Of a stretch of DNA of 64,000 nt, positions 1 to 64,000 are shown one piece after another (within the stretch, counting starts at the first letter, position 1; every line of letters begins with the position of its first letter). The stretch is from Arbacia lixula. Its lineage: Eukaryota; Echinodermata; Echinoidea; Arbacioida; Arbaciidae. Location of the stretch: NCBI GenBank assembly GCA_963669155.1, contig OZ022593.1, positions 5,314,785-5,378,784 of the forward strand. Direction: 5' to 3'. Below the pieces are notes generated by a model. The model did no database searches, was not told where the DNA came from, and saw only the letters and a program-made list of their open reading frames with translations. A program made the translations under genes and the position numbers.

Positions 1-1016
1 CGCGCGCGTCGCCACAGCATGTGAGTGATGCAATGATTCCCCACCGACTATATGGGTTCAATGACCGCGAGAGTGGACTTGTTATTTACTTTGAGTTTAC
101 GTGCCTCGCCCATCAAGATAAGCTCAGAGTTCGCTGGTACCCCGGTAAAAATAACAATAATACTCAGTGTTCCTGTATGTGCAATATTAGCCCTCTAAAT
201 TCGTAACAGAATCAACATATAGAATTAACTTCTCCAAATGGAAGGCGTCAGAAAGCCACGTGAACCTGTTCCACCCGGGAAACATCCGGTTCTCATCTTT
301 TCAATAGACCCCATCCCCGCCTCGGCTTTCGGATCTCAAACAAAAGCGAGAAGAAAAGCGAAAAATCGCTGGCTAATGAATAGTGTGTCTGTGAAGGCTT
401 TTTTAATGCGGCCCTCTACGGCCATAAAGTATAATCTCCATCCATACGTCCTTGATGTGGTTTGTATGCGCTCGATGTATTAACCTGTGATTCCTTTTAT
501 TTCATTGTATTTTTGTTTTCTTCTTCTTTCTTTCCGTGTTAATCTATCAATTTGGAAGTCATCAATATAATCAGGGACAATAAAGCCTTTCCTTTTTGTT
601 GCATTCGAGCATTTCCTTCAAAATATAAAACCATTAGAAGGGCGTATGTAGAGAGTGTGTATTTATGTGTATCATTTGGCTTCCTGCAGAGAATTGTCCT
701 TTACAGCAGGCAGTCACAATCTTTTTTATTACTTTACTTTCTTTCACAAAATCCTAAACATGTATTACCTTTTCAATACAAAATTATCACTGTTTAAACC
801 GTCAGGACGATTTCTCCGATGAATGCAAGAAGTTTCGTAAACGATATTTTGCCTTGCCCTGCAAAACGAGACGGGACTCTTCATTTGAAATTCATTTTGA
901 TATGATTGAATTGATGACAATTTGTGTATACATGATACATGCTTTTTGAGAAAAACCTTGTGAAAGCATTGGCGGATCCAGGGGTCACAGCGACGGCGGT
1001 AATTATTGGTGACGCC

Positions 1017-1100
1017 AAAAAAAAAAAAGGGGGGGGAGGGGGGGGGGGGGAGGTGAGAAAAAAAAGAGGAGAGGGGGAAAGAAAAAGAAAGAAAATAGGA
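1017..1100. repeat. Poly-A/poly-G purine tract (copy A)
   Basis: A run of A, then long G runs broken by single A residues, then GA-rich sequence. It is preceded by GGCGGATCCAGGGGTC, a sequence resembling the ends of dispersed repeats. Open frames across it are low-complexity Gly/Lys or Pro/Phe translations and not genes. The G runs are about 3 bases longer in copy B (about 10036-10122). Confidence 0.8.
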
Positions 1101-1284
1101 AGAAAATTGAATGCAGTAAGAGAAGGGTCATTTAGAATAGAAATTTCGCACGCGCTCCAGGATCGCATTGTCTGTTGAGTCACGTAATGATTATGCTCAA
1201 GAGGATAAAAAGGGTTCGAACTTTTCCGTTTACAAGTCAATAATGCGCAAACTCATTCTGCCATTGATTCCAGTTTTCATTATA

Positions 1285-1745
1285 CAGATACACATCCTAT
1301 TCATGGTATAAAGTGCTGAATATAACAAAAATGTCCAAGCGCTCGCATTATGAGATACGTATCCTATTCATGAATTCCCACAAAATTAGTCTTTGGCGTG
1401 TCTTCTTTTCGGGTCAGTATATAAAATATTTTCAGCTCGCGCTTTGTTCGCATTACTTGTTTTCATAGTTCACGCATCCTATTCATGATTCCAAAGATTG
1501 CTTACGATATTCTGTATTTCAAGTACAAATCGCGCTTGCATGACTTGCTTTTAAGATACCCATCCTTATCATGGTTACAAAAGTACCTTCTAAATTCCCG
1601 TTTTATGGTCTAATCTTTATAATTGCTTATAAAAAAAAACGTGCTTATACTGTTTAGTGTTCAGGTAGTAAAATCGGACACTTCGTGCTCACACCAATTG
1701 TTTAATAAGATACCAATCGTGCTCATGATTACAAAAATGATTATA
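1285..1745. repeat. Diverged tandem repeat with CATCCTATTCATGATT core (copy A)
   Basis: The motif TA/CnnCATCCTATTCATGATT recurs near 1290, 1355, 1470, 1556 and 1708, separated by related segments with CTCGCGCTT and GCATTACTTG. Spacing is irregular (about 65-155 bp), which suggests an old, decayed tandem repeat. The small frames that cross it are not convincing genes. Confidence 0.65.
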
Positions 1746-3327
1746 CACAATCACTATTCTTCAGGTCGGAAAATAGAAAAAAAAACATATATGCGGGCTG
1801 AGAAAATCAGACAGACGAGCTCACTTTCTACTGCACTTATTAATGCATGAATAAATATAAATCCTGGATTCGAATATAGTTATTCTGGATGATTCGACTA
1901 GTCATACATTTGCGATAGGGATTTGTTTTGTTTTTCTTTGAAGAAAGGCTAGCTTCAAAATCTTATTTCCTTCAGACCTCGAATCAAAAAGAACACGTAG
2001 CAACATTCCTTTGCGCTGCCGTGAATCGACAAACGGAGCTTGTGCACAGCACGCTTCATCTCATTCATGTACATTATGCGTCCAACAAAAAGACACAAAC
2101 ATAATTTTGTTGAAAAACTAGTCTTGTTACACCATAATCCAATTTCATTTTAAAGTCGGTGCAGGATATAGTCAGGACGTTCCAAGTATGACATATTCGT
2201 CGTGTTCATTGGGATGGTGACTTCATTGATTTTGAAAGGTTTAGCGTAAAGGTTCATAATCCACTAGCCATGTTCATGTACAGTGGCTTTATTGATTGAA
2301 ACATCCAGGGATGTCTAATTCCTGTCCTGTTTATTGTACCACACGCTTTTTCCAAGTTTTCAATCGACCAGCCCCTTAATATTGCCTATAGGCTGAACGC
2401 GTTCTGGGCTTGTCACTTCCTGTTCTTTCATAAAGAAATTGACCTTTTATTGGCTCCACGATAGCACCTTTCAAAGTAAATCATACTGGTATTAAACCTG
2501 CTGATATCGAAGAGAGATTATTCATTATTATGTGCTTGCCATCAAACAAACAGTTCATTTCTTCTAGACTTTAGAATAAGCGGAATATAGACCTGATTTA
2601 GCCCGCTTTGCTCTTCACCACTGGAAGCAATACAATGGAGAAATAAAGAGCAGGAACACACAGGAAGCCACGGTGTAATGATGATTATACATTTTGATGA
2701 CTGCATACAAAGTGATACATTTTCATATCGCTACCGTGAAATATTAATATAATATTGACTGGCCTTGAGGGGAATACGACATAATTGCCAGGACAAAGAC
2801 GAGGGCAATATGGATTCAGTGAGAGCAATAAAGGTCGTATATTCCGAAAGTAAGAGCCAGTGAATATCATTATCATTATCAACATTAGACATCTATAGCT
2901 AATAATTTACACTTTCTATATCCCATGTTTTGAATAATGTCATTAAATTCCTTATCATCGAAAGACGCAAATCTTCCGAATGTTAGACCAGGGACAATAC
3001 AAGACGATATTTCCCGTTTTATTACGCGTCAAGTCCATAAGCTTTTGTGAAAGATGGTAATATTGTCAATATTACCATCTTTGCCCCATCGGCACTGGAA
3101 ACGAGGGGAATATGGTTTCGTAAAACCACTGCTCAGATATCTGATACGGATGATAATAGGAGTTCTATTCTAAATAATTTGACAATGAAATACGAATGGG
3201 ATTAAATGACATTATTAGTGATTACTTAATCAGCTTGATTACATGGGCCTATGACAATTTATTTACATTCACATGCGTATAGTTATAGGCGTACGATCAC
3301 GATAACTGTCAACATAATTCACAAGGA
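1746..3327. other. Non-coding stretch upstream of the RT fragment (copy A)
   Basis: AT-rich sequence with many stops in all frames. I recognise no domain, tRNA or repeat boundary apart from the 33-bp palindrome at 3050. The counterpart in copy B is 10768-12349. The sequence just before 3328 does not translate into the upstream part of a reverse transcriptase, supporting 5' truncation of the element that follows. Confidence 0.5.
3050..3082. repeat. Perfect 16-bp inverted repeat with 1-nt centre (copy A)
   Basis: AAAGATGGTAATATTG, one T, then its exact reverse complement. It could form a cruciform or an RNA hairpin with almost no loop. It is identical in copy B at 12072-12104. Confidence 0.9.
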
Positions 3328-4521
3328 ATGTTAATATCCCAAGGACGAAGAAAGGTAGCGGTAAATACTATTATTAATGCGATTGATGCAGGGAAGTTTT
3401 GTCTTGGGGTATTTTTGGACTTGTCGAAAGCTTTTGACACTATCGACCATGACATCTTAATCAACAAGCTTGAGCATTATGGCATTCGTGGAATTGCTTT
3501 AAATTGGTTTAGAAATTACTTATATAATCGATTAGAGTTTGTAATGGTTAATGGAGTCAAATCTCAATCCAGTGGAGTAAAATATGGCGTACCTCAGGGA
3601 TCAGTCCTGGGTCCCTTATTGTTTTTGATTTATGTTAATGATTTTATAAACTCATCTCAGTTGTTTACCTATTCACTTTTTGCTGATGATACTTGCTTGC
3701 TCTCTCACCACAAAAACATGCATATTCTTATTCTGACTGCAAATACAGAAGTTACCAACATATTCAAGTGGTTTTGTTGCAACAATCTTTTATTAAATGC
3801 CAGTAAGACTCAATATGTTGTCTTTAGATCAAAGGGAAAAAGAATTCCAGATAATACTGGTGCCTTGACAATCGGTGGTCATGTGATCAACCGAAGTCAA
3901 AATGTAAGGTTTCTTGGAGTTACGGTTGATGGTCATTTAACTTTGAAAGATCACCTTAGTTTTGTTTGTACCAAGGTCTCAAGGAGTGTTGGTGTGATTT
4001 CCAAGTTACGCTTCTTTTTATCAGAGAAAACCTTAGTAACTCTTTATAATGCTGCCATTATGCCCCACTTAACTTATTGTAATGTTGCATGGGGAAATAC
4101 GTATAGAACTCATATAAACAAGTTGATAGTCCTTCAAAAGAAAGCCATCAGGATGATTACAAATTCAAATTACAGAAGTCCAAGTGCTCCTTTATTTCTT
4201 CAACTTCAAGTGCTGCCTGTTGATGAATTAGTCTCTTTAAGTTGTTTGATATTCATGTACAAATCTCAATCGGAACAAAATAGTTCATTTTTAAAAGATG
4301 TGTTTATCATAAATTCTACTCATCAGTACAACACACGTCAAAGAAACCTAATCCATCAACCTCTAGCAAGGACTCAAACTGCTTTGAACTCTTTTGTAGT
4401 TGTTTCCATAAAAGAATGGAACAAGTTTCCACAAAACAAGAGGTCCAGTCCAACGCTGTCTAAATTTAAACTTTCATGTCGAATATATCTTTTTGAGAAT
4501 TTACAAAACAAGCTAAAGTAA
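3328..4521 (+). CDS. Non-LTR retrotransposon reverse transcriptase, 5'-truncated (copy A)
   Basis: An uninterrupted 397-codon frame encoding most of a non-LTR reverse transcriptase, the enzyme that copies element RNA into DNA at a nicked target. Visible motifs are FLDLSKAFDTIDH (first catalytic Asp about residue 31), YGVPQGSVLGPLLF (about 86-99) and FADD (118-121) carrying the catalytic Asp pair. These are followed by the thumb and the C-terminal region typical of the jockey/CR1/L2 group. Full ORF2 proteins in this group are usually 800-1000 aa with an N-terminal AP endonuclease; here the endonuclease and N-terminal fingers are missing. The ATG at 3328 lies at or next to the truncation point and is probably fortuitous. 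The intact frame suggests a young insertion. An A-rich 3' region and a TTGAAC-repeat tail follow. Confidence 0.9.
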   Translation: MLISQGRRKVAVNTIINAIDAGKFCLGVFLDLSKAFDTIDHDILINKLEHYGIRGIALNWFRNYLYNRLEFVMVNGVKSQSSGVKYGVPQGSVLGPLLFLIYVNDFINSSQLFTYSLFADDTCLLSHHKNMHILILTANTEVTNIFKWFCCNNLLLNASKTQYVVFRSKGKRIPDNTGALTIGGHVINRSQNVRFLGVTVDGHLTLKDHLSFVCTKVSRSVGVISKLRFFLSEKTLVTLYNAAIMPHLTYCNVAWGNTYRTHINKLIVLQKKAIRMITNSNYRSPSAPLFLQLQVLPVDELVSLSCLIFMYKSQSEQNSSFLKDVFIINSTHQYNTRQRNLIHQPLARTQTALNSFVVVSIKEWNKFPQNKRSSPTLSKFKLSCRIYLFENLQNKLK

Positions 4522-4806
4522 ATAACGGAAAGCCGTGTATGTCTGTGTGTTTTGCGGCGTGTGTGTGTGTGTGTGTGTATGTGTGATCTTAATTTTTGTT
4601 TATTCCAATTTTTACTCCTTATTTATCATTGTAAATATGCCATTCGTCATATATTTTTGTGTCATTATAACGTACCTTGTAAGGGGCCCCTATCACAAGC
4701 TCTGCTTTCTCCGAGGTCCCAAACCCATCATGTTCTTTCTTTGTCAATTAAATGTTAAAATGTTGTTTTCTTGATTGGTTTGAATAAAACTTGAACTTGA
4801 ACTTGT
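3335..4806 (+). mobile_element. 5'-truncated non-LTR retrotransposon (copy A)
   Basis: Runs from the truncation point near the start of the RT frame to a 3' tail of short tandem repeats, where TTGAATAAAACTTGAACTTGAACTTG-like sequence ends near 4806 (TTGAAC unit). A TG microsatellite lies in the 3' UTR (4557-4580). Tails of short tandem repeats instead of poly-A are known in CR1/L2/jockey-related groups. Target duplications were not resolved. Confidence 0.8.
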
Positions 4807-5219
4807 ACACAATTAGCAATCTTGAAATCCTCGAGATGAGAAAGTAAATAATTTTTATACAGTGCACCTGCATGCGTCCCTCACAATATTTTTTTTTCTT
4901 AGTACAATATTTTTTAAGGAATGATTTATTGTGATCCCTGTCTATTTCTCCTCCCGTTTTTTTTTAAATATATTTTTTATTTTCTCTCAAATCAATTGAA
5001 GAAATCATTCTTAATTAAACCCGATGCATTGTACATTGACATTTTGAATTAAACATAAATTGCAATAGTCTTAAAAAAGGACAAAAAAGTATATGTTCAT
5101 ATATTGTTTACAAAACATTGTTGTACAATCAAGAATCTCGAGAGGAAAGCGTTGTCTATTTATTCTCCCACCCCCTCCCCCGTTTGAACATACTCCCAAC
5201 ACCTTCATCCACACACCCA

Positions 5220-5269
5220 AACTCACACACACACACACATACGCACACACGCAGCACACAAACACGCAC

Positions 5270-5323
<54 letters not shown>

Positions 5324-5357
5324 CACACACACACACACACACGCACGCACACAAAAC
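5220..5357. repeat. CA microsatellite (copy A)
   Basis: Long (CA)n tract interrupted by ACGC and AACAC variants. Frames through it give Thr-His or Val-Cys polymers and are artefacts. It is longer in copy A than in copy B. Confidence 0.95.
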
Positions 5358-5657
5358 AAAACATGTTTACTGAAGGATATATGCAAGCATTTTCTAACCA
5401 AAAAATAATGTATTCGCCTCGCCGTCCGTTTGACCGCAAAGAACGATTTCCCGCCCTATTGGATCGAGAGAGTTGTGAGGTTGGAGCATTCAAACTACTA
5501 TACTGAACTTTTTCAGATTGTCATAACTGCTAAACTAAAAGTGTTTCAAAGCGAACTAATAAGCAAATACTACAACAATGACAATGACAATGACGATGAC
5601 AATGCCAATTTATTGATCCCATGTCACCTTGTTAGATATTATGTCCGTTTTAGTATA

Positions 5658-6250
5658 CTATTTACTATCACTGATCAGTTCTTTTAATATACCAAATCCC
5701 CATTTCGCTTCAATAGGTAAAACACGTTGATCAAATAACTCCAAGAGAATATCAATAGGTATTTTAAATTGGTATGTTTTTGACATAAGACTGTTTCCCC
5801 TTCTTGCTTGATTCAGCTGCTTTATTATTGATTTGTGCTTTGCGAAATGTATCATAATCATAGGTGGTACCGAGATCAACAACTTCAACCACGTTAGTAT
5901 CAAACCTAAAAATTGGAATCCTCCGTACTTCCCCACGAGAAAAGATAAAGACTTTTAACCACCTTTTGCAGTGTACAGATAACGCATCTAATGCAAGTTG
6001 AAGTTCACTTTCAGATTTTGCAAGAACTAAATTGTATCATCTGCGTAAAGTAGAGTAAAGAGCTTGTATGTATACTTTTTGTATATATATATGTAGCTGC
6101 ATCAATTTTACGAGGAAGAATATCTTTCCCTTGAAATTTTTCAGAAACAAACTGTTCAAAACTCTTCTCTCTGACAAACACAACCACATCATTTTGAAAA
6201 TAACCGCGTGATTTTTGTAAGCGTTTCATGGCAGCAATAATCATACTTAA
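5658..6250 (-). pseudogene. Decayed reverse transcriptase of a second non-LTR retrotransposon (copy A)
   Basis: Read on the minus strand, about 6060-6025 translates as LFTLLYADDTI (the RT catalytic YADD box). It then hits a stop and a one-base frameshift, and continues as an RT palm/thumb region: LVLAKSESELQLALDAL, then IFSRGEVRRIPIFRF, then a segment with IPIDILLELFDQ and WGFG. These match the order of the region after YADD in endonuclease-type LINEs. The 6011-6244 part resembles the charged linker ahead of the RT. Fingers and the first Asp motif are missing, so there is an internal deletion as well as stops. It is a different lineage from the + strand RT at 3328. Confidence 0.75.
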
Positions 6251-6369
6251 ATTATAGTAAGACTGTTACCCTAATTATTAGGGTTATTATTATACTCCCG
6301 GGGTATTTCAAAGCTTGTTTTTACGGGGAGTGGGGGCATTATGCCCCCCCCCCACACACACACACGTTA

Positions 6370-6990
6370 TATTCAGAATGATGGGATTGTGTTTAGATCT
6401 GCTCCAACATGGCCATTAGCAATAAGGTAAAGCCCCTACGCCTTTCAAGAAATTTCTTGCCGTTTCTTGTGTTGCCTCTGTTCATATTACCGAACCTGTA
6501 TTACACAGTAAAAAATGTTGATCGGACATAACACTGTCAGATTTATCTATAAAATACATATTACAACGATTAACATCTTCCATTCACTTTCACACCCGGT
6601 TAAGTAGCATTGGAATCTCCTAAAAGGCAAAACGGTAAATTATGCACGTTCTTAAACATTATCAAATCAGCAGCAATGTCATCAGTAGATTCATTATATA
6701 ATAATAAGAATGTTCTGGGGAAATATTTATAAACGATACCTAACATAAATGAAAATCCGAAAGCTTTCTCACTGATATGTTATCCAAAATATTGTTTCTG
6801 ATATTGCATTTCGAATCCTAACCTAACACATAATTCAATATTTTTTTCTCTAATTAAGACACCAATACCATGAATTCCACCGTACACAGATTTACTTTGA
6901 TTTTGACTTTGCTTTGTAAAGATAATGTAAAGAGTCTGGGTATCAAACTTCCGTAACTCACAGTACTATCGCATTGCATTTTTTCCATGA
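6370..6990 (-). pseudogene. Decayed AP-endonuclease domain of the same minus-strand LINE (copy A)
   Basis: On the minus strand, about 6890-6840 reads YGGIHGIGVLIREKNIELC, about 6760-6600 reads a segment ending in NLPFCLLGDSNAT (resembling the GDFNA box of AP-endonucleases), and about 6420-6370 reads LIANGHVGADLNT. These motifs are in the order expected of a LINE endonuclease. Stops and frameshifts separate them. Together with the RT relic at 5658-6250 this is one minus-strand element of at least 1.3 kb, now non-functional. Confidence 0.7.
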
Positions 6991-7035
6991 TTATTTTTAG
7001 TGAAAGAAACAGCTACTGTAGCTGACCCCTAATTA

Positions 7036-7082
7036 CTCTGTGCATAAGGCATAAAGTATGCCTTATATGCACATGCACAGAG
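7036..7082. repeat. Imperfect hairpin CTCTGTGCATAAGGCATA
   Basis: CTCTGTGCATAAGGCATA and its near reverse complement flank a 3-base centre, with a small AT insertion in the right arm. Copy B (about 16053-16098) lacks that insertion and forms a tighter hairpin. It is followed by TAGCT/CTAGAG-rich sequence. Confidence 0.7.
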
Positions 7083-7207
7083 TACGCACAGAGCTCTAGA
7101 GAGATACAGTATGTAGAAAATTCATGCGTAGGTCGTGGACACATGTAATAGCTCATGCCTAGTTGCAGTCTAGAGAGCTATGCTGTCCAGCTCTATGATG
7201 CTGCCCC

Positions 7208-7256
<49 letters not shown>

Positions 7257-7342
7257 CAACACATACGGGGTACACAGAGAGCTATGGTGACTGAGAGCAG
7301 CTATCCCATACACATGCACACACACACACACACACACACACG
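7208..7342. repeat. Two CA microsatellites (copy A)
   Basis: (CA)n at about 7208-7254 and 7316-7341, separated by unique sequence. The copy B counterpart is at about 16225-16360. Confidence 0.95.
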
Positions 7343-7788
7343 CAAGGCATACTTTACACAGATAAGCATGTTACACATAGCTTATCTGTTATGCACTGTA
7401 TACACACAACCTATACGCAGTCAACTCATCTAATTATATATGCACGCGTTTGTGCGCGCACTGTCCCAGAAACCGTACCCTGGCGCGCCCTGGCCCTGAC
7501 GTGACCGGTCGACTCGACGGCGCGCCTGCCTGATTTGAGCTATGAGCGCGAGCTGCTCTGCGCGCGCTGCACGCATCAGCTATGCAGATGCATATCATAG
7601 TAACACTCATTTTATTCTTAGCAGTGCAGTTTCAGTGCTGCTGTATGTACAATAGATGCAGATTGAGTACATGCCAAAAGAGAGTTGCGTTTCTGTTCCA
7701 TATTCTGTTGGGTAGCTGCACCCGTACCCTCGACCAACTTATGCATTTCAGATTGCTTACAAGCCGCAAGTCAGACAGTCATGTCCAT
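7343..7788. other. Unassigned GC-richer right end of the duplicated unit
   Basis: GATAAGC...GCTTATC forms a short stem near 7361-7387, then comes a CG-rich block (7450-7575) with GGCGCGCC. The following 75-codon frame (7582-7809) starts with a hydrophobic stretch but is not recognised. It changes sequence after the duplication edge, so I do not call it a gene. Confidence 0.4.
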
Positions 7789-7862
7789 CTGCTAAAATAT
7801 ACCGTCTAAGGGAGACGTATCGGCAAATATATGTATATCTTACTGTGCACCAGTATGATAAG
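7789..7862. repeat. Dispersed repeat fragment containing AAGGGAGAC (junction copy)
   Basis: Starts exactly where copy A loses identity to copy B. TGCTAAAATATACCG and AAGGGAGAC, then GGCAAATATATGTATATC, recur at 28007-28065, and the first part also recurs at 8978-9004. It marks a breakpoint of the large duplication. Confidence 0.75.
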
Positions 7863-7964
7863 AAAATAGTTGCTCAGTGTTGTCTAGTCCATGTTGAACA
7901 TGTCAAATAAGCATCCTTCGATACCATGTACTATTGATAGACATGAATTCGTCAATATGCCCTA

Positions 7965-8815
7965 GGTAATTACTTACTTGTCTGACAAAGTCTTGAAAAT
8001 CCATAAAATAATGAAAAACGTTTAGATCCAATTTGTGAAGCTAGGAATTATCCTCCTGCTGACACGTTCAACGAAGAAAAAAGTGTTAAGCAATTTTAAA
8101 TCTCTTTCTGAGTACGAGGTTGAAAAACTCATTGCCAACCTCAGCAAAAATTCATGACCATTGGACCCAATACCCACAAAACTCCTCCTCTAATGTATCG
8201 ATGTACTCATTCTTATGTTCACATCATTGATCAATCTCTCTCTCTCTCTCTCTCTCTCGACCGGTCACTTTCCAATGCAATGGGAAAATGCTCTTATCAC
8301 TCCGTTATTGAAAGAAACCGGTTCTTGATGCAGTCTTTAAGGAAACTTACGACCTGTAAGCAATCTGAAATACATATCAAAGTTGGTGGAGGATGCAGCT
8401 ACCCAACAGGTTATGGAACATCTTAGACGCAACTCTCTTTGGCCATGTACTCAATGTGCACACAATAATTCTACAGCACTGATCCCGCACTGCTGAAACT
8501 GCTTCGCAAGGGTCACGATTGGGTCCCATGTTATTTACAATGCACACTAGCGATCTCATTTCAAATGTTCAAACATGCTTTTCTGAGAGCTCATGTCACT
8601 GCTATGATGATGACACACAGCTTTATGTATCTTTCAGTCTCACTGAGCATTCTCAAGAATAAGCCGTATTATTAGTAGAAACGTGTATTGACTATGTAAG
8701 TACGTGGATGGGTGCTAGAGAATAGGCTTATACTAAATGATAGTAAAACTCGTGAAGTTGACGTCCAGTTCTTCTCTTCCGCATTGCCATTTTCGTCCAT
8801 CTGAGATAGATAGAA
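7965..8815 (+). pseudogene. Decayed CR1/L2-like retrotransposon RT fragment
   Basis: Collinear with the intact element at 36910-39447 but full of stops, frameshifts and deletions. About 8105-8170 translates as SEYEVEKLIANLSKNS, a stop, then PLDPIPT, where the intact copy has SEHDVKILIMKLSKKS and PLDPMPT. About 8345-8435 matches the LRPISNLQYISKLVE block, and 8505-8560 matches QGSRLGPLLF. About 8590-8640 matches the HCYADDTQ catalytic box, here with Asp for Ala (YDDD). 8675-8760 matches the TCIDYIRAWM...LNDKKT region. It lies between the two 9-kb duplicates. Confidence 0.8.
8233..8258. repeat. TC microsatellite
   Basis: (TC)13-like run inserted in the decayed RT fragment. Confidence 0.9.
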
Positions 8816-8884
8816 GTTAATTCTATACGTTTGGAGACAAATCAAAGCAAGCTAGCTGGCATAGCTGCTCAACTTAGCTGTAAC

Positions 8885-9019
8885 GCTTCGTCTGATGACG
8901 ACTTGCGAATGATTTGCTGCATATATACCGCGACGCGCGCGGGATGCTAAGTAGAGGCGCTTTAAGGAGACACTTATTGCTAAAATATACCGCGCAAGGG
9001 AGACCTCTACTCAGCATTC
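8885..9019. repeat. Dispersed repeat related to 27865-28080
   Basis: Shares GATGACGACTTG, then GGATGCTA, GGAGACACTT, TGCTAAAATATACCG and AAGGGAGACC with 27865-28030, in the same order. It abuts the start of copy B, and its terminal segment is a direct repeat of 7789-7815 at the other edge of the spacer. Confidence 0.7.
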
Positions 9020-10306
9020 CGCGCGCGTCGCCACAGCATGTGAGTGATGCAATGATTCCCCACCGACTATATGGGTTCAATGACCGCGAGAGTGGACTTG
9101 TTATTTACTTTGAGTTTACGTGCCTCGCCCATCAAGATAAGCTCAGAGTTCGCTGGTACCCCGGTAAAAATAACAATAATACTCAGTGTTCCTGTATGTG
9201 CAATATTAGCCCTCTAAATTCGTAACAGAATCAACATATAGAATTAACTTCTCCAAATGGAAGGCGTCAGAAAGCCACGTGAACCTGTTCCACCCGGGAA
9301 ACATCCGGTTCTCATCTTTTCAATAGACCCCATCCCCGCCTCGGCTTTCGGATCTCAAACAAAAGCGAGAAGAAAAGCGAAAAATCGCTGGCTAATGAAT
9401 AGTGTGTCTGTGAAGGCTTTTTTAATGCGGCCCTCTACGGCCATAAAGTATAATCTCCATCCATACGTCCTTGATGTGGTTTGTATGCGCTCGATGTATT
9501 AACCTGTGATTCCTTTTATTTCATTGTATTTTTGTTTTCTTCTTCATTCTTTCCGTGTTAATCTATCAATTTGGAAGTCATCAATATAATCAGGGACAAT
9601 AAAGCCTTTCCTTTTTGTTGCATTCGAGCATTTCCTTCAAAATATAAAACCATTAGAAGGGCGTATGTAGAGAGTGTGTATTTATGTGTATCATTTGGCT
9701 TCCTGCAGAGAATTGTCCTTTACAGCAGGCAGTCACAATCTTTTTTATTACTTTACTTTCTTTCACAAAATCCTAAACATGTATTACCTTTTCAATACAA
9801 AATTATCACTGTTTAAACCGTCAGGACGATTTCTCCGATGAATGCAAGAAGTTTCGTAAACGATATTTTGCCTTGCCCTGCAAAACGAGACGGGACTCTT
9901 CATTTGAAATTCATTTTGATATGATTGAATTGATGACAATTTGTGTATACATGATACATGCTTTTTGAGAAAAACCTTGTGAAAGCATTGGCGGATCCAG
10001 GGGTCACAGCGACGGCGGTAATTATTGGTGACGCCAAAAAAAAAAAAGGGGGGGGGAGGGGGGGGGGGGGGGAGGTGAGAAAAAAAAGAGGAGAGGGGGA
10101 AAGAAAAAGAAAGAAAATAGGAAGAAAATTGAATGCAGTAAGAGAAGGGTCATTTAGAATAGAAATTTCGCACGCGCTCCAGGATCGCATTGTCTGTTGA
10201 GTCACGTAATGATTATGCTCAAGAGGATAAAAAGGGTTCGAACTTTTCCGTTTACAAGTCAATAATGCGCAAACTCATTCTGCCATTGATTCCAGTTTTC
10301 ATTATA

Positions 10307-10767
10307 CAGATACACATCCTATTCATGGTATAAAGTGCTGAATATAACAAAAATGTCCAAGCGCTCGCATTATGAGATACGTATCCTATTCATGAATTCC
10401 CACAAAATTAGTCTTTGGCGTGTCTTCTTTTCGGGTCAGTATATAAAATATTTTCAGCTCGCGCTTTGTTCGCATTACTTGTTTTCATAGTTCACGCATC
10501 CTATTCATGATTCCAAAGATTGCTTACGATATTCTGTATTTCAAGTACAAATCGCGCTTGCATGACTTGCTTTTAAGATACCCATCCTTATCATGGTTAC
10601 AAAAGTACCTTCTAAATTCCCGTTTTATGGTCTAATCTTTATAATTGCTTATAAAAAAAAACGTGCTTATACTGTTTAGTGTTCAGGTAGTAAAATCGGA
10701 CACTTCGTGCTCACACCAATTGTTTAATAAGATACCAATCGTGCTCATGATTACAAAAATGATTATA
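10307..10767. repeat. Diverged tandem repeat with CATCCTATTCATGATT core (copy B)
   Basis: Exact counterpart of the repeat at 1285-1745 in the second duplicate, offset 9022. Confidence 0.65.
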
Positions 10768-12071
10768 CACAATCACTATTCTTCAGGTCGGAAAATAGAA
10801 AAAAAAACATATATGCGGGCTGAGAAAATCAGACAGACGAGCTCACTTTCTACTGCACTTATTAATGCATGAATAAATATAAATCCTGGATTCGAATATA
10901 GTTATTCTGGATGATTCGACTAGTCATACATTTGCGATAGGGATTTGTTTTGTTTTTCTTTGAAGAAAGGCTAGCTTCAAAATCTTATTTCCTTCAGACC
11001 TCGAATCAAAAAGAACACGTAGCAACATTCCTTTGCGCTGCCGTGAATCGACAAACGGAGCTTGTGCACAGCACGCTTCATCTCATTCATGTACATTATG
11101 CGTCCAACAAAAAGACACAAACATAATTTTGTTGAAAAACTAGTCTTGTTACACCATAATCCAATTTCATTTTAAAGTCGGTGCAGGATATAGTCAGGAC
11201 GTTCCAAGTATGACATATTCGTCGTGTTCATTGGGATGGTGACTTCATTGATTTTGAAAGGTTTAGCGTAAAGGTTCATAATCCACTAGCCATGTTCATG
11301 TACAGTGGCTTTATTGATTGAAACATCCAGGGATGTCTAATTCCTGTCCTGTTTATTGTACCACACGCTTTTTCCAAGTTTTCAATCGACCAGCCCCTTA
11401 ATATTGCCTATAGGCTGAACGCGTTCTGGGCTTGTCACTTCCTGTTCTTTCATAAAGAAATTGACCTTTTATTGGCTCCACGATAGCACCTTTCAAAGTA
11501 AATCATACTGGTATTAAACCTGCTGATATCGAAGAGAGATTATTCATTATTATGTGCTTGCCATCAAACAAACAGTTCATTTCTTCTAGACTTTAGAATA
11601 AGCGGAATATAGACCTGATTTAGCCCGCTTTGCTCTTCACCACTGGAAGCAATACAATGGAGAAATAAAGAGCAGGAACACACAGGAAGCCACGGTGTAA
11701 TGATGATTATACATTTTGATGACTGCATACAAAGTGATACATTTTCATATCGCTACCGTGAAATATTAATATAATATTGACTGGCCTTGAGGGGAATACG
11801 ACATAATTGCCAGGACAAAGACGAGGGCAATATGGATTCAGTGAGAGCAATAAAGGTCGTATATTCCGAAAGTAAGAGCCAGTGAATATCATTATCATTA
11901 TCAACATTAGACATCTATAGCTAATAATTTACACTTTCTATATCCCATGTTTTGAATAATGTCATTAAATTCCTTATCATCGAAAGACGCAAATCTTCCG
12001 AATGTTAGACCAGGGACAATACAAGACGATATTTCCCGTTTTATTACGCGTCAAGTCCATAAGCTTTTGTG

Positions 12072-12104
12072 AAAGATGGTAATATTGTCAATATTACCAT
12101 CTTT
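12072..12104. repeat. Perfect 16-bp inverted repeat (copy B)
   Basis: Identical to 3050-3082. Confidence 0.9.
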
Positions 12105-12349
12105 GCCCCATCGGCACTGGAAACGAGGGGAATATGGTTTCGTAAAACCACTGCTCAGATATCTGATACGGATGATAATAGGAGTTCTATTCTAAATAAT
12201 TTGACAATGAAATACGAATGGGATTAAATGACATTATTAGTGATTACTTAATCAGCTTGATTACATGGGCCTATGACAATTTATTTACATTCACATGCGT
12301 ATAGTTATAGGCGTACGATCACGATAACTGTCAACATAATTCACAAGGA

Positions 12350-13543
12350 ATGTTAATATCCCAAGGACGAAGAAAGGTAGCGGTAAATACTATTATTAAT
12401 GCGATTGATGCAGGGAAGTTTTGTCTTGGGGTATTTTTGGACTTGTCGAAAGCTTTTGACACTATCGACCATGACATCTTAATCAACAAGCTTGAGCATT
12501 ATGGCATTCGTGGAATTGCTTTAAATTGGTTTAGAAATTACTTATATAATCGATTAGAGTTTGTAATGGTTAATGGAGTCAAATCTCAATCCAGTGGAGT
12601 AAAATATGGCGTACCTCAGGGATCAGTCCTGGGTCCCTTATTGTTTTTGATTTATGTTAATGATTTTATAAACTCATCTCAGTTGTTTACCTATTCACTT
12701 TTTGCTGATGATACTTGCTTGCTCTCTCACCACAAAAACATGCATATTCTTATTCTGACTGCAAATACAGAAGTTACCAACATATTCAAGTGGTTTTGTT
12801 GCAACAATCTTTTATTAAATGCCAGTAAGACTCAATATGTTGTCTTTAGATCAAAGGGAAAAAGAATTCCAGATAATACTGGTGCCTTGACAATCGGTGG
12901 TCATGTGATCAACCGAAGTCAAAATGTAAGGTTTCTTGGAGTTACGGTTGATGGTCATTTAACTTTGAAAGATCACCTTAGTTTTGTTTGTACCAAGGTC
13001 TCAAGGAGTGTTGGTGTGATTTCCAAGTTACGCTTCTTTTTATCAGAGAAAACCTTAGTAACTCTTTATAATGCTGCCATTATGCCCCACTTAACTTATT
13101 GTAATGTTGCATGGGGAAATACGTATAGAACTCATATAAACAAGTTGATAGTCCTTCAAAAGAAAGCCATCAGGATGATTACAAATTCAAATTACAGAAG
13201 TCCAAGTGCTCCTTTATTTCTTCAACTTCAAGTGCTGCCTGTTGATGAATTAGTCTCTTTAAGTTGTTTGATATTCATGTACAAATCTCAATCGGAACAA
13301 AATAGTTCATTTTTAAAAGATGTGTTTATCATAAATTCTACTCATCAGTACAACACACGTCAAAGAAACCTAATCCATCAACCTCTAGCAAGGACTCAAA
13401 CTGCTTTGAACTCTTTTGTAGTTGTTTCCATAAAAGAATGGAACAAGTTTCCACAAAACAAGAGGTCCAGTCCAACGCTGTCTAAATTTAAACTTTCATG
13501 TCGAATATATCTTTTTGAGAATTTACAAAACAAGCTAAAGTAA
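12350..13543 (+). CDS. Non-LTR retrotransposon reverse transcriptase, 5'-truncated (copy B)
   Basis: The second copy of the 397-aa frame at 3328-4521, with an identical translation. It retains the same DLSKAFDTIDH, GVPQGSVLGPLL and FADD motifs and the same missing endonuclease. Because the flanking kilobases are duplicated with it, this copy arose from the segmental duplication and not from a second retrotransposition. Both copies are expected to be unable to mobilise themselves, since no endonuclease is encoded. Confidence 0.9.
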   Translation: MLISQGRRKVAVNTIINAIDAGKFCLGVFLDLSKAFDTIDHDILINKLEHYGIRGIALNWFRNYLYNRLEFVMVNGVKSQSSGVKYGVPQGSVLGPLLFLIYVNDFINSSQLFTYSLFADDTCLLSHHKNMHILILTANTEVTNIFKWFCCNNLLLNASKTQYVVFRSKGKRIPDNTGALTIGGHVINRSQNVRFLGVTVDGHLTLKDHLSFVCTKVSRSVGVISKLRFFLSEKTLVTLYNAAIMPHLTYCNVAWGNTYRTHINKLIVLQKKAIRMITNSNYRSPSAPLFLQLQVLPVDELVSLSCLIFMYKSQSEQNSSFLKDVFIINSTHQYNTRQRNLIHQPLARTQTALNSFVVVSIKEWNKFPQNKRSSPTLSKFKLSCRIYLFENLQNKLK

Positions 13544-13828
13544 ATAACGGAAAGCCGTGTATGTCTGTGTGTTTTGCGGCGTGTGTGTGTGTGTGTGTGT
13601 ATGTGTGATCTTAATTTTTGTTTATTCCAATTTTTACTCCTTATTTATCATTGTAAATATGCCATTCGTCATATATTTTTGTGTCATTATAACGTACCTT
13701 GTAAGGGGCCCCTATCACAAGCTCTGCTTTCTCCGAGGTCCCAAACCCATCATGTTCTTTCTTTGTCAATTAAATGTTAAAATGTTGTTTTCTTGATTGG
13801 TTTGAATAAAACTTGAACTTGAACTTGT
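12357..13828 (+). mobile_element. 5'-truncated non-LTR retrotransposon (copy B)
   Basis: Duplicate of the element at 3335-4806, including its TG microsatellite and TTGAAC tail. Confidence 0.8.
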
Positions 13829-14241
13829 ACACAATTAGCAATCTTGAAATCCTCGAGATGAGAAAGTAAATAATTTTTATACAGTGCACCTGCATGCGTC
13901 CCTCACAATATTTTTTTTTCTTAGTACAATATTTTTTAAGGAATGATTTATTGTGATCCCTGTCTATTTCTCCTCCCGTTTTTTTTTAAATATATTTTTT
14001 ATTTTCTCTCAAATCAATTGAAGAAATCATTCTTAATTAAACCCGATGCATTGTACATTGACATTTTGAATTAAACATAAATTGCAATAGTCTTAAAAAA
14101 GGACAAAAAAGTATATGTTCATATATTGTTTACAAAACATTGTTGTACAATCAAGAATCTCGAGAGGAAAGCGTTGTCTATTTATTCTCCCACCCCCTCC
14201 CCCGTTTGAACATACTCCCAACACCTTCATCCACACACCCA

Positions 14242-14291
14242 AACTCACACACACACACACATACGCACACACGCAGCACACAAACACGCAC

Positions 14292-14350
<59 letters not shown>

Positions 14351-14367
14351 CACACGCACGCACACAA
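14242..14367. repeat. CA microsatellite (copy B)
   Basis: Counterpart of 5220-5357, about 9-12 bp shorter. This length change accounts for most of the offset change between the duplicates. Confidence 0.95.
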
Positions 14368-14670
14368 AACAAAACATGTTTACTGAAGGATATATGCAAG
14401 CATTTTCTAACCAAAAAATAATGTATTCGCCTCGCCGTCCGTTTGACCGCAAAGAACGATTTCCCGCCCTATTGGATCGAGAGAGTTGTGAGGTTGGAGC
14501 ATTCAAACTACTATACTGAACTTTTTCAGATTGTCATAACTGCTAAACTAAAAGTGTTTCAAAGCGAACTAATAAGCAAATACTACAACAATGACAATGA
14601 CAATGACGATGACAATGCCAATTTATTGATCCCATGTCACCTTGTTAGATATTATGTCCGTTTTAGTATA

Positions 14671-16020
14671 CTATTTACTATCACTGATCAGTTCTTTTAA
14701 TATACCAAATCCCCATTTCGCTTCAATAGGTAAAACACGTTGATCAAATAACTCCAAGAGAATATCAATAGGTATTTTAAATTGGTATGTTTTTGACATA
14801 AGACTGTTTCCCCTTCTTGCTTGATTCAGCTGCTTTATTATTGATTTGTGCTTTGCGAAATGTATCATAATCATAGGTGGTACCGAGATCAACAACTTCA
14901 ACCACGTTAGTATCAAACCTAAAAATTGGAATCCTCCGTACTTCCCCACGAGAAAAGATAAAGACTTTTAACCACCTTTTGCAGTGTACAGATAACGCAT
15001 CTAATGCAAGTTGAAGTTCACTTTCAGATTTTGCAAGAACTAAATTGTATCATCTGCGTAAAGTAGAGTAAAGAGCTTGTATGTATACTTTTTGTATATA
15101 TATATGTAGCTGCATCAATTTTACGAGGAAGAATATCTTTCCCTTGAAATTTTTCAGAAACAAACTGTTCAAAACTCTTCTCTCTGACAAACACAACCAC
15201 ATCATTTTGAAAATAACCGCGTGATTTTTGTAAGCGTTTCATGGCAGCAATAATCATACTTAAATTATAGTAAGACTGTTACCCTAATTATTAGGGTTAT
15301 TATTATACTCCCGGGGTATTTCAAAGCTTGTTTTTACGGGGAGTGGGGGCATTATGCCCCCCCCCCCCCCACACACACACACGTTATATTCAGAATGATG
15401 GGATTGTGTTTAGATCTGCTCCAACATGGCCATTAGCAATAAGGTAAAGCCCCTACGCCTTTCAAGAAATTTCTTGCCGTTTCTTGTGTTGCCTCTGTTC
15501 ATATTACCGAACCTGTATTACACAGTAAAAAATGTTGATCGGACATAACACTGTCAGATTTATCTATAAAATACATATTACAACGATTAACATCTTCCAT
15601 TCACTTTCACACCCGGTTAAGTAGCATTGGAATCTCCTAAAAGGCAAAACGGTAAATTATGCACGTTCTTAAACATTATCAAATCAGCAGCAATGTCATC
15701 AGTAGATTCATTATATAATAATAAGAATGTTCTGGGGAAATATTTATAAACGATACCTAACATAAATGAAAATCCGAAAGCTTTCTCACTGATATGTTAT
15801 CCAAAATATTGTTTCTGATATTGCATTTCGAATCCTAACCTAACACATAATTCAATATTTTTTTCTCTAATTAAGACACCAATACCATGAATTCCACCGT
15901 ACACAGATTTACTTTGATTTTGACTTTGCTTTGTAAAGATAATGTAAAGAGTCTGGGTATCAAACTTCCGTAACTCACAGTACTATCGCATTGCATTTTT
16001 TCCATGATTATTTTTAGTGA
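14671..16020 (-). pseudogene. Decayed endonuclease + RT LINE, minus strand (copy B)
   Basis: Duplicate of the relic at 5658-6990: the same YADD box followed by a stop, the same frameshift, the same GDSNA-type endonuclease motif. The lesions are shared, so decay preceded the segmental duplication. Confidence 0.75.
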
Positions 16021-16222
16021 AAGAAACAGCTACTGTAGCTGACCCCTAATTACTCTGTGCATAAGGCATAAAGTATGCCTTATGCACATGCACAGAGTAC
16101 GCACAGAGCTCTAGAGAGATACAGTATGTAGAAAATTCATGCGTAGGTCGTGGACACATGTAATAGCTCATGCCTAGTTGCAGTCTAGAGAGCTATGCTG
16201 TCCAGCTCTATGATGCTGCCCC

Positions 16223-16273
<51 letters not shown>

Positions 16274-16805
16274 CAACACATACGGGGTACACAGAGAGCT
16301 ATGGTGACTGAGAGCAGCTATCCCATACACATGCACACACACACACACACACACACACGCAAGGCATACTTTACACAGATAAGCATGTTACACATAGCTT
16401 ATCTGTTATGCACTGTATACACACAACCTATACGCAGTCAACTCATCTAATTATATATGCACGCGTTTGTGCGCGCACTGTCCCAGAAACCGTACCCTGG
16501 CGCGCCCTGGCCCTGACGTGACCGGTCGACTCGACGGCGCGCCTGCCTGATTTGAGCTATGAGCGCGAGCTGCTCTGCGCGCGCTGCACGCATCAGCTAT
16601 GCAGATGCATATCATAGTAACACTCATTTTATTCTTAGCAGTGCAGTTTCAGTGCTGCTGTATGTACAATAGATGCAGATTGAGTACATGCCAAAAGAGA
16701 GTTGCGTTTCTGTTCCATATTCTGTTGGGTAGCTGCACCCGTACCCTCGACCAACTTATGCATTTCAGATTGCTTACAAGCCGCAAGTCAGACAGTCATG
16801 TCCAT

Positions 16806-18280
16806 TGACTCTATTACAATGAGTACAGATGGTGTTAATCAACTAAATTTGTGAAAAATGAATTGATCCCCAATACATTCAGACTTCAATATAAATTGTG
16901 TACCCTCATAAATTAATGGCCATTTTGTTGATTATTGAATGGTAATGCCAGTAGGCTGGGATGTGGAGAGGGGGCCGGGGTAGGGGTGTATTTTGATTCA
17001 TAGCAATCACAGTCACTCAGTCAAGTATCATTGTAGTACATATACATGTAGTTAAAACGTGGCATATTTGCACTGTCACACTATGTACAACAAACGTAAA
17101 CACACACTCTCTGCACATTCCACGTCCATGGACACATTCAGAACAGGAACTCATAAAAACACTAAAAAAATGTTTGTTTTTTTCATCTGAAATTAAATAC
17201 AGAAATATTGTTTGTACCTCACTTTTAGCACTTTGGAATAAGCAGACGATTATACTTGGACGAACATGAAATGGAGGAATAAACGAAAGCCGTACATAAA
17301 AGCAAAGACCATGAAGGAGACACATGACACTAAATGTAACTGTATTAACAATGCATTTAATTAAATGTTAAAAAGTTATAAATTTATTCAACCGTTGCAA
17401 GGTGCACATGAATTATAGTACATGAATGTCATTTAAGTGACCTCCCTGTGATGCAGGTCTCGAAATACAAATTCAAATTCAAACTAAATTTCAAAACAGT
17501 ATCGCACATTTAGGAGAACATTCAAATACATGCCAAAAGATATCAAAACGTTACAAATTGTACCTGATTTTATGGTCACAACCACCAAAAAATTTAGCAC
17601 CAACTAACATTCAAATCAATAGATCTGAAGTTTCCTGTCAACAATAATGATTGTTTGTTTTTTTTCAGTGAAATTATGTACAATTACTACCATTACCTCA
17701 ACAAATTCAGGGGATATTAATGACATACACCTGTATATGCAAATGTTTAAAACTCTTTATAAAACATCTCTACAATACCACAAACCGTATGAACTTCTTA
17801 AAGCTCTCTTTAATTACACATATTTGATAACATATTCATCTAAATACGCAGACATTAAAGCCCCTGTTCAACCGCTGAAAACTACATTTTGAGGGAAATT
17901 AGAAAAAGTGATACCATTGCAAATTACAATTCACACACTTTCGTAAAAATTTCAAGCAATTATTATCTGTGAAATGATTGAAACCTTTTCTCATGTTAAT
18001 TTCTACTACAGGTAGGTAATGATAAAGAGATACATGTATACTGAGCACTCACAAATTCCAGATCACAAGACTTAATACTATTCATTTTTTAATGAAATTA
18101 GATTCAGAAACTTGTACACAGTTGATAATTATACCCCCCCCCCCCCCCCCGTCTTTAAAGCACAGCCATTCATGACACATGCAAGTAGAATTCAAATAAC
18201 CTATGAACTGCAAGTATAACCTCATGTACTAAAATTGACTCTTATCAGCCAATCCTAATGGGACACCAACCTACTATGTT
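16806..18280. other. AT-rich unannotated stretch
   Basis: Unique sequence starting at the right edge of copy B. A short AAATTC-repeat run near 17471-17488 looks like the tail of a retrotransposon, but no RT lies upstream. A poly-C run sits at 18134-18150. The open frames of 81-102 codons match nothing I know. Confidence 0.5.
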
Positions 18281-18395
18281 TAAAGAAAATTCAATACTTT
18301 TCAAGATGCTTTGACCTTATTTAGTTTCTATTTGATTTAGAAATAGAAACCAAATAAGGTCAAAGTATCTTGATCTTTTAGATTTTCTTCAAACT
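18281..18395. repeat. Foldback palindrome
   Basis: AAGATGCTTTGACCTTATTT (18303 on) pairs with its near complement ending at 18372; arms are about 31 bp and flank a loop of about 7 bp. Weaker pairing continues outward to 18281 and 18395. The ATAGGGGGGTTGAATAATTTTGC-like sequence near 18507 recurs near 18697, so this may be the core of a larger MITE. Confidence 0.75.
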
Positions 18396-18784
18396 TGGAC
18401 GATTTGTTTTTTTATAGAACTATAAAAAAAGAAGACAATCCAAAACATTTTCTTTAAGATAACTGTGTTCACTAGGTACATGTGTACATTCCTTTCTTGT
18501 GTGAAAATAGGGGGGTTGAATAATTTTGCAACATGCTTTCTCGGCGCAAATTGCAATTTCAGATGAACTTTGAAGTAAACTTTGATTTTCTTCTCTGGTA
18601 TTCTTTAGTAATTAACTGTCTGCTCACTATCTTAATGGTTTAGTAGCAACCTGCTGTTGCAATGTTATTCATTATGACAGAATGTCAAAAATGAGAGGGG
18701 GGGGTTGAATAATCTTGCTGCCAACTGTATTTCAATATACAATATACAAGATATTCTGTCTGTCATAAAAAAAAAACGAAATTT

Positions 18785-19393
18785 GTCAACTGGCAAATAA
18801 AGCTAGTAAACCACAAAGGACCAAAAATCATCAACAGAAAGTTAGAGAGGGGCAGAAAGCTTCTGTCATCACTGAAAACAAAAGATGGGACAGAAGTTAC
18901 CGATAAAGAAGAGATTACTCAAGTGATTGAGGACTTCTATAGAGAACTCTATAGCACAGACCAACCAGATTGGAGAGTAAATGAGGACTGGAATGAGAAA
19001 TCAAATGATGTTCCACCAATACTAAAGGAAGAGGTGAAGAGTGCTTTATATCAGATGAAAAGGGGAAAGGTTCCAGTGGAGGATCAAATGACTGCAGATA
19101 TTATTAATTTGGGGGGGCGAGGACACCATATCAATCCTAACAAAACTGTTCAACAAGATCATGCAAATGGAACAGGTACCTACCCAGTGGAACAAATCAA
19201 AAGTTATCATACTGTCCAAGAAAGGGGACATGAAGGACATCAAAAACTCCAGGCCCATTAGTCTGTTGCCTCATATATACAAAATATTCACACAAATTTT
19301 TCTTGCTAGGGTAGAGAAACAGCTTGATGAAAATCAACCATGGGAACAAGCTGGTTTTGTACAGGATACAGAACATCAGAACATCTCCACACC
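18785..19393 (+). pseudogene. RTE-type retrotransposon, 5' part of the RT domain
   Basis: Reads in frame from about 18790 as a LINE linker and RT N-terminus: GPKIINRKLERGR, then TEVTDKEEITQVIEDFYREL, then an EEV...ALYQMKRGK segment. A one-base insertion in the G run near 19112 shifts the frame. The next frame carries SKVIILSKKGDMKDIKNSRP, then ISLLPHIYKIFT and ENQPWEQAGF. This SRPISLL...EQAGF layout is typical of RTE-like LINEs in animals. The endonuclease is absent, so the element is 5'-truncated. The frame is broken at 19394 by a DNA transposon and resumes at 21641. Confidence 0.85.
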
Positions 19394-19429
19394 TTAACCC
19401 TATCTAGCCCGGGGGGGGGGGGGGGGGCA

Positions 19430-19783
19430 AAAACAGCCCCCCCCCCCCTCGACATTTTTCGCAATAAATTTGTAACGCGAAAAGATCACGCCGCGACGTT
19501 TCATGACTTTTTTCCTTCAAGTCTCACGCATCTTTTAAGACCAAATTTGCGACATGGGGGTACACGGTTCCGAAGTTACGTAACATTGTGTATGTGCATG
19601 TCACATAAAACAGCCCCCCCCCCCCTCGACATTTTTCGCAATAAATTTGTAACGCGAAAAGATCACGCCGCGACGTTTCATGACTTTTTTCCTTCAAGTC
19701 TCACGCATCTTTTAAGACCAAATTTGCGACATGGGGGTACACGGTTCCGAAGTTACGTAACATTGTGTATGTGCATGTCAGAT
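19430..19783. repeat. 177-bp tandem duplication inside the TTAA-flanked element
   Basis: Two near-identical units (about 19430-19606 and 19607-19783). Each begins with AAAACAGCCCCCC, which is part of the element's inverted repeat, and ends with GTGTATGTGCATGTCA. The 148-codon frame across them is a repeat artefact whose translation repeats KTAPPPLDIFRNKF. Confidence 0.92.
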
Positions 19784-20164
19784 TAAAAATTGCTCAAAAA
19801 CATGATTTCATGTACAAATCCAATGCAAATTCTGTATCTAGTCAAAATTCATAAATGTATCATTATTTCTATTATTACTGATGAAGAACAATAGATTTTA
19901 TGTTATTTATGACTGAAATAGTGTTGCCAACGAATTCCATCGAAAAAACAATGAAAAACAAAGTCCGAAAAACAAAGAAATACATAAGAAATTAAAAAAC
20001 AATAAAATACATAAGAAAAAACATTTTTTAAAATCCCAATTTGATAATAATCCTAAGAAGAGTGTCTGGGCTGATATCTAGAAGTTTTGGGGCTATATTT
20101 AAAGATTTACAACCAAATTATGATTTTTATGCATTTAATTAGCATAATTAATTGATTAATACGA

Positions 20165-21490
20165 GGGAACAGACAATCAGTAGTAACTCAAGGGGTGCTC
20201 AAAGTAGCAGGGACTGAAATAGTCCAAGTTGATTTTGCATCGTTTGTAGGAGTTTATATAGATCAACACTTGACTTGGAAACCTCATATTGAAAGGGTTA
20301 ATAAGTGTATCAGAAAGAAGGTTGGCGTTTTATATAGATTAAGACAGTTTGTGCCAAAGCATATTTTATTATTATTGTATAAGACATTAATCCAACCGCA
20401 TTTGACATATGGAATTGAGGTTTGGGGAAGTAATTATGAAACGACAATGAAGTGTTTATTACTAAGCCAAAAAATGGCACTAAGAATCATAACCTTTAGT
20501 CCAATCAGGACTCATTCAAAACCAATATTTCAGGAGTTAAAATTATTGAATGTGTATCAACTCCATAAACTATCTATCTGTGTTTTTATGTATCAATTAT
20601 TGAATGGTAAATTGCCGCATTCCCTAATTCAGTATTGTAGTTTTATAGAACACCAATACGAGACAAGACAAAGGGAAAGTAAGAAGTTGAATGTGCCTAA
20701 GGTTAGGACTACACATGGAAAATTTTCAGTTTCATTCAGAGGCACATGCTTCTGGAATGATTTACCCCTATCCATACGGGAGAAAGCATCAGTGTGTTGC
20801 TTTCGTAAAACTCTAATATCTCAAATGTCAATGGAATAATTCGTTGTTGTTGCTTTTCAAACCAGAGTTCTTGCCTTTTTATAAAGATTGTGTTAGATAA
20901 TCCTTTATCTTTTTATTTAGTTATAGATACCAAAGCACTTATATTTATATTTAATCACAAAATATATTTTATACTAGATGTAGAATAGCTTATTCATTAG
21001 CTATGTATTCAACATAGTATTTAGTGCATAGTATGTAGATAGTATGTAGATAGAACATAGCATGTATTCAACATTTCTGCATTATATTGTATTATCATTT
21101 GTCTCGTAAAACTTGATATGTTAAATGTTAGTGAAATTAATTGTTTTGAACTTTTAACCAAGGTTCTTGCCTTTCTTGTAAACATTGTGTTTGATAATCC
21201 TTAATCATTTTACTTAGTAACGATACCAAAGCTTTGTATGTAATCACAGAATATATTTTACACAATATGTTTAATAGCTAGTAGCGTAAGTACGTATTCA
21301 ACATTTAAGCATACTGTATTCTCATTCTTATGTGTATTAATGGTACCAGACCCGATTAGCATTTCATGCTATTTTCAGGTTCCATTTATCCTCTTAATAC
21401 TTTTGTTAAACTTTCAGTTTCGCAATGTTTCGTAACATATTCTTTTTATTTGGATAATAAAACATCAAACTCAAACTCAAACTCAAAAAT
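20165..21490 (+). mobile_element. 5'-truncated non-LTR retrotransposon nested in the TTAA element
   Basis: An RT C-terminal fragment followed by a long AT-rich 3' region with internal near-repeats (for example, AGGTTCTTGCCTTTCTTGTA resembles an earlier copy near 20862). The tail is an ACTCAA tandem repeat at about 21465-21487. It is related to the RT of 3328-4521, which ends in a comparable short-repeat tail. Confidence 0.8.
20189..20839 (+). pseudogene. C-terminal fragment of a non-LTR reverse transcriptase
   Basis: About 214 codons open to a stop at 20839, with no ATG at the start (the frame opens on GTG). FVGVYIDQHLTWKPHI corresponds to the FLGVTVDGHLT block of the 3328 element, HLTYGIEVWGS to its HLTYCNVAWGN block, and YETRQRES to YNTRQRN. 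The catalytic YADD and everything N-terminal are absent, so this cannot be an active enzyme. The frame is otherwise unbroken, suggesting a relatively recent truncated insertion. Confidence 0.85.
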
Positions 21491-21640
21491 AGATTTGAAT
21501 AATTTTGGTGCAATTGGCAATTGAATTGTGGAGATCAACGGTCGAGATCTTAGGGGGGGGGGGCTGTTTTTGCCCCCCCCCCCCCCCCCCCCCCCCCCGG
21601 GCTATGCGATTTCAAAATAGCCCAGGATATATAGGGTTAA

Positions 21641-22745
21641 GCCAGATAATCAAGAAGGCAAAGGAATACCGTTTTGACATCTGCTGCAGCTTTGTTGATT
21701 ACGAGAAGGCATTTGACTGCCTAGACCATCAGTCATTATTCAATGCCTTAGAAAAGCAGGTCACAGATGGAAAGTATATTCGCCTTATTAAGACCATCTA
21801 TAAGGACTCTAGTGCCCGTGTACATCTAGAAAGCACTACAACAAATGCCTTTAAAATCCTGAAAGGGGTAAGACAAGGTAACCCCATCTCACCAAAGCTC
21901 TTCACTGCAGCTATTGAGGATGTCTTCAGAAACCTTGATTGATTATCATTGGGAATAGTGGTGGATGGCGAACACCTGACACACCTCAGATTTGCAGATG
22001 ACATTTTACTACTTAGCCATACACCTCAGGAACTGGAGAAAATGGTCCGAGAACTAAGTGAAGAAAGTAGAAAAGCTGGACTGAAAATGAATATCACAAA
22101 GACAAAGGTAATGATGAGCAGTAGATTCAAAGAACACAAAATCACAGTTCGGGGGAGGACCGTAGAAAAGGTAGACAACTACATATATTTGGGCAAAAAT
22201 ATCTCCATAGAAAATGAAACAGCAGGGGAAGTGAATAGAAGGATTCAGTTGGCTTGGGCAAAATTTGGCAAGCTCAACTTTATCTTTCGTGATGAGAAGC
22301 TCCCTCTTTCTCTCAAGAAACAGATTTTCAACCAATGCATCATACCTGTGCTCTCTTATGGAGCAGAAACATGGACCACAACTAAGAGACTGGAGAGAAA
22401 ACTTAGAGTAACCGAAAAGGGTATGGAAAGAATCATGATTGGTGTTACAAAGAGGGACAAAGTTAGAAACCAGGATTTGAGAAAGAAAACCAAAGTACAG
22501 GAAATTAAATCAAAGAAATGGAGGTGGGCTGGTCATCTAGCTAGGAGGAAAGATGATAGATGGACTAATAAATCAACCATCTGAACCCCCAGGGCTAACA
22601 CCAGAAGAAGAGGCAGGCAAAGTAGGAGGTGGATTGACGATATTAGAGAATATGGTAGTATGACATGGAAACGAACGGCACAAGATAGATCAAAATAGAA
22701 AAATGATGAGGCCTTCCTTCATCAGTGGAGAGAAATAGGCTAGAG
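21641..22745 (+). pseudogene. RTE-type retrotransposon, 3' part of the RT and C-terminus
   Basis: Continues the RT of 18785-19393. VDYEKAFD (about 21694-21717) carries the first catalytic Asp, KGVRQGNPISPKLF follows near 21865, and FADDILLL (about 21991) carries the Asp pair. The thumb, with GLKMNITKTKVM, follows. The C-terminal AGHLARRKDDRW...RRGRQ segment and a final HQWREIG end the protein near 22742. Premature stops at about 21940, 22582 and 22696 disable it. A 3' tail of GATAGA units follows (22744-22760). Together the two halves form one truncated RTE copy of about 1.7 kb once the insert is removed. Confidence 0.88.
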
Positions 22746-22760
22746 ATAGAGATAGAAATA

Positions 22761-23045
22761 AAGTTTACAACATAAAATGTTTTGTAACAGATTAAAAAAA
22801 AACAGAAATAATAAGACAAAGAAAAAAATCCATAATAATACGTAAATAGTACCATAGCGAGTCAAAAAACATTGCAAATTGGAAATTAATTAAATAATTT
22901 GCATTCCTCTTTTCACTGTCCCCGATACCCCCTCCCTCTATCCAAGGTAAGATGGAAAGAGTAGAAGATTGAAAGGATGCAGATATGAAAAAAATTACAA
23001 GTGGAAGTGGAGAAGGTAGAAATTATCTGGTCATCTGGGGCCTGT
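22761..23045. other. AT-rich stretch without a recognised feature
   Basis: Between the RTE tail and the left end of the long-inverted-repeat element. It is A-rich, with no frame I recognise. Confidence 0.5.
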
Positions 23046-24030
23046 TTCTGCATTTCGATGCCAGTAACATCTAATTTAGAACTCACGTTAGCGCCAATGA
23101 TACTAAACCGATTCTCAAAGAGAATGCTAAGTCGGATATCACTGACATCTCGTGAATTGATACCGGATCAGACTTTTTTTCAGACAAATTGATAGCCTTT
23201 CTCACGAAACTCTGCAATAATTGATAAAATATCAGGTTGAAATAATTGTAATTTTGTTAACTATGGGGCGAAGTATTGTTTAAAACGTTGATAATTCTAT
23301 GGCTTGATGTGTAACGCATCATTTTCATGAAGATCCCTCATTTTATTCCATTAAATCAATTCATCGATTTTCTTCAATGCCTTCCATTTTGGTCATATTT
23401 GTGTTGAAAGATATAATGTAAATGATAGTCTACACAAACATGCCATTCTTAAAATAAATGTCTGAATATTGAAGAAAGGGGTAATCACATGCATGTGTTG
23501 ATATTCACAACTGATGGAAAACTCTCAATCAAACCTTAACTAAATCATTCAAAAATAAAGAAGCGAACATGAGTGAAGTTTCAACATTAAACAGTGTTAA
23601 AAGTTGGATTGCTTAGACTAGCCCTCTTATCTACGGAATGCTCGAATGATACTCAACATTTTGAAATATTTGTAAACCTTTTTCATGAATCTCGCGTTCA
23701 ATGAAGTGATGTTAAACACGCAAACCCCTTTCCCTGCCACAGCTGATTTTATTCTTAGCAAATTCTGACAAAATGCAGCAGAAATGTTATCATAGAACGC
23801 ACATTATGCAAATTCATTCATTTTAACACAGTCCGAATTTCGCAACTCAGATTTCCATAAGTCAATATTGTTCTCAACGATCGTCCAATCGAGAACAATA
23901 GATGCGACAGGGTCCGAGCAGTTCTAGCATTTAGAGCTGAGGTTAGAGTCTATAGCTTTGAGAATCACCTCGGTGCTTACTATCAGAGTTAGAGCTGAGG
24001 TTAGAGTTGTCATCGTGTTGAGAAACGCGC

Positions 24031-24150
24031 CCCTGGTCCTTTGACGCCTGATGGTCGTGGCTGGTCATCTGGTCCTGTGATGTCTGATGAGCTTGCCTAG
24101 TCGCTTGGTCCTGTGACGCCTGTCCTTCCTGTAGCAAAGGTGTTACCAAA
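24031..24150 (-). repeat. 36-bp minisatellite abutting the left arm
   Basis: Read on the minus strand, about 2.5 units of 36 bp translate as SQDQATRQAHQT, SQDQMTSHDHQA and SKDQ. The frame (from an ATG at 24155 down to 23943) continues into the inverted-repeat arm. The unit length is a multiple of three, so it stays open. I do not recognise a protein, and I treat it as a repeat with fortuitous coding potential. Confidence 0.55.
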
Positions 24151-24785
24151 TACATTTTGGATCTATTCAGTTAAAGGTATACATTTGAGGAACAAAGGAA
24201 GCTGTTCAAATCTGCATATAAAATATTTTTTTTTTATGAGTGAATATGAAACACTTCTACTTGAACTTGTGTTCATGTGCTGGCCAAGTCTATGTATATA
24301 TCAGAATTATTGAAGGGGAGGGGGCAACCTTTTGCAACAACAACAAAAAAAGAATTATCTAAAATTTCTACTGCAGATAGATGATGATTCAATGATGCAC
24401 AATTTTAGACTAAAAGATTTCATACTTTTAATGTGAAGTAATAAGATCAAATCCATTGTAAAACTAGAGTATGCTTTTATATCAGCAAGTCAATACATGA
24501 TTTTTTTTGGCTGTGGTAACTTTATATTTATACACCATACTGATCGAGGTCATAACTCCACAACTGAAAAACATATAAGTCCTAATAATTTGTTAAATGG
24601 GTTCCATTATCTCATATCTCACATCTCATTTGACCTTGCAATAACATTGACACTGCCTCTAAAACAATGTACTTCTCATGTTAGAAGTACATGTAGTAAT
24701 CAAAACCAATGTTCTGTCTTAGTTAATGCACTGATTTTTGGTTGTGGCGACCTTTTATAAAAACAGAAGTCATAATTCTCAGAAG

Positions 24786-25302
24786 GTGCATCTTCATTAG
24801 CCTGATGTGGCGAAATATCTACTGTAGCTAGTTCTGATTGGGATAGCCTAGCCAGAGCACGAAATAGCTAGCTATTTGTGTCTTCATTAGCCAGATCAGG
24901 CAAAATAGTTAGCTATTTGGTAGAGAAAATTTCCCAAGAAATCTTGGGCTAGATGGAGCTAGCTCGAGCTAGTTTGTGAACTAGCTAGAGCTAGCTCGGA
25001 GCGTCTTCATTAGCCTGAAAATTTCTCAATCCCGGCATGCATCAGCGTGCATGAGGCATTGTTTACGTAATAGGTTTTTATACGTATGTGAATGAGAGCT
25101 CACAAACAAAGCCATGCAGTCGTGGCCTTTTTCCGTCGCACACTGCGTATGTGCGAACATCGGGATAATTCAAGTATCCCCAGTTTCGAGCTTACGTATC
25201 GTGACTTTTGAGCGAATGAAGACGGGATTGCAACTTCAGGCTAGTTCCCCGGATCCTCAAACTAGCTCACTATTACATCTGATTGGGCTAATGAAGACGC
25301 AC
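24786..25302. mobile_element. MITE with GTCTTCATTAGCC ends, copy 1
   Basis: Begins GTGCATCTTCATTAGCCTGA and ends GGGCTAATGAAGACGCAC, an inverted pair. GTCTTCATTAGCC also occurs internally near 24890 and 25004. It is rich in AGCTAGCT palindromes. A related copy in inverted orientation lies at 53897-54284. The similar peptides seen in the two copies reflect this shared repeat, not a gene. Confidence 0.8.
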
Positions 25303-26462
25303 AGGTCTAGAGAACGGATTTTCTGAACAAATTTTCAAACAAGATTTTCAACTTCAAATTTTAGTGTTGCAGAAGGCTAACATCCTCTTAATCTTCAAAA
25401 TTACCAAATATTGCACATTATTAGAATATTTGTATGAAAGTTGGCAACAAAACAATCGCTCAATGACCCATTTTGTTTTACAAATAGTTACCTGTCTCCA
25501 GGGAAGGTTCTCTGCATTGTCCTCTTTCCCCTCCTGCAAAGAGACACATATGACTATGAGGAGTGTTGTTTAGCATGACTTTCATCATCACATAACTTGG
25601 ATGAACATGTTCGTCATTGACAAACCTCCCTAAATTCTCACTTTCATGTATCAATGCTGAAGAGATAAGAAAAAGAGTTGGGCATTTCAATGGAAAGTGG
25701 TCCTGAGCAAAACAAAACCTAAATAGTACATACTCCAGAATCACATGCACTAGCTCTCAGGACTAATTGGGTATTACTGAAAAGAGCTAACAAGGTCATT
25801 CATTTAAGCAAAAACACACTTTGATGTGATTTTCTTTGGGGATGGGGAGACTAATTTTGTTTTTGTTTTTCTGGTAAAAACATCATTTACAGGGTATCAT
25901 CATCTCATACTCACGATCATTTCAGATTCAATTTCATCACTTCTGCTTAATTTCTCTGAAAACCTGAATATTGGAAATCATCAATCTCTAAATGTTTATG
26001 AATGAAATAACCAGGTCTTTATTTAGACACGTGTTCACAAAAGGAGGTTTATTCACACCATGGACTAAACCATGGAATGCTACTTGTAGACCGGTAAAAA
26101 AATATAAAACACATTTCTCAATTTCTATATAGTAATAACGGACCTCAGAACATAGACCTTCTTAATATTGTCTTTAAAAAATGTGTAACTTATTCAATAA
26201 AGTTAGAGAGTAAGGAATAGTCAGCAACACAAACCAAAACAATTATATGTGCTCGATCCCTCTGGACTTTAACATAGCTCTGCCTGAAGTTTTCCTCGAG
26301 GAGCATCTAATTAACCCAAAACATCATATCTTAAAAGACCCTGTCCGAACCCACTTATACTTAATTGGAAAGCTAATGTTAGCTGCATGATACATAAAAA
26401 TCAATTATATACTATTTCAGTATTTGCCATGCAGAGGGAAAACAGATGTCTGAAGACTAGGC
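25303..26462. other. Centre of the long-inverted-repeat element, nothing recognised
   Basis: AT-rich. The largest frame (90 codons, minus strand, 25478-25750) shows no motif I know. Confidence 0.45.
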
Positions 26463-27520
26463 ATGCGTTTCTCGACACGATGACAGCTCTAACCTCAGCT
26501 CTAACTCCGATAGTTAGCACTGAGGTGATTCTCGAAGCTATTACAACTCTAACCTCAGCTCTAAATGCTGGAACTGCTCAGACACTGTCGCATCTATTGT
26601 TCTTGATCGGACAATCCTTGAGAACAATAGTGACTTATGGAAACCTGAGTTGCGTAATTCGGACTGAAAAGTGAATGAATTTGCATAATGTGCGTTCTAT
26701 GATAACATTTCTGCTGCATTTTGTCAGAATTTGCTAAGCATTAAATCAGCTGTGGCAGGGAAAGGGGTTTGCTTGTTTAACATCACTCAATTGAAGGCAA
26801 AATTAATGAAAAAGGTTAACAAATATTTCAAAATATCGAGTATCATTTGAGCATTCCATAGATCAGAGGGCTAGTCTAAGCACGCCGACATATTAACACT
26901 GTTAAATGTTGAAAATTCACTTGTGTTTGCTTATTTCTTTTTGAATGATTAAGTCTACGTTTGATTGAGATTTTGCATCAGTTGTGAATATCAACATATG
27001 CATGTGATAACCCCTCTCTTCAATATTCAAACATTTATTTTAAGAATGGCAGTATCTTTAAAGGTATCTTTCAATATTATGTATATGACCAAAATGGAAA
27101 GCATGAAAGCTAGAAAATCAATGAAGTGATTTAACAGAAGAAAATGAGAGATTGATAGCACAACAGTCCTCGTTATAGACTAATCAACGTTTTAAACAAT
27201 ACCTCGCCCCATATTTAACAAAATCATGATTTTTCAACCTGACATTTTATCAATTATTGCGGAGTTTTATGAGAAAGGCTATTACTAGTTTGTCTGAAAA
27301 TTCTGATCCGGTATCGATACACGAGTTGTCACTGATATCCGACTTAGCATTCTCTTAGTCTTAGAGAAACGATTTAGCATCATTAATTCTACTAGCGTAA
27401 GTTCTAAGTGAGATGTCACTGGCATAGAAATTTACAGATCTGAATTAGTGAATTCATACAGAAAGTAGCGCCACAGCCGCCAGATCATGCAATTTATCCC
27501 ACTAATTCTATGACTTTGAA

Positions 27521-27590
27521 CCCTAAACCTAACCCTGACCCTAACACTAAACCTAATTCTAAACCTACCCCTGACCCTAACCCCAACCCG
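27521..27590. repeat. Interstitial telomere-like CCCTAA tract, degenerate
   Basis: CCCTAAACCTAACCCTGACC and further CCCTAA, CCTAA and CCCTGA variants over about 70 bp. Animal telomeres are TTAGGG repeats; this tract is imperfect and lies between other repeats just outside the 4.4 kb element. Confidence 0.75.
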
Positions 27591-27864
27591 GCCTATATAG
27601 ACAACTTATTTGCCGTTGAATAATGATTCAGTTGATTTTGGGGACGTGATTAGTACGGATTCTCCACGGGCGAGTAACGGGTAGCTATCCGCGTAGGCTG
27701 CCGGCGCCAGTATGGTCGGGAGCGGGAGCTGCGTGAGCGGGCTGATCGCAGTAAGGTCTACACTTATGAACTAGCGCCGGTTTGGATTCTAGCGTAGATC
27801 TAGATAGAGACAATGATCTGTTTAAATATGGGATATTCCTAACTTACCTTTATAATCATAAATT
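27591..27864. other. Unassigned GC-richer stretch
   Basis: Contains GCGTAGGCTGCCGGCGCC and GGGAGCGGGAGCTGCG. Not recognised as an RNA gene or exon. Confidence 0.35.
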
Positions 27865-28080
27865 AATTCTGATGACGACTTGGATACTTGCTGCTAGCTA
27901 GCTGAGCTGCGCACCGTCTCGCCGACGAAGCGCCCGGGGAGTTTATACCACTGCACTGACGTCGCGTGTGTGATGCTAGCTAGGGGTGCTTTGAGGAGAC
28001 ACTTTTTGCTAAAACATACCGTTCAAGGGAGACCTTTCGGCAAATATATGTATATCTTACTGCGCATGAGCGCGATGGAA
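27865..28080. repeat. Dispersed repeat shared with the 9-kb duplication junctions
   Basis: Matches 8885-9010 and then 7789-7862 in order, so it seems to be the longest copy of this family in the window. It carries GAGGAGACACTT, TTGCTAAAACATACCG and CAAGGGAGACC. Further GGAGACA/TGTCTCC motifs follow at 28458-28530 (ATGTCTCCCTAATGCGGG and variants), possibly the other end of the same family. Confidence 0.65.
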
Positions 28081-28540
28081 TTAATTACTTTTAAAAAGAG
28101 GGTGTTTTTCACACCATAAGGGATATATCTTTATCCTTTAAAAGCTGATGAACAAGTTACACATCATTACGTTGGTACAATCACATGTGATCTTAGGTAT
28201 GGATATCCCACACATATAGGCCGGAGAAAGCGAGATATATCCAATATACTTTATGTCTCCGTAATACACTTTTATAACAACTTCCAAAAAAAAAAAGTAT
28301 ACCCCCTAATATTTGAAACAGTTTCTACTTTAAATTGATGTACCCTGGTATCGAATGGACAATGCCAACATAGAGCTACGGTGTTAACATGAATATTCTT
28401 GACGCATTTTGGACACGTGATCCATGGATAACTGTATTATGAGGTGTCAAAACGTTAAGGAGACACAAAAATGTCTCCTTTACGCGGGTGTCTCCCTAAG
28501 GTAGGTATAATAACACCGGAATGTCTCCCTAATGCGGGAT
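28081..28540. other. AT-rich stretch with small inverted motifs
   Basis: Contains GGTGTTTTTCACACC near 28107 and GGAGACAC...TGTCTCC near 28460. No coding signal is seen. Confidence 0.45.
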
Positions 28541-28544
28541 CCAT

Positions 28545-28739
28545 GCATATATATATATATATATATATATATAATGACTATACGAAACTGCAGTTACTGA
28601 AAAGTGCTCAACTACATGTACATATAGGAGCTTCATGTAGTATCGTATTAGGGTGGAGCGAGTTGCTTAGAGTGGAGCTTAGGGTGGAGCTTAGGGTGGA
28701 GCGAGTTGCTAAGCAACTCGCTCCACCCTAATACTATAC

Positions 28740-28781
<42 letters not shown>

Positions 28782-28782
28782 C
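28545..28782. repeat. TA-flanked hairpin repeat
   Basis: (TA)n at about 28547-28573 and 28738-28782 flank a foldback. TTAGGGTGGAGCGAGTTGCT occurs at 28648-28667 and again at 28691-28710, and its reverse complement is at 28712-28731. The outer arms extend to GTATTAGGG (28645) and CCCTAATAC (to 28734). Short TTAGGGTGGAGC units lie in the loop. Confidence 0.85.
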
Positions 28783-30448
28783 TACATATATCTTCATAAA
28801 TTCACTTCAAGAACGCAAGTAACGCAATGTGGGCTAAAGAGCTGAAATCTTTTGAGTTGCTTTTAAAGACAGAAGATAAGCCAGCAGGGATTTCTCAGGA
28901 AATTGAGACTCATCATGTAGAATTTGTATTGATAACCCAGATTCCGTATGACCTGCTACTTTATGGTGATAAGGTGTAGAGGGAGAGAGCGTGTCACTGA
29001 CTCGTCATTTACCTTCTACATGCAGTGTCAGCTGCGTTTTATCACTTGATGGGAGGATGTTAAATTCATTTTTACAAGTTGGCTTGTTACTACTGCTTTG
29101 AAAATGATGCGTAATAAATACAAGTTTCAGGTTGATTTGATATTCTATGTATTAAATTGTATTATTTTTACTACATAAAACGCTAGTCACAAAAATGCAA
29201 AACATAATAAAACATCGCCTTGGTAATTTGATAAGAATATTTTCATGAAACTAAACGTGATATTGTTTTAAAGAAACCTAACATGAAAGCAGGGTTTTAT
29301 GGGTATTTAGGTCCTTAATAGTTGTATAACAGCGGCAAAGAAGAAGAAGAACAGAAGTTTGGAAGGAAAGGGGACAGAAAGAAGCAAGACAAAAAGGGAT
29401 TAAAAAATCAGACACATCACTGTAGAAACAACACAAATAGGAGAAAATACATAAAAGGAGAAAGGAAATAATAAAGAATTATATTCAAATTACGAGCAGA
29501 TTTAACCATTACATGTACATGTATACATCATCATGCGCAGCAAGTACATGTACGTTATCATTAATATTCACCCGATTCGGCTGTATGATCATCAAATTGG
29601 CAAATTCTATTGGTGCAAATTTTATTTAGCGCTGGCCAGCTAGCTTCACCCCGGGCCCATGGTGGTCCAGTGAAGGTATACAAGCCAATTGCATGTATAT
29701 GACGCTGTGAAGGAAAGATCGACCGTAAGAAAAGGAGTTACGAATTGCAGGTTAAAAGAGTTTCAATTATGGGTTAATAAATACAAAACCCAAAACAATA
29801 AACCCCCTTAGGACAATATAGGAGCACTAAAGCCATGGTTGGAATCAAATTATATTTCCATTGAGTGGAAATTCAAAGAAAAAATAAACAGATGGACACA
29901 CTACTGTATACGCCATATATTTCACGTTTTTTTTATTGTGAATATGGACTATTCGTGAATTTAACAACATGAAATTATGAAGATGACTTGCTCGAGTACA
30001 TGCACTACTAGTACTGGCATTCCACGAGCGCGAATTTTACCGCTAGCGAAATTGTTGAAGTTCTGATTCGCGAAAAACTAGACTCACAAAATATGGCGTA
30101 TACAGTACTTTAGCCAAATTATAGTGAGGATAATGCATTTGTTTTTACCCAATGGTAATATGGTATTGTTGGAAGAGAAATTAATCAGTATGAAGAAAGA
30201 AGAATTGTGGATATGAACAACGGATCTTTCTGACGAGCATATCTGATCAGCATATTAAAATGCATTATCAGAGGTCATGTGTAACAGTCTTCATAGGCAG
30301 GTGGTTACTAACACTGATCTAAATGCCGCAACATTGGGTTCCATTCAGCAAAGTGGCCCGTACGTAGCTCCAGGTGATTCCTGTTAAAGTGAGTGATATC
30401 TGCCCTATGTATCTGTGTCATCATAGGCTTACTCCTACCTTCTTACTT
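28783..30448. other. AT-rich stretch without recognised genes
   Basis: No frame of note, and no repeat boundary that I could place. It contains purine-rich patches near 29339-29480. Confidence 0.45.
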
Positions 30449-30632
30449 GTGACTGGAGCTTTAAAAATCAATTGTCATTGCATTGATGTCATTCAAAAAG
30501 AGAGAGAGCAAAAGATCTCCATTCAGCTCTGTCAGCTGTGTGTGACTGGGGCTTTAAAATCAATTGTCATTGCATCGATGTCATTCAAAGACAGAGAGTG
30601 CGAAAGATTTCCACCCCGTTATCCCGCACCCC
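30449..30632. repeat. 92-bp tandem duplication
   Basis: TGTGACTGG(A/G)GCTTTAAAA starts at 30449 and 30541; the units share CAATTGTCATTGCAT and GATGTCATTCAAA. The 136-codon frame across them (30374-30784) follows the duplication and runs into a GC-rich block. I do not recognise a product. Confidence 0.8.
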
Positions 30633-30862
30633 TTCCCTGCGTTCTCCCGCTGTCACAACATGAAGACGCGTCTTGCGGCCGGGCGGGCCCCCTCTCCTTG
30701 AGAGATTGGGAGCGACGGTGGAAGATGGGAGCGAGACACGACTGTCAGATGAGCTTTGGTTTTGCACTGAGAAGGTGTGGCTAAATCAAGAGGGATTGGT
30801 GGGGGCTTGGAGGGTGGACAGGCTCAATCTGGAGTGAATTTGTCATGGTTTCTGGATGTAGC

Positions 30863-31309
30863 TTAAAGGGATAGTTCACCCTGAAAATAATTTGGTATCA
30901 ATAAAAGGAGACATATGAAAGAAACATATTAGTGAAGGTTTGATGAAAATCTGTCACAGGATAAGAAAGTTATGATCTTTTGAAATGTCAATTTTGTGAC
31001 GTCATATGAGGTGCTCTCCCATATATGTTGTGTACAATTTGTTTTGAAAATGTTTTCTTTTCTCAAAAAGATATGCATCCTTTTACCTGTGCATTTGATA
31101 CATCATTAGAAATATGTTTTTACATATTCCGTTGTTGTACACAGCATATGGGAGAGTACCTCGCACGTGACATCACAAAATTGAAATTTCAGAAGATCAT
31201 AACTTTCTTATCCTTTGACAGATTTTTGTCCAACCTTCACTAATATGTTTCTTTTAAGTTTCTGCTGTTATTGAAACTAACATATTTTCAGGGTGAATTA
31301 TCCCTTTAA
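30863..31309. mobile_element. Palindromic MITE, family 1, TTAA-flanked
   Basis: TTAA (30863-30866) then AGGGATAGTTCACCCTGAAA at the left; the reverse complement, ending ATTATCCCT then TTAA (31306-31309), at the right. The inner arms also pair: CATATTAGTGAAGGTTTGAT with its complement near 31231, and GATAAGAAAGTTATGATCTT with its complement near 31190. Nearly the whole 439 bp folds back. A partial copy is at 54585-55017. Confidence 0.9.
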
Positions 31310-31746
31310 AGACAGGGTGCACCTAATGCATGTCAAATAATGAAATTTTGTAAAAAAAAACAAAATAGGAAAAAATACTGTTTTGGAACTTCCCTCACAA
31401 TTATAGAACTAGAAATTGACTTTAAGCTGAATTATATGGATTGCTAGATTTTTGTGGAGGTTTTGGACTGGTCATCCTAAACTTTTAGCGTAGAGACCAC
31501 TCTAAGCACTCACTGTGCGCTATGGTCTACACCATGCGTTCAATGGGAGCATGCCCTCAGTACCTGCCACATCACGCACAGACAGGGGCAATACATAGTT
31601 AATGTGATGTAGACTACGTCTGCTAGGTTTCAAATGCAAACATTGATCATTTTTCCTGAAGAGGTTTGTGAGGCTATGATATGAGGGTGAACTGCTGATT
31701 CCTGCTGAGCTTTATGACTTTTGCAAATGGGCCACCCTGTCTTTAA
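31306..31746. mobile_element. MITE, family 2, TTAA-flanked, sharing a TTAA with family 1
   Basis: TTAA (31306-31309) then AGACAGGGTG at the left; CACCCTGTCT then TTAA (31743-31746) at the right. Related copies are at 46526-46924 and, truncated, at 54467-54570. Shared internal blocks include GTTCAATGGGAGC-like and CATGACTTTTGCAAATGGG-like sequences. No coding capacity. Confidence 0.88.
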
Positions 31747-31950
31747 TGATGATCCCTGTCAAATTGACTTTCTGCCAAAAATAGTTTTGCAGCATCATGT
31801 CTGTCTAGGAACGGTCATTGCCCCAAACCCTCCTTTTTTTTTTTAGTCCAAAGAGAGTATTTGATGATATCAGGATTTTAAACAAATATTATTTTTCTTC
31901 TCTTTCTTGGAGGGAATGGACTTTTCTGCTAAATTGATGACTATTAGTTA

Positions 31951-32212
31951 GTTCATGTGGCCAGCAAGAAAAAGGCAACATTGGATATTGTCGTAGATTG
32001 GTGAACATAGTGACAGATATTTTTTTAAATGAGAAAGTGATAGATTGAATTTCATCTGCTTTCATGATACTTAGAAAATAGTTCATGTGGCCAGCAAGAA
32101 AAAATAAATTTGGATATTGTCATAGATAGGTCAACATAGTGACAGAGGGGTTCAAAATATGAGAGTGATAAATGAATTTCATCTGCTATCATAATACCTA
32201 GAAAATAGTAAT
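31951..32212. repeat. 130-bp tandem duplication
   Basis: GTTCATGTGGCCAGCAAGAA at 31951 and 32081, with matching TGAATTTCATCTGCT and TAGAAAATAGT ends. Confidence 0.9.
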
Positions 32213-32253
32213 GAAGTAGACATATGTGATACTGGTGGGTATGGACTAGTCGT

Positions 32254-32256
<3 letters not shown>

Positions 32257-32284
<28 letters not shown>
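32257..32284. repeat. TA microsatellite
   Basis: Uninterrupted (TA)14-like run. Confidence 0.95.
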
Positions 32285-33439
32285 CGTAGGAAACAGTCAA
32301 GCAGATTGATGATGGTAGATTCATGATTTGGCATTTCTTTATGTCTTTGTTATCAATATATATCTCTGATATATGTGAAATATCAGTTTAGTATAGTTTA
32401 TTCATTTATCCTTGACAGGAAATTCTTCTTCCACTGGTACAAAAATGAATACAAGCATGTAGAAACATAAACATAGTTAAACATGATATTATATAACATA
32501 AACATGTTATATTCTCCTTTGTTGCACTGCGTATTGGAAATGAAGTGATGTGGACTAGATGCTAGATATGTATACCACGTAGTGGTCATACTGTTGTTAT
32601 TGTGTATGATGGGTTAACCATAGTCTATATAGGGCAAAATGGCCGACTAGAACTCTGTCAACACCTCTCAATTTGCCCACCTTCATCTGGAGTTATGAAG
32701 TTCGAGGATGAGTTTGGCTGGAGCTGTGGCCAGGTGACGATCAGATCAAATGTGTGAATCTATCTCAAATCACCAACACAGAGTGCTCTCCCCACCACTC
32801 CATTACACCTGCATGTGGGAATGTGTGGTTAAAGGCAGGGTATCGCTTTTGAAGGTCCAAAAATAAAACTTTATATAGACCACACAAAAGGAATAAAATA
32901 CTCCAACTTCTTTGCATTCATAGTTTTGACATTTCATTAAAACCAGATATTTTGTGATTATTTCGATACATTTAAGCTGTGAGATTGTAACTTTGAAGTG
33001 TGATATTATGTCATGATTTCGAGCATATTGTCTAGGTGGCTGTTGCCTCCTTATTTACATCTCTTTGCCTATTTCAACCCACTGTCCCTCCTCTGAGAGT
33101 AAATTCTAACCCAGTTTTGGCGTCGAGAAGTGCACCACGCTCACAAAACAGGCCTCCCACTGAAGGCACGTTTCCACATATGATAGATATAAAGGGTTCC
33201 TCACAATAGTGTCTTTTCAATACTTTATTATTTATTATTATTTTTTCATGCATTCTTTATTCACAAGTCAAAATAATACAGGCTAGGCCTATTCAGTTAA
33301 GAAAAACTGCTTCATAAGGGCACCCTGCACTTGAACATTAATAAAACATACTCACCAAATCATGGAACAGCTATGGCTTGTGTATTCTACATATCTACAC
33401 CAAAATGCACATGGGCTAACTGTGTGGAGACAGAGATTT
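32285..33439. other. Unassigned stretch
   Basis: Contains TTAAAGGCAGGGTATCGC at 32829, which resembles the left end of MITE family 2, but I could not find a matching right end. No gene is seen. Confidence 0.45.
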
Positions 33440-33597
33440 GGGCCCTGTTGCATAAAACTTACTATTGCTGGTAACTTTGCTACCAATGGCAACTTTTTTG
33501 GAAACCTTTGATTTGGTTGGCTGTCAAGCTATGTCGCCATGGTAGTTACTATTTATGACAGCGTTACCTTTGATATTAAATTTTATGCAACGGGGCC
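33440..33597. mobile_element. Palindromic MITE, family 3 (GGGCCCTGTTGCATAAAA ends), copy 1
   Basis: Starts GGGCCCTGTTGCATAAAACT and ends TTTTATGCAACGGGGCC. Internal arms GGTAACTTTGCTACCA-like and CATGGTAGTTAC-like also pair. A related copy is at 50450-50606. Confidence 0.9.
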
Positions 33598-33949
33598 ATG
33601 GTGATTACTGACAGGTAGCAATTTCCTCCTGGTTTAACTCTCTCATTACCATATTACTCTGCTATATCAGTAGTCTCTTCTTGCCTTCTTACCAAAAGGG
33701 ATAATTCAGGGCAGATGCTTTAGAGTGATGGTCATTTGATGCAATTGGTTTTTCTACATAGCTGGTCACTAGCACAACTTCTACTTTTACTTTGGAAGCT
33801 TTCTTATATGTGATTGATGTTGCCACCTTCATTTGATAAAGGGAGATTGGGATGGAGGAGTTCTTTTTTTGAAAAGGTTTAGCAATAGTGATTATTGCTA
33901 TGTTATGACAATGCCGGAGCTATGAGTAATTAAGTTTTTAATCCCGTTT

Positions 33950-34150
33950 GTTGCTCACTGTCAAATTTTCTGGCTTTGTGAACCTTGGTCCATTTAAGAT
34001 GTCAGAATTTGCCATGGTAGTGCATTAAACAAAGTTTTTTTTGCTCAGTTGCACCTTATTAGGACTAAGAAGTTTATTCACAGCCTGTTGTCCATCTATG
34101 TCCATGCAGCCGATAATGCTGGGGTCGCGCTACTTAGTATATAAGTAGAA
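33950..34150. repeat. Dispersed repeat (CTGGTCCAGTTAGGATGTCA family), copy 1
   Basis: Shares TTTTCTGGCT(T/C)TGTGAA, TTGGTCCATTTAAGATGTCA-like and AATTTGCC blocks with 51405-51610 and 55262-55375. The ends are unclear, so the type (SINE or MITE) is unknown. Confidence 0.65.
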
Positions 34151-35064
34151 ATAAGCAAGCCCACAAATACGCTGTCTCAGTAACGACTGGTGACTCTTCC
34201 TTGTGCTAAATCAGATTCTCAATGTTTATGCTTCCCATCAGCTAAAGTTGAAATTATGATTTTGGTAAATTAAAATTCTTGTTGTTGATAAGCGTCTGAA
34301 TACAAAGTTTATGATTTGTCAAATTCGATTGGGATTGTTTGAACTTAGCTCCCACTATGTTACAACAGGTACAATTTGGGATATCTCATGAAGCACAAGA
34401 AAGGGTCATCAGTCATGTATAAAGTCATTTTTAGCTTAAGAAGAGCTTGATGAAACACCCCCCAGTTCTCATCCGTAACGACTACCATCTCTCTCTATCT
34501 TCAAGTGAGAACAAGGTTCCGTGCTCCACAATTGTGCAAGAGGTAGGGTCCCAAGATGAATCAAGTCTTCTCACTTGTTCCCATTTTGTCATCTTTTCTA
34601 GGTGTGTTTGCCTCTCTGTCTCTCTCTGTCTATCTCCTTCCCCCTTCCCCCGTCCCCCGTGTATTTGCTACCTCAAATGTCAAGGAAGGAGACGTATATT
34701 GTAGGAGCTGTATTGATATCGAGTGGGAAGATGCAATAGCTTTTGCATTACCTAACAGTATCTTGGAACAGGTGGTGGAATTTGATTTGTTTAAGAAAAA
34801 AAATCCCCTCCACATGGATTTTTATTGATTCTCATTCGCAACAAATTAACAAACATCTTCAAGAGAACTAACATATTCAATATATTCAAATATTTGTTGA
34901 ACTGTCGGGTTGACAGAAGACAAACATGTTATCAATGATGGAATCCATCAGAATAAAGATAAACACCACAGCTAGGTACAGCATTAGGTAGCACCCCTGA
35001 CCACCTGTCCACACCATTCAGCCCAGAACAACAGATCTGGTTCACAAATCACATTGTTCCTGGC
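34151..35064. other. Unassigned stretch with CT-rich patch
   Basis: A CTCTCTGTCTCT-rich patch at 34610-34660 makes low-complexity frames. No recognised exon. Confidence 0.45.
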
Positions 35065-35099
35065 TAATGCTAGGTTCACACTGCCGATCAGATCAACTC

Positions 35100-35579
35100 G
35101 ATCAATCCCGATCAAGCTATTTTGGCCTGATCGCGTTCGCTCGCCTAGGGTATTCGGGGTGAGTCTACCTTGATCGGCATCGCTCCTGCTTCCTTCTCGA
35201 TAATTTTTGACAGTCAAAAATTATCGAGTAGGAAGCCCGAGCGCCAACAGTTCGGGTAGCGATCGAAAAGAGGTCGAGTTGATCGGGAAACGGTCGTATA
35301 GAAATCTTGTTCGGTCGGGATGGAATTTTCCAACCACTTAGTTCCCGATCATCTCGATTTATGCTCGAATACTACACGATTGGTTCCCGATCATTTCGAT
35401 CCAGGAATCGTCCGTTTCATGAATGACTCGACTGTTGCGTCAACGCTACACGACTGCTAGCGATCTCTACTCGACTGAACTCGATTACGTTTCGACCGAC
35501 ACCAGACCACACTCGATCACATCCCGAGTACTTTTCGACCGCAGTCGATCGATCCAAACGCAACTCGACGAGCACACGT
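35100..35579. repeat. TCGA/GATC-rich subterminal repeats, left
   Basis: Short motifs such as ACTCGAC, CGATC and TTCGACC recur about every 10 bp. A local hairpin (TCGATAATTTTTGAC and complement) sits at 35197-35228. Frames here are Arg/Ser/Thr-rich artefacts. Confidence 0.75.
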
Positions 35580-36083
35580 CTGTTCAGTGGAAATATGTGT
35601 CCTTTATTTTAAAATAGTTTTTCCTTATTTTTCTCAGCACTGATAAGCCCCGCCTCCAAAATATCCTCCAACTCAAGATTCCCACTGTGACATCATCAAA
35701 GGTAGAAATTAGCAGGATAATAAGCAGAATTTATGCACAAACTAACATTGCAATGACTACCTCCACCTGCCCACAAGATCATCACATGTCTTCACACAAT
35801 ACCATCTAACTACCTTTCATGTGGGAATAATCGTTTCCTTATGCAGTTATGTCAGAAATGTGCTAGCTATGTCATGTATATGATGCTATTATAAGCACAG
35901 GTAGTCATTGCAATGTTTATTTTGTGCATAAATTATGTCTATTATCCTGCTTATTTCTACCTTTGGTGATGTCACAGGGGGAATCTTGAGTTTGAGGATA
36001 TTTTGGAGGCGGGGCTTGTCAGTGCTGAGAAAAAATATAGAAAAACTATTTTAAAATATAGGACACATATTTCCATTGAACAG
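35580..36083. mobile_element. Palindromic MITE, family 4
   Basis: CTGTTCAGTGGAAATATGTG at the left and CATATTTCCATTGAACAG at the right. The arms (about 190 bp each) share AAAATAGTTTTTC, GCCCCGCCTCCAAAATATCC and AGCAGGATAATA with their complements. A short loop lies near 35770-35880. Confidence 0.9.
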
Positions 36084-36600
36084 TTAGTGATTTTGTTATA
36101 TACATTAAGTTGCATCAACAGAAGTCAACATATATTTTGATGACAGGGGCAATTTAAACTTGTACAAATGGATCAATAATATCCAGATGAAATAATAAAC
36201 CTATTGTACATAATTAGTACGCTTCTCAATGCATAAGTTTGGACTAAGACACTTCACTGAAGGGAAGATAACAGAATAGTTAGTGTCTGCTTTGATTGCT
36301 TAAGCGTTGGGAGGGGGTAGCTTAATAAGGCAAGGCTCGAAACAGTAAACCTTATCATCCGTCCGTATTTACCTCACCACATGTCCGTAATTCCCCACTT
36401 TGAATCGGGGAATAGCGGACATCTATGACAGTACTTTTTTAAAATAACTTGCAAAAGAATTAACGCTGTTTGCCATTATTTATGCCATAATGAGGGAATA
36501 CCGCCCAGGTACATGATACGATGTCTATTTGATGATGGAACTACTCGTTGTGCTAATACAGGAGTTTGAAATTTTATGTCCGTATTTACCTACTACTCCT
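36084..36600. other. Unassigned stretch with one hairpin
   Basis: GTCCGTAATTCCCC at 36383 pairs with GGGGAATAGCGGAC ending at 36420. Nothing else is recognised. Confidence 0.55.
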
Positions 36601-36619
36601 ACTACTACCCCATGTCGAA

Positions 36620-36909
36620 ATTCCTATAGAAACCAGTAGAGAGCGCCTACTGGTTTCTACTGGTTTTTCATAAACCAGTAGAGTCTACTGGTCTGATGAA
36701 GAACTGCAAAATCAAACCAGTAGAAACCAGTAAAAACCAGTAGAAAAAGTAAAGTTTAATGGTATTGAAGACCAGCAGAAACCAGTGAGATCTAATGATT
36801 TGAAAAGGAGTGTGGAAAAATCAAAGTCAAAACAGTAGAAACCAATATAAACCAGTGAGATCTAATGGTTTCAAATGGAGTGTGAAAAATACAAAGTCAA
36901 ACCAGTAGA
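36620..36909. repeat. AAACCAGTAG-rich repeat, left block
   Basis: AAACCAGTAG and its complement CTACTGGTTT recur many times; at 36640-36690 they face each other as hairpins. The block passes into a ~116-bp-type unit with GATCTAATGGTTT and GGAGTGTGAAAAATACAAAG, broken at 36909 by a retrotransposon. Confidence 0.85.
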
Positions 36910-39304
36910 CTCACAGTCTTTCAATGATCTTCTTGAGTCTCTGTGTTGCACACAGTTAGTTGATTTTTGTACCCATACACATGGTCATACACTTGACTTG
37001 TTGATCAGGCGGCAGTCTGACGATACCATTGTAGTTGGAAAACCTTGGGCCTATCCAACTTTGATCTCTGATCACTTTCCTGTAATGTGCTACCTCAATT
37101 CAAGTAGAGTTCACTTTCCGATCAAGAAGATCACATTTCGAAGGCTATCTGCAATCAATACTGATTTGTTAAAAGAAGATATTGTTGAAAGTCGTCTTTG
37201 TAAGGAAATTCCCAATGACGTTTCTGAACTAGCTACATTGTATGATACAACACTCAGAGAAGTGTTAGACAAGCATGCACCAAGGGTAGTAAAAAATGTG
37301 GTCCTGAGACCTAAGGTGCCTTGGTTAAATGATAGCATATTGGAGAAAAAACGGAAAAAGAGGAAAGCTGAGAAGCGTTGGTCAAAGACGAGAACAGATG
37401 AAGACTGGAAAGAATACAAGTCAGCTAGAAACGCTTATTCTTTCCATTTGTATGAAGCACGCAAAGCCCATCACATAGTGTTGGTGTCTGAAAATAAAGA
37501 AAATCCAAAAACACTGTTTAATGTCGTGAAAGGTCTGTTAAACATGTCTAACAAACAGCCAGTTATACCAAATAATGTTGATAGTAAAACCTTTGTCAAT
37601 AGCTTAGGGAATTACTTCTTGGATAAAGTTCAGAAAATTCATGATGATATTGAATCCAAAATCAGTAATGTTAACAAATTAATCACTGACGAAATCTCAC
37701 TTGATAAAGAAATTGCAGTTCTCACAGATTTTAAAGAATTGTCTGAACATGATGTTAAAATCTTGATCATGAAGCTCAGTAAAAAATCCTGTCCATTGGA
37801 CCCAATGCCCACAAAAATGCTTATGCAATATTTGGATGTATTATTACCTGTCATAACCTCTGTGATCAATACATCTCTGTCAACAGGGCAGTTTCCTGCT
37901 CTGTGGAAAGTTGCACTTGTTAAACCGCTGTTGAAAAAGTCAGGTATTGGTACAGAATTTTGCAATCTGAGGCCTATTAGTAATCTTCAGTACATTTCAA
38001 AGTTGGTAGAAGGCGCTGCTACCCAACAAATCCTTGAGCACATTGATTCTCACTCACTCTTGCCAATCAACCAATCAGCCTACCGAAAATTTCATAGCAC
38101 TGAAACAGCACTCCTAAGAATCAAAAGTGATCTTCTAATGTCAATGGATGACCAGAAGATTAGTATACTGCTCTTACTTGATTTGACCGGCGCTTTTGAC
38201 ACTATTGACCATTTGTCTCTGTTACAAACTTTAAAAAGTCATTTTGGGATAAATGGTACAGTTTTTGCTTGGATCGAATCTTACTTGGCTGATAGAAAAC
38301 AGACGGTTGAAATGAATGATATTGAGTCAGATGTGTTTAAGGTACCTTTTGGTGTCCCTCAAGGGTCACGTCTAGGACCCTTACTTTTTACATTGTATAC
38401 AAGCAGACTCCTCACAAATATTGAAAAGGAGTTCCCCATTATTACTTGTCACTGCTACGCAGATGACACCCAAATATATTTGTCATTCTGTCCTAACACA
38501 CCAAATGAAGACTACTGTATCAGTGTGTTAGAAACATGCATTGATTACATCAGAGCCTGGATGTTGCAAAACAAATTGATGTTGAATGATAAGAAAACAG
38601 AGCTGTTAGTCATTGGTACTCCACGTCAAGTATCCAAGTTTCGGACAAATGGTATATCAGTACGTGGCACTGTTATAAAACCGTCCCATAGCGTAAGAAA
38701 CCTAGGAGTCTTATTCGATACCCATTTAAGCATGGATTCACAAATTACTAGTGTATGCAAATCAGCATATTACATGATTTATAATCTGAGGCGCATTCGT
38801 AAATATTTTGATCAAGATAGCATGAAAAGTGTAGTTCACGCATGCATTACGAGTAAATTAGATTACTGTAATAGTGTACTGTACGGATTACCAGACTCAC
38901 AGATAGTAAAGTTACAGCGGGTTCAAAATACATGTGCAAGATTGATTTGTAATCTTCCAAAATTTGCCCATGTTACACCATTGTTAAGAGACTTGCACTG
39001 GCTGCCCGTACGCCAAAGAATTGAATTCAAGATGTTGGTGATAGTCTTTAAAGCGTTAAATGATCAGGCTCCTAGATACATTAATGAATTACTGCATTTT
39101 AAATGTCAAACCCATGGTCATAATCTCCGCAGTACACAAGACACATCGTTGTTGCAAGTCCCCCAAATCAGAACAAAAGTAACCCTAGGTGACCGATCAT
39201 TCTTTTGTGCAGCTCCTAGATTGTGGAATAAACTACCTGTAGACATCAGGAAATCTAAAACATTAGACAGCTTTAAATCAAAGGTGAAAACCTATTTGTT
39301 CTAA
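36875..39304 (+). CDS. CR1/L2-like retrotransposon ORF2: partial endonuclease + reverse transcriptase
   Basis: An open frame of 809 codons. Residues 36-43 (HGHTLDLL) and 65-70 (SDHFPV) are the end of an AP endonuclease that nicks the target; its N-terminal catalytic part is missing. A Lys/Arg-rich linker follows (about 150-185). The RT domain spans about 360-600: LRPISNLQYISKLVE, LDLTGAFDTIDH (Asp at 436), FGVPQGSRLGPLLF and CYADDTQ (YADD 528-531). A thumb and a C-terminal domain with HWLPVRQRIEFK follow. The ATG at 36875 and the first 11 codons come from the AAACCAGTAG repeat, so the annotated start is not the element's own. The RT core looks intact, but loss of the endonuclease makes autonomous movement unlikely. 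Confidence 0.92.
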   Translation: MECEKYKVKPVDSQSFNDLLESLCCTQLVDFCTHTHGHTLDLLIRRQSDDTIVVGKPWAYPTLISDHFPVMCYLNSSRVHFPIKKITFRRLSAINTDLLKEDIVESRLCKEIPNDVSELATLYDTTLREVLDKHAPRVVKNVVLRPKVPWLNDSILEKKRKKRKAEKRWSKTRTDEDWKEYKSARNAYSFHLYEARKAHHIVLVSENKENPKTLFNVVKGLLNMSNKQPVIPNNVDSKTFVNSLGNYFLDKVQKIHDDIESKISNVNKLITDEISLDKEIAVLTDFKELSEHDVKILIMKLSKKSCPLDPMPTKMLMQYLDVLLPVITSVINTSLSTGQFPALWKVALVKPLLKKSGIGTEFCNLRPISNLQYISKLVEGAATQQILEHIDSHSLLPINQSAYRKFHSTETALLRIKSDLLMSMDDQKISILLLLDLTGAFDTIDHLSLLQTLKSHFGINGTVFAWIESYLADRKQTVEMNDIESDVFKVPFGVPQGSRLGPLLFTLYTSRLLTNIEKEFPIITCHCYADDTQIYLSFCPNTPNEDYCISVLETCIDYIRAWMLQNKLMLNDKKTELLVIGTPRQVSKFRTNGISVRGTVIKPSHSVRNLGVLFDTHLSMDSQITSVCKSAYYMIYNLRRIRKYFDQDSMKSVVHACITSKLDYCNSVLYGLPDSQIVKLQRVQNTCARLICNLPKFAHVTPLLRDLHWLPVRQRIEFKMLVIVFKALNDQAPRYINELLHFKCQTHGHNLRSTQDTSLLQVPQIRTKVTLGDRSFFCAAPRLWNKLPVDIRKSKTLDSFKSKVKTYLF

Positions 39305-39447
39305 ACACAGACCTAATCTACTTCTGACCATGATTTAAGATTATACAGCATTACGTAGTAGAAGTGCATATAAAAGCTCTTGTAGCGCAGTAGAATATAT
39401 AAATATAGTTTCTGCGCTCTATAAATGATTTTATTATTATTATTATT
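36910..39447 (+). mobile_element. 5'-truncated CR1/L2-like non-LTR retrotransposon
   Basis: The 5' edge lies inside the endonuclease coding region, directly after AAACCAGTAGA. The 3' end reads TCTGCGCTCTATAAATG, then an ATT repeat, and the repeat array resumes with AGAAACC. Short-repeat 3' tails are typical of this group. The flanking array is interrupted with little or no target duplication (a few bases at most). A decayed relative is at 7965-8815. Confidence 0.9.
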
Positions 39448-39765
39448 AGAAACCATTAGAGATTGGGTCAGTGAATTCTATTGGTATTGGAGACCAGTAG
39501 AAACCAATAGAAACCAGTAAGATCTAATGGTTTGAAAAGGAGTGTGAAAAATACAAAGTCAAACCAGTAGAAACCATTAGAGACCAGTGAATTCTACTGG
39601 TATTGGAGACCAGTAGAAACCAATAGAAACCAGTAAGATCTAATGGTTTGAAAAGGAGTGTGAAAAATACAAAGTCAAACCAGTAGAAACCATTAGAGAC
39701 CAGTGAATTCTACTGGTATTGGAGACCAGTAGAAACCAAAAGAAACCAATAGAAATAGAGATGCT
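39448..39765. repeat. AAACCAGTAG repeat, right block (116-bp units)
   Basis: About 2.7 units with a 116-bp period: ATACAAAGTCAAACCAGTAG starts at about 39551 and 39667. It resumes the same unit that ends at 36909, in register. Confidence 0.88.
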
Positions 39766-40164
39766 CATGAATATTCATGAATGTATTCATGAGTCATAAT
39801 TTTTTACTTTTATATGGATAACATCCACATAACCAGATAAAAGGAATTTTACCAATTAATGATTTCAAGTTTAAAAATAGAATAGTGAATGCCACCTACT
39901 TAAGTGAAGACAAGAATGATAACAACAAAAAATGCTTTTCTTAAGATTGTAGTAACCAATATATTATGTGCCTAATAACCGTACTACTATATAATATGAA
40001 AGTGTGTGAAAATAAAGAGAGGAATTAGGATAGATATAGGATAGGAAAGGGATAAGTATAGGATAGGATAGAGTTAGTCTAAAACAATATATGCCTTACT
40101 TTGGAAACTTGGATTAACCTAATGTACTTTTAATCATTTTACATCAATATTTTAATTTTGATTC
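39766..40164. other. AT-rich interior of the CCAGTAG element
   Basis: GGATAG-type short repeats at 40028-40070. No coding signal. Confidence 0.5.
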
Positions 40165-40320
40165 CTACAGGTCTCCTAATGGTTCCAGTAGGTATTCTAC
40201 TGGAATGTTCTAATGGTTTCTACTGGAAATCATTTCACTTTCCATATTCAAACCAGTAGAAAATTTCCAGTAGAAACCAGTAAAAATTCTAATCGTTTTT
40301 CTCTACTGGTTTCTACTAGT
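40165..40320. repeat. AAACCAGTAG repeat, distal inverted block
   Basis: CTACTGG and AAACCAGTAG in both orientations. CTCTACTGGTTTCTACT near 40300 mirrors the GAAACCAGTAGAGAG at 36629-36645, suggesting the two blocks are ends of a foldback element. Confidence 0.7.
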
Positions 40321-40333
40321 TTTTCGTCCTGGG

Positions 40334-41309
<976 letters not shown>

Positions 41310-41610
41310 ACCTCCTCGAATTAAAATCGTGTAGAAATCGTGTAGACGTCGAGTTGGTCTACGCGGTCTAGTACAGATCGAGTACTTACCATGTATCGAT
41401 CGTGTATTGATTGAGAAGAGATCGGTATGTTCGAGTGGAGATCGATGTGCTGGTCGAGGAGATGAACTAGAGGAATCGTAAAGGGTCGGGCGTAGGTCGT
41501 AAACGATCGAATAGCGGTCCGGAAGGGATCGTGTTGAAAGACGATCAATCATTTAGTCGAGATTGGTCTGGGTAAAATGGGTGATCGGGCTTGATCGAAC
41601 TTGATCGACT
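41310..41610. repeat. TCGA/GATC-rich subterminal repeats, right
   Basis: The inverted counterpart of 35100-35579: TAGTCGAG, GATCGTGT and GTCGAG motifs at roughly 10-bp spacing. The 111-codon minus-strand frame is a repeat translation. Confidence 0.75.
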
Positions 41611-41959
41611 TGATCTGATCGGCAGTGTGAACCTAGCATAAGCAGCGCAGACATGCAGCCAAAGAAGGCCAACCTTCACTGCAAACTGAAATAGGCAACA
41701 CATTAAAGATGCATCTTCATATAATCAAATTCCTGAATGGAAAACACCCTTTTTTCATTTTTGTTTCATTCACAATTCGAGTCTGCAATGAACATTTCCT
41801 CTTTTAAGTGATTAATAATAGACACTCTAATATTGCTCTGCTGCAATGGTTGGTTCCTGCATAACATTCAGGTCCTGTGTGCAGTGCATTCATCATCTCA
41901 ACAAGATTGCTTCCATATTAGTCTTCAGTTTATTGAACTTTTATATCCTTGTCTGCTCT

Positions 41960-41965
41960 GGTGTA

Positions 41966-41998
<33 letters not shown>

Positions 41999-42215
41999 GT
42001 GTGTATGTGTATGTGTATGTGTGTATGTATGTGTATGTGTGTGTATGCCTATGTATGTATGTGTGGGTGTATTTGTGTATGTGTGTATGTGTGTATGTGT
42101 GTATGTATATCTATGTGTATGTGTGTGTGTGTATGTATATGTATGTGTGTGTGTGTGTATGTGTGTATGTGCATTAGTATATTGAGTCTGTGTCTGTGTG
42201 TGTGTTTGTGTAAAT
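41960..42215. repeat. TG/TATG microsatellite
   Basis: (TGTATG)n and (TG)n mixture. The Cys/Val- and Tyr/Val-rich frames of up to 127 codons are translations of the repeat. Confidence 0.95.
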
Positions 42216-44223
42216 ATATATGTGTATAAAGTTGTGCAATCAAAACACTGAAATGCCTGTCTTATATTAGTGAAAAGTTATATATTTTTCATATATTGTA
42301 GACTTTTAAACAGTATTTTTTTTGTTGATGAAATAAGATATAAATATCGGGGCTATATTCACGAATATGGCCCCTGGTAGACTGACCATAAAGAAAGATC
42401 GATAAGAAAATATGCATCACTGTACGTTTGAATTAGGATATTATAACGCCTTTTTGATTGTCAGTTGATCCTTGCCGGCGTGCAGGTTGCACAGTAATTT
42501 GCACATTTCCTGCGCAGGTGGTATTGAAAAGAACCATCTGGACAGGAAATATCTTGACTCTGAGCTTAATGAGAAAACTCAGAATTCTGGGCAAACCAAG
42601 TGACACTGTCTCTAAACAGAGTCACTTTTGACAGAGAAACATAATATTCTAGAATGTGGCTATACTGTGGCTGCACTATGTCTACCTAGCAGGAGGTGAA
42701 GGTTATTTCTATAATAAACTTGCAATTAAGTTGTATTTGAAGGAGCAGGCTTGACGCTTGCCTGTTCCTTTCTCTCTCCTCAACTTTCTTTCTCCATTTA
42801 TCTCTCCCTTTTCCCTCTATGTTTCTCTCAATCATTATCGCTACACCCCCCACGCCCTCATAACCCCTTTCTCCCCCCCCCCCCCCAGTACCCAAAACTA
42901 TGCATACTTCGACTGCGAGAATATTGCCTAGTTGGTGTGGTGATAAGTTTTACTGGTAATATCTTGAGACATTGTAGTCAGACTTTAAGTTATGATTATC
43001 TTGTACACAGTTATAAGCAAGGTGTACTAGATCTTAAGGGAAATTGATAGTTTGGAGTAGTTTATCCCTTTGAGATACATAGAGTGAGGCTATTGATACA
43101 CATTTTGTTCAAATGGAGAACATTTGAAGATAAAGACATAGATGTGAATACATTATAAAATATTGAATTTTGCACCTCACAAATCACCAAGAATCAGGGT
43201 AAAAAAAAGCAATGCCGGTCATGAATGTTGAGGCGACATGTTCGAAAGTAAATTTTTACATGTTTCCAAAAGATTTATATTGCAGAGAGTGAATGATTAC
43301 TTGGCAGAAGTCTTTTTATTACAACATTGTCTCTTTCGTGTCATCTCAAAATGCCTGGAATGTTGATCGATGACCAGGAATGATTGTTGAACATTTCCTC
43401 ACATACTGCTAGCCCCAAATTTCCAATTGATTAAGGCTAGGAAGCCGAGCACTAACCTGTTTATTCTAGCTCAGTGCATCCGGAACCAATCATGTGGGTA
43501 AGTGAGTTGCATTCAGAGCCTTGGGGTCGCTGTATGCCAACAATACTCAGACTACATTTAGCTGGTAAAAATAGCAAATAATCATAACAGGCTCCTACCC
43601 TGGGGTTACAGTTAGACATGCATTAGGGGTTTGAGGATCCCACGTCCAGTGCCTAGTTCAGTGACCAAACAATGTTTGTTCAGGTAAGGTTGATGTTAGG
43701 GGGTACGCTTGGTTTGTATGAGAATTTAGAAGTTGCTGAACTATCAACCACCCCCACCCACCACCTTTTCCAAATTAATGCAAGGTCCAGCATGGTAAGG
43801 TTAACAGTGTGCATCTTGTATAGACTAAAACATGCATGCCCTTTTCCTTCAACACACAATGATACACCCATATGCCCATAGGAATACATTAATCTCTTTT
43901 CTATGCAATTGGCATGGCAACCTGTGATGCTTCCAACAATGTTCTGTGTACCTTGTAAGCATTGCATATATAGCATCCTTGCCACATTGCAAATATTGAT
44001 TGCAAAACAGAGTCCACTGGATCAATTTGGTTATTGTTTTTCTATGTTTGGGTCTGTGTAGTGTTGTGAAATAGAATCATTTGATGGTCACAGTCACAAA
44101 TACATTTTGTTTGCACAACTCAGGCATCCTGGCACTAAAAATAAACACTGCTGCCACAGAATAGCAGCCTCTCTAGCAAGGGATGGGTTAAGGAGGGGTG
44201 CTTGTGGCTGTAGGAGCTCCATA
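42216..44223. other. Unassigned stretch
   Basis: A TTCTCTCC-rich patch (42760-42840) and a C run (42873-42886) give low-complexity frames. No recognised exon or repeat edge. Confidence 0.45.
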
Positions 44224-44466
44224 CTGCCTTCCTGTGACAAAAGGAAGCAAGTGACAGATCACTCAAATTTGGGTTATTGGTACCCTCAGATTGTACTCAG
44301 CATTCTTCACATACAGGCAAAATCTGGAGAATAAATATTCATCTTGTTCCAAGATGTAACACGGTGTGGTATTGCATTGATGCTAATGCAAGTGACAGGC
44401 ACATTTTGCTTACTTGCAAGAAAAGTATGTTTTGTTTAGCTGTTTCCTTTTGCCAGTGTAAGGCAG
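44224..44466. mobile_element. MITE, family 5, copy 1
   Basis: GTGACAAAAGGAAGCAAGTG near the left end faces TTTCCTTTTGCCAGTGTAAG at the right end. The interior GAATAAATATTCATCTTG and GCATTGATGCTAATGCAAGT blocks match the inverted copy at 48990-49240. Confidence 0.75.
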
Positions 44467-44659
44467 CGTAGGTTCTTCTGTACACAGTAGGATGCAGTGC
44501 TCAAGTGTTTCTGCATGGGGAGATAAAAGTAAACGTTTTTTTCCTGTGAAATCCAGGCAAGTTCACAAGTACCCTGGGAGAATTCTGAGTATGTGAGGAA
44601 GATAGCTATGACAAATAACAAATGGCTACATAGGTCAAACATCAACAGACCCTCCATCA

Positions 44660-44826
44660 ATCAGGGTGGAGAGGAGGGAAGGTGGTGTGGGCAGGACGGA
44701 GGAAGGGTCAGAGGGTGTGGGGAGAGAGGGAGCAAAAGAGTGGGAGGAGGAGGAGGAAGATATAAGAGATGAGAGATGAGAGATGAAGGGGAGGCGGATG
44801 TGGAGAGAGGAGAGAGAGAGATAGAT

Positions 44827-44858
<32 letters not shown>

Positions 44859-45655
44859 ACCTGTGGGGGAGAGGTTAAGGGGATGATGGAGATAGAGAAA
44901 TAATAGAGGGAGACATGGAGAATAGAGAAAAAAGAGAAGGTGAGGAGAGAGAGAGAAGTGAGAGGGTGAAAGGGGATAGAGATAGAGAGCTAAAAACGGA
45001 TAGGGAGAGATGGCAAATAGAACAGGGGACTAGGGGAAATGGAGAGGGGGAGAAGGAAAGGAGGATAGAGATGGAGAGATAAAAGAAGGTAGGAGAGATA
45101 AAGAGAGAAGTGAGAGGGGGAAATGAGATAGAGATAGATATAGAGAGATAGAGAGAATGGAAGAGGGAGAGATGGAGAATAGAGAAGGAGATGGAGAGAG
45201 AAAAGAGAAGGGGGGAGAGATAGAGAGAGAGAGAAGTGAGAGGACGAGGAGAGAAAGAGAGAAGTGAGAGGGGGAAAGGGGATAGAGATGGAGAGAAAAA
45301 ATAGGAAGAGGGAGAGATGGAGAATAGAGATGGGTACTAGGGGAGATGGAGAGAGAAAAGAGAAGGGGGATGAAAGAGAAAGAAAGAGAGAGAGAGAATC
45401 TGGGGGGCAGAAGGTAAGGGGAATAGAGATACCGAGATAAAAATGGGAGTGGAGAAATGGAGAATAGAGAGGGGTACTAGGGGAGATGGAGAGAGAAAAG
45501 AGAAGTGGGAGTAGAGAGAGAGAGGGAGAGAGAGAGAAAGGGAGTGAGAGATAGTAAGATGGAGAAAGAAAGTTTGAGATAGAGAGAGGGAGAGAGAGAG
45601 AAAAACATGTGAGAGAGGAAAAAGGAGAGAGAGAGAGACATAGGAGAAGAGGATG
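44660..45655. repeat. 1-kb GA-rich polypurine tract
   Basis: Almost only purines on the + strand: GAGAGA, GGAGATAGAG and GGGAAAGGGG variants. Recurring phrases such as GGAGATGGAGAGAGAAAAGA point to a degraded minisatellite. The minus-strand frames are Ser/Leu/Pro-rich artefacts. Such tracts can adopt triplex structures. Confidence 0.95.
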
Positions 45656-46525
45656 ACCGGAGGTTCAAGAGCCATGGTATCATCCCATGAAGACAAATGG
45701 CGTGCACATATTAGGACAACAAATAGGACAGAGGGAATGTACTTCAGTAACTCAACAACAGACTGATAAATAACAACCTGCTTACAACCCAGAGTACATC
45801 AAGCCTGCCTTTATTCCAACTATGGTGAAAAACAGTACACATGCCACATTCCATAGATCCTGATAAAAAGAAAGTAACAAAAATATGAATTCGTGTTTGT
45901 ATACTATACTATGGACTTGACTATAAAAAGGTTTTATACCAAGTTAAAGGGAGTATAGTGTTCACAAAAACCCCACAAATCCTCAAGTTGTTCGGCCCGA
46001 ACATTTCAAGGATTTGTGGTTTAATCACAAACTACTCCAAATGTGGGTCATATGAGGGCTAATGATTTTCAACAAGTTTCTAAAATGGACAATACATAAA
46101 TTTAAGACCATTGGCAAGAAAATTGCTCACGATCACATTTTGAATGCCTTCTTGTCTTCCCAGTACAGTTTATTCCCTGTAAGTAGTAACCTCTGCTCTT
46201 TGTTTCATTTTTGTCTTCTTACCTTTTCTTATTGTTCTGGATGCCCTCTTCTCTGTATATCATCCGCCAGCCTCCCACTCTTATGTGTGACATTTTTAAT
46301 CTAAACATTTTTCCTGGGGTGGTCCCAAATGGTTCTAGATCTATCACTTATACCAACTAGCAAAACACAATTTGGTTGTATATATATTCTGTTCCACCTT
46401 TGGGAAATTACTATGTGCAAGACCACCTACTCCAAACTAGTCTGAATTCCAGACATATTATCTGACTTGTTCCTACTACTACTACACGAGTAAATTCAGT
46501 GGTGGGGCGCAGCAAGACTACGTAC
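45656..46525. other. Unassigned stretch
   Basis: AT-rich. AAATCCTCAAGTTGTTCGGC pairs with CGAACATTTCAAGGATTT around 45973-46016. No gene recognised. Confidence 0.45.
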
Positions 46526-46924
46526 AGACAGGGTGTCCCCTTTGCAGGTCAACAAAAATAAATTTGGTTAAAACCATGAAAAATGGAAGAAGAAACTGTA
46601 TCAGAACTTTCCTCCAAATAATAGAACTGGAAAATTACTTAAATGAGATTATAGCGATCAATAGATTTTGAGGAGGTTTTGGGTGGTTCGTTCAAGACTG
46701 TAGACCACTATGGTCTGTACTGGTCCGCTCAACAGTGCATGCATTCAATGGGAGCTGACAGTAGACTATGGTAGGTGCTTTTCAAATGTACACAAGGAAA
46801 GTTTGTCCCTTATCCTAATGTTTGTAAAGGTATGACTGTGAGATTTAACACACGTTATTGTTGGGGTATACTGCTGATTCTTGCCGAGTTTCATGACTTT
46901 TGCAAATGGGACACCATGTCTTTA
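46526..46924. mobile_element. MITE, family 2, copy 2
   Basis: Starts AGACAGGGTGTCCCCTTTGC and ends GGGACACCATGTCTTTAA. It shares ATTCAATGGGAGCTGAC-like and CATGACTTTTGCAAATGGGA with 31306-31746. The left TTAA is not preserved. Confidence 0.82.
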
Positions 46925-47850
46925 AAGGTCAGGGTATTAAGTCATAATGATTACATGCCACATGATCATGGCAGAAAAGTACTATCTAAGATGTCAAAGA
47001 TCTCAAAATGTGTCCATTCATTTAATTTTTTTCTTCCATTTTCGAAATGCTAGTATTTTGCTCAAAATTCTATAAAGAGTAAAACATACATTTCTTTACT
47101 TTGACACATGTTTTGAAGTTGGACATTTATGGAGCGATCTTAGAGAGAAATTCTTAAATCCCCCTGGTCGTAATCTCTAAGGGATAAACGGGATTAATTG
47201 CCATAGATTACTGTCACCTATCTATGCCTTGGATGCAGTTTCATCTGATGACATGTTGTTTCATATTAAATGTGCACAAGGAAAGTATAGGTATGAGGTA
47301 TTGTGTCTAGCAATAAACACCTATGAAAATAACATATAATTGGCAGAGTACATCATACAGACAAATTTTGCATGATTAAAACAGTGAAGTTACTGCTTTA
47401 TACACATATAAACAGCACTTACAATACTATAATTTGATGCTTAATTCTTTAATTACCAATGTTATTTGCCAATGTGGCATTTTAGCACCAGAATGACACA
47501 CAAAATATATGAGAGTTTCATCTGGGACAGTTATAGTTCTGATATCTATAGAAGATATGAAAGTAGTTTGTATGTGAACATCCTTATGAAACATGTGCGA
47601 GCTTATTAATGCCTGTAATTGTGATTGCATTGAGTCCTTTCATAGTCTGTGTATCGTTTGACTTTCAGTTTAAATCATAATGAATTATAATGATAATTAG
47701 CACTTCTTTTGTAGCCCATAACACAGAGTCATTAAACATGTCCCTATGTGCTGTAGAGAAAGAAGTACAAGAAACAACATGTACCTGGTCTCAACAAAAA
47801 TGATTTTAAAAAATAGATGTTAAATTAGTGCAGCTTTAAAATGATCCGGG
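46925..47850. other. AT-rich stretch without recognised genes
   Basis: No conserved motif seen on either strand. Confidence 0.45.
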
Positions 47851-47854
47851 TTTT

Positions 47855-48245
47855 TTAAAGTTTTATCAATTGACTCAATGTTTTTGAAGTGTTCTGTGAG
47901 GTTGTTCCACAAGGTTGAGGCAGTGTAAGTAAAGCTGTGTTCACCATATGACTTGGTAAGAACTGGTGGAAAAACAAACATTGTTTTCTTCTTAGAACAA
48001 AGATTTCTAATTGGTGTGTACTGTTTTTACAACTCAATCAAATAAGATGGCATGAAATTGTAAAAACAACAATGTGCCAAGAACAAGATTTTGAATGAAA
48101 TGCGAGAATGAATGGGAAGCCAGTGTAAGTCTCTTATAATGAGAGACACGAGCTGCAGAGTTCTGCACAACTTTCATTTTTTGCACTTGACGAGTTGGAA
48201 TCCCAGAAAGAAGGCTGTACCAAAAACGAGGTGACATGCTACTAA
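47855..48245 (-). pseudogene. Decayed C-terminal fragment of a non-LTR reverse transcriptase
   Basis: On the minus strand, 48210-48125 reads PTRQVQKMKVVQNSAARVS; a frame change then gives LHWLPIHSRISFKILFL, matching the RVQN.AARL and LHWLPV.QRI.FK blocks seen in the intact element at about 38920-39040. Further on, about 48040-47860 reads a segment with YGEHSFTYTASTLWNNL, equivalent to GDRSFFCAAPRLWNKL of that element. The catalytic domain is absent. It is frameshifted and clearly inactive. The rest of the parent element was not found nearby. Confidence 0.8.
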
Positions 48246-48989
48246 TGTGTGATTCAGTTAAATGAATCAGCTTATGATGTAATGGATAAACTGCTGTTTT
48301 ATGTTTTTAAAGTTATTTTGCCTGATTGGTGCCTAAAGAGCTGATGAAATGTAGCCTGATACTTGCAGTAAGGACGTCATGATGGATGTGCTTTTTCAGA
48401 TTTCAAAGAAGATTAGTTGTGGTCATAGAAAGTTCTTTCAAAGTGACTTTAACAAAGATGAAACAAAAAGCATGAACAGAATAATAACCATGATTTTGTT
48501 GTTTTTGTCATTCAAAAACAAAACTTTATCGACAGAGCCCGGGGGCTTCATCAAGGATTTGTTTGTTACATTTGGATAAAAAATCCCAAAGAAATTGATC
48601 TGATATTTTGCGTGGGATGACTGCTCTTCAATTGTACTTTACATTCCAAAGTACAGCTGTGCCAGGGCAATGTGCGTGCGGGAGTTTAAGATGTGATTTA
48701 CTGCGTCGAATGATACAGCCTGACTCGTACAATACATTAAGTGGCGCGTGACTCTCATAGCAAATCACACCCTTCATCCATATCTATGATATGAGATTTA
48801 TTCCATATCTGCTCCTGTCTTGAGTGAGGGAGGAATTTAAATGCCCCCCATTTGTGCTGGTGGATGAGGAGGGATGCGGTTGTCAAGTGCGGTCTTGGGG
48901 TGATAAAGCTGTCAGCGGGCTTACCAGCTTTCAGGGGGAATGTGAAGGGGAGGGACATTGAGATGAATGTGAACTTTGCGCAGTTCTAG
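48246..48989. other. Unassigned stretch
   Basis: No recognised gene. CAAAAACAAAACTTTATCGACAGAGCCC-type sequence is unique here. Confidence 0.4.
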
Positions 48990-49240
48990 TCTGTCCTACT
49001 TTGACAAAAGGAGGTAAATAACAAGAGAGGCTCTTCTGGTAAATGAGGAAAGTGAATCTGTCACTTGCATTGGCATCAGTGCACACCACAACATGTTGGA
49101 TTGAATATCTCACAGTGAGATGAATATTTCTTCTCCAGATTTTTGTTCCTCATTAGGGAATGCTGGGTACAACTTACGAGTACCAATTACCCGAACTTGA
49201 GTGATTTGTCGCTTGCTTCCTTTTGTCAAAGTAGAGCAGT
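48990..49240. mobile_element. MITE, family 5, copy 2
   Basis: TACTTTGACAAAAGGAGG at the left pairs with CCTTTTGTCAAAGTA at the right. The middle carries GTGAGATGAATATTTCTTCT and a GTCACTTGCATTGGCATCAG block, inverted relative to copy 1. Confidence 0.82.
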
Positions 49241-50449
49241 ATTGGTCTATCTATGGATGTCTCTCCTCTCGTTGAGATATGGGCAGCTTGTAGAGCAAAG
49301 TCCCAAACACTCATCTAAATATATACTAATGATAACTTAAGAGGAATACATATCGGAAATCCTGAATTACCAAGTTGATAAACTGGGTTGTGAAGATAAA
49401 TGCTCTTGATAGTACTGATATGATATTTGTATACACCCATTGACATGTCTTCTCCTCAAAATCCTTCTGTACAATAGGTGTTTCCAGGATCCATGTCTAA
49501 ACTTGAACCAAAGATTAATAGCTAAGATATCCATCAATTGATCCCTATGACTTTGAGAATCAATGAGAGTCTTGGTCTTCTCTCAATGCCTCTCTTCAAG
49601 AAGTAAGAGGCTTGTACCGAACATTTATATGAATGAGATATATGTCAACTGATCACTTGTTATCAAGGTAACCCATATACTATGAGATTTGTAGACCAGC
49701 ATGAGCAGCTTGAAAAGCAATAATGTTTTGCCTTCCCAGTTGCTGTACCATTTGTGTTGAGTAGCGTTGAAACAATCTAATGATCTTTCTGAGTAGGAAA
49801 CTTGGATACCGGGTACACATACATGTAATGCACATTTAAGCTTCATACATGTGGTACACAAATCGGTTGCAGTGAAATAAACATGCCTGCCAAGTTTTAC
49901 ATAATACTTCATACTCTGAATCAAGCTTGAGCAACACTTCAACTCGAAAAAAGAAAGGTGAAAATGAACCTACATGTAAGAGGGTAATCATGATCTTTTT
50001 TCACTTGCTTTCTCGGGATGTGTCGAGTATGGAACATCATATTCTTGACCCAGTTACATTCAACTGTATAGAGAGCTGGGAAGATGTGTTAAGCCCAAGA
50101 TGCCATCGATCTATCGAGCCCTCTCTCTCTCCCGCAGTCACTCGGCAGTGCAAGTACCTCTTAACCTGTATTACCACTAGACTAGCGATACTTGTACCCT
50201 GAAGAAGCCGTGGCAACCGTGGCAACCGTGGCCCCTCTTTTGAATTTAAAATGTCATGGGAACTGGGACCTCTTTCAGACGATGATAAAGTGTGGTACCA
50301 AAACATTAGTTTGCAGCCACATATCGGTCGAGTGGTGTACTACAGAGGAAGAGATTGATACAGTATAATCTATAATAGCTTGTCACCAATGTGTTTTGTT
50401 TTTGCAGCAAATCCTCAGTTGAGCTGTGTGCACATTGAATAGACTACCT
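49241..50449. other. Unassigned stretch
   Basis: Frames of 89-105 codons on both strands without recognisable motifs; a short GTGGCAACC triplication lies near 50209-50230. Confidence 0.4.
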
Positions 50450-50606
50450 GGGCCCTGTTGCATAAGACTTACCATTGATGGTAACTTTGCTACCAATGAC
50501 AATTTCTATGGAAAACTTGAATTGGATTGGCTGTTTGGCTATGTTACCATGGTAATTACCATTGATGGCAGAGTTACCATTAGTGGTAATGGTTTTATCA
50601 GGGCCC
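50450..50606. mobile_element. Palindromic MITE, family 3, copy 2
   Basis: GGGCCCTGTTGCATAAGACT at the left and TTTTATCAGGGCCC at the right, with the same GGTAACTTTGCTACCAATG interior as 33440-33597. Confidence 0.88.
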
Positions 50607-51079
50607 TGTTATAAGCAGGGTAGCATTATTAAAATCTGTGTACATTAGAATGTGCATGATATTTTATTATGTCATGCTAAAGTTGTTGAGTTTTATAACT
50701 GGATGGCATTATTTTGGTAAGATTCAATAACATTTAATCTGACATTCTGAAATATTGCTAGGATACACTGTGATAATTTAAGCCCTGCAATGCAGTGCAT
50801 GAATTCCTTTCAAATGCTGAAGATGTGTTTGTCATCACCAAAATCAGCCTTTCACCCCAAATCCATGACACACAGCGTTTGTCTGAAAGTGCCTCGTTTC
50901 AATTGTCGACGCCCCGAGCCCTAGTAATGGCTGCGAACAATCAGGGATTAGTCCACTGGCCTGGAGTCATCTCAAAGATGCATCTCAACCACTCGCCACC
51001 GCACTGTCTGCTTGTTGCCGTGGGAACCTCCGTGTGAAGTGATAAGTCTGCAGGACTGATGCACTCCTGACCCTACACT

Positions 51080-51300
51080 CGCTTTCATCTCTCTTTCTCT
51101 TCCCTGTTTGATTTTTCCCCCTATATATCTTTGTCTCTCACTCTTCCCTCTTTAATTTTTTTAATCTCCTTCCTCCTGTCTTCCTTTCCACTCTTGTCTG
51201 TTTATCTTTCATTCTTTTTTTCCCTTCTCTTTCCCATTTGCTCATTCCCTTCTTTTCATACTCTTTGTCTCGCTCTTTCATTGAACTTTTCCCCTCTCTG
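51080..51300. repeat. Polypyrimidine (CT-rich) tract
   Basis: TTCCCTCT/CTCTTTCTC variants. The Leu/Ser/Phe frame at 51131-51325 is a translation of it. Confidence 0.85.
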
Positions 51301-51404
51301 TGTGACACATGTATTACAAACTTGAGGTGTCTGACAGCCACCAGACTAAATAGACTTTTATGCTTTTTCTTCTTCCCTATACCCTTTCAGAAATAGTTAA
51401 CCCA

Positions 51405-51610
51405 TTGCTCACAGTTTGATTTTCTGGCTCTGTGAAGCCTGGTCCAGTTAGGATGTCAAAATTTGCCCTGGAACTGCAGTAACCAATAAGTTGTGGCTTA
51501 ATTGTGTCCTATGAGGTATTATGCATTTATTTATAGCCTTTTGTCTATTGTCTGAGCAGCAGATTGTTGAGGAATCATGCTGCTTAGGATCTGAGTGGAT
51601 AAAAGCCAGT
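51405..51610. repeat. Dispersed repeat, copy 2
   Basis: The same family as 33950-34150; it also carries AACTGCAGTAACCAATAAG, which matches copy 3 near 55338. Confidence 0.65.
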
Positions 51611-52612
51611 CTGCGTATATGTAGGCTCAATAAGGATCAGGTTGAAGAAATAGGATCATTATGTTCAAAGAATTCATTATGTTCAAAGAATTAGATAAGA
51701 ATTTTCTTTTTGCGATGACCTGAGACAGAAACTAGAGCAGCATAACTTTGAGAGTAAAGTGCATTAGGTTCAATGATCAATTCCTGTGTGCCATCTCTCT
51801 ACCTTCTCCCAGTTTGCCTGAGGGAGTAATCCCAGCGTATTTAAGCCTTCCTGTTATTCATACCATGCTGCTCTATAGCGTATATATATATATGTTTACT
51901 GTGCAGAAAATAGAGCAATGGCACATAAGGAGTTAATGCTGTTTTGGCGGAAGTTGACTCAAGGCTATCCAGAAGTGGAAATTGCTAAAAGCAAAATCCA
52001 TCCACATATCCAACATCCATTATCTCTGTTGCGCCTGCTCTTCAGTCTTGCTAAAAAAAATTCCTATTGCAATCTTTCCCTGCATGTTTGTGTCAGTGCA
52101 CTTGATGTTGCATGACCAAATCAGCTCAACATTCTGACCTAATTATATCATGTTTCTTTATACATCTTGTGTTTTTCATAGTTGAACTGTACTTAAGATT
52201 TGAGTAGAATATGCAATACATATTAGATATGATTTTTTTTAACATGAAGATCTGCTGGATTCAATTATTTTGATAACCTTGATTGATTTGAATGTTACAA
52301 AGAAGTACCTTATCATTTCTATGCCTCCTGTAAATTAGTGCTACAAACCGGTTGGCTTGTACACAACATTTTGACGGGAGGTTTGTGTGTTGAGGTAAAC
52401 AGTGACAGGTCTGGACATGAATCACTCTGGGATGCGGTGATGATGAATCTGTCTGGATCCTATGATGTTTGCCATAGCAACCGCATCAGTCTTGAGCCGA
52501 AGACAGGTGTGGGATGGAGATAATCAGGGGATGATGGTCCCAGGGTGCAGATAGAACAGTGCACCCCCCTGCTACCCCTCACCTTGATCAGATGCATCAT
52601 TAACCCGAGAGT
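51611..52612. other. Unassigned stretch
   Basis: A short TA run near 51881. Nothing else recognised. Confidence 0.4.
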
Positions 52613-53029
52613 AATTCTCCCTATCGCATATAGCTCTCCGAATCTGAACGCGTGTGGCGCTTCAATTTTGTTACCTTTGTTCTTGGGATATGAACTTTCA
52701 GTTCATGAACATTCTATATCCATCGTCTTGCTTGTGTTTTTTCATTCTTTTATTAGTCCATCCACAATCAATGTTTAGGTAGGCAAAACATCGCTGTGAC
52801 TCCCGTGAGTGATTGGTGGTATTTTTTCAAGTCCTTCGTCCATATAACAACCCTGTCATTTTAATATTACGAGGTTTACAAAGGTCAAAATTACAGATTC
52901 TTTGCATTGTTGCATGATTTGAATATGTACCAAACTCTTACCAGAAGTATACGTCCCAAGAGCAATCGATCAGATGTCGGTATCGCGAGGTGATATCGCT
53001 TGATATCGGCTATATGCGATAGGGAGAAT
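52613..53029. mobile_element. Putative MITE with 22-bp perfect terminal inverted repeats
   Basis: AATTCTCCCTATCGCATATA followed by GC at 52613-52634; its exact reverse complement at 53008-53029. The interior of about 370 bp has a further palindromic GATATCG cluster near the right end (52980-53000). No coding capacity. Confidence 0.75.
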
Positions 53030-53169
53030 TGGAAAGATTAGCAGGGTTCGCCATGTATACGGGCATGTGTGCAAACAATGTGAGCTCATGACACAAAACG
53101 CACATCTGACTAGCTAGAGGCCTGATGTACCGATGTGGGTGGGCCAATTACTCTTACATCTGCTTCTAA

Positions 53170-53724
53170 AGCCCTGTTCATATTATACTTTAACCCATAG
53201 CCTGCCCCAATGAATAGAGCCCAGTGCCACGCTGCTAATCCCCATTGTGCCAGCCCCAAATCTGCCCGTGCCAAGTTTATATTGAGGCCTTTTCAGATGC
53301 GCTTTATTATCTGTGTTTTCTATGGCATGATGAGAGTTAATCATGATAATACCGCTATTATTATTCATACACGTCGGTAAGAAAGTTTCCAGTGAGCCTC
53401 TGAAAACACCATTCATATATACCGAAAAAGCGCTAATATGGGCGTTTAGGACAGCTGGACTCTCTCCAGAGTGCAATAAAGTGCAAGGCGCAACATTCAC
53501 AGCTATTGTGCAGACATATTCTCTAAGATTAGCTTACCACAATATTACGGTATTGCTAGGTCTCCAAGTGCAAAATAGCTGCAAAAAAAAAACAGAAAGC
53601 AGGAAGGAAGTACCGCATTATTAAAGTGACTCCCATTCATATACGCAACTATTGGTAATGCATCAGCAAAATTGCTGCAAATGTTGTGCCCATTTTGCAG
53701 ATAGGTGGTGCATATGAACAGAGT
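53170..53724. mobile_element. MITE, family 6 (GCCCTGTTCATAT ends), copy 1
   Basis: GCCCTGTTCATAT at the left and ATATGAACAGAG at the right. The interior contains ATTCATATATACCG, TGCAAAATAG and a GCATCAGCAAAATTGCTGCA block whose reverse complement occurs at 58458-58484 in copy 2. Confidence 0.7.
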
Positions 53725-53896
53725 TCATCAGGCCAATGCCCACAGATTTCGGTAGCTTCTGATTGTTTTTTCTGAAGAAGCCAGCCCTGATGGGGCTATT
53801 TTGGAGCTTTGGTCTCATGACGCCCTCCACAGTAATCTAATTGGCAGTCCTTAGCGACACCTACTGAACCACAGCTGATTGATACACCACACCAGA

Positions 53897-54284
53897 GGTG
53901 AGTCTTCATTAGCCTGATCAGATGAAATAGCGAGCTAGTTTGTTGATCTGGGGAACTAGGCTGAAGTTGCAATCGCGTCTTCATTAGCTCGAAACTCGGG
54001 ATGCATAAATTATCTCGATGTTCGCACATGCGCAGTGTGTGACGGGAATAGGCCACAACCGCGTGGCTTCGGTTGTGAGCTTGCATTCACGCACGTATGA
54101 AAACCTAACGTAAACAATGCCCCGTGCGCACTGATGCATGCTGGGCTCGAGAAATTTTCAGGTTAATGAAGACGCCCCGAGCTAGCTCCATCTAGCCCAA
54201 GATTTCTTGGGAAATAGTTAGCTATTTCGCATGATCTGTCTAATGAAGACGCAAATAGCTAGCTATCTGGCTAGGCTATCCCGG
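53897..54284. mobile_element. MITE with GTCTTCATTAGCC ends, copy 2 (inverted)
   Basis: Collinear in reverse with 24786-25302: it starts GTGAGTCTTCATTAGCCTGA and ends near CTGGCTAGGCTATCCCGG. GAAATTTTCAGGTTAATGAA and GCCCAAGATTTCTTGGGAAA blocks are shared. Confidence 0.85.
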
Positions 54285-54466
54285 CCCTTTAATTAATTTG
54301 AAGGGTAACATGAGGCGGGTAGTAAAGAGATTGCACACCTTCAAAGCATTTTTGAAGAGTGTGTATCATATACTCAATAATGCATTTTGCAGATGATCAT
54401 CTGATTCTTTTAAACATTGCATTAAGCACAAGTATCACACAGGTTTCAGATTGTGACATTTGAAAC

Positions 54467-54570
54467 TTAAATGCAGGATGTCCAATTTGCAGGTCAACAG
54501 AATTAAATTGGGTAAAAACCACAGAAAATGGAAGAGGAAAATGTATCAGAACTTCCCTCCAATAATAAAA
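54467..54570. mobile_element. Truncated MITE, family 2, copy 3
   Basis: TTAAATGCAGGATGTCCAAT through ATCAGAACTTCCCTCCAATA matches the left 100 bp of 46526-46924; the right half is missing, and family 1 sequence follows. Confidence 0.7.
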
Positions 54571-54584
54571 ACTGACTTGTTAAT

Positions 54585-55017
54585 ACACCATTAGAAACAA
54601 GTTTCTTACACCCATACCTTTATGGAAAAAATATTATTACATCAAAAACAGAAAGAGAGCAATTTATGGAATCATACAACACAACACACCACCTTGCCTG
54701 AGAACTCAAAGAATTGAAATTTGAAAAGATAACTTTCTTATCCTTTTGATACTTTTTGATACACCATTAGACACAAGTTTCTTACACCCATACCTCTATG
54801 GAAAAATTATTATTTCATCACAAACAGAAAGAAAGCAATTTATGGAATAATACAGCACAACACACCACCTTGCCTCAGAACTCACACAATTGAAATTTGA
54901 AAAGATAACTTTCTTATCCTTTGACAGATTTTTTTGTCAAACCTTCACTAATATGTTTCTTTCATGTTTTTGCTTTTATTGTAACCAATTTATTTTCAGG
55001 GTGAACTATCCCTTTAA
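54585..55017. mobile_element. Truncated MITE, family 1, with 176-bp tandem duplication
   Basis: ACACCATTAGA(A/C)ACAAGTTTCT occurs at 54585 and 54761. The right end, GATAACTTTCTTATCCTTTG through TTCAGGGTGAACTATCCCTT and TTAA (55014-55017), matches the right arm of 30863-31309. The left arm is gone. Confidence 0.82.
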
Positions 55018-55261
55018 GTAATTGTCCTCTCTAAGATGTAAAGTGCACCCCAAGCAAACACACCACTAACAGCATTCATACAGCAGGTGCTATCCCTCCA
55101 CTCCACAAGATATAATCACTCAACATGGATTGTCAGAAATGATTACTACTGACAACTTTCAGATGTATCACATATTCAAACATGTACATGAAACAACTGT
55201 CATTTAAGCTACATAGAAATATTGTTATCATGTAACGATGCGATCTGGCAGAAACTTAACC

Positions 55262-55375
55262 CTGTGCTCATGGTTAGATATCTGGGCTTCGCAAACACTG
55301 GTCCAGTAAGTTAGAATTTCAAAATTTGAACTCCATGAAACTGCAGCAACCAATGGGACCTTCTCATAACCATCT
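55262..55375. repeat. Dispersed repeat, copy 3 (shorter)
   Basis: CTGGGCTTCGCAAACACTGG, TCCAGTAAGTTAGAATTTCA and AAACTGCAGCAACCAATGGG parallel copies 1 and 2. Confidence 0.6.
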
Positions 55376-55643
55376 TTTCTATTTTATTTTTTCAGTGCAT
55401 AGAGACATCATGGTGATGAAAACTTTGTAAATGCTTTATGATATCATTATTATCATTTTTGATAGGCCACTGCAGTAGTAATTGCCCTTGATAGAATCCT
55501 GGCACTCAAACACTGGAAGTGAAGTGTGCCCATGACATTGGTGCTATGTTGATGAAGAAAAGTAATTCTTTTCACCGGTCTTATTAGCATACAAATGCTG
55601 GCTCCAGCTAATACGTGCTGATACCAGCTGAATCAAAGATTAT

Positions 55644-56328
55644 GATGTCTATGTGTATGCTTAAGATTCTCTCATTTCTATTTAGCCATTACACATTATA
55701 TCATCAAATCAATACTAAAAGGCAGGTGTTAGCATTAAGGTTTATCACCATATATGCTAATAGGGTGCTGATGGAAAGAATGCCCTTGGCAACAACATCA
55801 TTTGACTCAAACAGAATGCCATGACAATGAAATGAATATGAATCATCCAAGATTGTTTGAGAAAGATTTTTTTTATCATTTGAATTTTCAAACTCTTGCA
55901 TCCAACTTCAGTTCTAAAAAAAATCAATATTATTGCCTTATTAAGGGATTATTTTCTATCTTTCGTGATGTCATTGCCTTTCAGTTTCCTACAAAGAATG
56001 CTAACAGCATATCCACCAGCATAACATGTCAGTGGTGAGGAAACATATCATATGGATTTTTTTTCAAAACAGTTCGATGTAAGAGTTTGAAAATTGGAAT
56101 GATAAAGAAATCCTTTCTCAAACAATTTGGGATGTTTCATATTCATGTCATTGTCATGCCATTCTTTTCGAGTCAAATGATGTTGCCAAGGGCATTTCTA
56201 TCATCAGCTCACTATTAGCATATATGGTGATAAACCTTAATGCTATCACCTGCCTTTTAGTATTGATTTGTTAAAGTGTATAATGGATAAATAGAAACAA
56301 GAGAATCTTAAACATAGACATAGACATC
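55644..56328. mobile_element. Large palindrome (foldback element), ~275-bp arms
   Basis: Left arm 55644-55918, right arm 56054-56328, loop of about 135 bp. Shared blocks include CAAATCAATACTAAAAGGCA, AAGGTTTATCACCATATATG, ATGCCCTTGGCAACA and TTTTCAAACTCTT. It carries GAGTCAAATGATGTTGCC, which resembles the core of the adjacent 80-bp satellite. The overlapping small frames on both strands mirror each other. Confidence 0.92.
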
Positions 56329-56339
56329 GGGAGTTGTAT

Positions 56340-58165
56340 GCTTATGCATATTCATGTTTCTGTGATGCTGGTCTATTTGAGTCAAATGATGTCATTGACA
56401 TCTCGTAGTACAACATTGCAATAGCACACTTTACTTACGTAACTGTGATGTTCTATTCAAGTCAAATGATGTTATCGACCTCGAAGTTCTATTCAAGTCA
56501 AATGATGTCATTGACACATCGTAGTACAACATTGCAATAGCACACTTTACTTACGTAACTGTGATGTTCTATTCAGGTCAAATGATGTCATCGACCTCGA
56601 TGCTCTATTCAAGTCAAATAATGTCAGAGACCTCTTATTGTCCAACATTCCAGGAGCACACTTTACTTATGTAACTGTGATGTTCTATTCAAGTCAAATG
56701 ATGTCATTGACCTCTTATTGTCCAACATACCAGTAACACACTTCACTTGCGTATATGATGTCAGTGACCTCTTTTTGTCCAACATTACAGTAACACAATT
56801 TACTTATGTTACTGTGATGTTCTATTCAAGTCAAATGATGTCAGTGACCTCTTATTGTCCAGCATTACAGTAACACACTTCACTTGCGTATATGATGTCA
56901 GTGACCTCTTTTTGTCCAACATTACAGTAACACAATTTACTTATGTTACTGTGATGTTCTATTCAAGTCAAATGATGTCAGTGACCTCTTATTGTCCAGC
57001 ATTACAGTAACACACTTCACTTACGTATATGATGTCAGTGACCTCTTATTGTCCAGCATTACAGTAACACAATTTACTTATGTTACTGTGATGTTCTATT
57101 TAAGTCAAATGATGTCATTGACCTCTTATTGTCCAACATACCAGTAACACACTTCACTTACGTATATGATGTCAGTGACCTCTTATTGTCCAGCATTACA
57201 GTAACACAATTTACTTATGTTACTGTGATGTTCTATTCAAGTCAAATGATGTCAATGACCTCTTATTGTCCAGCATTACAGTAACACAATTTACTTATGT
57301 TACTGTGATGTCCTATTCAAGTCAAATGATGTCATTGACATCTCGTAGTACCACATTGCAATAGCAAACTTTACTTACATAACTGTGATGTTCTACTCAA
57401 GTCAAATGATGTCTTTGACCTCTTATTGTCCAACATACCAGTAACACAATTTACCTATGTAACTGTGATGTTCTATTCAAGTCAACTGATGTCATTGACC
57501 TCTTATTGTCCAGCATTACAGTAACACACTGCACTTATGTAACTGTGATGTTCTATTCAAGTCAACTGATGTCATTGACCTCTTATTGTCCAACATACCA
57601 GTAACACACTGCACTTATGTAACTGTGATGTTCTATTCAAGTCAACTGATGTCATTGACCTCTTATTGTCCAACATACCAGTAACACACTGCACTTATGT
57701 AACTGTGATGTTCTATTCAAGTCAACTGATGTCATTGACCTCTTATTGTCCAACATACCAGTAACACACTGCACTTATGTAACTGTGATGTTCAATTCAA
57801 GTCAACTGATGTCATTGACCTCTTATTGTCCAACATACCAGTAACACACTGCACTTATGTAACTGTGATGTTCTATTCAAGTCAACTGGTGTCATTGACC
57901 TCTTATTGTCCAACATACCAGTAACACAATTTACTTATGTAACTGTGATGTTCAATTCAAGTCAACTGGTGTCATTGACCTCTTATTGTCCAACATACCA
58001 GTAACACAATTTACTTATGTAACTGTGATGTTCAATTCAAGTCAACTGGTGTCATTGACCTCTTATTGTCCAACATACCAGTAACACAATTTACTTATGT
58101 AACTGTGATGTTCAATTCAAGTCAACTGGTGTCATTGACCTCTTATTGTCCAACATTCCAATAGC
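56340..58165. repeat. 80-bp satellite array, about 22-24 units
   Basis: The unit contains AACTGTGATGTTCTATTCAA, GTCAAATGATGTCATTGACC, TCTTATTGTCCAACATACCA and GTAACACACTTCACTTATGT. From about 57540 to 58140 the units are almost identical with exact 80-bp period. In 56757-57200, 80-bp and 57-bp units alternate, giving a 137-bp higher-order period; the leftmost units are the most diverged. No coding potential. Confidence 0.95.
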
Positions 58166-58418
58166 AAGCTCTTAGCTGATGGTGATGTATCAAAGCACTC
58201 ACACCTGTCCATGAATATTGATATAAAGTAGTAAAATGTCTCATGGCTAGAAAAAAATCAAAGCTAGTTCTTAAGAGATGCTATGTTTTATCTTTGCAAA
58301 ATGGATCCCACCGCTGCCACCTCTTTGTGATGGAGGATGGAGGCATTTGCATGAAGCATACGATACCATCCCTTCGGGTGGTGACAATGCTTTATGTTTG
58401 CCATGTAGCGCACACTAA

Positions 58419-58893
58419 CCCCATTCATATACGTCACATATCCGCAAAATAAGTGCAACATTTGCAGCAATTTTGCTGATGCATTCCTGATAACTGTGTA
58501 TATAAGCAAGAATAACTCAAATAATGTAATATTTGCTTCTTCACTTTTTCTACTATTTTTTGACTATTTTGCGGATGGAGACCTAGTTATAATACTGCAA
58601 TATTGTGGGAAGCGTCTTTTATATACTGTGTCCGCAAAATTGCGCCTCGTGCATTATGCTCTGGCATGTGGTGCGCCAATTGTAACACTTTTATGGCTTA
58701 TCGGAACATGTCACCATGGTGTGCTTGCTCTAGCTAGGGATGTGGAGAGAGTCCAGCTGTCCAAAACACAGCAATATTACAGTTCTTTAGATGTATATGA
58801 ACGGTGTTTTTTAGAGGCTCGCTGGAAATGTTCTCACTAATGTGCATCGGTATTGATACCGGTATTATCGTGATTATGGCATATGAACGGGGC
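58419..58893. mobile_element. MITE, family 6, copy 2
   Basis: CCCCATTCATATACGTCACA at the left and CATATGAACGGGGC at the right. It shares AACATTTGCAGCAATTTTGC with copy 1, inverted, and GGTATTATCGTGATTATG-like blocks. The 114-codon frame at 58496-58840 lies wholly inside the repeat and has no recognised domain. Confidence 0.7.
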
Positions 58894-60355
58894 TCGTGTA
58901 ACTACCATATACATCATGCCAGTGCCTTGTACGGCAGGTGCCAATGCGCCGGCAATGCTGCGAATGGTTCCGAGCCTTGAGCAGCTTCCCATATTTGGCC
59001 CGCAGCTGAGAATGCGCTTATGAAAGCGGATGAGCAGAATTGTACATTTGATTGCCATGTTGAATAATCAATGGGAAGCTGGTGGATATGAATGTTTTGC
59101 CAATATTACATGTGTTTGATTAAATACTTGTCAGGGAGTGGAGTATCAAGGGATTTTTTATCCAGTTCTCATATTGAAGCATGACTCATATGAGATATGA
59201 ATGAATGGAGTACAATGTGAGGAACTTATAAATTGTTTCTCCTATGAATCATTCTAAATCCATATACCATTAGTATGTATGCAGATAGATGAATTTTTAT
59301 TTTCAATTTGAATCCATTTATTAATTTCATTCATTTGATATGTACAATTAAAATATACAATTTTAATGTATACAAAATATATCCAAAATATACAATGTAC
59401 AATTAAAATATATGTATTTATTACATTGAAAGATGTATAACATCAACTTATGAACATTGACTAAGGAAAGTATTAATAAATAGAGACTGATTGTTGCAAT
59501 AATGAAGAAACAAATTGCTACAACACAAGTACTGTAGAAAACTCATATGTAAGTATAAACAATGAAGAAAAAGGTTTACCCATTAGAAGCGTCAGTGGCT
59601 TGATAAATTGGGTACACCCATTTTAGAAAAATAACTTTGTAGTGCCTGATGTATCAAGGAAAAGCACTCTCAGAATGTTTCTATGAAATTGCAATGTAAT
59701 TCTGTCTCAGTTGTTTTTTTCAGTTCTTTTGCCCATTTTTTTCCTTTTGGGTTGATTTGCCTCCCAAAGCAAAGAGAATGTACGTTATATTTTATCTCTC
59801 ATTTTCTCTCACACAAACATACATACACATGGACAAACATGCACACGCACCATATCTGCGCAGATTAAAAGTGCTATATTGTGTGATGCTCTGGTTATAT
59901 CTATTGTTAAATAACAGACAGAACATTAAGTTTTTATCAACTTAACATGAAAAATTTATGGCCTATTTTGGCATTTATATTGTTAAAGATCTCCCACAAT
60001 GTAAATTATGTACACACATAAATGCACACCCCTTTTCATCACCATTTCTTATCTTCGCTGCATATCTTTTTTTTTTCATATTTGCACTTAGATTCCCCGC
60101 TATGAATTTTTCATCAGTAAAAGCTTTTAATAGTCACGAGATGCTTATATTCCCCCTATTTCTCACCATTCTTTTTTCTTTTTTTCTTTCAATTTGCGGC
60201 TGTTTCGTCATCATCTTTGCCTCCTAATCACCGCTCTCTGTGATTGCAACCAACCGATGTCCTACTTCAGGTAAGAGCATGTAATGTATGCCAGATTCTT
60301 CACCTAGCCAACAACCCACCTCCTAATTTTGTGTAGAATATAATGCATGGCTGAA
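58894..60355. other. AT-rich stretch without recognised genes
   Basis: TATACAATTAAAA-type imperfect repeats at 59335-59410. Hydrophobic Phe/Leu-rich frames near 59680-60230 follow T-rich sequence and are not supported as genes. Confidence 0.45.
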
Positions 60356-60359
60356 AACA

Positions 60360-60980
60360 TGTTTGTATATATGTCTCTCTACCACATTGTGGTAAGCAAT
60401 GTAATGCTGTGTTCACACTCCACCTCATGGTGGTAACACATTATAATGATGTATTCATACTTTACTTCATGGTGGTAACGCATTGTAATGATGTGTTCAC
60501 ACTCCGCCTCAGGATGGTAAACAGTGTGATTATGTGTTCACACTCCACCTCATGGTGGTAACACATTGTAATGATGTATTCACACTTTACTTCATGGTGG
60601 TAACGCATTGTAATGATGTGTTCACACTCCGCCTCAGGATGGTAAGCAGTGTGAGTATGTGTTCACACTCCACCCCATGGTGGTAAGTAGTGTGATGCTG
60701 TGTGCACACTCCAGTTCAGGGTGGTAATCAGTGTGATGCTAAGTTCACCTTTTACCTCATGGTGGTAAGCGGTGTAAAAATGCTGTGTTCACACTCCACC
60801 TTATGGTGATAAATAGTATGATGCTGTGTGCACACTCCAGTTCAGGGTGGTAGTCAGTGTGATGCTAAGTTCACCCTTTACCTCACGGTGATAAGCGGTG
60901 TAAAAATGCTGTGTTCACACTCCACCTCATGGTGGTAAGCGGTGTCAACTTAACTTCATGGTGGTAAACAACAATGGCCA
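60360..60980. repeat. 42-bp minisatellite with ~125-bp higher-order period
   Basis: TGTGTTCACACTCCACCTCA, then TGGTGGTAAC and CATTGTAATGA, recurs about every 42 bp (starts at 60409, 60451, 60493, 60534). Triplets of units repeat at about 125 bp (60451 and 60576). About 14 units, more irregular to the right. Confidence 0.93.
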
Positions 60981-61339
60981 TTTTGCATCACACCTGTCAA
61001 TTATCTAATACACACAAATTTGCAGGTTCAAATTTGTCTAAAAGTGAAGATCTTTAAATGATTAAATATTCAAAAGATTATTACAAGAATTTGTAAGTGA
61101 TGAAATGTCACAAAACCTGCTGATAAAAGGGTGGACATCCATTAACTTCATGATGTGTTGATTCCTGTTACAACTGTTTCAAATTTGTTTTTTCAAAATT
61201 GTCAAATGTTTTCTTAACACCTAGTAGCACTGACCTCTTCCATTTTGCACATACACACACATCCAACTACAACTACTACAGTAGACTCATCCATTGCACA
61301 TTTATTTGCTAGTACACATACACAGACACATGCAGAGCT

Positions 61340-61515
61340 GCCAAGTCTCCCTGATTTCGCAGGAGACTTTCTGAAAATATGCCAAAATTACTTCACTTGA
61401 TTCCATTACATCACCCAATCTCCCTGATTATTGATAAATTATTGTCATTGAGTTGTATGCATTTTATAGCTATCTCCCTGGTTTCTGATGAAACCAAATC
61501 TTCCTGATTGTTGAA
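61340..61515. repeat. Short dispersed repeat with TCTCCCTGATT motif
   Basis: TCTCCCTGATT or a one-mismatch form occurs near 61346, 61420, 61473 and 61499. Irregular spacing. Confidence 0.5.
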
Positions 61516-61554
61516 TTTCAATGGTGGTAGATCTGCATATGCAGATATAAAGAG

Positions 61555-61665
61555 ATGTGTTACACAAATACACAGACAAACACACAGCCAAACACACATA
61601 CGCATACACGAGCATTGCCCAAAACATAGACACAGACAAACAAACATACCCATACAGACATGATC
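61555..61665. repeat. CA-rich degenerate microsatellite
   Basis: ACACAAATACACAGACAAAC-like sequence. Thr/His- and Cys/Val-rich frames on both strands are translations of it. Confidence 0.8.
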
Positions 61666-64000
61666 AGTACTCAATATTGAAGTCCACACTAACTTCAATC
61701 TACACAAAATTTGTAGGATCTGCCTATCACATCTGTTTTTTTTTTTTTGCTGAGTTCAAGAGATTTGAGGTTACAGATGCGGCGTGTGTGTGCTCGAAGA
61801 TGCGATGGTATCTTCAAAGAGTCATCAATTAATCATGTTGAGATAGATTCGGGCACTGCTGGTCCACAGGGGGCGGAGATACGTGTGATATGAACTCACC
61901 AAAGGTGTGAGAGGTATCAACATTGAGGGCACTCCACTCAGCGTCATATGTAGGCTAGCCAACTCTACAGAGAATATATGACAAATAGGGGGGAAAGTTT
62001 CATTTTTTTGTAGGCTTACCTTGATTCTATATATGTCGAGCATTATCTCCAGTTCTGCACAAACTACTGGTTGGGTGTATTACATGTGCATTTGTATGTA
62101 CACATGCATTTAATTTCCTGTAACTGGATGTGGTGAATCACAGCGTCATGATCAATAACTGTACAAAGCTGTTTGATTGAACTTGATTGTACTTGATTTA
62201 ATTGAAGTGTTATGCGTAGTGTATCGTCAGCTATTGCACTATGTTCCAGAATCTTTTGACTGAACATGTGAAGTAAATCTTAACTTATTTGATATAGACT
62301 TCTCATAGTTACAGAAAGGTACATTTGTGCATACATTGCAGTTAGTAATTTATGCAGAATACAATGCACTGGTGTCATTGTGTATAGTTTATGCTTTCTT
62401 TCTCATGTTGGCTTCATCTAGGGTAGATGTGAATTATTGAATAACATTATGTCCGTTAAATTGAATTTTAACAATAACCAGAGATAGAGACTGGAAAATA
62501 GTGAGAAAAATCAAACAGATGGTAAGGGGCTTGTGATTTTTCTTAAAAATTCATGATCACTAGCACTAAATTCTGATTATGAAACTTGATAGGCAAACTC
62601 ATTGGTCCGCAATGACATACTCTACATAATTTTCATTGTTTTTTACTTGTGAATCATGCATACTCAAGACAATATCTTAAGCATCCCTTTTCTAACTTTG
62701 ATTTACAAAGCCAGATTGCATGACAAGTGATCTTTTTTTTTAATAAAAAGAACTGATTTTTTTTTACTCTTATGTCAATTGGTTTCTTAGATTTTTTTGT
62801 TTTTATTCAATCAATCTTCTCTTTTTAGTGTGTTCTTCTGTACAACAAAATCAATTGAGACTGCCACATGAGAGATTGTATGACATTTTAAAGAAAATTC
62901 TAGATGACAGGCCCGGACCGAGCTTTTTGCTAAGGGCGGGGGTGGGTAGAGATGCCAAGGTCGGAGACGAGCTTGACATAAGATTAGAAATAAAAGGAAT
63001 CCACTTAAAAACAGCGGAGAGTTGCTAAGTAGAGGGGGGTTGTAGTGGTCAGAATTTGTTGTTTGTTTTGTCGGGTAATTTCTATGCCCCCTTTTTTTTG
63101 GCTGGGGGAGGGGGAGATTCTAAGTATGTGTCGGTGGGGGGGGGGGGGGGGGGTTAAACCCCTATTTGGTGATTACTATGCTCTTCTATTTCTTTTGAGA
63201 TCCCAAGGGGGGGGGGGGGGGGTTATCACTTAACTTGCCAGGGGTAAAACCCCTCTGTGCCGGAGGTTTTCTCGATTACAGTTTTCTCTTTTTACAATAT
63301 GGTCGCAAATTTGCGACAGCGGCATGTTACCCCTTAGCCCCAAAAGGCAACAGTGGCAGGTTAATAGTTAACCCCCTAAACCTCCACCCGTAGATCAGCA
63401 ATTGGATGAAAGAAGGAAATGATAATTGTTCATGTGGCAGTGATGGAAAACTTCACTAGGAAACACAAATTAGATCAAGAATGGTGAACCCCCATCTTTA
63501 GTGTGACTGGTAAACAAACAACAACAGGACATTGAGTATCTTTCATAAAGCATTGGGGCATATTTATAGGAACAATTTCTTTGAACAAGAGATGACCAGC
63601 CTTGCATTTAATGAATATTTGTGAAAAATATTTACAGAATCGTAACCTTTGTGCATACCTATGTGATAATTAACTCACTTGTTTGTAGAATGAAGAAGAA
63701 ATAAAGAGATGAAGATCTTTGACTCATTAATTTTTTTTTACACAAGACTATCTTCAGCCATTGTTTTTTAGTATGTGAAATGAAAAAAATATTAGATTAC
63801 ATGGAGTAGAAATTTTGTAAATAATGTGATTTTCTTGGTACATATATATCACATCATTTGATAATGCATCAATATGCAGAAACATGCAAATTCGTTTGCT
63901 GTATGTAGGATTGCAGATTATAACTGGAACTCTATGTTTTTTAATGTTTCCATGGTTGGAGTGTGCACAAATACTATTTAGAAAATAGAAACTTTCATAA
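61666..64000. other. AT-rich right end, two poly-G tracts, no recognised gene
   Basis: G runs of about 16-18 bases at about 63136-63153 and 63207-63222. A 66-codon frame at 62828-63028 follows a T-rich stretch ending in TTTTTAG, which could act as a splice acceptor, but its translation (LRLPHERLYDILKKILDDRP and onward) matches no family I know. I leave it uncalled. Confidence 0.4.

Follow-up and report, generated by a model that had tools for sequence, protein, structure and literature searches.

A reverse transcriptase reading frame in the 64,000-nucleotide stretch of Arbacia lixula DNA analyzed here (the window) is split by a segment that stands between two copies of TTAA. The locus raises the question of what this insert is, where exactly its boundaries lie and which of the elements at the site is the older. 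Our analysis indicates that the insert is, with high probability, a non-autonomous piggyBac-type DNA transposon that moved by cut-and-paste into a TTAA of an older non-LTR reverse transcriptase, duplicating the TTAA. The insert measures 2,239 bp between the TTAA copies, nested LINE fragment included, and an earlier note on this DNA had described both the TTAA at its two edges and the ends reading CCCTAT inward; each of these features was confirmed, the latter on both sides. The features of the locus are collected in Table 1.

Table 1. Features of the split element and its insert, in positions of the window
Feature	Position	Strand	Basis
Left part of the split non-LTR element, ending with the first TTAA	18785..19397 (putative start)	+	RVT_1 match, frame changes
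TTAA target site, left copy	19394..19397	.	Sequence
Insert, very probably non-autonomous piggyBac-type	19398..21636	.	CCC ends at TTAA, inner inverted repeat, host frame continuous outside
Left outer terminal repeat, CCCTATCTAGCCCGGG	19398..19413	+	13/16 identical to right end
Left inner repeat, TAGCCC-G17-CAAAAACAG-C12	19405..19448	+	Repeat search and direct comparison
Tandem pair of a 177-bp unit, copies with 99% identity	19430..19783	+	Repeat search; starts in left inner repeat
Nested fragment of another LINE	20156..21489 (both ends approximate)	+	Similarity to LINE ORF 3289-4518; tail read in sequence
Right inner repeat, TAGCCC-G26-CAAAAACAG-C11	21553..21604	-	Repeat search and direct comparison
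Right outer terminal repeat, CCCTATATATCCTGGG (reverse complement)	21621..21636	-	Comparison with left end
TTAA target site, right copy	21637..21640	.	Sequence
Right part of the split non-LTR element	21641..22743	+	RVT_1 59-141 and 147-202; stops

The host reading frame at the TTAA junction

When the insert is removed and one TTAA is kept, the two flanks read GYRTSEHLHTL followed directly by SQIIKKAKEY in one frame, which remains open to 21939 (written from the join, GYRTSEHLHTL and then SQIIKKAKEYRFDICCSFVDYEKAFD). Keeping zero or two TTAA copies breaks the joined frame. The junction of HLHTL with SQII around one TTAA, as proposed in the earlier note, was thus borne out as a single open frame. 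The 111 joined residues matched the R2 reverse transcriptase (9nl3_A) with an E value of 1.2e-12 over residues 5-107, and the alignment has no gap at the join, which falls after residue 11. Matches to LINE-1 ORF2p start at residue 13, beyond the join, and therefore have no bearing on it. As shown by Pfam, RVT_1 positions 59-141 are matched by the right flank alone with 42.4 bits, and positions 53-141 with 44.4 bits once the 11 left-flank residues are added, which is a small gain.

The seven left residues at the join, SEHLHTL, score 16 (BLOSUM62) against the R2 residues opposite them. This score was reached at 2 of the 776 TTAA sites on both strands of the window, the site of the insert included, and by 43 of 127,958 21-mers of the window. 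No relative of the host reverse transcriptase spanning the join was confirmed in viral or prokaryote contig collections, which have poor scope for a eukaryotic repeat. The earlier proposal is supported in placing the insertion at a TTAA of a non-LTR reverse transcriptase, in the boundaries that it gives and in taking the host element as the older. The empty site predicted for a cut-and-paste insertion with TTAA duplication would read ACCTTAAGCC.

The frame restored in this way is a local one. In the right flank, both RVT_1 matches lie above the Pfam cut-off (59-141, E 8.4e-11; 147-202, E 4.2e-10). In the left part, RVT_1 positions 3-47 are matched within 19092-19394 at an E value of 0.0051 and 17 bits, under the Pfam cut-off of 29.6, and the Pfam scan of 18785-19261 found no match to RVT_1. 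HLHTL is not read in the main open frame of the left part (19092-19397): the frame shifts near 19360, some 11 codons before the join. It changes a second time within 19092-19261, for which the G run near 19114-19120 is a possible place. The joined frame of the right flank carries in-frame stops at 21940, 22582 and 22696, and the stop at 22741 is probably the normal end of the host frame. Because of the two frameshifts and three stops, removal of the insert restores the frame only locally, so that the earlier claim that precise removal rejoins the frame holds at the junction and fails for the element overall. Excision would undo the insertion and leave the host element broken. By its sequence similarity this element qualifies as a non-LTR reverse transcriptase, putatively RTE-type by its motifs. 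Like other non-LTR retrotransposons (here the putative RTE clade), it has a reverse transcriptase related to those of R2 and LINE-1; it differs from them in being decayed by frameshifts and stops.

Outer and inner inverted repeats of the insert

The inward ends of the insert, CCCTATCTAGCCCGGG on the left and CCCTATATATCCTGGG on the right, are identical at 13 of 16 positions. We ranked the TTAA pairs of the window that are 100-6000 bp apart by the similarity of their outer 16 bases, and the pair flanking the insert came 10th among 13,154; at least eight of the nine higher-scoring pairs lie within other inverted repeats of the window. Among 10 random windows generated by a first-order Markov model, one reached 13 matches and nine stopped at 12. 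Taken alone, the outer repeat is therefore marginal relative to chance, and as stand-alone proof of an element it was rejected.

Inside the ends lies a second inverted repeat, given in the earlier note as TAGCCC-Gn-CAAAAACAG. Direct comparison of its left and right copies showed it to be exact outside the homopolymer runs, with 6/6 matches in TAGCCC and 9/9 in CAAAAACAG. The G-runs between these two blocks are 17 (left) and 26 (right) nucleotides long, and the C-runs that follow are 12 and 11 nucleotides long. The repeat search returned a perfect inverted repeat of 37 nt, most of it homopolymer. Because G/C runs are common in the window (16 runs of at least 9, five of them inside the insert), the weight rests on the non-homopolymer parts of the inner repeat. 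The inner repeat is firmer evidence than the outer one. Its copies are placed asymmetrically, at distances from the insert ends of 7 bp (left) and 32 bp (right), and the left copy overlaps the left outer repeat. DNA folding of the two insert ends produced G/C hairpins (z-scores, -1.96 and -1.94), values that allow no strong claim on folding; the left inner repeat is able to form one such hairpin.

Long foldback elements are also present in the window at 35580-36083 and 55644-56328, and a 0.45-kb foldback element at 30863-31309 has parts that match 54882-55018 at 87%.

Contents of the insert

To the insert belong a piece of another LINE and, outside it, about 0.9 kb that includes the 177-bp tandem pair. 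Twenty-two open frames of at least 45 aa overlap the insert, of which 21 were scanned whole with Pfam; the remaining frame (21499-21942) was scanned from 21640 on, the part that belongs to the host reverse transcriptase (RVT_1). No transposase was matched in the 21 of 22 frames scanned whole, and nothing rose above the curated cut-offs. The weak sub-threshold matches in these frames (best E values, 0.0027 and 0.0039) involve unrelated families, and we regard them as chance similarities. The lack of a transposase is expected if the insert is read as a non-autonomous copy. DNA self-comparison of the window (blastn, >50 bits) found no other copies of the insert beyond its internal repeats, and exact patterns taken from it had 0 matches in prokaryote and viral contig collections. 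As these collections consist mainly of viruses and prokaryotes, such negatives say little about a eukaryotic-looking repeat. Scanning the window for Rfam families and tRNAs returned nothing.

The LINE fragment is a third element within the locus and was absent from the earlier note. It comprises a C-terminal coding part (20156-20836, open for 227 aa) and a 3' region that ends in CAAACT units (21466-21489). The 227-aa frame is 34.8% identical to the LINE ORF at 3289-4518 over 207 aligned positions (E 9.6e-32) and 25.8% identical to the LINE ORF at 36866-39301 over 213 positions (E 2.75e-12); it had no PDB match and no Pfam match above the cut-off. In the 3' region, a sequence of roughly 0.2 kb is present twice within 20803-21304, the two copies having diverged to 75.7% identity over 214 positions. 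The other LINE at 36866-39304 has an open frame of 812 aa with a nearly complete RVT_1 match (8-203 of 205).

The fragment may have entered the insert by a separate insertion, or it may have been captured by the transposon and moved with it. Capture is in keeping with the lack of a convincing target duplication beside the LINE piece: comparison of 20060-20200 with 21450-21560 revealed nothing beyond chance, the longest exact matches being 7 bases, in the LINE's own tail units, and the next 6, while 181 of 200 shuffled controls had longest matches of 6 to 8, and no match with one mismatch reached at least 9 matched bases. However, an old target duplication may have decayed, and LINE insertion usually yields a 5'-truncated copy with a repeat tail at its 3' end. 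We consider capture possible and somewhat unlikely.

Repeats of other kinds occur elsewhere in the window. A direct repeat of 7.8 kb, whose copies at 1-7788 and 9020-16805 are 99.7% identical and separated by about 1.2 kb, either arose by tandem duplication in the recent past or represents two haplotypes set in a row by the assembly, and diverged tandem-repeat arrays with many overlapping self-matches lie at 56354-58170 and 60377-60958.

Family assignment and order of insertion

The piggyBac transposon is described as duplicating TTAA and excising precisely (PMC2533014, PMC7351741), and the insert likewise lies between TTAA copies of which one, retained at the join, restores the local frame. 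Its ends both begin with CCC, in a terminal repeat that is marginal when taken alone (CCCTAT at both ends; 13/16). According to PMC10813416, many piggyBac ends in animals start with CCC, although the four 5' motifs named there (CACTA, CCCTC, CCCTT and CCCAT) do not include the CCCTA of the insert. The T. ni piggyBac end primers read TTAACCCTAG (PMC2533014). Bee piggyBac elements often start with CAC, as stated in PMC10140906, so that CCC is a common start in piggyBac and not a universal one.

Asymmetric palindromic internal repeats are known in T. ni piggyBac (PMC7351741, PMC10140906). Its sub-terminal repeats are described as lying 3 and 31 bp inside 14-bp terminal repeats (PMC10140906), which by these figures places them about 17 and 45 bp from the ends, and its internal repeat is a 19-bp palindrome, one end's copy of which is bound by the transposase cysteine-rich domains in the structure reported (PMC7351741). 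The inner repeats of the insert, at 7 and 32 bp, are alike in layout and differ in distances and sequence from those described for T. ni; the shared asymmetry supports assignment to the piggyBac type. The insert thus has in common with non-autonomous piggyBac elements the TTAA duplication, the CCC ends, the asymmetric inner inverted repeats and a precise removal that leaves one TTAA. It differs in that its inner repeats are built on long G/C runs and overlap the outer repeat on the left, and in that it contains a piece of a LINE as well as the tandem 177-bp unit; the transposase of autonomous piggyBac members was not found in the open frames scanned. The G-run/CAAAAACAG/C-run palindromes could conceivably serve as internal transposase-binding repeats of a piggyBac lineage in which recognition would depend on a homopolymer tract that varies in length and forms a hairpin or quadruplex, as opposed to a fixed 19-bp palindrome, a proposal that we hold to be unlikely.

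Duplication of TTAA is common to piggyBac and to Kolobok, another group of TTAA-targeting DNA transposons, and the same window contains an element with a Kolobok type of end, the foldback at 30863-31309 in which TTAA is followed by AGGGATARTTCACCCT at both ends. However, Kolobok termini are given as 5'-RR and YY-3' (PMC9587614, PMC6004289), whereas the insert has CCC and GGG at these places, which makes a Kolobok origin very improbable. It could also be supposed that there is no single DNA transposon here, and that the TTAA pair and the short repeats are coincidental edges of composite insertions or of a retrotransposon rearrangement. The outer repeat, not beyond chance by itself, would agree with this, as would the composite make-up of the insert, with its LINE piece and tandem duplication. 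Against it stand the host frame, which runs to the exact TTAA residue, and the inner repeat, which matches at 6/6 and 9/9 positions outside its homopolymer runs; we give such a coincidence very little credence. Literature searches found nothing on sea-urchin piggyBac MITEs or on Kolobok elements with CCC ends, and among the papers retrieved on nested RTE/piggyBac elements, homopolymer terminal repeats or piggyBac with LINE fragments, none evidently describes this insert in the portions available.

For the favored piggyBac-type transposon, the order of events is as follows. The non-LTR retrotransposon was in place first, and the transposon inserted later at a TTAA in its reverse transcriptase, duplicating that TTAA. 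A piggyBac transposase supplied from another locus of the genome would have moved the transposon. The LINE fragment would have come into the transposon afterwards, by a separate insertion, or have been captured by it and carried in with it.

The locus is a clean but ordinary case of nested mobile elements, which fits the known behavior of piggyBac and changes no model of it; the homopolymer-based inner repeats are the one mildly unusual trait of the insert. It orders the elements in time, with the non-LTR retrotransposon the older and the TTAA transposon the later arrival, and it provides a natural case of a broken gene whose reading frame sets the boundaries of a transposon to the base.
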